Shown here piece by piece: positions 1-64,000 of a DNA stretch of 64,000 nucleotides; position 1 is the first letter of the stretch; each line of letters begins with the position of its first letter. The DNA lies in the NCBI RefSeq assembly GCF_036013955.1, contig NZ_CP107903.1, positions 186,001-250,000 on the forward strand, given 5' to 3'. The translations under genes were made by a program, and so were the position numbers. The DNA comes from Streptomyces sp. NBC_00459 (GTDB lineage Bacteria; Actinomycetota; Actinomycetes; Streptomycetales; Streptomycetaceae). Below the pieces are notes generated by a model. That model had not been told where the DNA came from. It saw nothing but the letters and a program-made list of their open reading frames with translations, and did not search any database.

Positions 1-1099
1 CCTCCAGAGCCGTTCTCTTCACCCGGGTGAGCAGCTCCGGGAAGGTGGGGTCGCCGGAAAGATCGGTGCGCATGACGAGTGTGTTGGCGAAGAAGCCGAC
101 CAGATCCTCCGCCTCGCGCCGGCCCCGGCCCGCGACGACCGTGCCCACGGCGATGTCGGTCTCGTGGGTGTAGCGGTTGAGGACGACCGTGTAGGCCGCC
201 AGCAGGAGCATGTACAGGGTGACGTCGTGGAACTTGGCGACCTCGCGCAGCTCGCCGAGCAGATCGGCCGGGCAGTGGAAGGTCTCACCGGCTCCCGCGT
301 AGGTCTTCACCCGGGGGCGTTCCCGGTCGGTGGGCAGGGTCATCCGGGGGTCGACCCCGGCCAGCTGCCGCTTCCAGTAGTCGAGCTGACGCTCCTGCAC
401 CTCGTCGGCGAGCCGCTGCCGCTGCCAGTGCGCGTAGTCGGCGTACTGGACGGGCAGTGGCTTCAGCGGCGTGGGCAGGCCCGCGCGGAACGCCTCGTAG
501 AAGGCGACCAGGTCGCGGAAGAAGACGCCGACCGACCAGCCGTCGAAGACACTGTGGTGGGCCGTGACGAGCAGGTGGTGTTCCTGCTCGGCCTGTCGCA
601 GCAGACGCATCCGGATGAGCGGGCCGCGTGCCAGGTCGAAGGGTGCGGCGGCCTCCGCGCGGCAGACCTCCGGCAGCAGCGAGGGGTCGGCGAGGTCCTC
701 CTGCGCGACGGTGAAGTCTCCGATGTCCCCGACGATCTGGTGCGGTACGCCGTCGTGGTCGGCGAAGCGGGTGCGCAGCACCTCGTGCCGCTGGACGACG
801 GCCCGCAGGGCACGCAGCAGCGCGGGCCGGTCCAGACGTCCGCGCAACCGCATCGCCATGGGGATGTTGTAGGCGGCGCCGGTGCCGTCGAGCTGGTCCA
901 GGAACCACAGGCGCTGCTGGGTGAACGACAGCGGCAACGGCGAGCCATCGTCCCGGGGCAGGCGCGGGACGGTCCGCAGCTCGGCGAAGTCGATGCCCTG
1001 TTTGCGCAGAAGCGCGGTCAGCGCTCGCTGCCGTTGCGGCGGCAGTGAGCGGATCCTCCGCAGGAGATCCTGGTTGATGTCCTGGCTGTCGGTGCTCAT
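1..1099 (-). CDS. NRPS, N-terminal part (condensation domain), cut by the left edge
   Basis: This is the first 366 residues of a non-ribosomal peptide synthetase whose remainder lies beyond base 1. The ATG at 1099 follows a GAGGGGA ribosome site. About 50 residues of N-terminal helix come first, then a condensation domain opening with SFTQQRLWF and carrying the catalytic HHSVFDG motif near residue 185. Later C-domain core sequence (TYAGAGETF, VGTVVAGRGR, VGFFANTLV) runs to the edge. The domain would form an amide between the chain delivered by the upstream PKS and an aminoacyl carrier. It is the last visible gene of the long leftward operon, 70 bp after the MbtH-like gene. The adenylation domain is not visible, so the amino acid cannot be predicted. 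The C-domain call is firm; the module count is unknown. Confidence 0.93.
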   Translation of the reverse strand, partial: MSTDSQDINQDLLRRIRSLPPQRQRALTALLRKQGIDFAELRTVPRLPRDDGSPLPLSFTQQRLWFLDQLDGTGAAYNIPMAMRLRGRLDRPALLRALRAVVQRHEVLRTRFADHDGVPHQIVGDIGDFTVAQEDLADPSLLPEVCRAEAAAPFDLARGPLIRMRLLRQAEQEHHLLVTAHHSVFDGWSVGVFFRDLVAFYEAFRAGLPTPLKPLPVQYADYAHWQRQRLADEVQERQLDYWKRQLAGVDPRMTLPTDRERPRVKTYAGAGETFHCPADLLGELREVAKFHDVTLYMLLLAAYTVVLNRYTHETDIAVGTVVAGRGRREAEDLVGFFANTLVMRTDLSGDPTFPELLTRVKRTALE

Positions 1100-1169
1100 C
1101 GCGTCCCCTCTGTCTCGGCTGCCGATGTCCGGGAGCCGGTCTTTCTTCCACTCGGCCTTTTCCTGGGTT

Positions 1170-1403
1170 TCACCTCGGCGGGCGCGCGTCGGAGCCGGAC
1201 TCCATGGCCGTGCGGAGACTGCGCGGTCGCATGTCGGTCCAGTTCTTCTCGATGTAGTCGAGACATTCCATGCGGCTCGCACCGTCCAGTACGACGTCCC
1301 ATCCCGGCGCCACGTCGAGATGTCCGGGCCACAGCGAGTGCTGCTCCTCGTCGTTGCGGAGCACTTTGTAGGCGCCGTCGGCCTCTTCGAAGGGATTGGA
1401 CAT
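1170..1403 (-). CDS. mbtH: MbtH-like NRPS accessory protein
   Basis: This 77-residue protein is of the MbtH family, small chaperones that bind adenylation domains of NRPSs and are often needed for their solubility and activity. The sequence shows the family signature in order: NPFEEADG at the start, then [12 protein letters not shown], and the closing [14 protein letters not shown]. Length is typical (60-80 aa). The start has a GAGGTG ribosome site six bases upstream. It sits between PKS3 and the NRPS that begins at 1099, so the likely partner is the adenylation domain of that NRPS, outside the window. The C-terminal extension (about 13 residues after MRPRSL) is variable and unremarkable. Confidence 0.97.
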
Positions 1404-1422
1404 ACCGCACCTCGTTACGTCG

Positions 1423-1470
1423 AGTGGAATGCGAGCAGAATTTGAGTGGAATGACGAAGCTCAGTGGAAT
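1423..1470. repeat. Three spaced copies of AGTGGAAT around the PKS3 stop
   Basis: AGTGGAAT occurs at 1423-1430, 1445-1452 and 1463-1470 (ATTCCACT in the mRNA). The last copy is inside the final codons of PKS3 (ends SEFH) and includes its stop; the other two lie in the 57-bp gap before the MbtH gene. It looks like small tandem duplications of the PKS3 3' end. No function is implied by the sequence. Confidence 0.6.
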
Positions 1471-4400
1471 TCAGAATTCTCGTCCGCCAGCTTGTTCAGC
1501 TCTTCGTCGGTCAGGCCTTCGATGAAGCCGATGCTTTCCAGGATTGCGTCCACTTCGCTCGCGCCGGCGGCCACCGGTGCGCGGCGGTCGAGCGCGGCGG
1601 CCAGCTCACCGAGCCGCGGCGCGTCGAAGACGGCCTGGACGGTCAGTTCCACACCGGTGTACTGGCGCAGCAGGTTGATCAGGCGGGTCGCCAGCAGCGA
1701 GTTGCCGCCGAGCGAGAGGAAGCTGCTCGTCGCGTCCAGCCTGCCCGCGTCGACCCCCAGCAGCTCGGCCCAGACGGCCACCATCGTCCGCTCGGAGTCG
1801 GTGAGCCGAGCGTCCGGCGATAGGCCGGCGGCGGACATGGCCCGTCCCGGGGATGCTCCGGTCCCGGCCGGGACCGTGCCCCGTGCCCTGCGGCCGATCC
1901 AGTAGCTCCCCCGGTCGAAGGCGGTCGCCGGAAGCGGGACCAGTCGGCGGGATCCGCTGTGGAGCCCGCTCCACGGCACTCGGGCGCCCCGGACCCACAG
2001 CTCGGCGAGGCGTTCCAGGTCCCGGTCGGCGACGAGGGTGGCCAGGAACTCCTCCCCACGGGCGCCGGAGAGCACCGCGTCCATCACGCCGGCGTCGGTC
2101 TCGGCGTTGCCGAGATGGACGGGCACGACCGCGCCGGAACCGTGATCCGTCCCGAAACCGCTGTCGGGGCCGTGCGCTCGCAGGTAGTGGGTGAGGGCCT
2201 GGGTGAGCTCCTCCCGGGAGCCCGCCACCACGGCGAGTCGCTCGGGCAGTGCGTCACGCCCCAGCTGGGTGCTGTACGCCAGGTCCGCGAGCTCCGCCCG
2301 GTCGTCGCGCTCCAGGAAGTCGCGCAGTTGTCGCGCGGCCGTGACCAGCCGCTCGGAGTCCCCGGCGGACAGCACCACCAGCGAGGAGCCGGTGTCCTCG
2401 GCACTCGGCGCGACGGGTTCCGCGGCCGGGGGTGCCTCGACGACCAGGCTGACGTGACTTCCGCCGGCGGCAACCGAGTTGATGAGCGCGCGGCGCGGCA
2501 CCGGCAGGCCTTCCGCGTCGGCCGTGGCCCGGGGTTCCCAGGCCGTCAGCCGTTCGCAGAGGCCGAGCGCCGTGCCGTCGAGGTCCAGGTTGGGATTGGG
2601 GGAACCGGCGTCGACCAGAGGCGCGAGTTCCTGGTGGCGCAGTTGCAGGACGACCTTGGTGAGCTGGGCGATGCCGGAGGCCGGTTCGGGGTGCCCGAGG
2701 TTCGACTTCACGGTGCCGACCGCCACCGGTTCGGCCACTGAGCCGAACACCTCGCGCAGGGCCCTGACCTCGACCTCGTCGGAGAGCGTCGTGCCGTTGG
2801 CCGCGGCCTCGACGTATCCGATGGAGCCCGCTTCGACGCCCGCGTGTTCCAGCGCCCGCCGCATGACGCGCACCTGGGCACGATGACTCGGTGTCATGAA
2901 TCCGTTGGCCCGGCCGCCGTGCAGTGAGGCGGTGCCCTTGATGACGGCGTGGACCGTGTCGCCGTCGCGGACCGCCGCGCTCAGCGGCTTCAGCAGCACG
3001 GCGCCGACGGCTTCGGCGGGCAGGTAACCGTCCCCGTCACGGAAGCTGCGGCTGCCCGGGTGGCTGCCGAGAAGCCGCATCTCGGACAGTGCCACGTATT
3101 TTTCCGGGTGGACGGTCAGGTTCACCCCGCCGGCGATGGCCAGTTCGCTCTCCCCGCGCAGCAGGTCGGCGCAGGCGAGGTGGACAGCGGTGGCGGACGA
3201 CGCGCACATGTTGTCCAGGGCCAGGCTGGGGCCTTCGAGGCCGAAGAAGTGGGAGACGCGGTTGGCGATCAGGTTGTAGGAGGCCGCCGAGGTCAGCGCC
3301 GCCAGGACGGGGTCCGACTCGTCCGCCCGGTACATCTGGTAGGCCGCTCCCACGTACACGCCCACGCGACGTCCGTAGCGCCGCTCGATGACGTCCTGGG
3401 TCACTCCGCTGTCCTCCAGCAGGTGCCACACGGTCTCCAGGAACAGCCGCTGCTGCGGGTCCATCGCCTCGGCCTCGCGGGGCGAGATACCGAAGTGCAG
3501 CGGGTCGAACCGGTCGATCCCGTCGAGGAACGCGCCCCACATGCCGCGCCTCGCGCCGTCCTCACCCGGTTCCGCGCCGTACAGGCGTTCCCAGCGGTCG
3601 GCGGGGATCTCGGTGACGCAGTCCTTGCCGGACCGGAGGTTGCTCCACAGTGCGTCGAGGTCATCGGCCTGCGGGTAGCGCCCGCCGATGCCGATGATCG
3701 CGATCTCCTCGCCACGGCCGGGTGGGGGCGTCCCCGGCTCGGTGCCCAGGTCGCGGATCGGCGTACGGAGGCTCGCGGCGGCCTCGCCGCCGGAGTCCGG
3801 GCGGGGTCGCTCGGGCATCGGGGCGTCGGCCGGGGTGGGCCGGGACGGGCCGTCGTCGGGCACGGGCGAGGGTGGCGCCTGCTGAGGCGCGGCGGGCTCA
3901 CCGAGCAGGGCGCGCAGGGCCGGCGCGTGTTCCGTCGCGAAGTACCGTGCGAGTTCGCGCACCGTCTGCACCTCGAACAGCAGTGTCCGGGACAGCGGGC
4001 CGAAGGCGTCCTCCAACTCGGCGGTGACGCCGACCGCGATGACGGAGTCCATGCCATAGCGCTCCAGCGGCGTGTCGGGTCCCAGCCGCTCGGGGCCCAG
4101 CTTGAGTGCCGCCGCCAGTCGGCGCCGCAGGTGGCCCACAGCCCGGTCCTCCAGGCCACGCTCATCCTGACCGCGGTTCTCCTGACCGCGTTCCGCTGCG
4201 GCCTGGGACTGCGCCGTGCCGGGGCGCGAAGCCGCGTCCGCACCGGGATCCGCGTCGGTGGCCCCGGGTGCGGTGGGCGTGTTCTGGGCGAGGCCGGTGA
4301 GCCGGGGAAGCAGCGCGTCGCGCCGGCCCGCGAGGACGACGAGGCGGCCGTCCGACAGCCCGTTCTCCTCGGCGGCCCGGGCGCAGCGCAGTGCCCGCAC

Positions 4401-7400
4401 TCCGCGGACGGTGTCCAGCGGCACGACCCCGGTGGCGCGCAGTCGTTCCCTGAGGGCGCCGTCCGTTCCCATGCCGCCCTCGTCCCACAGCGGCCAGCCG
4501 ACGGACACCGTGGCGCCGCTGCGAAGACCGGCGGCGACGAGGCGGTTGCGGTAGGCGGCGTAGGCGTCCATGAACGCGTTGGCGGCGGCGTAGTCGGCCT
4601 GCCCGGGGTTACCGAAGGCTCCGCTGGTCGAGGAGAAGCACAGGAACGTCTCCAGCGGCTGGTCCCGGCTCAGTTCGTCGAGGTGGACGAGCCCGGCGAC
4701 CTTGGGCGCCAGGACGCGTTCCAGCTCCTGGGGCGACTTGCGGACGATGAGCTTGTCGTCGGTGACTCCGGCGCTGTGCAGGATGCCCGTCAACGGCCCG
4801 TGCGTGCGCCGGACATGGTCCAGCAGGCGAGCGACGGCGACCCGGTCGGCCACGTCGGCACGCTGGTGGTCCACCGTCAGGCCGGTCGAGCGCAGCGCTT
4901 CGAGCGCCTCCTCCTGCGCCGGGTCCAGCGCCGACCGTCCGGTGAGGACGACGGTGGCCCGTTCCACGGAGGCGGCGATCTCCCTCGCCATGATCAGGCC
5001 GAGGCCGCCGGCGCCGCCGGTGATGAGGTAGACCCCGCTCTCCTTCCAGGGCCGGTCGGCGGGCCTGGCGGAGGCGATCTCCGCCAGCCGCGCCACGTAC
5101 CGCCGGCCGTCGCGGTGCCGTACTTCCGGCTCCGGGTCGGCGGCGGCTTCGGCCACGAGACGAGCGGCGACCGTGGCCGGTGCGGCGCCGTCGAGGCACT
5201 CCAGGTAACGCGTGTGCAGGAGCGGGTTCTCCAGGCCTGCCGTCCTCAGCAGACCGGCGAGGCCGCCGAAGCAGGCGAGGCGCTCCCGCTCGGCAACCGT
5301 GGCCGGATCGCCGGCCAGCACGGCCTGGAGCAACGTCGGACGCCGCACACCGGCCGTGAGGAGGTCGCGCACCAGGGTGAACACCTGCCGGGTCACCTCG
5401 GTGTACTGGTGGTCCAGCGGGCCGTCCGGAATCTCTACGAACCGGCATACCGCGTTGGTGGACAGTCCGGTCCGAAGGGCCTCGCGCTCCTCGGGTGTGA
5501 GCCGGCCGACGACCACCACGTGGTGCTCGGCGAACCGCTCCGCCGGGGCCGCGTCGCGGGGCCGCGCGTCCTGGGCCGTCCATACGGGGCGCAGCAGCAG
5601 CACCTCGCCCGGTGCCGCCGTGCCCTCGGCCGGCCGGAGCGGCTGCGGCTGTGCCACCTGTGCGGCGGGCGGGACGAGCGGCTCGGGCGACACGACGCCC
5701 GAGCCGAGGTCCGGCCAGCAGCGTTCGCGGGCGAAGGGATAACCGGGCAGGCTGATCCGGCGCGCGGGCGGCCCGGCCGGGTGCAGCGTCTCCCAGTCCA
5801 CTTCGGCTCCCACGGCCCACAGGCCCAGCAGCCTGTCGTACGTGCCTCGCGCGGACCATTCCGCCACGGCGGACGCCAGTTCGTCGTCGGTCCGTCGGCC
5901 GGCCGTCGCCTCCCGGTCGGGCTGGACGGCGCCCCGGACCCAGCCACCGGGCCGCCGCGGGCCGGCGGCGAACGACTCCAGTCGAGCCCTGGCGTCCGCC
6001 ACCGAGGCAGCGGCGAAGGCCAGTCGCTCCTCCAGCGCGGTCCGCCCCGTCTGGAGCGTCCACGCGACGTCGGGGAGTTCGCTGTCGCTCAGCTCCGCCA
6101 GCCGGGCGTGGAGTCTGCGGGCCTGGTCCACGAGCTGCTCCTCGCTCCCCGCGGAGAGCACGAGCAGCGCCGGCCTGCCGTCGGCCGGGGTCCGGGCGGG
6201 GCGCGGGAGCGCGGGCTCGTACTCGGGGTCGTACTCGGAGATGACGATGTGCGCGTTCGAGCCGCCGGCGCCGAAACTGGAGACACCGGCGATCCTGGGC
6301 ATCGTGCGGCGCTCTCCGTCCACCTCCAGCTCCGGGCGCCGCCACGGCTCCAGGTGCCGCTGCACCCGCAGCGGGATCCGGTCGAAGTCGATGTGCGGAT
6401 TGAGGGTCTCGGCGTGCAGGGTCGGTACGAGCTCCCCGTGCCGCATCTGCAACAGCACCTTGGTGATGCCCGCGATACCGGCGGCGCTCTCGCTGTGCCC
6501 GATGTTCGACTTCACCGAGCCGATCGCGCAGTTCTCCGGCAGGCTTCCCGCGCTGCTCAGCCCCTTGACCAGCCCGGTCACCTCGATCGGGTCGCCCAGT
6601 GACGTTCCCGTGCCGTGCGCCTCGATATAGCTCAGGGTGCGCGGGTCGACGCGGGCGGCCCGCAGCGCGTCGGCGATGACCTCGCCCTGTGCCGCCGGGC
6701 TGGGCACCGAGTAGCCGGGGCTGCGCCCTCCGTGGTTCACCGCCGTTCCCTTGATCACGCCGTGGATGTGGTCCCCGTCGGCGACGGCCCGCTCAAGGGG
6801 CTTCAGCAGGACGGCCCCCACCCCTTCGCCGGGAACGTAACCGTCGCCGCCCGCGCCGAAGCTGCGGCAGCGTCCGTCGCTGGAGAGGAAGTTGCGCAGG
6901 CCCAGCAGCAGGTACTTGTTGGGGTGGGAGGTGAGGTTCACGCCGCCCGCGATCGCCGCGTGGCACTGACCGCTCCGGATGGCCTCACAGGCGAGGTGAA
7001 TGGCCGTCAGCGAGCCCGAGCACATGGTGTCGATGGTCATGCTCGGCCCGGTGAAGTCGTAGAAGTACGACACCCGGTTGGCGATGGTGGACGCGCTCCC
7101 CGACAGGGCGAGCAGTCGGCCGCGCTCCTGGGCCTGCGCGCCGTGGAGTTGGAACTCCTGGTACATCGCGCCGACGTACACACCGACCCGGCCCGCCCGG
7201 GCCAGCCGCTCGCCCGTGTATCCGGCGTCTTCGAGCGTGTGGTGGGCGGTCTGCAGGAACAGGCGTTCCTGGGGGTCGAGGTGTTCGGCCTCCAGCATCG
7301 ATATCTGGAAGAAGAGTGGGTCGAACAGGTCGATGCCGTCGAGGAAGCCGCCCCACCTGCCCGGCGTCCGGCCCGTGTCGGCGCCGTCGGTGTAGCGGCG

Positions 7401-9950
7401 GTGGTCCCAGCGTTCCGCCGGCACCTCCCGGACGCAGTCACGGCCCGAGCGCAGGTTGTCCCAGAACTCGTCGAGGTCGGCCGCCTCGGGGTAGCGCCCG
7501 GAGAGACCGACGATCGCTATGTCGCCGTCGGCCCGGCCGGGCACATGGGGCGCGGAACGCTCCACCGTGGTTTCGATCACGGCCGACGGCAGGTCCGGGA
7601 GGGTGCGCGTGCTCAGTCCGGTCAGGTTCGCGCACACCTGGCCGCGCTCGTCGAACACCGTGATGTCCAGCTTCGGCGACGCGCCGACGGGGCCGGTTCG
7701 CTGCTGTGGCCGGATCCAGGCGTACGCCCTGGCGGGGCTGGTGGCGGGGGCGTCCACGTGCTGGAGGGCGAACGGCAGGGCGGGGCCGCCCGGCCGGCCG
7801 GGTGACGCCGTGTCCGTCAGCCGCAGGCCGATGGTGGCCTGCAACGCGCCGTCGATGATGCTCGGGTGCAGCCGGAACCCGTCCAGCGGCTCCGCTGCCG
7901 CCGGAAGGCGCAGTTCGGCGAGCACCTGGGGCTGTCCCGCCTCGTCCGCGCCCACGTCCAGCCGCACCAGGGAGCGCTGCGCGGGGCCGTAGTCCAGCCC
8001 CGCGTCGGCGTACAGGCCGTAGATGTGCTCCGCGGAGAACTCCCCTCCCCGGCAGGCCTCGCGCAGTTCCGCCAGGCTCGGCAGGCCGAGGTCGGCGGTT
8101 TCCCGCAGGCTCGCCCGGCCTTGGCTGCACAGGGTGGGTCCGCCGTCACCGTCCACGTTGTGGATGTCGTACTCCCAGCCGCCCGTGGCGGCGGTGCGCA
8201 CGCCGACCCGCAGTACGAGGCCGTCCGGGCCGCAGACCGCGGGCCGCAGCCACATGACGTCGTCCAGCCGGACCCGGCCCCTCGACCGCTCGCCCACCGC
8301 TCGCTCGACCGCCGCACGCGCCATCTCCAGTTGCGCGGCTCCCGGCAGGACGCGGCTGCCGCGCACCCGGTGGTCCCGCAGGCATGGCTCACTGCCGTCG
8401 AACCGTGTCTCGTAGGCGTGGCCGTCGTCGTCCCCCACCGTGCGTTGCAGCATCGGATGAGGGCGTGCGGGTCCCGCGGCGACCGGCGTCGGCGCCTGGG
8501 CGGCCGGGACGGGTCCGCCTTCGGCGGAGGCTAGGTAGTCGGCCATGGCTCGGACGGTGCGGTGTTCGCCGAAGGCGGCGGACACGAGTGTGAGGCCAAA
8601 GCGGTCGTTCACCCGGTCAGTCAGTCGGGCGAGGTCCACCGGGTCGAGGCCGAGCTCCTCGAACGTGTCGTCCGGGTGCACGTCCGCTGCGGGCACGCCG
8701 AGAAACGCGGACACCTCGCGGGTGAGCGTGGCGCAGACCGCGGGCTCCGGGTACGTCGCCGAAACGGGCGCGGCCGGGGGCTGCCGTTCGGCGAGCACCT
8801 CCTCCAGGTGGGCCGCCAGCTCGGTGACCGTCGGATACTCGAACATGATCGTCGGCGAGAGCGGGAGGGAGAGCCGGTCCTCCAGCTCGGCCTTCAGCGA
8901 CAGCAGGTCCGCCGAGGCCAGTCCCAGTTCGTAGTAGCCGGCACCGGTGCGGATCCGTCCGGGCGCCCGCCCCAGCCGCGCCCCGATCAGGTCGCACAGA
9001 ACGGCGACGACGTCCTGACTCCCGGCGGCGGAAGACTCTCCCTGCCCGGGCGTCACGGGCGCCGGGGCGAGGACGGTGTCCTCCCGGGGCTGGAGCGCCG
9101 TGGTGTCCCGGACCCGCTTGGCCACGTACTGGGCGACCTCTGCGACCTTCAGTCCCTCCGGGTCGTAGAACTCCATGGTCAGCCGTACGAGTTCGGCGTC
9201 GCCGCGCACCGACTCGGCCGGGATCCTGATGAAGCAGCGCCTGCCCAGGGGGGCCGTCGCCCGGAACGACTCGAAGACCAGCGGCAGATACAGGCCGAAC
9301 TCCTGCGGCAGACGGGAGTCCGGGTTCTCCGCGCCCTCGTGCAACAGGCCGAAGGCCACTCCCCCGCACAGGAGCCCTGCCTCGAACAGGGCCGGCTGGA
9401 AGAGGAACGCGTCCGCGCTGCCGTGGTGTTCGGGCGCGAGTTCCACCTCGGCGACCCAGTCCGAGGGACGCCGGCGGAACACGCCGTCGGTTTTCATCAG
9501 GCCCGAGTGGACCAGCTCGTGCTCCCTGCACCAGGTGTAGATGTCGGCGAGCGGGGTGGTCCGGACCGCTCCGTCGAGCGGCAACGGCAGCCGCTCCTCG
9601 AAGGCGGGCGCGGCGCCGGTGTGCGCGGTCACGATCGCGTACGTCACGTCCGGGGCGTCCTGCCCGTGCCGGCCGCGGACTTCGATCCGCAGTCCGCCCG
9701 TCGGTGCGGGGCGCCCCTCCACCGTGGTCAGGACCTGCTCACCGGGCTGGACGGCGAGCGGCGCGAGAATGGTGAAGTCGCGCAGTTCGACGTCCCGGAC
9801 GGCGTGACCGTGCCGCCCGAGGACGTGCAGGACCAGGTCCAGGTGCCCGACGGCGGGCATGAGGCTGCGTCCGCGTACCACATGCCCCTGGAGCAGCGGG
9901 TTGTCGTGGGTGAGCGTGAACGTCTCGGCGAAGATCGGTGATTCGGTCAT
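1461..9950 (-). CDS. PKS3: trans-AT PKS, DH-ACP-ACP*-DH / KS-KR-ACP / KS0-PCP (2829 aa)
   Basis: This is a multimodular polyketide synthase without any acyltransferase domain. Approximate order by residue: dehydratase-like 6-284 (HVVRGRSLMP, but PALFEAG where an Asp is usual); ACP 311-384 (GLASADL); degenerate ACP 404-474 (GLDPVDL, no attachment Ser); dehydratase 498-784 (HRVRGSRVLP, PSIIDGALQ); KS 809-1241 (TMCSGSL, EAHGTGT, NIGHSE); ketoreductase 1451-1894 (TGGAGGLG, DYAAANAF); ACP 1934-2008 (GMDS); KS 2083-2507 with Cys (NMCASSA) but EAAANGTT where the HGTGT His belongs; PCP 2714-2787 (GGNSLLA). The ATG at 9950 is preferred because the frame extension to 10142 would run into the AT gene. 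It completes the split module begun by the KS0 ending PKS2 and hands the chain through KS0-PCP to the NRPS. Domain calls are firm; whether each DH works is not known. Confidence 0.93.
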   Translation of the reverse strand: MTESPIFAETFTLTHDNPLLQGHVVRGRSLMPAVGHLDLVLHVLGRHGHAVRDVELRDFTILAPLAVQPGEQVLTTVEGRPAPTGGLRIEVRGRHGQDAPDVTYAIVTAHTGAAPAFEERLPLPLDGAVRTTPLADIYTWCREHELVHSGLMKTDGVFRRRPSDWVAEVELAPEHHGSADAFLFQPALFEAGLLCGGVAFGLLHEGAENPDSRLPQEFGLYLPLVFESFRATAPLGRRCFIRIPAESVRGDAELVRLTMEFYDPEGLKVAEVAQYVAKRVRDTTALQPREDTVLAPAPVTPGQGESSAAGSQDVVAVLCDLIGARLGRAPGRIRTGAGYYELGLASADLLSLKAELEDRLSLPLSPTIMFEYPTVTELAAHLEEVLAERQPPAAPVSATYPEPAVCATLTREVSAFLGVPAADVHPDDTFEELGLDPVDLARLTDRVNDRFGLTLVSAAFGEHRTVRAMADYLASAEGGPVPAAQAPTPVAAGPARPHPMLQRTVGDDDGHAYETRFDGSEPCLRDHRVRGSRVLPGAAQLEMARAAVERAVGERSRGRVRLDDVMWLRPAVCGPDGLVLRVGVRTAATGGWEYDIHNVDGDGGPTLCSQGRASLRETADLGLPSLAELREACRGGEFSAEHIYGLYADAGLDYGPAQRSLVRLDVGADEAGQPQVLAELRLPAAAEPLDGFRLHPSIIDGALQATIGLRLTDTASPGRPGGPALPFALQHVDAPATSPARAYAWIRPQQRTGPVGASPKLDITVFDERGQVCANLTGLSTRTLPDLPSAVIETTVERSAPHVPGRADGDIAIVGLSGRYPEAADLDEFWDNLRSGRDCVREVPAERWDHRRYTDGADTGRTPGRWGGFLDGIDLFDPLFFQISMLEAEHLDPQERLFLQTAHHTLEDAGYTGERLARAGRVGVYVGAMYQEFQLHGAQAQERGRLLALSGSASTIANRVSYFYDFTGPSMTIDTMCSGSLTAIHLACEAIRSGQCHAAIAGGVNLTSHPNKYLLLGLRNFLSSDGRCRSFGAGGDGYVPGEGVGAVLLKPLERAVADGDHIHGVIKGTAVNHGGRSPGYSVPSPAAQGEVIADALRAARVDPRTLSYIEAHGTGTSLGDPIEVTGLVKGLSSAGSLPENCAIGSVKSNIGHSESAAGIAGITKVLLQMRHGELVPTLHAETLNPHIDFDRIPLRVQRHLEPWRRPELEVDGERRTMPRIAGVSSFGAGGSNAHIVISEYDPEYEPALPRPARTPADGRPALLVLSAGSEEQLVDQARRLHARLAELSDSELPDVAWTLQTGRTALEERLAFAAASVADARARLESFAAGPRRPGGWVRGAVQPDREATAGRRTDDELASAVAEWSARGTYDRLLGLWAVGAEVDWETLHPAGPPARRISLPGYPFARERCWPDLGSGVVSPEPLVPPAAQVAQPQPLRPAEGTAAPGEVLLLRPVWTAQDARPRDAAPAERFAEHHVVVVGRLTPEEREALRTGLSTNAVCRFVEIPDGPLDHQYTEVTRQVFTLVRDLLTAGVRRPTLLQAVLAGDPATVAERERLACFGGLAGLLRTAGLENPLLHTRYLECLDGAAPATVAARLVAEAAADPEPEVRHRDGRRYVARLAEIASARPADRPWKESGVYLITGGAGGLGLIMAREIAASVERATVVLTGRSALDPAQEEALEALRSTGLTVDHQRADVADRVAVARLLDHVRRTHGPLTGILHSAGVTDDKLIVRKSPQELERVLAPKVAGLVHLDELSRDQPLETFLCFSSTSGAFGNPGQADYAAANAFMDAYAAYRNRLVAAGLRSGATVSVGWPLWDEGGMGTDGALRERLRATGVVPLDTVRGVRALRCARAAEENGLSDGRLVVLAGRRDALLPRLTGLAQNTPTAPGATDADPGADAASRPGTAQSQAAAERGQENRGQDERGLEDRAVGHLRRRLAAALKLGPERLGPDTPLERYGMDSVIAVGVTAELEDAFGPLSRTLLFEVQTVRELARYFATEHAPALRALLGEPAAPQQAPPSPVPDDGPSRPTPADAPMPERPRPDSGGEAAASLRTPIRDLGTEPGTPPPGRGEEIAIIGIGGRYPQADDLDALWSNLRSGKDCVTEIPADRWERLYGAEPGEDGARRGMWGAFLDGIDRFDPLHFGISPREAEAMDPQQRLFLETVWHLLEDSGVTQDVIERRYGRRVGVYVGAAYQMYRADESDPVLAALTSAASYNLIANRVSHFFGLEGPSLALDNMCASSATAVHLACADLLRGESELAIAGGVNLTVHPEKYVALSEMRLLGSHPGSRSFRDGDGYLPAEAVGAVLLKPLSAAVRDGDTVHAVIKGTASLHGGRANGFMTPSHRAQVRVMRRALEHAGVEAGSIGYVEAAANGTTLSDEVEVRALREVFGSVAEPVAVGTVKSNLGHPEPASGIAQLTKVVLQLRHQELAPLVDAGSPNPNLDLDGTALGLCERLTAWEPRATADAEGLPVPRRALINSVAAGGSHVSLVVEAPPAAEPVAPSAEDTGSSLVVLSAGDSERLVTAARQLRDFLERDDRAELADLAYSTQLGRDALPERLAVVAGSREELTQALTHYLRAHGPDSGFGTDHGSGAVVPVHLGNAETDAGVMDAVLSGARGEEFLATLVADRDLERLAELWVRGARVPWSGLHSGSRRLVPLPATAFDRGSYWIGRRARGTVPAGTGASPGRAMSAAGLSPDARLTDSERTMVAVWAELLGVDAGRLDATSSFLSLGGNSLLATRLINLLRQYTGVELTVQAVFDAPRLGELAAALDRRAPVAAGASEVDAILESIGFIEGLTDEELNKLADENSEFH

Positions 9951-10005
9951 CGGTATCCATCCAGGAACAGCGGCGAACCGGCGGCACGGTCGGGGCGGGA
10001 GAGGA

Positions 10006-13000
10006 TCAGCTGGGACATGGCGGAGCGGCGCCGACGGCACGCAGCCGGTCGGTGATGTGCGCCGCCGCGCCTTCCATGAGGGTGTCGGCGATCGCCTCGA
10101 CAGTGCGGACGCGCCAGGGTTGCAGGGTGGTGCCGGCGACAACCTGGTTGAACGCGCCCATCGCGGGGCCGCAGTGGACCAGATAGTCGACCGTGGACCG
10201 CGTGTCGCCTGTCACCGCGAGCCGGTGACCGCGCTCTGCATAGCCGCGGCACACGGCCGCCAGCTCCGCCCTCGGGTCAGCGGAGGGCCCGGCACCCGCG
10301 GGCGTCTCGCCGCCCAGATAGCGGTCGAGCAGCCGGGTTCTGGTGGCGTCGTCGAGGGGGGCCGGAGAGGCGTGTGCGCGCCAGAGGTCGTACAGCTTGC
10401 CGGCCCGGGCCGGGAAGAGCAGGCCGCGCCGCAGGTAGCGGGCCCGGGCGCCCAGGTCGAACATCTCGGCCCAGGGCGCGGTCGTCACGTCGTACTCGTG
10501 GGCCTCCTGGAGGATGTCCTTCACCGCGGAGCTGGTGGCGGCCTCCACCGAGCACTGGTTGACCGAACCGGTCAGGACGAACTCCGCGCCGAGCAGGAAG
10601 GCCACGGCGGCTGCCTCCGGGGTTCCCATGCCTCCGGCGCATCCGACGTGCACGCGCTGCCCGGGCAGGGCGGTCGCGTCCCGCAGCCGCAGCACGGCGG
10701 GGAGCAGGGTCGGCAGATCGGCCGTGCCGGTGAGCCAGCCGCCGTCCGCCTCGACGCACAGGTCGTCCGCCATGGGCCGGTCTTCGGCGGCACGGGCCTG
10801 CGCCTCGGTGATCTCCCCGGCGGCGAGCAGCCGCTCGACCAGGCGATGCGGTGCCGGGGAGAGGAACTCGGCGGCGATGTCGGTCCTGTTCACCTTGGCC
10901 AGGATCCGTCCGCCCCCGAGCCGGAACCGCACCAGCGCCGGGGTGATCAGGGGGAACCCGGAGGCCTCCACGACGTCCACCCCCCGCCGGAGGAACAGGT
11001 CGACCAGCGCGGACTCCTCGTCGGGTGCGCCATGCCGGTGCAGCAGGTTCGCCCCGAGGATGCCGTCCGGGCCCAGGTCGTCGGCGAGGTCGCGCAGTTG
11101 CCGGTCCACCTCGGGCAGGGTGAGACCGGCGGTCCCCAGGAACGCCAGGAAGCCCGCCTTGGCCGCCGCGCGGAGCATCGCCGGGCCCGAGATCCCGCCG
11201 TACATCGATCCCGCCAGGTAGGCGCGCCTCAACCCGTACCGCTCACGGAAGCTCCGGGCGCCCAGGCCGTCGGCCTCGACGGCGATCCCGGGAGATACCT
11301 CCGGGGCGGCGGTGCGGGGGGCCGGATCCGGACGGGACACGGGAGCCGGCAGCGGCTCGGCCCGCTGTCTGATCCGGGCGACCAGCTTGGTGAGCACCTC
11401 GCCGGGACCGAGTTCGACGAACTCGAAGTCGCCCTGCCCCATCAGGCTGCGCACGGTTTCCGTCCACCGCACCGGCGACACGATCTGTGCCGCCAGTGTC
11501 TCCTTGAGCGCTTCGGGACGGTACGGCCGCGCGTCCACGTTGGCCAGCACGGGGACGGCCGGCGGGCGCAGGGTGAACTCGTCCAGGAAGCGGGCGAACT
11601 CCTCGGCGGCGCCGCGCATGTACCGGGAGTGGAACGGCGCGCTGACATTGAGGCGGGCGGTGCGCGCGCCCATGGCTTCGAAGGCGGCGCAGGCGGCGTC
11701 GATCCGCTCCACCGGGCCGGAGAGCACGAACTGGTCCATGGCGTTGAGGTTGGCCAGGTCGAGGCCGTCGAGACCCGGCTCGGCGAGCACCCGTTCGACG
11801 GTCGCCTCGTCGGTCCCGACGACCGCGGCCATGGTGCCGCCGTCGGAGGCGGCCATCAGCTCACCGCGCCGTCGGACCAGCCTCAGTCCGGTCTCGAAGT
11901 CGTAGACGCCCGCGGCGAACAGCGCCGCGTACTCACCGAGACTGTGACCGACCAGGTAGTCCGGCGGCACCGGATCCGCAGCCACCCGGTCCAGATGGGC
12001 CAGGGCACTCACCACGTAGAGCGCCGGCTGGGTGAACTCGGTGCTGCCGAGCCGGCGTTCGGGGTCCTCCACACACAGTTCCCGGATCGAGTAGCCGAGG
12101 ACCCGGTCGGCGATAGCCGTCTGTTCGGGAAACCTCTCGAACAGCTCCGCGCCCATCCCCCGCCGCTGCGAACCCTGGCCCGGGAAACCGTAGACCTTCA
12201 TGCGCTGTGCCTTCCTCGGTGTCCTGCTTGTCTGGGGAGGGCGGGTGGCCAGCGTGCGGACCTTCGCCAGCACGGCGGGGTCGTGGCCGAACGGGCTGAG
12301 CAGGGACAGCGACCTGGACCGTGTCCCCGGCGGTGCGTTGCCGCGCACGAAGTTGTCGAGGGTGCCCGAGGGGCCGAGGTCGAGGTACAGGAAATCGCCC
12401 CGGTCGCGCATGGCGGCCATGGTCCGCTCGAACTCGATGGGCTCACGGACCACCCGCCGGAAGTGCTCGGCGCCCGGCCGCTCGACCAGGCGTCCGTCGA
12501 CGCAGGACACCCAGGGGATGCGCGGCGGTGCGAACCTCGTCCGGTCGAGGGCGCCACGGCACTCAGCGAGCACGGGGGCCATCAGCGCGGAGTGGTAGCC
12601 GTACTCCACCGCCACCCGCTGGTGCGGTACATCGGCGGCACGCAGCGCGGACTCGGCCCGGACCACGGCCTCTTCCGTGCCCGAGACCACGAAGTGGCCC
12701 GGGTGGTTGCGGGCCGCGACCTCGCACTCGCGCAGTGCGGGCACCCGGTCCAGGACGTCCGGCCCGGCGAGCACGGCGAGCATGCCGCCGCGGGGGCCTC
12801 TGCGCAGGGCGGCGGCCTGTCCGACCAGCAACCCCATGCAGTCGCTCGCGTCGAGGCTGCCCGACAGGGTGGCCGCCGCGTACTCACCCAGGCTGCAGCC
12901 GATCAGGTAGTCGGGCTCGACGCCCGCCGCCCGCAGAGTCTCGGCCAGCGCGAGTTCGATCATGACGATCGCCGGATGGGTGAACCGGGTGTCGGTGAAC

Positions 13001-13209
13001 GGCTCGCTCTTGCGCTTCGACGCGTCGAAGACCCGTGCGAGCACGGATTCGCCCAGTTCCTCGGCGACCATGGCGTCGTAGCGGCGCAGCGCCGCGCCGA
13101 ACACCTCATCGCCTGCGAGGAGTTCCTCGCCCATCCGGTAGTACTGCGAGCCCTGGCCCGGGAACATGAAGACGACGGGCAGGGGTTGCGTGGGAGTGTC
13201 AACGGCCAT
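10006..13209 (-). CDS. Trans-acting acyl hydrolase / malonyl acyltransferase / enoyl reductase fusion (AH-AT-ER)
   Basis: This 1067-residue protein carries the discrete acyltransferase that loads the AT-less modules. Domain 1 (about 14-290) has FPGQGSQYYRMGEEL and IGCSLGEY (Ser near 107) and resembles the PedC-type acyl hydrolases that clear stalled chains. Domain 2 (337-614) has FPGQGSQRRGMG and the canonical VGHSLGEY (Ser near 423) of malonyl-CoA transacylases, with the partner His in SAPFHSRYM. Domain 3 (650-1060) is a PfaD-like FMN-dependent enoyl reductase (GSMYGGISGP, HVGCAGGMGTPEAAA, TGSVNQCSVEA). The start overlaps the PKS2 stop by 11 bp, implying translational coupling, with a GGGAG ribosome site upstream. 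No ER domain exists in the PKS proteins, so this ER must supply any enoyl reduction. Assignment of domain 1 as hydrolase rather than a second AT is by motif resemblance. Confidence 0.93.
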   Translation of the reverse strand: MAVDTPTQPLPVVFMFPGQGSQYYRMGEELLAGDEVFGAALRRYDAMVAEELGESVLARVFDASKRKSEPFTDTRFTHPAIVMIELALAETLRAAGVEPDYLIGCSLGEYAAATLSGSLDASDCMGLLVGQAAALRRGPRGGMLAVLAGPDVLDRVPALRECEVAARNHPGHFVVSGTEEAVVRAESALRAADVPHQRVAVEYGYHSALMAPVLAECRGALDRTRFAPPRIPWVSCVDGRLVERPGAEHFRRVVREPIEFERTMAAMRDRGDFLYLDLGPSGTLDNFVRGNAPPGTRSRSLSLLSPFGHDPAVLAKVRTLATRPPQTSRTPRKAQRMKVYGFPGQGSQRRGMGAELFERFPEQTAIADRVLGYSIRELCVEDPERRLGSTEFTQPALYVVSALAHLDRVAADPVPPDYLVGHSLGEYAALFAAGVYDFETGLRLVRRRGELMAASDGGTMAAVVGTDEATVERVLAEPGLDGLDLANLNAMDQFVLSGPVERIDAACAAFEAMGARTARLNVSAPFHSRYMRGAAEEFARFLDEFTLRPPAVPVLANVDARPYRPEALKETLAAQIVSPVRWTETVRSLMGQGDFEFVELGPGEVLTKLVARIRQRAEPLPAPVSRPDPAPRTAAPEVSPGIAVEADGLGARSFRERYGLRRAYLAGSMYGGISGPAMLRAAAKAGFLAFLGTAGLTLPEVDRQLRDLADDLGPDGILGANLLHRHGAPDEESALVDLFLRRGVDVVEASGFPLITPALVRFRLGGGRILAKVNRTDIAAEFLSPAPHRLVERLLAAGEITEAQARAAEDRPMADDLCVEADGGWLTGTADLPTLLPAVLRLRDATALPGQRVHVGCAGGMGTPEAAAVAFLLGAEFVLTGSVNQCSVEAATSSAVKDILQEAHEYDVTTAPWAEMFDLGARARYLRRGLLFPARAGKLYDLWRAHASPAPLDDATRTRLLDRYLGGETPAGAGPSADPRAELAAVCRGYAERGHRLAVTGDTRSTVDYLVHCGPAMGAFNQVVAGTTLQPWRVRTVEAIADTLMEGAAAHITDRLRAVGAAPPCPS

Positions 13210-16200
13210 GGCTCTGGGTCTCCCTGGTCGCAACGGCCCGGTAGTCGCTCCAGAAGGGCTGTGCGCCCGGCTCCGGCGCGCGGTGGTCGTGCCAGAAGAG
13301 CCCCGCATCGGGCACGGTGGGCTCAGCCGCCCCTCGGATGACGACCCTGCGGTCCCACTCGGGTCCCGGGAGCGGCGTCCGGGTGCCCCGGTGGCCTGCG
13401 GGAGCGGGGGCGAGCAGCAGGTGCGCGTTGGTGCCGCCGTCGGCGAAGCAGCTCACTGCGGCGGCCTCGGCCGAGGCCGGCCACGGCTCGGCCAGCCGCG
13501 GGAAGTACAGCGACGAGGCATCGAGGTCGAAGTGCTCCAGTGGTTGCTGCCCGGAGCCGAACGGCGCCTGCTGCCGGTGGTGCAGCATCAGGACGACCTT
13601 GATGAACGAGGCGATCCCCTCCGCGGCCAGGGGGTGGCCGATGTTCGGCTTGACCGAGCCGAGGGCCACCGGCTGCGCCGAGCCCGCCCGGTAGACCGTC
13701 TCCACCGCCTTGAGTTCCAGCAGGTCGGTGACGGCCGAGCCGGAGCCGTTGGCCTCGACCCATCCGACGTCCTGTGGGGACAGGCCGCTGCGCGTCAGCG
13801 CCTCGGTCATCACCTCCTTGTGCGCCTCCAGGTTGGGGGTGGCGGGGCCGGCGGTCCGGCCGTCGTTGTTGACGGCGATGCCCTTGAGGACCGCGAGCAC
13901 CTGGTCTCCGTCCACCCGCGCCCTGTCGAGAGGTTTGAGGACGACGACGCCGATCCCCTCGCCGAGCACCAGGCCGGCGCCCCGACGGTCGAAGACATGG
14001 AACTCCGCACCGGGGTTGAGCAGTCCGCGCTGTCCGAACACCTGGTAGGGCCGGTCGTCGGTGAGCAGGCTGACCCCCGCGACCACTGCCGACTCGATGT
14101 CGCCCGAGCGCAGTGCCTGGGCGGCGGCGTCCATCGCCACGAGGGCGGAGGAACAGGCGGTGTCGACCACCAGGCTCGGCCCCCGGAAGTCGAAGAACTG
14201 GGAGACGTTGGCGGAGAGGTAGTTCTGGCCGGTGACCACCACCGGGTTCGCCGCCCGCTCCAGGCGCGCGGTGTCCGGGGTGTGCGTGGCCCTCCCGCCG
14301 ACGTACACCCCGATCCGGCGGCCCTTCAGCTCGGCGGGCTCGTATCCGGCCTGGTGGACGGCGTTGCTCACCTCCTCCAGGAGCAGCAGCGCCTGCGGAT
14401 CCATGGCCGCGACATCCGCCGGGGACAGCAGGAAGGACTCCGGGTCGAAGCCCAGCACGTCCGGCAGCAGGCCGGCGTGGTATCCGAGCGGCCTGCCGAA
14501 ACGCCGGTCGGACACCGGGCCCAGTGCCGACCGGCCCTGCCGCAGCAGTTCCCAGTACTCCTCGGCGGACCGGGCCCCGGGGAACCGGCAGGACAGGCCG
14601 ATCACCGCGATGTCCGCGGTGGTGCGGGCCGGCTGCGCGACAGTCGCCGCAGGGTGCGGGGCGGGGACCACGGCGGCCCGTGCGGCGGAGGTCGGCGTGT
14701 CCGCTGCGGCCGCACCGCCGAAGGCCGCCAGCAGGTTCTCCTCGTGCCTCTCGGCGAGGTACTCGGCGAACCCGTCGGCCGTCGGGTGTTCCAGGAGTGC
14801 CGACGGGTCGAGGGACACGTCGAGTCGCTTGGCGGCGGTCTGGACGAGCTGGGCGATCAGGATCGAGTCGATGCCGTAGTCCTGGATCGGCACATCGCCC
14901 GCCAACGCGGCCCGGTCGAACCGCAGTTCCGCCGCGAGCCGGTCCAGCAGCCAGGAGGCCGCCGACCCGACCGCTCCTCGAACCGCCTCGGCAGTGGGCC
15001 CGGGGTCTGCTCCGGAGCGCGTCGCGGATGCTGCGGTCTCCGGCGCCGCATCTGTGGTGGGCGGGCGGTGGTCCGTCAGCCGGCCCGGACGCCAGTCCGC
15101 GTCCGGACGCACCACCGCGGGCAGCACCACCCGGGCGCCGCTCGCGATCGCCCGTTCCAACAGGACGAGTCCCTGCTCGTCGGAGAGCGCGGCCAGTCCG
15201 GAGGACCGGTAGGCGGCGCTGCGCACCTCGCCCGCACCGGTGTCCTTCCAGCTCGGCCACTGCACGCTGACCAGTGGCAGCCCGTAGGGGCGTGCCTCGG
15301 CGACCGCGTCCAGGTAGGCGTTGGCCAGCGCGTAGTCGCTCTGGCCGACGGCGAGCGCGGGCACGGCAGCGGCGACCGAGGAGTACAGCACGAACAGGCT
15401 GAGCGGTTCGGCTCGGAAGCACTCCAAGAGCGCGTCGAGGCCGAACACCTTCGGGCCGATCACCCGGGCCATACCGGTCTGCGGCTTGCGTACGAAGGCG
15501 GGGTTGTCGAAGTCGGTGAATCCGGCGCTGTGGATCACCCCACCGATCGGCCCCAGTCTCAGCTTCACCTCCGCGAGGGTCTTGGCCAGGGTCTGCCTCT
15601 CCTCCAGCGGCACGGCGCAGACCTCCAGCTCGACCCCCTGGTCGGCCAGCTCGGCGAGCGGGCGCAGCCTCCGGCCGAGTGCGGTGTCCGCGGCGATGTG
15701 CGTGGCCCATTCGGCCTGCGGCGGCAGTTCCTCGCGGCCGGTGAGCACCAGCTTGCGGACGCCGTGCCGGGCGACGAAGTGCCGGGCGGTGAGCAGTCCG
15801 ATCCCGCGCGTCCCACCGGTCACCCACAGCACGTGGCCGTCCGGGAAGCGCAGGGTGCCGGCCTGCTGGTCCGGCAGTTCGCGCAGCTCCGCGCGGTGCC
15901 GGACGCCGTCTCGGTAGGCGACGTCGGCCGGTAGCCCGGCGACGCCGAGTTCGTCGGTCACCCACCGGCACAGCTGTTCGTCCGAGGTGTGCCGCTCCAC
16001 GTGGACATGACGGGAACGCACATGGCGGTACTCGCTCTGGAGCATCCGGTAGAGGCCGGCCCGGGCCGCGCCGCCGAGGCCGGGCGTGCCGGTTTCGGTG
16101 TCCCGGGAGACCAGCAGGGCGCACAGTCCGCCGCGGCCGTGGTCGACGAGGCGCTGCAACCAGCCCAGCCAGGGCGTCAGCCGCGCGTGGTCGGCATCGG

Positions 16201-19200
16201 GGTCGGGATCGGCGCAGCCTGCCAGGTCGACCACGGCGTCGAAGCGGTCCCAGCGGGTGGCCGGGTCGGCGAGGTCGGCGGCGAGCCGGTCGTGGGTGAG
16301 CACCTCGGCCCGCGGCAGGGCGGCAGCGAGACGGAGGGCCAGTTTCTCCGTACCCGGTGCGGCCAGCACCGCCGTCCGGGCCGGGAATGCGGTGCGGTCC
16401 ACCGGGTCGGCGGGCACCCAGTGCCGGGTCAGCAGCGGACTCTTCGTGGTCCCGTCCGCGCCGAGGGCGGCCAGTTCTGCGTCTGCTGCGGCCAGCCGGA
16501 CCCGATCTCCGCCGAAGGGGTAGCCGGGCATTGCCACCCGGCGCGGCCGGCCCGTGGGATGCAGGGCCGTCCAGTCCACCGGCCGGCCCGAAGTCCACGC
16601 GGCGGCGTATCCGGCGAGGTCGTCCGCCGGCGGGCCGGCCGCGAGCGGCCTGCGCAGGTCCGCCACTCCCGTCCAGCTGTCGGCCGGTTCGGCGCCGGCT
16701 GCGAACTCCTCCAGCCGCTCGGCCAGTTCCGCGAGGTCGTGGAAGACCACCGCGAGCCGGTGCTCCATGGCCTCACGGCCCCACTGCAGAGTCCACGCGA
16801 CCTCCGCGGGCGCCGCCTGCGCACCCTCGGCGCGCAGGTGTACGGCCAGTCGGCGGGCCTGCGCGGTCAGCCGGTCGGCGTCGCGGGCGGAGAGCACGGC
16901 CAGCTGCGGACCGGCGGAGACGTCCTGGGGCCGCGGTTCGCCCAGGTACTCCTGCAGGACGAGACACGCGTTGGTACCACCCGCGCCGAAGGAGCTGACG
17001 CCTGCGGTCCTGGGCTGTGCCGTGCCGTCCGGGAGGACGCCACGAGGCCAGTCGGCGAGTTCGCGCTGGACACGGAACGGGGTTGCCGCGAAGTCGATGT
17101 CCGGGTTGAGCCGGTCCGCGTGCAGCGAGGGAACCAGCTCCCCGTGGCGCATCTGGAGCAGCACCTTGCTGACGCCCGCGATTCCGGCGGCGGCCTCGGC
17201 GTGCCCGATGTTGGACTTGACCGAGCCGATCGGCAACCGGTCGGGCAGGTCGTCGTGGAAGGCGCGCAGCATGCCGGAGACCTCGATCGGGTCGCCGAGC
17301 GCGGTGCCCGTGCCGTGGGCCTCCAGGTAGTCGAGGTCCGCGGGGCGCAGTCCGGCCCGGTCGAGCCCGGCCCGCAGCAGGTCGCCCTGTGCCCTCGGGC
17401 TGGGCGCGGTGAAACCCTTGGCCGCGCCCCCGTGGTTGACGGCGGAGCCCTTCACCACGGCCAGGATCCGGTCGCCGTCGGCGAGGGCCGCGTCGAGGCG
17501 CTTGAGGAGGACCGCGCCCGAGCCGTCGGCCGGGACGTATCCGGTGCCGCCCGCCCCGAAGCTCCGGCACCGGCCGTCCTCGGAGAGGAAACCGCGGGCC
17601 GCGAGCTGAAGGTATTTCACGGGGTGGCTGGAGATGTTGACACCGCCCGCGACCGCCGTGTCGCAGTCGCCGTTCCGGATGGCCAGGCAGGCCTGGTGGA
17701 TGGCGACGAGCGAGGAGGAACACATGGTGTCCACGGCGACGCTGGGCCCGGTGAAGTCGAAGAAGTACGACACCCGGTTGGCCACCGACGCGTACGACGA
17801 GGTGGGCGCGAGGCCGTTGCCGCGCAGCGCGTCCTGGACCCCGTACAGCTGGTAGTGGCCGTAGGCCAGGCCCACGAAGACTCCGGTGCGGGTGCCGCTC
17901 AGCCGATCGCGGGTGCAGCCGGCGTCCTCCAGCAGATGCCAGACCGTTTCGAGGAAGACCCGCTCCTGGGGGTCGGTGTGCTCGGCGTCGAGCCGCGACA
18001 TGCGGAAGAACAGCGGGTCGAAGCGGTCGGCGTCGCGGACGAAGCCTCCCCACTTGCCGTACGTCCTGCCGGTTGCCGACCTGTCTGCGTCGTAGAACCT
18101 GCTGTGGTCCCAGCGGTCTGCCGGTACCTCCTCGACGCTGTCCCGGCCGGCCCGCAGGTTCCGCCAGAACTCGTCGAGGTCGTCCGCCTCCGGGTAGCGG
18201 CCCGCGACACCGATGATCGCGATGTCGTCGCCGGGGCGGACCGCGGGAACCGCCTCCGTGGCCGGTTCGGCGGCGGCCGTGGCGGGTGACCCGGCCGCGG
18301 CGAACACGTCGGGGTGGTCGGCGGCCAGGTGGTCGGCCAGTTCCCGGACCGTCACGTACTCGAACAGCAGTGTCTTGGAGAGCGGGCCGACGTGTTCTTC
18401 GAGCTGCCGGATCAGGTTGAGGGTGATCAGGGAGTCCACGCCGTAGTCCCCGAAGGGCTCCGTGAGGGCGATCTCCCGTTCGGGGAGCTTCAGTTCGGCC
18501 GCCAGCAGGCGCAGGACCAGGTGCTCGGCCCGGTCCCGTACGTCACCGGCGGGCGCCTCGGCCGGCCGGGTGGCGGTCTTCGGGTGCGTGGACGTGCCAT
18601 TGAGGGCAGTGAGAACGCGCTCCGGGGAACCGGGGGTGAGCAGCAGTCTCGGTGCGTCGCCCGCCAGGGCGCGTTCCAGGGCGTCCAGAGCCGGCCCGGT
18701 CGGCACGGGACGCATGCCGAGCGTCCGGGCCATGTGCTCCTGGGCCGAGGCGTCGATCCTCATGGCACCCTCGGCCCAGACCGGCCAGGCGGCGGCAAGG
18801 GTACGGCCCCGCCGGTCGCCTTGGCGGCGCTGCCGTTCCCGCTGCTCGGCGAAGTGGTCGAGGAACGCGTTGGCGAAGGCGTAGTCGGTCTGGCCGACGT
18901 TGCCGAAGACCGCCGCGGCCGAGGAGAACGCCACGAAGTAGTCGAGCGGTTCGTCGAGCGTCGCCTCGTCGAGCAGCACGGTGCCGCGCACCTTGGCGGC
19001 CAGCACCACCTCGGCGTCGGCGCGTTCCTTGCCCCGCAGCAGGCCGTCCCGGAGCACCCCGGCTGCGTGCACGACGCCGCTGACCGAGCCGTGGGACCGG
19101 CGGGCCCCGGCGATGAGCGCACGCACCTCGGCCGGGTCGCCGACATCGGCGCGCACGATGTCCGCGCCGATGGCGAGCGCACGGTCACGGGCCTCGGGGC

Positions 19201-22200
19201 CGGGAACGCTGCGGGCGGCCAGCACGATCCCGCCGTCGGACACGCCTGCGGTGTGGCGTACGGCGGCGATGTGCTCGGCGAGCAACAGGCCGAGGGCGCC
19301 GGTGCCGCCCGTGACAATGTGCGCACCGGAGCCGGTGAACGCCGATCCGGCACGGGCCGGCAGACTCACCTGCCGCCAGCCGCGGCGCATGCGGCCCTCG
19401 GCACCGACCCGGACCTCGGCCTCGCGCTCGGCCCCGAGTTCGGCGATCACCGCGTCGGTCAGGCGGCCCGACTCGACCGCCAGTACGCCGAAGTCCACCA
19501 GCGGATGCTCCAGGCGCACCGAGCGGCCGAAGGCGGCCATCGCTTGCTGGGCCGGGGAGGCGGCCGGGTCGGGGTGGACGAAGAGGTAGCCGAGCGGGCC
19601 GCGCCGCTCCCGCTGCCAGGCCTGCAGGAAGGCCGTGGCCGCGTGGAAGCCGTACTCCACCGCATCGTCCGATTCCGGGTGGTCGCCGGCCACATGCACC
19701 ACGTGCACCGGGCCCGCCGGGAGGGCGCGGACAGCGGCCTCGGCGTCGAATCCGGCGGACACTTCGATGCGCCGGGCGGCCAGTCCGGCCGCCGCCAGTG
19801 CGGCGTTCAGGTCGGCGCCCCGCGAACCGGCGTCCAGTACCAGGACGGATGCCGGCTCAGCACGGCGGATCGCCGGGGCCGGCTGCCAGTCCGGTGCGAA
19901 GGCGGCCACCGGCTCCGCTGCGGGCGGCGCGGGGATCTCCGCTGCCGGCGGCCCGGGATGAGGCAGCGCGGCGACCGGCCCAGGGGTCGACGGGTCGGGC
20001 TCCGGAGCGATCCAGTGCCGGATCCTGGCGAAGGGATGGCCGGGGAGGTGCACACGGCGTACGGCCTCGCCCGCGTGCGGGACCGGCCGTTCGACCTCGG
20101 CGCCCCGGAGCCAGTCGGCCGCGACCGTGGCCAGGTCCTGCCGCGTGGCGGCCGGGCGCGCGGCGGGACTCCGCTCGGCCCGCCCGGTGCGTACGGCGGA
20201 CGGGCGGCCGTCGAGGTACGCGTCGAGTTCGGCGTGCACCCCGGAGGTGCTGTCGGCGACGACAGCGAGGCGGTGGGTCATCGGGTCGCGGCCCGCCCAG
20301 AGGGTGTACGCGAGGTCGCCCGCCCGGATCTCGTGCTCCTGGAGGTGGTCGGCGAGCCGTCGGGCGGAGGACCGCAGCGCCTCGGGGGTGCGGGCGGAGA
20401 GGACGAACAGCCGTTCCCCCGTCAGCTCCTCGCGGGTGTCGGGTGCTTCCGGTTCCTCCAGTACGACGTGCGCGTTGGCGCCGCCGAAGCCGAAGGAGCT
20501 GACCCCGGCGCGGCGCGGCGCGGGCCGCCCCGCCGCGTCGACGGGGTGAGGCCACGGCGTGGTCTGCGAGGCGACGTACAGCGGCGAGCCGGCCAGTTCC
20601 AGATAGGGGTTCTGTTCCTGGAAGTGCAGGCTGGCGGGGATGGTGCGGTGGCGCATCGCCAGGACGGTCTTGATCAGGCCGGCGATGCCTGCCGCCGCCT
20701 CCAGATGGCCGATGTTGGTCTTCACCGAGCCGACCGCGCAGGTCGGCGACTCGGGTACCGGCAGGCCGGCCGAGCCGTACAGCTCGGCGAAGGCGTCGCG
20801 CAGACCGGCCGTCTCGATCGGGTCGCCGAGCGCGGTCCCCGTACCGTGTGCCTCGATGTATCCGACCGTGGCCGGGTCGATGCCGGCGCCGCGGTAGGCC
20901 TCGACGAGCAGCGCGGTCTGGGCACCGGGATTCGGGGAGGTCAGCGACGTGGTCCGGCCTCCGTGGTTGACGGCGGCGGCCTTGATCACCGCGTCCACCG
21001 GATCGGCGTCGCGGACGGCTTCGGTCAGCTTCTTCAGTACGACGACCCCGACACCCTCGCCCCGGACATAGCCGTTGGCACTCGCGTCGAAGGTCCGGCA
21101 CCTGCCGTCGGGGCTGAGCATCTCGCTCTTGCTCAGCGCCACATAGAGGTTGGGGCTGAGGATGAGACTGACCCCGCCGGCGATGGCCAGGTCGCACTCG
21201 CCGTCCCGCAGTGCCCGGACTGCGTGGTGGACGGCGGTGAGCGAACCCGAGCAGGCGGTGTCCACCGCCATGCTGGGCCCGCGCAGGTCCAGCAGGTAGG
21301 ACACGCGGTTGGGGATGACCGACAGTGCGGCGCCGGTGATCGTGTGGCCCTCGGTGGCCCGGCCCGCCGCGCGCTGGACGTCGACGTAGTCGGAGTTGGT
21401 GACGCCGATGAAGACACCGACCCTGCGGCCCGCCAGCGTCGACGGCGGGATTGCCGCGTTCTCGAGGGCCGCCCACACCGTCTCCAGCAGCAACCGCTGC
21501 TGCGGGTCCATCAGTTCGGCCTCGCGTGGCGAGATGCCGAAGAAGGCGGCGTCGAACTTGTCGACGTCCAGTACGAACCCTCCCCAGCGCGAGCGGGACT
21601 TCTCCTGCGTGCCGGAGTCACCGTCGTACGCCCGCCAGTCCCACCGCTCGGCCGGGATCTCCTCGATCAGATCGTGGCCGGCGAGGAGATGAGCCCAGTA
21701 GGCGTCCAGGTCGGCCGACTGCGGCAGTCTCGCGGCCATGCCGACGACGGCCACGTCCGTGGAGCGGGGGACGGCCGGGGCGGCCCCGGCAGCCGGGGCC
21801 GCCGTGACGGTTTCCGGCCGCCGGTCCGTCTCCCGGTCGGCGTCGGCGTGTCCGGCCGGTGTGGAAGCGGCAGGTGTGGGAGCGGCCGGTGCCGGGTCGT
21901 CACCGCCGTACCGGGCTCCCAGGGCGGCGCCGTGGTTGTCGGCAAGATGGCGGAGCAGCCGGGACAGGGTCGGGAAGCGGTAGAACGCCGTGGGGAGGAC
22001 CTCGGCACCCACCAGGTCGGACAGCTCCAGGCTCAGTTCCGTGAACCGGATGGAGTCGAGCTTGAACTGGCCGAACGGGATGTCCGGGTCGATCTGTTCC
22101 GGCGTCAGGCCCGCGGCACGGGCGACCATCGCGGCCACTTCCTCGGCCAGCCTTTCCGCGACCTCGCCGGAAGGGGCCTCGCCGGAGGGCACCTCGCCTG

Positions 22201-25200
22201 CCACCTGGACCGGATCCGGGACGGAGGGCGTCACCGGGCTCGGTGTGCGCGGGGTCCGATCGGTCCGGGCCGCCGGGCCGCCGGACAGGCCGGCCAGTGC
22301 CTGGCGGTCCAGGCCGCCGTCCGCGGCGCGGGGAAAGTCGTCGACCAGGACGATCTCGTCGAGGTGCAGGTGGGCCGGCAGCAGCTGCCGGACCAGTTCC
22401 GGCAGGGACGCGTCCGGGGGCATGCCCGGGTCTGCCTGGTAGAACCCCCGGAGAATCGTGCCGTCCTCGCCCTCACCTGCGACGACCACCATCCGCCGTA
22501 TCCCCGGCAGCCGGGCCAGGTTCGCCTCCACCTGACCGATCAGCGCCTCGTCGGCCCCGGTCCGGGGCATCGTCGGCCGCCGGACCCGCAGTTGGGCGAG
22601 ACTGCCCGCAACCGGCCGGCCTGCCGGCCTGGATGACCCGGCCGAGGCGACGGGCCGGTCCGGGTCCTCGATCAGCCCGGTGAGAACCGTGACGAACCGG
22701 TCGGCGATGGCGGCGGCCGTGCTCGGTTCGAACAGCTCCCGGTCGTACTTGACCGTGAACAGGAAGTCGCCCTCCCCCTCGACGATCTCCAGCGTGAGGT
22801 CGAACTCGCCTTCCTGGTGGACGCCGCCGACCATCCCGTGGACAAGCCCCGCGTGCTCCTGCGGCCGTACCCAGTTCTGGTAGTAGAAGGCTGCCCGGAA
22901 GAGGTCGGGGCCGGTGAGCCGGCCCGCCTGCCGAAGCTGCTCGATCAGCGTGATCAGCGGATACTCGCCGTGTTGCAGAGCGGCGAGGGTGTCCCGGTGC
23001 ACCTCGGCGACCACCGATCGGAACGCGTGGTCCAGCGGCACACGGCCGTCGATGACGACCATGTTCATGAAGCAGCCGAGCGTGTCGTCGAACCGGTCTC
23101 CGGGGCGTCCGGCCGTCGGGGTGCCGACGAGTATCCGGTCCTGGTCGCCGTAGTGACGCAGGACCGCGTAGTAGCCGGCGAGCATGACGCTGAACAGCGA
23201 CACCCGTTCCGCTGCGGCGAACGCCCTGGCTCGGGCGACCAGCGCCGCGTCGATCCGCCCTTCGACGCTGCCCCCGAGGTAGCGGGGCTCCGTCGGCCGG
23301 GGCCGGTCCGTGGGCAGGGACAGCTCGGGCACCGGCCCGGCCACCCGGTTCAGCCAGTAGTCGCGCAGGCGGACTCCTTCCGGGCCCGCCAGCAGGTTCC
23401 GCTGCCACGCCACGAAATCGGCGAAACCGGCGGCGGGCGGGCTCGGCGTCCAGTCCCTGCCCGCGGCCCGGGCACGGTAGGCGTCCTCCAACTCCCGCAG
23501 GACCACACCGATGGAGACACCGTCGAAGACGATGTGGTGGACGACGGCCAGCAGTGCGCGCCGGCCGTCGGGCAGGCTGTAGAGCGTCACCCGCAGCAGG
23601 GGTCCGCCCGCCAGGTCGAACGGACGGGCGCGCTCGGCGCGCATCCGCTCACGCAGCGCCTCCTCGTCGGCGCTGTCGAGGCGTTCGTGCCTGAGGTCCG
23701 CCTCCTGACGCACTGCCACGTGCTGCGCCGGCTGCCGGTTCTCGACCGTCACCGTCGTGCGCAGCGCCTCGTGCCGGTCGACCAGGTCCTGCAGTGTGCC
23801 ACGCAGTACCTCGGCGTCGACCTGCGGATCGAGCCAGAGCGCCAGGGGGACGTTGTAGGCGGCGTTGTCCGGCGCGACGCGGTTCACGATCCACAGCGCG
23901 CGCTGCCCCTCGGACAGCGGACCACCGATCGCACGAGCGGGTGTCGGTCGGGGGCCGGGTGCGACGGTGGGAGGCGGCTCGGGGGCGGCGTCCGGTACGG
24001 GGCCGAACATCTCCTGGTCCGTGTAGTGCCGGGACAGCTCGCGCAGGGTCGGGTGCTCGTAGAAGTCACCGAGCGACACCGTGACGCCGAACTCCTCGGT
24101 GATTCCGGAGACGATCTTCATGCCGGTGAGTGAGTCGAACCCGTAGTCGGCCAGCGCGCGGTCGGGATCCGGGGCCTCGTCGAGCTTCAGGGCCCGCGCC
24201 ACGATCGAGGCCAGTCGGGCCGTCAGCGCCTCGGTGGGGGCCTGCTCCGTCCGGGCCGGTTCCGGCACGGGAGCGGAGGACACCGGCGCCGCACCGGCCT
24301 GCGGTACGGCGGCCTCCTCTGCGCCGAGCCGGCCGCCGTTCTCCGCGACGATGACGTGCTGGCCTCGCGGCCGGCTGTCCGGGCCACGGCCGTCCGCCAC
24401 CACGACCTGCTCGAAGCCGCCCTCACGCAGCAGCCGCTGCCAGGTGGCCGGAACGGTCAGGGGCGAGTCCGGCAGGCGCAGTTCCCCGTCGTCGAAGAGC
24501 CACCAGCCGTCCAGCACCCCGCCCACGACCGTGGTGTGGTCCCAGACCTCCGTGAGTTCGTTGAGGACGAGCCAGCCGTCCGGCCTCAGCAGCGCCTTCG
24601 CCTTCGCGAGCGTGGCCCGCAGGTCGCGCGTCGCGTGCACCACGTTGGTGGCGAGCACCATGTCGTACGACCCCGGGGTGAACCCCTGTGCCTCGATGCC
24701 CTTCTCCAGGTCGAGCACCTGGTACTCCAGGATGCCCAGGTCGCCGAAGACTCCGGTCAGGCGTTCCTCCGCGTTCTCCAGGAACCGCGGCGAGATGTCG
24801 GTGAAGCAGTAGGTGACCTGGCCGGCGTGGGGTGCCAGCACCGGCAGGACCGTCTCCGTGGTGGCCCCGGTGCCGGCGCCGAGTTCGACTACGCGCAGCC
24901 GCTCGCCGGGCGCGAGCCGTGCCAGTCGCTGACCGAGGTAGGACCGCACGGCGGCGCCGACCAGTTCGTTGAACGAGTCGGAGAGCGCGTTGGCCTTGTA
25001 GAAGCTCTCCACCAGTGCCATGGACGAGCCGGGGAACATGATCTCGGTGGCACGGATCTCGCCGCGCAGGATCTGTGGGTACGAGCGCAGGAACAGCCGG
25101 GTCAGAGTGACCGTGGCGGCCAGTTCGGGATGGTCCGCGGCGATCCGGTCGAACTCCGGGTCCAGTGCCTCGGGGCTGGGGTTCTGTGTGGGGGCGCCGG

Positions 25201-28200
25201 GCAGGAGACGGCACCGTTCACCGTCGAACTCCACGTAGCCCGCGTTGCTCAGGATGTTCAGCAGCGCGCCGTACAGGCGCTGGTACTTCGGCTGGATGCC
25301 GAGGCTGCTCGGCAGTTCCCGGCGGTCGAAGCCTTCCCCGGGGTCGAGCAGCACACCCATCCGGCGGAAGACACCGAGCACGGCGGGGCGGCACAGGGCC
25401 GCGAGCCGGTGGTGACCGGTGAGAACGCTGTCCACGTCGTCGGCGCGTCCGGCGCGGGAACGCTCCAGTTCACCCGCCACGCGCGCCAGGGACGGGCCGT
25501 CGGCCGGCGCCGCGGGCGGTGCAGAGACGGTGCCCAGTGCCGCCAGAGCGAAGTCGCGGGCGCTGATCGGCATCACCTGCGCCAGCGGGTTGCCCAGGAT
25601 CCGGTGGAAGGCCGACAGCCCGTCGGCCACGGACAGTTCGCCGATGCCCAGGCCGTGGAAGATCTCGCGCAGACCGGGCCGGGCGCCCGAGCCGATTCCG
25701 CCCCAGTAGCCCCAGTTGACGACCCGTACGGGGTACCCGCGCCGTCCGCCCAGGTGCAGGGCGTAGGCGTCCTGCAGGGCGGCGGCACAGCTGTAGGCGC
25801 CGTTGCCGGCGGTGCCGGCGAACGCGCCCACCGAGGAGAAGAACGCGAGGAAGTCGAGCGGCTGGTCCCCGAAGACCTGGTCGATCGCCACGCTGCCATC
25901 GGTCTTCACCATGAGCGCGGCGCGGAACGCCTCGTCGTCGAGTGCCGAAAGCGGGCTCGGCGCAAAGGTCATACCCGCGTGGATGACGCCGTGGACCGCG
26001 CCGAAGCGGGCGCTCACCTCGGCGGCGGCTGCTCGCAGCGCCTCGGTGTCGCAGCAGTCGGCCCTCAGGTGGAGCACCTCGCCGCCGAGCCGGCGCGCCC
26101 GGTCGGCGCAGGCGCGCTGGTCGGCGTCGAGCGCGTTGCGGCTGATCCACACGACCCGGGCCCGGTAGCGCTCCGCGAGGTGGAGGGTGAGTTCCCGGCC
26201 GATGCCGCCGGCGCCGCCGACGATCACGTACACACCGCGGTCCCGGAAGGGCGGCAGCTGTGGCTCGGGCAGGTCGACCGGTTCCAGCGCGGTGGTGTAG
26301 CGGGTCCCGTAGCGCAGGAGCACCGTCCGCCCGGAGGAGTCGCACGGCTCGGCCAGCACGGTGGCCAGCAGCCGGTCCCATGCGGCGTCGTCGGCCGTCT
26401 CGCGCTGCGCGAAGTCGAGGCAGACGGTCTTGAGTTCGGGGGTTTCCTTGGGCAGCACCCGAGCCAGTCCGTGCAGACCGGCGGCGAACGGGTTGGTGAC
26501 CGGCGCGTCGAACGCTCCCACGGCGTCGTTGGTCACGACCTTCAGCCGTACTCGGCGCCCGTCACCGGCGGCCAGGTGCCCGGCGGTCCGGAACAGGGCG
26601 AGGATTCCGCGCCGGTAGCCGTCCTCCAGCGATCCGGCACCGCCACTGGCCGAGAGCCGGATGCCGCCGAGGTGGTAGACCCGGTCGACGGGGCCCGCCT
26701 GGGCCAGTTCCGCGACCAGGTCGTCGCGGTCCAGGTCGACGAGCCGCACGTCGTCGTCGCGGTGGTGTCCGGCGATGCCGTCGGCCAGCCGCGCGGCGTC
26801 GGCCGAGCTGAGGATCAGCACCCTGAGAGGGCCCGCGGTGGGCTCGTCACGAGCGATGGCGGGTCGCTGCGCGGGCACCCAGGTCGGGCGGTAGCAGACC
26901 ATGGGCGACGGTTCGGCGCCCGTCCGCGCCGATGTGATCGGCGCAAGGTCGGAGGGCAGGCGTTCGGGGCGCGGCGGTATCTCCGGCAGCCAGTAACGCT
27001 TCCGGGCGAAGGGGTAGGTGGGCAGGCCGATGCGGCGGGCGGTGTCCTCGGCGCGCAGCTCGGACCAGTCGACCTCGGCGCCCTGCGTCCAGTGCTCGGC
27101 CAGCGTGCGCAGATCCCGCTGCCGCTGGGCCCGGCTCACCCGCTCCCGGTCCTCCTCCGAAGGCCGGTAGCGGGCCGCAACCCGGCCGGTGGTCGCTCCC
27201 GCCGCCGAACCCTCGGCACCGAACGCACGCAACAGCGCTCCGGCCTCGGCCAGGTCGCCGGCGGGGAACGCCAGCCTGGCGGCCATCGGCGTACGACCGG
27301 TCTGCAGGGTGTGGGCGACGTCGCGAAGCAGGATCCGCGACGGCTCGGCCTCGGGGCCGGAGTCGGCCAGCAGCACACTGAGAGCCCGCACCGTCGTGCC
27401 GCCGGTCAGCAGACCCGGGGTCGGCCCCCTGCCGAACTCCGCTTCGAGCTTCTCGGCGAGGACCGTCAGCTCGGCCGCGCGGAATCCGTACTCGCCCAGC
27501 GGCGTGACCGGGTCGAGGTCGTCGGCGCCGACCTGGAGCGCCTCGGCGGCCAGCCGCAGGCACGCGGCCTCGACCCGCGTGTCCCGCACGGCCGGCCCGC
27601 CCGGGGGCGGCGCGGCGGTGCCGGCCGTGTCCAGGAAGTCGGCGAGCCGGGCGGCCGACTCACGGAGCCGGACCTCGTCCCGTGCGGACAGGACGATCAG
27701 TTCCGGACCGGCCCCGCTCCGCGGCGGGAGCGGCGCGGCCTCGTCCGCCGCGAGGTACTCCTCCACGATCAGGTGTGCGTTGGCGCCGCCGCCGCCGAAG
27801 GAGCTGATTCCGGCCCGCCGGGGCAGTTCGACGCGCTGTCCGTCGGCGCGGACGACGACCGGACGCTCCCAGGGCTCCGGCTCCTGCGGGACGTAGAACG
27901 GCCCGTCGGCGAAGTCGATGTCGGGGTTGAGCTCGGCCGAGTGCAGCGACGGCGCGATCGTCCGGTGCCTGAGCTGCATCAGCACCTTGGTCAGGCCCGC
28001 GATGCCCGCGGCGGACTCCAGGTGACCGATGTTCGACTTCACCGAGCCGACCGCGCACCGCGCGAGCCCCTGCTCAAGGCCGTCGTCGATCCGCGTGCGG
28101 AACGCCTTGACCAGGCCGGAGATCTCGATCGGGTCGCCCAGCGGCGTGCCGGTCCCGTGCGCCTCGACACAGCCGACGGTCCGTGGGTCGATGCCGGCCC

Positions 28201-29131
28201 GGCGCAGTCCGGCCGTGATCACCTCCGCCTGGGCCTGCTGGCTGGGCACCGTGTAGCCCCCGGTCTTGCCTCCGGAGTTGACGGCGGAGGCCCGGATGAC
28301 GCCGTGGATCCGGTCGCCGTCGGCCACCGCGCGCGACAGCGGCTTGAGCAGTACGGCGCCCACGCCTTCGCCGTCCACGAAACCGTCCGCGCCCAGGCCG
28401 AAGCTGCGGCAGCTGTCCCCCGGTGAGGTCATTCCGGCGTCGGAGAGGGTCCGCAGGTGCGAGGTGTCCAGGATCAGGTTCACGCCGCCGACGATCGCTG
28501 TCGAGCAGTCCCCGGCACGCAGGCTCTCGCAGGCCAGATGGACGGCGGTGAGGGAGGACGAGCACGCCGTGTTGACGGTGAGGCTGGGGCCACGCAGGTC
28601 CAGGATGTAGGAGACCCGGTTGGCGATGGACCAGTGGCTGGAGCGGGCGCTGTTGGCCACGCCGAGACCGGCGGCGCGTCCGCCCATCCACTCGTAGTCG
28701 CTGTGCATCACCCCGACGAACACACCGACCGGGTTGCTCTGCTCGGCGAGCCGGCCCGGCGGCCAGCCCGCGTCCTCCAGCGTCGCCCACACGGTCTCCA
28801 GGAAGACCCGTTCCTGCGGGTCCATGCTCTCGGCCTCCACGGGGGCGATACCGAAGAACAGCGGGTCGAACGCGTCCGCGTCGTCGATCAGCCCCGCCCA
28901 CCAGCGGCGGTCCGGCAGATCGGCGCCGGTCTCCGGCTGTCCGTGCCCGCGTCCGGGCAGGAACTCCCCGATGCAGTTCTCGCCGCCGTGCACGCGGGTC
29001 CACAGCTCTTCGGGGGTCGCGGCGCCGGGATACCGGCCTGCCAGCCCGATGACCGCGATCCCCTCCGGAGCCTGGGGTGCGCCACCCGCCTCCCGCAGGA
29101 GTCGCAGCAGTTCCTTGCGCTTGTCATCCAT
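13199..29131 (-). CDS. PKS2: trans-AT PKS with embedded C-domain/A-stump (5310 aa)
   Basis: This AT-less assembly-line protein reads as follows: N-terminal docking helix 1-20; KS4 20-461 (NTACSSSL, EAHGTGT); Ser-less ACP-like insert 514-588; KR4 748-1208; C-methyltransferase 1235-1598 (ELGAGTGATT); ACP4 1631-1711 (GFDS); NRPS-type C domain 1731-2171 (HHIVFDG); C-terminal stump of an adenylation domain 2181-2284; carrier 2325-2404 (KLDSIRF); KS5 2458-2895; KR5 3071-3508 (DYAFANAF); ACP5 3535-3608; KS6 3636-4064; KR6 4238-4681 (DYALANAY); ACP6 4721-4804 (GIDS); terminal KS7 4838-5244 with Cys (TACSSAL) but EANGSGS in place of HGTGT. The ATG at 29131 follows GGGAGGAA, better than the upstream in-frame start. 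The terminal KS0 pairs with the N-terminal dehydratase-like domain of PKS3, a split dehydrating bimodule. KR4 lacks the YxxxN Asn. Confidence 0.94.
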   Translation of the reverse strand: MDDKRKELLRLLREAGGAPQAPEGIAVIGLAGRYPGAATPEELWTRVHGGENCIGEFLPGRGHGQPETGADLPDRRWWAGLIDDADAFDPLFFGIAPVEAESMDPQERVFLETVWATLEDAGWPPGRLAEQSNPVGVFVGVMHSDYEWMGGRAAGLGVANSARSSHWSIANRVSYILDLRGPSLTVNTACSSSLTAVHLACESLRAGDCSTAIVGGVNLILDTSHLRTLSDAGMTSPGDSCRSFGLGADGFVDGEGVGAVLLKPLSRAVADGDRIHGVIRASAVNSGGKTGGYTVPSQQAQAEVITAGLRRAGIDPRTVGCVEAHGTGTPLGDPIEISGLVKAFRTRIDDGLEQGLARCAVGSVKSNIGHLESAAGIAGLTKVLMQLRHRTIAPSLHSAELNPDIDFADGPFYVPQEPEPWERPVVVRADGQRVELPRRAGISSFGGGGANAHLIVEEYLAADEAAPLPPRSGAGPELIVLSARDEVRLRESAARLADFLDTAGTAAPPPGGPAVRDTRVEAACLRLAAEALQVGADDLDPVTPLGEYGFRAAELTVLAEKLEAEFGRGPTPGLLTGGTTVRALSVLLADSGPEAEPSRILLRDVAHTLQTGRTPMAARLAFPAGDLAEAGALLRAFGAEGSAAGATTGRVAARYRPSEEDRERVSRAQRQRDLRTLAEHWTQGAEVDWSELRAEDTARRIGLPTYPFARKRYWLPEIPPRPERLPSDLAPITSARTGAEPSPMVCYRPTWVPAQRPAIARDEPTAGPLRVLILSSADAARLADGIAGHHRDDDVRLVDLDRDDLVAELAQAGPVDRVYHLGGIRLSASGGAGSLEDGYRRGILALFRTAGHLAAGDGRRVRLKVVTNDAVGAFDAPVTNPFAAGLHGLARVLPKETPELKTVCLDFAQRETADDAAWDRLLATVLAEPCDSSGRTVLLRYGTRYTTALEPVDLPEPQLPPFRDRGVYVIVGGAGGIGRELTLHLAERYRARVVWISRNALDADQRACADRARRLGGEVLHLRADCCDTEALRAAAAEVSARFGAVHGVIHAGMTFAPSPLSALDDEAFRAALMVKTDGSVAIDQVFGDQPLDFLAFFSSVGAFAGTAGNGAYSCAAALQDAYALHLGGRRGYPVRVVNWGYWGGIGSGARPGLREIFHGLGIGELSVADGLSAFHRILGNPLAQVMPISARDFALAALGTVSAPPAAPADGPSLARVAGELERSRAGRADDVDSVLTGHHRLAALCRPAVLGVFRRMGVLLDPGEGFDRRELPSSLGIQPKYQRLYGALLNILSNAGYVEFDGERCRLLPGAPTQNPSPEALDPEFDRIAADHPELAATVTLTRLFLRSYPQILRGEIRATEIMFPGSSMALVESFYKANALSDSFNELVGAAVRSYLGQRLARLAPGERLRVVELGAGTGATTETVLPVLAPHAGQVTYCFTDISPRFLENAEERLTGVFGDLGILEYQVLDLEKGIEAQGFTPGSYDMVLATNVVHATRDLRATLAKAKALLRPDGWLVLNELTEVWDHTTVVGGVLDGWWLFDDGELRLPDSPLTVPATWQRLLREGGFEQVVVADGRGPDSRPRGQHVIVAENGGRLGAEEAAVPQAGAAPVSSAPVPEPARTEQAPTEALTARLASIVARALKLDEAPDPDRALADYGFDSLTGMKIVSGITEEFGVTVSLGDFYEHPTLRELSRHYTDQEMFGPVPDAAPEPPPTVAPGPRPTPARAIGGPLSEGQRALWIVNRVAPDNAAYNVPLALWLDPQVDAEVLRGTLQDLVDRHEALRTTVTVENRQPAQHVAVRQEADLRHERLDSADEEALRERMRAERARPFDLAGGPLLRVTLYSLPDGRRALLAVVHHIVFDGVSIGVVLRELEDAYRARAAGRDWTPSPPAAGFADFVAWQRNLLAGPEGVRLRDYWLNRVAGPVPELSLPTDRPRPTEPRYLGGSVEGRIDAALVARARAFAAAERVSLFSVMLAGYYAVLRHYGDQDRILVGTPTAGRPGDRFDDTLGCFMNMVVIDGRVPLDHAFRSVVAEVHRDTLAALQHGEYPLITLIEQLRQAGRLTGPDLFRAAFYYQNWVRPQEHAGLVHGMVGGVHQEGEFDLTLEIVEGEGDFLFTVKYDRELFEPSTAAAIADRFVTVLTGLIEDPDRPVASAGSSRPAGRPVAGSLAQLRVRRPTMPRTGADEALIGQVEANLARLPGIRRMVVVAGEGEDGTILRGFYQADPGMPPDASLPELVRQLLPAHLHLDEIVLVDDFPRAADGGLDRQALAGLSGGPAARTDRTPRTPSPVTPSVPDPVQVAGEVPSGEAPSGEVAERLAEEVAAMVARAAGLTPEQIDPDIPFGQFKLDSIRFTELSLELSDLVGAEVLPTAFYRFPTLSRLLRHLADNHGAALGARYGGDDPAPAAPTPAASTPAGHADADRETDRRPETVTAAPAAGAAPAVPRSTDVAVVGMAARLPQSADLDAYWAHLLAGHDLIEEIPAERWDWRAYDGDSGTQEKSRSRWGGFVLDVDKFDAAFFGISPREAELMDPQQRLLLETVWAALENAAIPPSTLAGRRVGVFIGVTNSDYVDVQRAAGRATEGHTITGAALSVIPNRVSYLLDLRGPSMAVDTACSGSLTAVHHAVRALRDGECDLAIAGGVSLILSPNLYVALSKSEMLSPDGRCRTFDASANGYVRGEGVGVVVLKKLTEAVRDADPVDAVIKAAAVNHGGRTTSLTSPNPGAQTALLVEAYRGAGIDPATVGYIEAHGTGTALGDPIETAGLRDAFAELYGSAGLPVPESPTCAVGSVKTNIGHLEAAAGIAGLIKTVLAMRHRTIPASLHFQEQNPYLELAGSPLYVASQTTPWPHPVDAAGRPAPRRAGVSSFGFGGANAHVVLEEPEAPDTREELTGERLFVLSARTPEALRSSARRLADHLQEHEIRAGDLAYTLWAGRDPMTHRLAVVADSTSGVHAELDAYLDGRPSAVRTGRAERSPAARPAATRQDLATVAADWLRGAEVERPVPHAGEAVRRVHLPGHPFARIRHWIAPEPDPSTPGPVAALPHPGPPAAEIPAPPAAEPVAAFAPDWQPAPAIRRAEPASVLVLDAGSRGADLNAALAAAGLAARRIEVSAGFDAEAAVRALPAGPVHVVHVAGDHPESDDAVEYGFHAATAFLQAWQRERRGPLGYLFVHPDPAASPAQQAMAAFGRSVRLEHPLVDFGVLAVESGRLTDAVIAELGAEREAEVRVGAEGRMRRGWRQVSLPARAGSAFTGSGAHIVTGGTGALGLLLAEHIAAVRHTAGVSDGGIVLAARSVPGPEARDRALAIGADIVRADVGDPAEVRALIAGARRSHGSVSGVVHAAGVLRDGLLRGKERADAEVVLAAKVRGTVLLDEATLDEPLDYFVAFSSAAAVFGNVGQTDYAFANAFLDHFAEQRERQRRQGDRRGRTLAAAWPVWAEGAMRIDASAQEHMARTLGMRPVPTGPALDALERALAGDAPRLLLTPGSPERVLTALNGTSTHPKTATRPAEAPAGDVRDRAEHLVLRLLAAELKLPEREIALTEPFGDYGVDSLITLNLIRQLEEHVGPLSKTLLFEYVTVRELADHLAADHPDVFAAAGSPATAAAEPATEAVPAVRPGDDIAIIGVAGRYPEADDLDEFWRNLRAGRDSVEEVPADRWDHSRFYDADRSATGRTYGKWGGFVRDADRFDPLFFRMSRLDAEHTDPQERVFLETVWHLLEDAGCTRDRLSGTRTGVFVGLAYGHYQLYGVQDALRGNGLAPTSSYASVANRVSYFFDFTGPSVAVDTMCSSSLVAIHQACLAIRNGDCDTAVAGGVNISSHPVKYLQLAARGFLSEDGRCRSFGAGGTGYVPADGSGAVLLKRLDAALADGDRILAVVKGSAVNHGGAAKGFTAPSPRAQGDLLRAGLDRAGLRPADLDYLEAHGTGTALGDPIEVSGMLRAFHDDLPDRLPIGSVKSNIGHAEAAAGIAGVSKVLLQMRHGELVPSLHADRLNPDIDFAATPFRVQRELADWPRGVLPDGTAQPRTAGVSSFGAGGTNACLVLQEYLGEPRPQDVSAGPQLAVLSARDADRLTAQARRLAVHLRAEGAQAAPAEVAWTLQWGREAMEHRLAVVFHDLAELAERLEEFAAGAEPADSWTGVADLRRPLAAGPPADDLAGYAAAWTSGRPVDWTALHPTGRPRRVAMPGYPFGGDRVRLAAADAELAALGADGTTKSPLLTRHWVPADPVDRTAFPARTAVLAAPGTEKLALRLAAALPRAEVLTHDRLAADLADPATRWDRFDAVVDLAGCADPDPDADHARLTPWLGWLQRLVDHGRGGLCALLVSRDTETGTPGLGGAARAGLYRMLQSEYRHVRSRHVHVERHTSDEQLCRWVTDELGVAGLPADVAYRDGVRHRAELRELPDQQAGTLRFPDGHVLWVTGGTRGIGLLTARHFVARHGVRKLVLTGREELPPQAEWATHIAADTALGRRLRPLAELADQGVELEVCAVPLEERQTLAKTLAEVKLRLGPIGGVIHSAGFTDFDNPAFVRKPQTGMARVIGPKVFGLDALLECFRAEPLSLFVLYSSVAAAVPALAVGQSDYALANAYLDAVAEARPYGLPLVSVQWPSWKDTGAGEVRSAAYRSSGLAALSDEQGLVLLERAIASGARVVLPAVVRPDADWRPGRLTDHRPPTTDAAPETAASATRSGADPGPTAEAVRGAVGSAASWLLDRLAAELRFDRAALAGDVPIQDYGIDSILIAQLVQTAAKRLDVSLDPSALLEHPTADGFAEYLAERHEENLLAAFGGAAAADTPTSAARAAVVPAPHPAATVAQPARTTADIAVIGLSCRFPGARSAEEYWELLRQGRSALGPVSDRRFGRPLGYHAGLLPDVLGFDPESFLLSPADVAAMDPQALLLLEEVSNAVHQAGYEPAELKGRRIGVYVGGRATHTPDTARLERAANPVVVTGQNYLSANVSQFFDFRGPSLVVDTACSSALVAMDAAAQALRSGDIESAVVAGVSLLTDDRPYQVFGQRGLLNPGAEFHVFDRRGAGLVLGEGIGVVVLKPLDRARVDGDQVLAVLKGIAVNNDGRTAGPATPNLEAHKEVMTEALTRSGLSPQDVGWVEANGSGSAVTDLLELKAVETVYRAGSAQPVALGSVKPNIGHPLAAEGIASFIKVVLMLHHRQQAPFGSGQQPLEHFDLDASSLYFPRLAEPWPASAEAAAVSCFADGGTNAHLLLAPAPAGHRGTRTPLPGPEWDRRVVIRGAAEPTVPDAGLFWHDHRAPEPGAQPFWSDYRAVATRETQSHGR
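22270..23950 (-). other. C domain followed by a truncated adenylation domain inside PKS2
   Basis: These are residues about 1731-2284 of PKS2. The condensation domain is full length with HHIVFDG (about 23508-23545) and the tail core sequences VGTPTAGRPGD and GCFMNMVVI. The roughly 400-residue adenylation core that should follow is missing; only the small C-terminal subdomain remains (GIRRMVVVAGE to DGGLDRQAL). In the A10 position the catalytic Lys of NGKxDR is replaced by Leu (GGLDR, about 22302-22325), so the stump cannot activate an amino acid. A serine-bearing carrier follows, then KS5. Either an adenylation domain loads this carrier in trans, or the C domain performs another acyl transfer, or the unit is skipped. 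Confidence 0.85.
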
Positions 29132-29209
29132 GACGTTCCTCCCGCATGCCGCACGGCACACGCCGTGTCCCCAGCCCCGCCGGGCGTTCCGTTCCGGCCT
29201 TCCGCATGG

Positions 29210-47347
<18,138 letters not shown>

Positions 47348-47413
47348 CTTTCCTCTTCCTGGCTTGCCCGTCAGGTCCCGAAGGCGGCACGAACGCGTCC
47401 CGCGGCGGAACGG

Positions 47414-48556
47414 TCAGCGAACGTCCCGGGGGCTGACGGTCAGCTCATGCGCGTGTTCGAGTCGCTCTCGCAGAGTGCGCAGGAATCGCACGGCGTCCCG
47501 CCCGTTGACGATCCGGTGGTCATAGGCGACCCCGATCGCGGCCACCCGCCGCAACCGGACCTCGCCACGGTCGTCGACCGCCAGCTCGTCCCGGGTGTCG
47601 CCGAGGGAGACCGCGCAGGTGTTGCCGGGGAACACGATCGGGGTGGCCATGACCACACCGGCGTCGTTGTTGAGCGCGAGCAGCGCCGTGCCGCCCGCGA
47701 GGTCCGATCCCCGGAAGCCGTCCCGGACCGCCTTGACACGGAAATCCATCATCACGTCGGCGATCTCCACCACCGACAGTTGCTCGGCCTCGCGGACGAC
47801 CGGCGTGAACAGTCCCTTTCCCACATCGACGGTGACCGCGATGTGGGACGCGTCGGCCGGCCTCACCCAGCCGGTCTCACCCGGCGCGGCGAAGAACAGC
47901 GGGAACTCCACGCGTAGCCGGGCCATGGCAGCGATGACGAACTCGGTGGCGCCTGCCATGGTGCCTAGACGGGCCGCGCTCTCCTCGACCTGCCCCATGT
48001 CCACATGGACGACCGTGAACGCGGCAGGGATCGTCCGCTGCGACTCACTGACGACGTTCCACACAGCCCGCTGATTCGGGCTCAACCGGTGCCCCTCGGG
48101 ATTCGCCGCCGCTCCCGATCCGCCCTTCAGCTGGGCGAGCCGCTCGACATCGGCCCGTTTGACGACCTTCTGGTCCAGCAGACGCAACTCGGCTTCGTCG
48201 ATGCCGAGTTCGTCCATCAGCTCACGCGCCGGGGCCGTCACGACCGGGGAGGGTGCCGGGGCGCTCACGGCGCGCTCCGCGTCGGCGTCCGGGGACGGCA
48301 CAGGTGCAGGCGGGCCGTCGGCCGCGCTCCCCACCAGTCGGCCGATCACTTCGCCGCACTCGCACTCGGTCCCGTCGGGCACGATGCGCTGGAGGACACC
48401 GGAGGCGGGCGCGACCAGGTCCTCGGTGGCCTTCGAGGTCTCCAGTACGGCGACGGACGCGTCCGCCGGCACCTGGGCACCGTCGTCGAACAGCCACTCC
48501 ACGAGGAGGTAGGAACTGTCATTGTTGTTCAGCTTGGGAACCGCGATATCAACCAA
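47414..48556 (-). CDS. 2-oxoacid dehydrogenase E2-like lipoyl acyltransferase
   Basis: This 380-residue protein is of the dihydrolipoamide acyltransferase type. Residues about 1-75 form a lipoyl domain with the lipoylation Lys in ETSKATEDL. A Pro/Ala-rich hinge follows, then a degenerate E3-binding-like segment (ARELMDELGIDEAELRLLD, lacking the usual GTG-GRI part), then the acyltransferase core from about 165. The signature normally written DHRxxDG reads DHRIVNGRDA, so the Asp is Asn. The start is taken as TTG at 48556, which overlaps the E1-beta stop and has GGGAG upstream; the in-frame ATG far upstream (48733) lies inside E1-beta. The protein would accept the acyl group from E1 and pass it to CoA or possibly a carrier protein. 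No E3 is present in the window, so a housekeeping dehydrogenase would re-oxidise the lipoyl arm. Confidence 0.88.
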   Translation of the reverse strand: MVDIAVPKLNNNDSSYLLVEWLFDDGAQVPADASVAVLETSKATEDLVAPASGVLQRIVPDGTECECGEVIGRLVGSAADGPPAPVPSPDADAERAVSAPAPSPVVTAPARELMDELGIDEAELRLLDQKVVKRADVERLAQLKGGSGAAANPEGHRLSPNQRAVWNVVSESQRTIPAAFTVVHVDMGQVEESAARLGTMAGATEFVIAAMARLRVEFPLFFAAPGETGWVRPADASHIAVTVDVGKGLFTPVVREAEQLSVVEIADVMMDFRVKAVRDGFRGSDLAGGTALLALNNDAGVVMATPIVFPGNTCAVSLGDTRDELAVDDRGEVRLRRVAAIGVAYDHRIVNGRDAVRFLRTLRERLEHAHELTVSPRDVR

Positions 48557-49565
48557 CGAACATCTCCCGTACCGCGTGATGGATGGTCTCGCTCTGCACC
48601 AGTACGCCGCGTTCCAGATGGGTGGCGGTCGGGATGATGCTGGCCGCCGAGTGCACCAGCCGGACCGGCGCCGCCAGCTTCCCCCACAGCCTGCTGTGCA
48701 CGGCCTGCGCGATCTCGGCGCCCCAGGTCCCACCGGCCGTGCTCTCCTCCACCACGCAGACCCGGCCGGCCGCCGCCAACATGGGCAGCAGAGGGTCGAG
48801 GTCGAGGGGGTACAGCCGGGAGGGGACGACGAGCTGGCAGGTGATCTCGTGGTCCAGCAGCAAGCCGCGCATCGCCGTGAGCGTCCGGTCGACGAGGCCT
48901 CCCGGCGCGATCAGCACCACATCGGCGTCGTCCGGCCGACCGGCGTACACGCGGGCGAACTCCTGCGCAGGATCGGCGAAGTCGAAGTTGAATATGTCAT
49001 CGACGACACCGTCACGACGCATTCGACGGGTGTACAACACCTTGTCCTCGAACAGGACACAGGGTTCCGCCCCTCGGAACATGCGCTCCAGAACGACTCC
49101 GCTTTCATGGAACGGAGACAGTTCGTAAAGATTCAGTCCAGGAATCCCCACGAAATGCTTCTGCGGGCTCTGACTGTGAGTGGGGCCATAGCCGCGGCTT
49201 CCTCCGGTGGGACACCGGACGACGAGCTTCAGTGGGATCCGACGACCGTACATGGAAACCGATTTGCTCGCGAAATTCAGGATCTGATCGAAAGCGAGCG
49301 CGATGAAGTCTCCGAACATGATCTCCACGATTGCCGTGTTACCCGCGAGCGACAGGCCGGCGGCCACGCCCACGATGCCACCTTCACTCAGCGGAGTGGC
49401 GAGCACGCGGTCACCATATCGTTCGGACAGACCCCTGGTGACTTTGAATGCGCCTCCATAGGGGTCCACGATGTCCTCACCGAGGAGGTAGACACTCTCG
49501 TCCCGCTCGAACAGGCCGTGCAGGGCTCGGTTGAGATTCTCGACTACACGTTCGGCAACAGGCAT
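48549..49565 (-). CDS. 2-oxoacid dehydrogenase E1 beta-like subunit (transketolase-type)
   Basis: This 338-residue protein is the beta half of a thiamine-diphosphate-dependent 2-oxoacid dehydrogenase/decarboxylase. It shows LGEDIVDPYGGAF near residue 30, TPLSEGGIVGVAAG, VEIMFGDF, the GYGPTHSQSP active-site loop with its His, and the C-terminal VCVVEESTAGGTWG that resembles the transketolase C domain. Its start lies within the 3' end of the alpha gene (22-bp overlap), and its stop overlaps the E2 start, so the three genes are translationally coupled. With E1-alpha it would decarboxylate a 2-oxo acid and acylate the E2 lipoyl arm. The substrate (pyruvate, a branched-chain keto acid or something cluster-specific) cannot be told by eye. 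Stretches of the gene look less GC-rich than the PKS genes. Confidence 0.9.
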   Translation of the reverse strand: MPVAERVVENLNRALHGLFERDESVYLLGEDIVDPYGGAFKVTRGLSERYGDRVLATPLSEGGIVGVAAGLSLAGNTAIVEIMFGDFIALAFDQILNFASKSVSMYGRRIPLKLVVRCPTGGSRGYGPTHSQSPQKHFVGIPGLNLYELSPFHESGVVLERMFRGAEPCVLFEDKVLYTRRMRRDGVVDDIFNFDFADPAQEFARVYAGRPDDADVVLIAPGGLVDRTLTAMRGLLLDHEITCQLVVPSRLYPLDLDPLLPMLAAAGRVCVVEESTAGGTWGAEIAQAVHSRLWGKLAAPVRLVHSAASIIPTATHLERGVLVQSETIHHAVREMFVG

Positions 49566-50452
49566 CTGTCATCCCACGTGGACAGGGGGCGGGCGGCAAC
49601 TTCTTTCACGACCTGCTCGACGAATTCACGCTGACGTATGTCGCACAGCCCAAGCCGGTCGGGAATCTCGGCCGCGTACCGGCGATACCAGTCTCGCTCG
49701 GCGGCCAGATCCACCTCTTCGGCGGGCCGGGTGTCGTCGCCTTTGCTGTGCGGCCCCAGACGCTGGGTCAGGAACTCGACCACGAGGGGTTCAGCGGTGT
49801 CGCGCACCCGGGTTACGGCCGGGCCCAGTTCGGCCCTGATCTCGTCGAGGTCCTGGGTCCGGACGAGTTGATGGCGGACACCGAAGGCGGCGGCACGGCC
49901 GGCGATGCTGCCCGCCAACTGCACACCGGTCGGGGTCGACTGGGCGATGCCGTTGTTCTCGACCAGGACCAGTAGCGGCACCTGCCACAACGAGGCCATG
50001 TTCAGGGCCTCGTAGACCGATCCCTCGCCCCAGGTGCCGTCACCGAGGAAGACTGCTGCCAGGTTGTTCGAGCCCTCGCGCTTGAGGTGCAGCGCCGTAC
50101 CGACAGCGACCGGCATGCTCTCGCCCTGCACTCCGGTGGAGAGGTAGCGGCCTCGCAGGATGTGCTGACTTCCGCCGACACCCTGACAGACCGCACCCTC
50201 ACGGCCCATGATCTCCGCCAGCAGTCCGTGCGGATCGTTGAACCGGGCCAGGTAGTGGCCGTGGCCGCGATGATTGCTGAACACGTAGTCGGCTTCGGCC
50301 AGCAGCGTCCGCAGCGCGACCGGTATGTATTCCTGCCCCAGGCAGGTGTGGGTGGTGCCGTTGAGCTGACCGGCTTCGAAGAGTTCCAGCAACTTGCGCT
50401 CGAAGTGACGTATCAGCAGCAGGAGTTCAAGGTCCGCATCATCCACGCCCAT
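49544..50452 (-). CDS. 2-oxoacid dehydrogenase E1 alpha-like subunit
   Basis: This 302-residue thiamine-diphosphate-binding subunit is the first gene of the assembly-line operon. It has YVFSNHRGHGHYLA near residue 60, GVGGSQHI, and the ThDP signature running GDGTWGEG to LVENNGIAQS. The ATG at 50452 has a strong GGAGGA ribosome site eight bases upstream, which decides against the in-frame start at 50698 in the AT-rich leader. It is a little shorter than the usual 320-360 residues. It forms the catalytic heterotetramer with E1-beta. Its place directly ahead of a PKS with a cis loading AT suggests that it makes the starter acyl group; this is inference from context. Confidence 0.92.
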   Translation of the reverse strand: MGVDDADLELLLLIRHFERKLLELFEAGQLNGTTHTCLGQEYIPVALRTLLAEADYVFSNHRGHGHYLARFNDPHGLLAEIMGREGAVCQGVGGSQHILRGRYLSTGVQGESMPVAVGTALHLKREGSNNLAAVFLGDGTWGEGSVYEALNMASLWQVPLLVLVENNGIAQSTPTGVQLAGSIAGRAAAFGVRHQLVRTQDLDEIRAELGPAVTRVRDTAEPLVVEFLTQRLGPHSKGDDTRPAEEVDLAAERDWYRRYAAEIPDRLGLCDIRQREFVEQVVKEVAARPLSTWDDRCLLPNV

Positions 50453-51160
50453 GACGGTTCCTCCTCTCAGACATTCGGACGGCGCCACGGGGCCGCGCGG
50501 CCGGATGAACAGGTGCGAATGCCAAAGCACCGGATGCAGCAATACACCCAGCACTGCCGATCCAGAAAATTCTGAACGAACAGAACATGAACAGAACAGA
50601 CCGAAGAGAAGAGACCGGAGATCGGCTGGGGAATACGGGGGGCCACGGACTCCCATCAGCAAGCTCGTACGACGACAGCAGAGACGGTGCCGCACCATCG
50701 AATCGGAGCCAATTGACGGTAAGTCACATTCACAAGCGGCTCACTTGTATTTACATTCGGTCAGACCGGAGCTGCGCTCAACGGTAAGACATCAGGCAAA
50801 ACAACCGACCGGACTCGCGACCGGGTTGCACCAGGGATCAAGTGTGGGGATTTCAAATGGTTCACGCGAGGAGTGTGACAGCTGGTACGCGGCCAGACAA
50901 GAGTAAGATCCGCAACCTCATCACAAAACGGACAGGCTTTCCACTCAATGGAAAGAGGGGGTCTGTTTTCCACATGTCGGTGCGTCAAGTAAGCGCCCTA
51001 CCAACCCATCGGGGCATCAGTTCACTCCGTACCAGGCAGTCCGCGAGGACGATCCGGGACACATTCCCATAGGCGCGTTCCCGCAGGCGCGTTCCAATGG
51101 CATAGTCCATCGCATGGTTCGTCGCTTTGCCCCAAGTGGTGGCGCACGGCCTACCGGTAG
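50453..51160. promoter_or_regulatory. Comparatively AT-rich upstream region of the biosynthetic operon
   Basis: About 700 bp ahead of E1-alpha are visibly poorer in GC than the rest of the window and hold no convincing gene. Palindromic pieces seen are GGCCGCGCGGCC at 50491-50502 and ACAAG/CTTGT arms at 50732-50748. ACATTCGG occurs twice (50471-50478 and 50753-50760); the second copy runs into CGGTC-A-GACCG. The operon promoter and regulator sites most likely lie here. I could not pick convincing -35/-10 boxes. Confidence 0.5.
50937..50955. other. Perfect inverted repeat, possible hairpin or operator
   Basis: CTTTCCA and TGGAAAG form perfect 7-bp arms around a 5-base loop (CTCAA), about 480 bp upstream of E1-alpha. 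In RNA this would be a compact hairpin; in DNA it could be a dimeric regulator site. There is no T-run typical of an intrinsic terminator. Confidence 0.5.
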
Positions 51161-51232
51161 TTCGTTACTGAACTTCTTCAGCGTTGCCACTCAAGGGTGA
51201 GGACGGCTTTGGCGATTGACGTCATGCGGTTT

Positions 51233-51320
51233 GGGCTGCATCGGGATCTGACGCCAAGGACGCCCTGGTCATCGCCGACCGGGTGCGACTGATCAACCGC
51301 CTGCGCGATGAGCCGGCCGC
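51233..51320 (+). pseudogene. Fragment of an IS110-type transposase
   Basis: About 30 codons read SDAKDALVIADRVRLINRL before a stop at about 51318-51320. The string resembles the TDAxDAxVIA segment of the DEDD catalytic domain in IS110-family transposases. Nothing else of the element is recognisable and it abuts a broken LysR gene, so it is a relic. Confidence 0.5.
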
Positions 51321-51688
51321 AAAGCCGTGCTGACCGAGGCGGGGACGGCGTTGATCGAGCCGGCCCGGACGGCTGTGCGCAGCCTGGAGACGGCCCGCGC
51401 CGACGTCGCGGCCGAGCATGAACTGGGGGAAGTGGGCCTGGACATCGCGGCCATGCCCTCCCAGGTGGTGGAGCCGCTGACCACGATGATCCGTGCGTCC
51501 AGCACCCGCTGTCCCTGGGTGCCGTGAACATCCGGACCGCCTTCACCTCCCGCGATGTCGTCGACATGGCGCGTACCGGCGCCACCGGGCTGGGACTGAT
51601 CGCCGCATCGAAGCCGTTTGCCGACAAGGACGTGCTCTTCCATGCTGCCGGGGAGCAGTAATTCGTGCTGGTCGCCCCTCCCGACTGA
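51318..51688 (+). pseudogene. Remnant of a LysR-family regulator
   Basis: Two frames together spell a LysR-like protein from the end of the wing/linker helix (LTEAGTALIEPARTAVRSLE) into the effector domain (VNIRTAFTSRDVVDMARTGATGLGLIAASKPF). The HTH proper is missing, a frameshift lies near 51510, and an in-frame TAA sits at 51659-51661 before FVLVAPPD. It cannot make a working regulator. Confidence 0.7.
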
Positions 51689-51754
51689 CCGTTCCCCGCG
51701 GGTCGGCCGGTCGCCTGCGAGGAACCGGCCGGGTCACCCCCGCCAGGCTCAAGC

Positions 51755-51987
51755 CGGCCGGGGAGCAACTCGCCCGGCGCGCCGAGGTCGCGTTCGCCGG
51801 GGCCATCAGCGGCCACCACAACCTGATGGCCAGCGTCATCTGCCGCGACGCCGAGGACTTCTACCACTGCCTCACCAACCAGGTCGCCGCCATCGACGCC
51901 TACGAGGTCAGCATCCACGTCCGCCGTCTCAGGCAGGCCGCCTCACTCATCTTCCAGGGCCGCCTCGTCCACACGTCACCCGCCTGA
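51755..51987 (+). pseudogene. C-terminal remnant of an Lrp/AsnC-type regulator
   Basis: Some 77 codons up to the stop at 51987 resemble the ligand-binding (RAM/AsnC) half of Lrp-family regulators: RAEVAFAGAISGHHNLMASV, CRDAEDFYHCLTN, then RRLRQAASL. There is no HTH part and no start with a ribosome site. It directly follows the LysR remnant, as expected of a decaying junction. Confidence 0.6.
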
Positions 51988-52213
51988 CAGCCGGGCCCAC
52001 TGCGGCGACTGATCCGGGCGCACGTTCCGAAACAACCGGAAGGTCATCACCTACGGCTCCCGCACCAAGGCCGACCGCCGCGACGCCTTCGTCCGGCGCG
52101 GACCGGGGAGGTCCGGCGGACACGCTGGTTCCCTTGTGCTCCCGGCGCCCGAGCGAGGAGTTCGCCGTCCACGTCACTCGCCGGGCGCCCGCATAGGTCG
52201 CCGGTAGTGCTGC

Positions 52214-53170
52214 TCAGCGCGGGTGGCGAAGACCCTGGCAGAGGGCTGTGATCACGTCCGCATTCATCCGGGTGGCCACTGCGGCCCGGCTGCCCTGGTT
52301 GGCGCCGTGGAACGTACCGGGATACAGGTGCAGTTCGGTGAGCACGGCAGCCTGCGCGAGCCGCTGGGCGTAGGCGATGGCCTCGTCGCGCAACGGGTCG
52401 AACTGGGCGGCGCCGACGAACGCGGGCGGCAGTCCGGACAGGTCCTCGGCGCGGGCGGGAGCCGCGTAGCAGGGCACGTCGTCCCTTCCCCGTACGCCGT
52501 CTCCGAGAAAGTGGTCCCAGCTGAGTTCGGCGTCGGGCCGGCTCCAGCCCGGGGTGTCGGTGTAGGCGCGCATCGACTCGGTGAGCAGGCGGTCGTCGAG
52601 CACGGGGGTGAGCAGGCACTGGAAGCACAGGTTCGGGCCGCCCCGGTCCCGGGTGAGGAGGGTCAGCGCGGCGGCCAGGGCCCCACCCGCGCTCTCTCCG
52701 AAGACCCCGATCCGGGTCGCGTCGATGCCCAGGCCTGCCGCGTTCTTGGTAACCCACTCCAGGGCGGCGAAGCAGTCGTCGAGCGCGGCCGGGTAGGGGT
52801 GCTCGGGCGCGAGACGGTACTCCACCAGTACGACGGCCGCTCCCGTCTCCGCTGCCAGGCGGCGGGCGTCGGCGTCCGAGGCGGCGATGGAGCCGAGGAC
52901 GAAGCCGCCGCCGTGGAGGTACAGCAGTCCCGGGACCTCGTCCTGGCCCACGGGACGGTGGACGCGCACCGCGACGGGCGGGGCGTCCGTGGGTCCGGGC
53001 ACCAGCTCGTCCCGGACGGTCAGCGGCACGGGCGGCTCGTACGGGGGCTGGTAGGCCAGGCCTCGGATCATGCCGGCGCGGGCGGCCTCGTGGTCGGTGA
53101 AGTCGAACAGGGCGACGAACTCCAGGCGGGGCGCCAGCTCGGGGTCGATGGGGTAGGACGGGTCGGTCAT
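52214..53170 (-). CDS. HSL-family alpha/beta-hydrolase (esterase)
   Basis: This 318-residue cytoplasmic esterase/lipase belongs to the hormone-sensitive-lipase-like family. The oxyanion motif HGGG lies at 86-89, the nucleophile elbow GESAG with Ser160, the acid Asp258 (FDPLRDE) and the catalytic His288 (GTFHGANQ), all in the proper order. No signal peptide is seen. The ATG overlaps the rhamnosidase stop (ATGA at 53167-53170), so the two are co-translated. A rhamnosidase/esterase pair suggests stepwise removal of sugar and acyl groups from a glycoside or glycolipid; the natural substrate is unknown. Confidence 0.92.
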   Translation of the reverse strand: MTDPSYPIDPELAPRLEFVALFDFTDHEAARAGMIRGLAYQPPYEPPVPLTVRDELVPGPTDAPPVAVRVHRPVGQDEVPGLLYLHGGGFVLGSIAASDADARRLAAETGAAVVLVEYRLAPEHPYPAALDDCFAALEWVTKNAAGLGIDATRIGVFGESAGGALAAALTLLTRDRGGPNLCFQCLLTPVLDDRLLTESMRAYTDTPGWSRPDAELSWDHFLGDGVRGRDDVPCYAAPARAEDLSGLPPAFVGAAQFDPLRDEAIAYAQRLAQAAVLTELHLYPGTFHGANQGSRAAVATRMNADVITALCQGLRHPR

Positions 53171-55488
53171 CGGAGGTCCTCTGCGGTGGTGGGCCAGGGG
53201 GTGCGGAAGGAGTGCCGGCCGGGACCGGCCTCGACGGGCGCGCTACCGGGCATCTCCACGGTGGCTGTGGCGCCGTCCGCGACGAGGACGTCCAGGCGCA
53301 GTTCACCGTTCTCGATCCGCCAGGAGGACTCCGCGCGGCCGTACGGCGTCTCGTGTGCCGCGTCGGCCCAGGTGATGCCGCCGCCGGGCAGCGGGCGGAA
53401 CCGGATCCGTCGGTAGCCGGGCTCGGCGGGTGCCAGTCCCGCGACGGTGCGGTGGAGCCAGTCGGCGACAGCCCCGTAGGAGTAGTGGTTGAGTGAGTTC
53501 AGGGGCGAGGGGTTGAGGCTGCCGTCGGGCAGTACGGCGTCCCAGCGTTCCCAGATCGTGGTGGCGCCACGGTCCACCTGGTACAGCCAGGAGGGGCACT
53601 CGCGTTGGGTCAGAAGCCGGTAGGCGGTGTCGGCGTGGCCGGTGTCGGTGAGCGCGTCGCAGATCAGCGGGGTGCCGAGGAAGCCGGTGCCGATGCGGTG
53701 GCCTCGTGCGGCGACCAGCGCGGCCAACCGCTCACCGGCCCGGCCGCGTTCGGCGTCATCGTCGATCAGCCGGAAGCACAGCGCCAGCGCGTACGCGGTC
53801 TGGGTCTCCTCGTGGAGCAGGCCGCCACCGCGATGGAAGCGGTCCCGGAACGCCTCGCGCACCGAGTCGGCGAGCGCGTGATAGTGAGCGGCGTCCTCCT
53901 TCTCCCCCAGCACCTCCGCGGTACGGGCCAGCAGCCGGGCCGAGTACGCGAAGTAGGCGGTGGCGACCAGTGGTCCGGAGGTGCTCGACTTCGGGGGCAT
54001 CGACGGGGGCGCGGTCGGGTCGAGCCAGTCGCCGAACTGGAAGCCCTCGCCCCACACATGACCCGGTCCGGCGACCGCGTCCACGGTGTCGACCCAGCCA
54101 CGCATGGACGGGTACTGGGCACGGAGCACCTCAGTGTCGCCGTACCGCTCGTAGAGGGTCCACGGGACGACGACGGTCGCGTCGCCCCAGCCCGCCATGG
54201 GCCGATTGCCGCTGGGCGGCGGGGCACTCTGGAAACGCAGCGGAACCGCGGGGCTCATCACCGGCGGCACCCCGTCCTCGTCCGCGGCCTGTTCGGCGGC
54301 CAGATCCCGCAGCCAGGAGGCGAGGAAGTCCCGGACGTCGTACAGGAAAGAGGCAGTGGGAGCGAAGACCTGGGCGTCGCCCGTCCAGCCCAGCCGCTCG
54401 TCGCGCTGCGGGCAGTCGGTGGGCACGTCGAGGAAGTTGCCGCGCATGCTCCACACGACGTTCTCGTGCAGTCGCTCCAGGGAAGGGTCGGAGCAGGCGA
54501 ACCAGCCGGTGCGCCGCAGGTCGCTGTGCAGGACCACGGCGGTGATGTCTCCGGGACCCAACTCACCGGGCCAGCCTTCGAGTTCAGCGTAGCGGAAGCC
54601 GTGGAAGGTGAACCGGGGCTCCCACTCCTCCGCATCCGCGTCGCCCCGCAGGACATAGCGGTCGGTGGCCTCGGCGCCCCCCAGTGAGCGGGCGGACGGC
54701 GTCCCGTTCTCCAGGACCTCCGTGTGGCGCAGGGTGACGGTGTGGCCGGCCTCGCCACGGACGCGGATGCGCAGCCGGCCGACCAGGTTCTGCCCGAAGT
54801 CGACCACGACGCGCCCCTGGTCGTTCCCGCTCACACAGACCGGTCCGAACTCCTCGACCCTGCGGACCGGCGGGCTGTCCGCGGGGAAGAGGACAGAGGG
54901 GTCGAAGCCGCCGAGGATCTGTACCGGCGGCCAGGCGGAGTCGTCGAATCCCGGTGCGCTCCAACCGGGCTGTTCGAGGCGGGCGTCGTGCGTTTCGCCC
55001 TCGTACAGCCCGGTCACGACGACCGGCCCGGTGCCCGCGCGCCAGCCGGGTCCGGTGGTGACGGTCTGGGTGGTGCCGTCGGCGTAGGTGATGTGGAGTT
55101 CCGCGAGCAGGCCGGTGCGCGAGCCGTACAGGTTGCGGGTGCCGCCGTTGAAGCCGAGCAGTCCCCGGTACCAGCCGTCGGCCAGGTGGGCGCCCCAGGC
55201 GTTGGGGCCCGGCCGCAACAGACCGGCGACGTCGAACGTCTGGTACCGGTGCCGGTGGTGATAGCTCGTCCAGCCCGGGGCGAGCACGACGTCGCCGACG
55301 ACCGTGCCGTTCAGCTCCGTCTCGTACACGCCCAGGGCTGTGATCAGCATGCGGGCGCTGTGCACCGGCCCGCGCACGGTGAAACCGGTACGCAGCAGCG
55401 TGCCGGGTCCTGGCGAGTCGGAGGGGGCGCCGGCCGGGGAAACCGATGGGGCGGAAATGACCTGTGCGGTCCACTGGTGCTGGGGCAT
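53167..55488 (-). CDS. GH78 alpha-L-rhamnosidase
   Basis: This 773-residue enzyme would release terminal alpha-L-rhamnose. It follows the GH78 plan: N-terminal beta domains with the lectin-like FxVxG and LNGxxVG segments (about 30-150), a concanavalin-like domain (GEAGHTVTLRHTEVL), the (alpha/alpha)6 barrel from about 320, and a C-terminal beta sandwich. The motif DCPQRDERLGWTGD carries the expected general acid Glu, and TIWERWDA the general base Glu. The start at 55488 is chosen for its AGAAGGA site; an upstream ATG at 55563 lacks one. There is no signal peptide, so substrates must be imported. It is the first gene of a two-gene operon divergent from tetR. Confidence 0.93.
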   Translation of the reverse strand: MPQHQWTAQVISAPSVSPAGAPSDSPGPGTLLRTGFTVRGPVHSARMLITALGVYETELNGTVVGDVVLAPGWTSYHHRHRYQTFDVAGLLRPGPNAWGAHLADGWYRGLLGFNGGTRNLYGSRTGLLAELHITYADGTTQTVTTGPGWRAGTGPVVVTGLYEGETHDARLEQPGWSAPGFDDSAWPPVQILGGFDPSVLFPADSPPVRRVEEFGPVCVSGNDQGRVVVDFGQNLVGRLRIRVRGEAGHTVTLRHTEVLENGTPSARSLGGAEATDRYVLRGDADAEEWEPRFTFHGFRYAELEGWPGELGPGDITAVVLHSDLRRTGWFACSDPSLERLHENVVWSMRGNFLDVPTDCPQRDERLGWTGDAQVFAPTASFLYDVRDFLASWLRDLAAEQAADEDGVPPVMSPAVPLRFQSAPPPSGNRPMAGWGDATVVVPWTLYERYGDTEVLRAQYPSMRGWVDTVDAVAGPGHVWGEGFQFGDWLDPTAPPSMPPKSSTSGPLVATAYFAYSARLLARTAEVLGEKEDAAHYHALADSVREAFRDRFHRGGGLLHEETQTAYALALCFRLIDDDAERGRAGERLAALVAARGHRIGTGFLGTPLICDALTDTGHADTAYRLLTQRECPSWLYQVDRGATTIWERWDAVLPDGSLNPSPLNSLNHYSYGAVADWLHRTVAGLAPAEPGYRRIRFRPLPGGGITWADAAHETPYGRAESSWRIENGELRLDVLVADGATATVEMPGSAPVEAGPGRHSFRTPWPTTAEDLR

Positions 55489-55704
55489 TTCGTCCTTCTG
55501 GCGAAGCGGGGCGGGTGCAGGTGCGGGGCGCGGGCGGGCCGAGGACGGCTCGATGAGTGACATTCGCGACCGCCGCCCCCGGCCCTTCCTCCTGCTGATT
55601 CAGAGGCGGGATCGGCATGCGCTGCCCGGCAACGGCGCCGCGACGGACGGTGTGATGCCGGAACAGCCCGTCAGTCCGTTGGTCGGCGGGATCAGGGTAG
55701 GCCG

Positions 55705-55731
55705 TAAAAACCATCACAGCAATGGTTTTTA
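55705..55731. promoter_or_regulatory. Probable TetR operator: perfect 10-bp arms
   Basis: TAAAAACCAT (55705-55714), a 7-base spacer, then ATGGTTTTTA (55722-55731) form a perfect inverted repeat in the divergent region between the rhamnosidase operon and the TetR gene. A 27-bp site with AT-rich outer ends suits a TetR-family dimer. It covers the first two possible in-frame ATGs of the regulator, supporting the later start and autoregulation. Confidence 0.75.
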
Positions 55732-55751
55732 TGGCTGGGTACGATGCCGCC

Positions 55752-56396
55752 ATGCCGAGGCAGAGAAGAACCGGAAGCTACGCGGTGGGCCGTGCCCGGC
55801 AGGACGCCATCCTGGACACCGCCACCGAGCGTTTCGCCGAGACCGGCTATCACCGCACGTCGATGGGCCGGATCGCGGCGGACGTCGGCCTCAGCGAGCC
55901 CGGGCTGAGGCATCACTTCCCCACGAAGAAGCACCTGCTCGTCGCGGTCGCCGGCCGCCGCTTCGACCTGCTCGCCGCCTGGGCCAGGGAAGCGCCTCGG
56001 CCCGATGACGGCACCCGCCCCTTCCGTGTGATGCTCAGCATCACGGAACGAATGGTCACCCAACCGGGACTCATCGAGCTGTTCGTCCTGATGTCGGCGG
56101 AGGCCGCCGGCCCCGGCAGCCCCGCACACGACCTGTACGCCACCCACTACAGCCAAGTGGTGCGGGCGATCACGGGAGAGTTCCACAGCGCCGCCGAACA
56201 GGGCTTCCTCAGGGCCGACATCGACTATGAGGCCGTCGCCCGGCGCTACATCGCCATGAGCGACGGACTGCAGCTCCAGTGGGTGCTGAGCGGTGGCACG
56301 CTCGATCTCGTCGGACTCATGCGCGGCTATCTTGAGCAGCTCGCCCTTACCTTGCAGACCTCGCCGGCCCCTCTCGATCCGACTCCAGTCGTCTGA
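55752..56396 (+). CDS. TetR-family transcriptional regulator
   Basis: This 214-residue regulator starts from the ATG at 55752, which leaves the operator palindrome outside the gene; in-frame ATGs at 55722 and 55731 lie in the palindrome itself. The N-terminal TetR DNA-binding domain is clear: AILDTATERFAETGYHRTSM, then the recognition helix region VGLSEPGLRHHFPTKKHLL. The rest is the variable ligand-binding half. It is divergent from the rhamnosidase/esterase operon and probably represses itself and that operon, relieved by a small ligand. The ligand cannot be inferred. Confidence 0.93.
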   Translation: MPRQRRTGSYAVGRARQDAILDTATERFAETGYHRTSMGRIAADVGLSEPGLRHHFPTKKHLLVAVAGRRFDLLAAWAREAPRPDDGTRPFRVMLSITERMVTQPGLIELFVLMSAEAAGPGSPAHDLYATHYSQVVRAITGEFHSAAEQGFLRADIDYEAVARRYIAMSDGLQLQWVLSGGTLDLVGLMRGYLEQLALTLQTSPAPLDPTPVV

Positions 56397-56947
56397 AGCC
56401 GCCCTGCCGGGCTCGACTCTCCGGGGTGCCCAAGTGCCCGAGTGGCCGAGCGGAGATCCGAGGTCGCCGATCCGGACCATGGCGCGTACCGGTGATCGGG
56501 CACGGACGCGGCCTGCGCGACCACGGCGACGAGTGCACTGCCTGGTGACCTCGCCGGATCAGCGGCGCCCGTGACGGGAAGTCCGGTCGGTGCACGGGCC
56601 GTTGGCACAGCCGCGCTCTCCCCGAACTCTCCCGAACCCTCTTGAGGAGCCCCGCTCTCAGGGAGCGTGCCGACCGGCCCACCGGCTGCCGATCGCGGCC
56701 CCGGCGATGTCGCCCGCTCGCCTGTCCGGCCCGACGGCGGCGCGGCCACACCGACAGGATCACCCTCACCCACGGGCTGAAGGAGGAGAGCACCCGCACC
56801 ATCCTCGCGAAGCACCCGTGGGCGCCGATTCGAAGGCACCGTGTGAACGCGACACACCGCGCACGCCGCGCGCCCTGGGCCGGGCTTCGCCGTCGCCTTC
56901 GCGTCCGAAGTTCCGGCTCCTGCTTTCCGCAACCGGGCCCGTGGCGA
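56397..56947. other. Gene-free convergent intergenic stretch
   Basis: These are 551 bp between the converging tetR and lacI-type genes. Open frames exist on both strands because of high GC, but none shows a recognisable domain, ribosome site or start context. I saw no clear terminator hairpin. Confidence 0.55.
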
Positions 56948-57874
56948 TCACGCCGACTCGCGGACCACAATCCTGCCCGGCGGGGGCGTCAGCTCGCCCG
57001 GGTCGATGCCGAGGGCGTTGCGGGCCGCGATCCGTCCGAGGATTTCGGCGTCGATGTGGACCGTGGTGAGTGCGGGGGTCGACAGGGAGCCGTACTCGGT
57101 CTCGTCGAAGCCGATCACCGCCACGTCCTCGGGCACCCGCAGCCCGAGGTCGCTCAGGGCCGTCAGGGCGCGTAGCGCGATGTCGTCGTCGAAGGCGGCC
57201 AAGGCGGTCACGTCCGTGTGGGCGGCGAGGAACGTCTCGACGGCGGCGGCGCCGGCCCGACGGGGACGCGGCACGACAAAGCGCTCCAAGAGCGGAAGCC
57301 CCAGCCGCCGAACGGCCTCCTGGGCGAATCCGAGCCGGGCCTCGGTCAGCGGGTACTCGCGGTCGGTCATGCCCATCGCGATCCGGGTGTGCCCGCGTTC
57401 GGCGAGGTATCCGATCTGCAGCGCGGCGTTGGCGGCGAACCCGTTCTCCCAGTCCTCCTCGGTCGGTTCCTGTCCCTGCAGGTAGGCCTCGCCGAGCCGC
57501 AGCACCGCCCTCGGCGCGATGGTGTCCAGCACCTGCTGCGTAGCCTCCGGGATCGCGTGCCCATGGCGGACCAGGAGGATGTGGCCGTGCTCGGCCAGTT
57601 CCTCGTCCAGGCCCCGGACGTAACTCCGGGAGAAGTTGCCCTCCATGCCCCAGTCGACATTGAGCACGACGATGCGCGACGAGCCCTCGCGCAGCGCGCG
57701 GGCGATGCCGTGTACGACGTATCCCAGGTCCTGAGCGGCCTCCATGACCCGCTCACGGGTGGCCGCCGAGATCGTCTGCCGTGGGTCGTCGTTCAGCACG
57801 AAACTCACCGTGGCCCTCGACACGCCGGACGCCTTCGCCACGTCGGTCAACGTCACTCGGCCAGAACGGCCCAT
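56948..57874 (-). CDS. LacI-family transcriptional repressor
   Basis: This is a 308-residue LacI/GalR-type regulator. The N-terminal HTH reads TLTDVAKASGVSRATVSFVLN, followed by the hinge helix (ATRERVMEAAQDLGY) that sits in the operator minor groove. A periplasmic-binding-protein-like effector domain follows (LVRHGH, AFDDDIALRAL, DVAVIGFDETEYG, TTVHID). The ATG at 57874 follows a GAGGAG site; the frame extension to 57931 lacks support and would overlap the upstream palindrome. Sugar-responsive control is usual for the family. The rhamnosidase operon is a possible target, but the gene is separated from it by tetR, and the sequence does not show which genes it controls. Confidence 0.93.
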   Translation of the reverse strand: MGRSGRVTLTDVAKASGVSRATVSFVLNDDPRQTISAATRERVMEAAQDLGYVVHGIARALREGSSRIVVLNVDWGMEGNFSRSYVRGLDEELAEHGHILLVRHGHAIPEATQQVLDTIAPRAVLRLGEAYLQGQEPTEEDWENGFAANAALQIGYLAERGHTRIAMGMTDREYPLTEARLGFAQEAVRRLGLPLLERFVVPRPRRAGAAAVETFLAAHTDVTALAAFDDDIALRALTALSDLGLRVPEDVAVIGFDETEYGSLSTPALTTVHIDAEILGRIAARNALGIDPGELTPPPGRIVVRESA

Positions 57875-57923
57875 GGCGGCACACTCCTCTCCGTCGGACC
57901 GGGCACACCCGCTCGCATGTGGT

Positions 57924-57943
57924 GTCGCCAAAATAGTGGCGAC
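57924..57943. promoter_or_regulatory. Inverted repeat upstream of the LacI-type gene
   Basis: GTCGCCA and TGGCGAC are perfect 7-bp arms around AAATAG, 50 bp before the lacI-type start. A self-controlling operator is the simplest reading. Confidence 0.5.
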
Positions 57944-57949
57944 CGGCTT

Positions 57950-57997
57950 CTAGAACGATTAAGCGTCGGACCTCAGCGTACGCGGCTAGATCGTTAC
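57950..57997. promoter_or_regulatory. Two related CTAGA-NCG-NTTA boxes
   Basis: CTAGAACGATTA (57950-57961) and CTAGATCGTTAC (57986-57997) lie 36 bp apart between pabB and the LacI-type gene. Both are weak palindromes around a central CG, the layout of LacI-family operators. They may be operators for the adjacent repressor. Confidence 0.35.
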
Positions 57998-58100
57998 AGT
58001 CCTTCACCACCTGAGCCAGACCGATGTGCGCCCGTACGCTCCATGTCTCAGGACTCCCTCTTCTGCCGCCACCCCGAAACCTGGCTCAGCGGGGGTCCGT

Positions 58101-59183
58101 TCAGGCGGATCGCCCGAAGGCCCCGCCGCCCGGAGAGCGAGCTGCGGAGCCATGCTCAGATATTCCGTCCGCGCTCGACGCTATGGAAAGCAGCCGCCGC
58201 GCCTTCAGTTCGGTTTCCTGCCACTCCCGCTCGGGCTCCGAACCCCAGGTGATTCCTGCCCCCGTGCCGAATCTGAGGAGCCCCGCCGACCTGTCGATCC
58301 AGAAGGTGCGGATACCGACGGCCAGTTCCCCGCAGCCTCGGTCCGCGTCGACCCAGCCGATCCCGCCGCAGTAGGGGCCACGCGCCGACGTCTCCAGTGC
58401 CGCGATGATCCGCAGGGCGCTCTCCTTGGGAGCCCCGGTGACCGATCCGGGCGGGAACGTCGCCGCCAGCAGCTCGGGCCAGCCCGCGCCGTCGCGCAGT
58501 CGCCCGCGCACCGTGGACACCAGGTGGACGAGCCCTGGATGCTTTTCCACGGCGCACAGATCGGGGACGGCCACGGAGCCGGGGACACAGACGCGGCCGA
58601 GGTCGTTGCGGACCAGGTCGACGATCATCACGTTCTCCGCGTAGTCCTTCTCCAGCAGGTCCGCCTCGGTCCGGCCGGTTCCCTTGATGGGGCCCGACGC
58701 GATGCTCCTGCCGGCGCGTCGCACGAAGAGTTCCGGGGAGGCGGTGGCCACCTCGATGCCGTGCCGGGGGATACGGACGACACCTGCGTACGGTGCCGGG
58801 TTGTGCCGGGCCAGCAGTCCGGCCAGCGCCGCGACATCGGCGTCCGCCGCGACCGGCGCGGACAGGACCCGGCAGAGGTTCGCCTGGTAGACCTCACCCG
58901 CGGCGATGTGCTCGCGGATACGCGTCACCCCGTTCGTGTACGCGGCACGGTCGAGCGAGGTGGACCACGTCCCGGTACCCGGCCCGCGCCACGGCGACGC
59001 AGGCAGGACATGGCCCTCGGCCTGTCGCACGTCGCTGAACCGGGCGCACGTCAGGTGACCCTCGAAATCGGCCACGACGGCCCAGAAGCCCTCGGAGTCC
59101 AGTGCCGAGGGGTCGCTGGTGACGTCCACGAGACCCGTTGCGAGATGCCCGCCGAGAAGGGCCATCGGAGCAAGCAGCCCCAT
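58101..59183 (-). CDS. pabB: Aminodeoxychorismate synthase component I (PabB-type)
   Basis: This 360-residue chorismate-utilising enzyme converts chorismate plus ammonia from a PabA partner to 4-amino-4-deoxychorismate on the route to p-aminobenzoate and folate. The chorismate-binding domain fills residues about 75-345: AAGEVYQANLCR, ASPELFVRR, SGPIKGTGRT (the PIKGT motif favours PabB over TrpE), EKDYAENVMIVDLVRNDLGR, and the signature FPPGSVTGAPK. It is shorter than the 450-residue classical form because the N-terminal subdomain is reduced. The start at 59183 has a perfect AGGAGGT site. It lies 64 bp after folD in the same direction, in a folate/one-carbon locus. No pabA or pabC is in the window. 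Confidence 0.92.
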   Translation of the reverse strand: MGLLAPMALLGGHLATGLVDVTSDPSALDSEGFWAVVADFEGHLTCARFSDVRQAEGHVLPASPWRGPGTGTWSTSLDRAAYTNGVTRIREHIAAGEVYQANLCRVLSAPVAADADVAALAGLLARHNPAPYAGVVRIPRHGIEVATASPELFVRRAGRSIASGPIKGTGRTEADLLEKDYAENVMIVDLVRNDLGRVCVPGSVAVPDLCAVEKHPGLVHLVSTVRGRLRDGAGWPELLAATFPPGSVTGAPKESALRIIAALETSARGPYCGGIGWVDADRGCGELAVGIRTFWIDRSAGLLRFGTGAGITWGSEPEREWQETELKARRLLSIASSADGISEHGSAARSPGGGAFGRSA

Positions 59184-59247
59184 TCCGCACCTCCTGTGAT
59201 GTGTCGTGCCGTGCATCGAGCTGTCAGGGCTCCCCCGTACGGAGCAC

Positions 59248-60111
59248 TCAGGCCACAACGGCCTCGCGTTCGGCGCCCCATTGAGCCGCGCGCAGGGTGT
59301 TGACCATGAGCATGGCTATGGTCATGGGACCCACGCCGCCGGGGACCGGAGTGATGCGACCGGCGATGCCGTCGAGCTCGGCGGACCGGACGTCGCCGCT
59401 CAGGCCGGCGGGCGTGCGGTGGATGCCCACGTCGATGACGACCGCGCCGGGCGTGACGTGTTCGGGGCCGATGAGGCCGCGGACGCCGGTGGCGACCACG
59501 ACGATGTCGGCGGGCCTGGTGACGGCGGCGAGGTCGGTGGTGAACTCGTGGGCGACCGTCACGGTCGCTCCTCGCCGCAGCAGCAGGTGGGTCAGGGGCT
59601 TGCCGACGAGTTCGCCCCAGCCGACCACGGCGACGCGGGCGCCCTGGATGGGAATGTCCTCGGCGTCGAGGAGTTCGATGACGCCGCTGGGTGTGCACGG
59701 GCGCAGGCCGCGCTCGCCCCGGGCCAGCAGACCCGCGCTGGCGGTGGTGAGGCCGTCGACGTCCTTGGTGACGGGTATGCGGTCGATCAGCGTGGCCGCG
59801 TCGAGCTGCCGGGGCAGCGGTAGCTGGAGCAGGATGCCGGAGACCCGCGGGTCGGCGGCCAGTTCGTCGATCACCCCGGCCACGTCGTCCTGGGTGGCGT
59901 GCTGGGGCAGGAATCGGTGGAAGTCGCGCATGCCGGCTTCCTTGATGGCGCGCCGTTTGGCGGCGACGTACACGGCGCTGGCCGGATCGTCGCCGACCAG
60001 AATGGTCGCCAGGCCGGGAACCCTCCCCGAACCCGCGGCGGTGGCGACCTCCTCGGCGACCTGTGAACGGATCCGCTGGGCGATGGTGGTGCCGTTGATC
60101 GTGGTGGTCAT
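59248..60111 (-). CDS. folD: Bifunctional methylene-THF dehydrogenase / methenyl-THF cyclohydrolase
   Basis: This 287-residue FolD interconverts 5,10-methylene-, 5,10-methenyl- and 10-formyl-tetrahydrofolate with NADP. It shows YVAAKRRAIKEAGM with the catalytic Lys near residue 55, the substrate-site GILLQLPLP, VVGWGELVGKPL of the Rossmann fold (usually GRSxxVGxP; here GWGELVGKP), and the C-terminal GGVGPMTIAML. The start at 60111 gives the normal length; the open frame upstream to 60243 is unsupported. The ribosome site is weak. A strong hairpin precedes it. In this locus it carries methylene-THF from MetF on to formyl-THF for PurU. Confidence 0.95.
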   Translation of the reverse strand: MTTTINGTTIAQRIRSQVAEEVATAAGSGRVPGLATILVGDDPASAVYVAAKRRAIKEAGMRDFHRFLPQHATQDDVAGVIDELAADPRVSGILLQLPLPRQLDAATLIDRIPVTKDVDGLTTASAGLLARGERGLRPCTPSGVIELLDAEDIPIQGARVAVVGWGELVGKPLTHLLLRRGATVTVAHEFTTDLAAVTRPADIVVVATGVRGLIGPEHVTPGAVVIDVGIHRTPAGLSGDVRSAELDGIAGRITPVPGGVGPMTIAMLMVNTLRAAQWGAEREAVVA

Positions 60112-60209
60112 GGTGGCGAACCGCTTTCTTGCGATGAGGAACGATTCGCCCGGGTGAAAGGGGTGTGCCGGGCGCGGTTGCCGTGGCCGCGCGTGTACGG
60201 CGCCGCGGC

Positions 60210-60237
60210 CGGGCCGGCCGTCGCGGCGGCCGGCCCG
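60210..60237. terminator. GC-rich hairpin between purU and folD
   Basis: GGGCCGGCCG (60211-60220) and CGGCCGGCCC (60227-60236), extended by one more pair, form an 11-bp stem with a 6-base loop about 85 bp downstream of the purU stop. A T-run is lacking, as is common in actinobacteria. It may attenuate read-through or protect the upstream mRNA, so folD may be expressed at a different level from purU. Confidence 0.6.
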
Positions 60238-60322
60238 CCGCATGGGGTGTGGCGCACGACAGGACTGTCCATTCCCTGCACCGGGCGGTTTCCCTGTCCG
60301 TGGGATCTCCCGCGTCCCTCCG

Positions 60323-61228
60323 TCAGGCGAAGACGATGGTGTGGTTGCCGTCGCGGATGACGCGGTCCTCGGCGTGCCACAGCACGGCGCGGGAGAGCAC
60401 CGCGCGTTCCACGTCGGCGCCGCGACGGGTGAGGTCGGTGGCGGTGTGGGCGTGGGTGACGCGGACGACGTCCTGCTCGATGATCGGCCCCTCGTCGAGG
60501 TCCTGGGTGACGTAGTGGGCGGTGGCGCCCACGAGTTTCACTCCCCGCTGCTTGGCCTTGGCGTAGGGGCCGGCGCCGATGAAGGCGGGCAGGAAGGAAT
60601 GGTGGATGTTGATGATCGGGACGCCGACGTTGTCGATGAAGTCGCCGGAGAGGATCTGCATGTAGCGGGCGAGGACGACGAAGTCGACGTTGCCCCGTAG
60701 CAGCCGCAGGTGCTCGGCCTCGGCGGCGGCCTTGTCCGCGCCCTGGCAGGGGACGTGGAAGAAGGGGATGCCGAAACCGCGTACTTCGTCGGCCACATCG
60801 GGGTGGTTGGAGACCACCATGGCGACGGTGACGGGGAGTTGGCCCTGCCGGTGGCGCCAGAGCAGGTCGAGCAGGCAGTGGTCGGACTTCGAGGCGAAGA
60901 TCGCGACCCGTTTGGGCACCGACAGGTCGCGCAGTGTGTAGCTCAGCCCGAACGTGTTCACGAGGTGCTGGTCGAGGTCCGCCCGCAGTGCGGGCAGCGC
61001 GACCCGGAGGTTGTCCAGGCCGAAGACGGTGCGCTGGAAGAAGGCGCCGCCCTGCGGGTTGTCGGAGTACTGGTCGAGGGAGACGATGTTGGCGCCGTGG
61101 CCGCCGAGGACCGTTGTCACGGCGGCGACGATGCCCGTTGCGTCGGCGCCCTGCACGATGAGCGAGGCCTGCTGGACGGGCGGCTTGCCCGTTGCGGTGC
61201 GGGCCGGGGCGTCTTGCGTGAGGGTCAT
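60323..61228 (-). CDS. purU: Formyltetrahydrofolate deformylase
   Basis: This 301-residue enzyme hydrolyses 10-formyl-THF to formate and THF. An N-terminal ACT domain (about 20-100: LIVQGADATGIVAAVT, IVSLDQYSD) senses effectors in PurU proteins. The formyltransferase-like catalytic half has LARYMQILSGDFI, then IINIHHSFLPAF with the catalytic Asn/His, and DLDEGPIIEQDVVRV with the Asp. Its ATG overlaps the metF stop (61225-61228), so it is translationally coupled to metF. The pairing means that formyl-THF made from the demethylation product is disposed of as formate, freeing THF for another round. Confidence 0.95.
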   Translation of the reverse strand: MTLTQDAPARTATGKPPVQQASLIVQGADATGIVAAVTTVLGGHGANIVSLDQYSDNPQGGAFFQRTVFGLDNLRVALPALRADLDQHLVNTFGLSYTLRDLSVPKRVAIFASKSDHCLLDLLWRHRQGQLPVTVAMVVSNHPDVADEVRGFGIPFFHVPCQGADKAAAEAEHLRLLRGNVDFVVLARYMQILSGDFIDNVGVPIINIHHSFLPAFIGAGPYAKAKQRGVKLVGATAHYVTQDLDEGPIIEQDVVRVTHAHTATDLTRRGADVERAVLSRAVLWHAEDRVIRDGNHTIVFA

Positions 61229-62097
61229 GCCAGGCTTTCCTTCCGGAAGCGGGCGGCCCAGTCCGAGGTGGCCTTGAGCCCGCCGAACGTATAGAAGTGG
61301 ATCTTCAGTTCGCCGTGGCGGCCCGGATCGTGGGCCTCGGCGAGGTCGTGCAGGAATCGGTCAGGGCCCGCGGTGCCCATGAGGTTGGTCAGGGAGAAGC
61401 CGTATTTCCTGACGACCGACGCGCTGGTGCCGACGCCGAATCGTGCCGCGTACCCCATGAGCCGGCGCACTCCGGCGGGACCGGGCACCCCGATCCTGAC
61501 CGGGAGCCCGATACCACGGCTGCGGACCTGTTCCACCCAGGCGAGCACCGGGTCGACGTCGAACCCGAACTGCGTGATGATGCCGCCCTCCAGGGGCTGC
61601 TCGGCGAGTGCCACGTGCTTGTCGCACAGCGCGGACCAGAGGGTGGCGCCGTCGATCGCGGGGTGCCCTTCGGGGTATCCGCTGATGCCGACGTGGCGCA
61701 CTCCGTACTCCTCCAGCAGCCTGGTCTCGATCAGCGACAGGGAGTCGGCGTAGGGGCCCTCGGGGTGTGCCGGATCTCCGCCGACGACGAACACGTTGTC
61801 GGACGTCCCGTCGGCGTGCAGGCCGGCCAGGAAGCGCTCGAAGTCGTCGCGCGATCCGAGGCGGCGGGCGGATATGTGCGGCACGGGCACGAACCCGAGC
61901 CGCTTGACCGCCCGGGCCGCGTCCAGGCGCATCTGGAGGTCCTCGTTGCCGAGGAAGGTGACATTGACCCGGGTGCCCTGGGGAATGGATTCGCTGGCTT
62001 CCTCCAGTTTGGGAATGTCCTTCGCCGTCATCTCCAGGGAGAAGTCCTCAAGCAATGATGTGCTGACCGCTGTTCGTGTCGTGGTGGCGGGAGTCAT
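61225..62097 (-). CDS. metF: 5,10-methylenetetrahydrofolate reductase (MetF-like)
   Basis: This 290-residue flavoprotein interconverts 5-methyl-THF and 5,10-methylene-THF. It shows the opening SLEMTAKDIPKLEE, VPVPHISARR near residue 75, NVFVVGGDPAHP, GISGYPEGHP and IGVPGPAG, the usual MTHFR barrel landmarks. The start at 62097 is chosen for length; the frame reaches 62151 without support. The gene lies between the LigM-like demethylase and purU. MetF-type enzymes in demethylation loci run towards methylene-THF, and that is the inferred direction here. A hairpin in the gap from ligM may tune its expression. Confidence 0.93.
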   Translation of the reverse strand: MTPATTTRTAVSTSLLEDFSLEMTAKDIPKLEEASESIPQGTRVNVTFLGNEDLQMRLDAARAVKRLGFVPVPHISARRLGSRDDFERFLAGLHADGTSDNVFVVGGDPAHPEGPYADSLSLIETRLLEEYGVRHVGISGYPEGHPAIDGATLWSALCDKHVALAEQPLEGGIITQFGFDVDPVLAWVEQVRSRGIGLPVRIGVPGPAGVRRLMGYAARFGVGTSASVVRKYGFSLTNLMGTAGPDRFLHDLAEAHDPGRHGELKIHFYTFGGLKATSDWAARFRKESLA

Positions 62098-62180
62098 CGT
62101 CTTTCGTCTCGCTTTCTCGTCCGGGGGGCGAATGCTGGGCACCCGGGGCACCGCCGAGGCGGAGGATCAAGCCCTGCGCC

Positions 62181-62212
62181 GCCCCCGCGCGCCGTCACCA
62201 GGGCGCGGGGGC
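62181..62212. terminator. GC-rich hairpin between ligM-like gene and metF
   Basis: GCCCCCGCGC (62181-62190) and GCGCGGGGGC (62203-62212) form a perfect 10-bp stem with a 12-base loop, about 60 bp after the ligM stop and 85 bp before metF. It is probably a partial terminator or mRNA 3'-end stabiliser that lets the demethylase be made in excess of the enzymes downstream. Confidence 0.6.
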
Positions 62213-62273
62213 TGGACGGCGGAGGGAGCTCCGTGGCGCGGGGCCGGCGCGATGCGCGTGCGGCCGGCTGTCG

Positions 62274-63617
62274 TCAGCGGTCGCGGCGGTAGAGGGTGCG
62301 CGCGTGCTGGTTGAACGGGGAGGGCTGCACGGTGGCACGGATACGGGGGAATCCGAGGTCGGCCCCGGGGTCGGTGCCTGCACCGGGGTGCTCGCCCCAG
62401 GCCACCGTCACCTCTGTGCCCGGTACGGCGTGCTCGGAGTCGATCAGGGTCTGCGCGAGGACCGTGCCCATCGGGTCGATCGACGCGGTCTGCATCGTCG
62501 TCCCGACCAGGCCCGCAGCGGTCTCCACCCGGTGGCGGGCGTAGGTGAGCACGAAGCCGGGATCCTCGCCACCGCCGAGGTCACGGCGTACGTCATCGGC
62601 GTCGAGAACGAGGGTGACCTTGGTGCGGCGCACCTCGTCCTTGGCCTTCTCCAAGGCGTCGCGACCGACGAAGTCGTGGTTGAAGGAGATCATCTTCCCG
62701 TAGCCCAGCTCGTACGGGGAGACGTAGTAGTCCTCGATGTCCTCGCTGAAGTAGCTGCCGTTCAGCGGACGTTTGCCCTCGATGCCGAACAGGGGCAGCT
62801 GTCGGCGGTACTCCAGCAGTTCGGGGTCGGTGTAGATGCCGGGCACCGGTGAGGGGATCCAGCCGCTCTCCACGCTCGGCGTGGTGTAGGCCAGTGCGCC
62901 CACCTGGACCAGGCCGAGCGGCTCGCCGGTCTTCAGGAACTTCTCGTGGACGTAACCGGCGTGCTCCCAGTGGCCGATGAACTCGAATCCGGCCTGGCCG
63001 GCCATACCATGGCGCAGGGCACGCAGGGGGCGTCCGTCGAGGGTGACCGCGGTGGAGTGGAAGAACTTCGTCTCCGGCAGCGGTCCGCCGAACGCGCGCT
63101 CGACCAGTTCCACGGCCAGCGGGCCCTGGATCTGGTAGCGGAAGAGCTTCGGGTCGCCGCCGCCCTGGCGGAAGGCGGAGGACGGGTCGGTGACGAAGCC
63201 GACGTCGTAGCCGCCCTTCTCCGCGTGGTACTGCACCCAGTGCTGTGCGGCCGGGATGCCGCTGAGCAGGTACTTGTTCTCGCCCTCACGGGCGAGGATC
63301 CCGTCGGTGACGATGTGGCCGCCCCGGGTGACCGGCACGTACTGCTTGGCCTGGCCGATCGCGAACTTCTCGAAGTTGTTCGCGCCGTGGTCGGCCAGCA
63401 CCTGCGTGGCGTCGGGGCCCTCGATCCACATGTCGTACATGTGATGCGAGAGGTTGAGCAGGGCCACGCCCTCGTGCCACGCGGCCTGCTCCCGGCGCCA
63501 GCCGGAGAACTCGCGCGCGACCACCTCGGGGGTCCACGGCTCGGCGCCCGGCTTCCACAGCAGATTGATCGCCGATCCGGCCTTGTCGATGCCGTCCTGG
63601 AGGGAGGGAATTGTCAT
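62274..63617 (-). CDS. ligM: LigM-like THF-dependent O-demethylase (aminomethyltransferase family)
   Basis: This 447-residue protein has the GcvT/aminomethyltransferase fold and resembles the vanillate O-demethylase LigM of Sphingobium rather than glycine-cleavage GcvT: AKQYVPVTRGGHIVTDGI, LRHGMAGQAG, VESGWIPSPVPGIYT, EDYYVSPYELGYG and FNHDFVGRDALEKAK. Such enzymes move a methyl group from an aryl methoxy donor to THF, giving a phenol and 5-methyl-THF. The ATG at 63617 has an AGAAGGA site. It is followed by metF, purU and folD, exactly the enzymes that oxidise 5-methyl-THF to formate. The upstream region holds tandem operators and a leader hairpin, so it is tightly controlled. The substrate could be a methoxylated lignin-type aromatic or another methyl donor. 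Confidence 0.9.
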   Translation of the reverse strand: MTIPSLQDGIDKAGSAINLLWKPGAEPWTPEVVAREFSGWRREQAAWHEGVALLNLSHHMYDMWIEGPDATQVLADHGANNFEKFAIGQAKQYVPVTRGGHIVTDGILAREGENKYLLSGIPAAQHWVQYHAEKGGYDVGFVTDPSSAFRQGGGDPKLFRYQIQGPLAVELVERAFGGPLPETKFFHSTAVTLDGRPLRALRHGMAGQAGFEFIGHWEHAGYVHEKFLKTGEPLGLVQVGALAYTTPSVESGWIPSPVPGIYTDPELLEYRRQLPLFGIEGKRPLNGSYFSEDIEDYYVSPYELGYGKMISFNHDFVGRDALEKAKDEVRRTKVTLVLDADDVRRDLGGGEDPGFVLTYARHRVETAAGLVGTTMQTASIDPMGTVLAQTLIDSEHAVPGTEVTVAWGEHPGAGTDPGADLGFPRIRATVQPSPFNQHARTLYRRDR

Positions 63618-63638
63618 CTGCGGGTCCTTCTCGTCGTT

Positions 63639-63658
63639 CGCCGGAATGTGTTCCGGCG
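63639..63658. promoter_or_regulatory. Leader hairpin ahead of the ligM-like gene
   Basis: CGCCGGAA (63639-63646) and TTCCGGCG (63651-63658) form a perfect 8-bp stem around a 4-base loop. It lies about 20 bp upstream of the ligM start, just before the ribosome site and after the operator, so it should form in the 5' leader and may affect translation or mRNA life. Confidence 0.6.
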
Positions 63659-63661
63659 TGA

Positions 63662-63692
63662 ACTAGATCGATCTAGTGCTATATCGATCCAG
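63662..63692. promoter_or_regulatory. Tandem palindromic operators in the ligM promoter
   Basis: ACTAGATCGATCTAGT (63662-63677) is a perfect 16-bp palindrome. A second, imperfect copy of its core, CTATATCGATCCAG (63679-63692), matches 12 of 14 positions and is offset by 16 bp. On the ligM strand the second copy overlaps a plausible -10 (TATAGC, with TTGCTG some 19 bp before), so a repressor here would block the promoter. The regulator is not in the window. Confidence 0.7.
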
Positions 63693-63781
63693 CACGTTAG
63701 CGCAGCAACCTCATTCAGGTGACTACGGCGTTACGAATGCATTGCGTGCGCCACTTGCACCCTGCGGGCGCTCGCCGGCGC

Positions 63782-64000
63782 TCACGGACACGCGCCGGTG
63801 CCCAGGCGTCTCCCCAGGCATCCAGGGGCACTCAAGGTCGGGCCCGTCGCGGTCGAGGGCGCCACGTACGCGGCGGCCATGCGCACCGCGTCGAGGCTCG
63901 CGCGGACGTCGTGCACGCGAACACAGAACGCGCCCGCCGCAGCGGCGAGCGCGGAGACGGCGGCCGTCGCCGGGTCCCGCCCTCCGGGCGGCACGTCGCC
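63782..64000 (-). CDS. folP: Dihydropteroate synthase, C-terminal end, cut by the right edge
   Basis: The frame is open to base 64000 and ends with a TGA at 63782. The visible 72 residues read GGRDPATAAVSALAAAAGAF then CVRVHDVRASLDAVRMAAAY, the typical C-terminus of dihydropteroate synthases, including the RVHDV element that contacts the pterin/phosphate site. The enzyme joins p-aminobenzoate to dihydropterin pyrophosphate. It lies upstream of the ligM-like gene in the same direction, 164 bp away with the operators between. With pabB it suggests extra folate supply for the demethylation pathway. The last 20 or so residues (after YVAP) are a variable tail. Confidence 0.85.
   Translation of the reverse strand, partial: GDVPPGGRDPATAAVSALAAAAGAFCVRVHDVRASLDAVRMAAAYVAPSTATGPTLSAPGCLGRRLGTGACP

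Follow-up and report, generated by a model that had tools for sequence, protein, structure and literature searches.

The window, a 64,000-nucleotide stretch of the Streptomyces sp. NBC_00459 genome (contig NZ_CP107903.1, positions 186,001 to 250,000), carries on its minus strand most of a trans-AT PKS-NRPS cluster (Table 1). PKS2, which harbors the module analyzed here, spans 5320 amino acids when read from a GTG at position 29161; its likely start is the ATG at 29131, which fits the database copy (P0005, 5310 aa) and the corresponding protein of Streptomyces sp. QTS52 (P0011). Within the modular PKSs, AT matches were obtained for the loading AT of PKS1 only, leaving the elongation modules AT-free, and the discrete protein with two AT domains likely serves in trans. 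The loading AT, located at the N-terminus of PKS1 (44348-47347), reads GHCIG with a cysteine at the nucleophile position, the usual AT nucleophile motif being GHSxG. The 2-oxoacid dehydrogenase genes next to PKS1 likely provide the starter unit and are also kept in SID12501 (91-96%) and S. coffeae (68-88%); this gene set goes with the AT-ACP loading didomain, which stands where a formyl-glycine loader would be. The downstream NRPS closes with a terminal C domain, and no thioesterase family match was found in it. The second A domain of S. cacaoi finds its closest match elsewhere than in the second A domain of this NRPS (L009:13147-15798, genome positions 179147-182400). A second AT-AT-NMO-like protein is encoded at L009:9815-14482 (genome positions 175815-180482), kept in SID12501 and partly in S. 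coffeae, and, of the solved structures, PksD is the nearest to one of its AT domains (210 bits). On the far side of PKS1, an alpha-L-rhamnosidase and an alpha/beta-hydrolase (52214-55563) adjoin the cluster; as no counterpart of either was found in the ~8 kb read beside the SID12501 cluster, both probably lie outside of it. Positions 58101-63617 hold a folate/one-carbon run comprising a chorismate-binding enzyme, a THF dehydrogenase/cyclohydrolase, a formyltransferase with ACT domain, and MTHFR-like and GcvT-like proteins.

Table 1 Genes of the cluster and elements of the PKS2 module lacking an adenylation core (window positions)
Feature	Position	Strand	Description
PKS1	29210..47347	(-)	6045 aa; AT-ACP loading, two KS-DH-KR-ACP modules, one KS-DH-KR-cMT-ACP module
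PKS2	13199..29161	(-)	KS4-KR-cMT-ACP4 / C-(A remnant)-ACP5 / KS5-KR-ACP6 / KS6-KR-ACP7 / KS7
Discrete protein with two AT domains	10006..13308	(-)	PF00698, two stretches; ER-like C-terminal part by eye
PKS3	1461..10142	(-)	DH-ACP-ACP-DH-KS8-KR-ACP8-KS9-ACP9
NRPS start	1..1282	(-)	C-A(Ser code)-PCP-C-A-PCP-C; leaves the window, ends at genome position 179147
2-oxoacid dehydrogenase E1 alpha, E1 beta and E2 genes	47414..50698	(-)	directly before PKS1
ACP4, donor carrier of the KR + C-methyltransferase module	24026..24217	(-)	PF00550, E 2e-17
Complete condensation domain	22643..23920	(-)	PF00668 profile positions 6-443 of 456, E 2.5e-88
HHIVFDG catalytic motif	23519..23539	(-)	same in all four gutted proteins
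Ala at acceptor-gate position (Arg2577 of fuscachelin C3)	23897..23899	(-)	alignment to 7kvw/7kw2
A-domain remnant, A8 region to A10 of C-terminal subdomain	22286..22597	(-)	PF13193 match and alignment
ACP5, acceptor carrier	21944..22141	(-)	PF00550, E 4e-10
KS5, glycine-type ketosynthase, Cys-His-His intact	20621..21757	(-)	profile match, alignment
KR of the module after KS5	18773..19327	(-)	no DH between KS5 and KR

The sixth module of the line has been gutted. An earlier note on this DNA had placed here, in order, ACP4, a complete condensation (C) domain, the tail of an adenylation (A) domain, a serine-bearing carrier and KS5, and profile searches confirmed both this order and its interval. 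No AMP-binding core was detected by profile search between the C domain and ACP5 of PKS2. What is left of the A domain is a remnant of ~100 residues, the sole family match of which, AMP-binding_C (PF13193, E 6e-4), scores 21.1 bits and thus below the cut-off of 24.5 bits. As the remnant begins at the A8 region, the A core has been removed and the small subdomain left behind. The A10 lysine is replaced in this remnant (GGLDR, within 22304-22321) and is lost from all four gutted proteins identified, with differing neighbors (GDVDR in QTS52, GGVDR in SID12501, DTVDR in S. coffeae). Inspection for a degenerate or X-type C domain found the HHxxxDG motif unbroken in 4/4 gutted proteins, and the phosphopantetheine serine of ACP5 (22052-22054, KLDSIRF, residue 2370) is kept in all of them. 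Gutted and intact carriers score alike against carrier models, and this scoring does not discriminate the carrier type of ACP5. An AlphaFold2 prediction of the C-remnant-ACP5 segment, computed from five sequences, reached a mean pLDDT of 57 and a pTM of 0.33 and was set aside.

The gutted order is present in four genomes, namely NBC_00459, Streptomyces sp. QTS52 (P0011), SID12501 (L044) and S. coffeae CA1R205 (L045). The PKS2 reading frame of NBC_00459 is open and its genome is assembled as one 9.76-Mb contig. Collapse of a repeat in one assembly, which the earlier note had listed for checking, is ruled out, since the three other genomes share the deletion. Across 392 genomes of the genus, the C-domain query retrieved 15 places at E <= 1e-75 in 13 genomes, NBC_00459 included; two of these are gutted (NBC_00459 and G323, which, like G392, shows the coordinates of SID12501 and is taken as that genome), and the other 13, distributed over 11 genomes, all display the order C-A-ACP-KS. 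Adding S. cacaoi and Fulvivirga, both found via C-domain similarity and both with an intact A domain, 15 of 15 related modules are intact at the same place, confirming that an A domain has really been lost. Four weaker C-domain matches (L048-L051, 26-36% identity) were left out of this count, and the modules of S. hilarionis (P0128) and of a Burkholderia MAG (P0139), chosen for their intact order, are examples only and stand outside of it. An initial homologue search was dominated by ordinary NRPSs, and the best 120 of its 853 matches were taken. All 17 intact modules harbor the A10 lysine and the code DILQ[LF]G[LM]IW, which we take to specify glycine. The spacer between C domain and carrier measures 538-567 residues in these 17 modules compared with 158-168 in the four gutted proteins. 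In the C-domain tree, the four gutted rows form one clade (100/100) beside the C domains of intact glycine modules; the phylogenetic check suggested earlier thus places them away from degenerate members. Judging from this distribution, loss of the A domain is derived and probably occurred once, in the ancestor of the four Streptomyces clusters, and the module likely inserted glycine before.

Selection on the individual parts of the module was estimated as dN/dS (Nei-Gojobori, 1000 codon bootstraps), with gutted values derived from three nucleotide sequences and given in the order NBC_00459/SID12501, NBC_00459/S. coffeae and SID12501/S. coffeae. The C domain yields values of 0.17 (0.10-0.27), 0.28 (0.21-0.37) and 0.31, ACP5 values of 0.16 and 0.21, both with wide intervals, and of 0.24, and KS5 values of 0.08, 0.17 and 0.19; for ACP4, the NBC_00459/SID12501 value is 0.07. 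The A remnant stands at 0.89 (0.41-2.47), 0.97 (0.60-1.59) and 0.70 (0.41-1.13), or at 0.62-0.97 with slightly different borders, and the linkers flanking the gutted module range from 0.34 to 1.47. Intact relatives display dN/dS of 0.17-0.28 for the C domain (nine pairs) and of 0.08-0.54 for the A tail (eight of these pairs). The intact pairs overlap and cannot count as independent, and in two of the eight the A tail is fairly loose as well (0.50 and 0.54). The A remnant is therefore freed from most constraint and drifts like a linker, whereas C domain, ACP5 and KS5 are under ordinary purifying selection, which argues that the C domain is still needed. This agrees with the earlier suggestion that the C domain remains in use in some way. 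The alternative of a dead scar, raised at the same time, applies to the A remnant, which behaves as one; for the C domain it is rejected on the basis of a dN/dS equal to that of intact relatives. Mean C-tree distances amount to 1.38 between the gutted and the main intact clade and to 0.95-1.76 among intact clades, and a burst of C-domain change following A-domain loss is not seen on this measure. In the C tree, the gutted clade nevertheless sits on a longer stem (0.49) than in the KS5 tree (0.16). Of 100 C-domain positions invariant in the other 15 modules, 14 changed in the gutted clade compared with 15 in one intact clade, and ACP5 changed more, at three of 14 such positions.

KS5 is nested in the tree within the KS clade that follows glycine modules. 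Of 165 positions that are invariant in the other 15 modules, the gutted clade differs at two, and the positions setting glycine-type KS5 apart from the other KSs of the cluster are all kept (11/11). Its best single solved KS is PksJ (4na1), which we take to be a protein making bacillaene, with the two-KS entry 7zma scoring higher only in sum. Behind KS5 the lines diverge. S. coffeae harbors a hybrid line (L124-L128), in which the same left half and the gutted module up to KS5 are followed by other PKS modules and a different NRPS with a Thr-like code; the gutted module has hence been retained ahead of two right halves that differ. A DH between KS5 and the next KR (18773-20620 in the window) is absent in NBC_00459, SID12501 and, judged by spacing, QTS52 and present in S. 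cacaoi and S. coffeae. Since the gutted S. coffeae line still has this DH, it was probably lost after the A core.

A structural feature of the C domain bears on what it might do without an A domain. In a crystal study of the fuscachelin C3 domain, Arg2577 is described as barring the empty carrier arm, and an Arg-to-Gly exchange at this gate as admitting the unloaded arm to the active site (PMC8097023). There, the gate arginine is also proposed to stop donor pass-through without elongation, put forward as a hypothesis and not as a result, and burkholdac is named as a case with a small gate residue (PMC8097023). By alignment to 7kvw and 7kw2, 19 of our 21 gutted and intact modules have Ala at the gate, one has Ser and one Gly; those with Ala include NBC_00459, QTS52, SID12501 and S. 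coffeae. An arginine occupies this position in 592 of 686 C domains used for comparison. This comparison set is not a random sample and consists of those C domains of database proteins returned by the homologue searches that fitted the pattern, P0139 included; it omits P0001, P0005 and P0011 as well as the NBC_00459, S. cacaoi, SID12501, S. coffeae and Fulvivirga rows. Because intact relatives share the small residue, the open gate would predate loss of the A core and could have made this loss survivable.

A stand-alone A domain that might load ACP5, the search for which had been advised in the earlier note, was not found in the cluster, the only A domains of which are the two of the downstream NRPS. 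From the contig start to position 557093, with the module at 208 kb, AMP-binding matches are confined to this NRPS, whose first A domain carries the code DVWHFSLVD (Ser) and whose second carries DVKDEAVGA, to which no amino acid was assigned. Likewise, the block conserved with SID12501 contains no A gene besides the NRPS, and the A matches listed on the SID12501 contig are the NRPS pair. In the whole genome of NBC_00459, a glycine code is absent among the 20 of 58 AMP-binding matches that were read, including all 17 matches listed against the S. cacaoi glycine A domain. The best of these is only 48% identical to the S. cacaoi domain and harbors a Ser-like code, so there is no sign of a moved A core, and its relocation within the genome is unsupported. 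In S. coffeae, glycine-coded A domains are located on other contigs, and further NRPS A domains lie ~25 kb before the cluster on the same contig, with codes outside those read. One locus on another S. coffeae contig (L176) comprises a formyltransferase-A(Gly)-PCP gene, assigned by eye, with a PtxD-like gene and then a KS gene behind it, and is probably part of a separate oxazole-type cluster. As it sits on another contig, beside the PtxD-like gene and PKS genes, this formyl-glycine loader provides no evidence for loading of ACP5 and was rejected as a candidate loader of the gutted module.

The explanation that we tentatively prefer, while granting it somewhat less than an even chance, is that the C domain and ACP5 relay the growing polyketide from ACP4 to ACP5 with no amino acid being added. 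The empty phosphopantetheine arm of ACP5 would enter the C domain through its acceptor tunnel, where no arginine gate bars the way, and at the HHIVFDG site the thiol of the arm would accept the acyl chain carried by ACP4; ACP5 would then feed KS5 for extension with malonate, and the A tail would act as a tether only. Even more tentatively, deletion of the A core may have converted a C domain that formed amides into one dedicated to acyl relay between two polyketide carriers and maintained by selection for thioester transfer in place of amide formation, enabled by a lineage already devoid of the gate arginine. Passage of the chain in this manner is consistent with an A core missing from a single gutted clade and intact, glycine-coded in relatives, with constraint on C domain, ACP5 and KS5 next to a linker-like A tail, with the small acceptor-gate residue, and with a cluster that contains no additional A domain. 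However, the gate is equally small in intact relatives with a glycine A domain and permits pass-through without showing it, and purifying selection also fits a C domain held for structure or one condensing an amino acid loaded in trans. Thioester relay by a C domain is, in the fuscachelin work, likewise a hypothesis and not a result (PMC8097023), and the A domains ~25 kb before the S. coffeae cluster also speak against it. Moreover, an N-acylglycyl substrate would fit the unchanged KS5 better than would a bare polyketide, probably dimethylated; some retuning of KS5 would be expected if the chain arrived without amino acid, and its constancy thus counts against the relay.

Since KS5 still looks glycine-type, with PksJ as best single solved KS, loading in trans is a close rival: an A domain elsewhere would charge ACP5 with glycine or an amino acid like it, and amide formation would remain the task of the C domain. 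We regard this as only slightly less likely than the relay. It would account for selection on C domain, ACP5 and KS5 alike, A-less modules served by a separate A-T protein are known (PMC8949500), and S. coffeae offers both glycine-coded A domains elsewhere and NRPS A domains on the cluster contig. Against it stand the lack of an A gene besides the NRPS in the cluster and in the SID12501-conserved block, the missing glycine code among the 20 of 58 AMP-binding matches read, and the different S. coffeae NRPS with its Thr-like code, which leaves no common loader in sight. Trans loading and a carrier-to-carrier shuttle had been offered side by side in the initial reading of the locus; of these, the former finds no A domain for the job in the cluster, yet is favored by the glycine-type KS5, and the latter is permitted by the gate. 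ACP4 might instead deliver straight to KS5, with C domain and ACP5 being kept for folding or spacing of the megaenzyme, which we consider unlikely. KS5 and the downstream KRs and KSs are constrained between NBC_00459 and SID12501, so that chains probably get through, and loss of catalysis alone need not raise dN/dS where the fold matters; nevertheless, the HHIVFDG motif and the carrier serine are unchanged in 4/4 gutted proteins, and constraint on the C domain equals that seen where the A domain is intact. A relic in decay, with the entire module being lost and none of its parts of any consequence, would agree with the linker-like evolution of the A tail and the A10 lysine lost in 4/4 proteins, but is highly improbable given a C domain and ACP5 under purifying selection as in intact lines and a C domain not unusually diverged (mean tree distance 1.38 compared with 0.95-1.76).

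In the literature consulted, passage of a chain through a C domain without elongation is an open question that rests on the gate-residue hypothesis. The modules described here constitute natural matched pairs, orthologous with and without an A core and with C domain and carrier under like selection, and make the relay question directly testable. They also show a way in which an amino acid could be dropped from an assembly line while its module stays, and point to oxazolomycin-like products without the glycine link. Titles and abstracts of open-licence literature yielded no description of an A-less module 6 in an oxazolomycin/phthoxazolin-type line.

Modules lacking an active A domain have precedents. 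For syringomycin, albicidin, ramoplanin and enduracidin, a separate A-T protein complements modules in which the A domain is missing or dead (PMC8949500). Like syringomycin SyrE/SyrB1 and albicidin, the gutted module has a C domain and a carrier, with the A domain absent or dead (PMC8949500); unlike these, its cluster contains no A-T partner gene. With the burkholdac C domain it shares a small residue in place of the gating arginine. In contrast to burkholdac, the C domain is located here between two PKS modules and has relatives with an intact A domain, and carrier-to-carrier transfer is only a proposal.

An orthologous cluster with an intact glycine module 6 is found in S. cacaoi NBRC 12748, whose PKS1, PKS2, PKS3 and NRPS align domain by domain with those of NBC_00459 (KS 62-81%). 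S. cacaoi differs in its starter, in an intact A6, in one DH, which the NBC_00459 module after KS5 lacks, and in an N-methyltransferase in the NRPS, assigned by eye. Its starter is a formyltransferase-A(Gly)-PCP unit (by eye) with the code DILQLGMIW (L095). The KS6 of NBC_00459 scores 625 bits against the solved domain 4ope, which is labelled NRPS/PKS and presumably is an oxazolomycin KS. The phthoxazolin study describes a cluster with a formyl-glycine loader, modules 2-5 with two methyltransferases and an NRPS module 6 for glycine, followed by KS0 and double-ACP modules; Ser and one further amino acid are incorporated, and a TE is absent. The oxazolomycin line is given there as architecturally identical over the first eight modules, module 7 excepted (PMC5764310). 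Compared with the lines of phthoxazolin (ptx) and oxazolomycin (ozm), NBC_00459 likewise displays KS-DH-KR steps, two methylating modules, a C module at position 6, a later double ACP, KSs with altered motifs (by eye), and an NRPS with Ser and no thioesterase match. It deviates from both in a module 6 without A core, i.e. one that is not C-A(Gly)-PCP, and in a starter made of AT-ACP and the E1/E2 set in place of the formyl-glycine (F-A-PCP) loader. By its predicted architecture, the cluster is a variant of the oxazolomycin/phthoxazolin lineage and, having neither a formyl-glycine loader nor a complete glycine module, not a strict member, with the S. cacaoi cluster appearing as the bridge between this line and the ptx and ozm lines.
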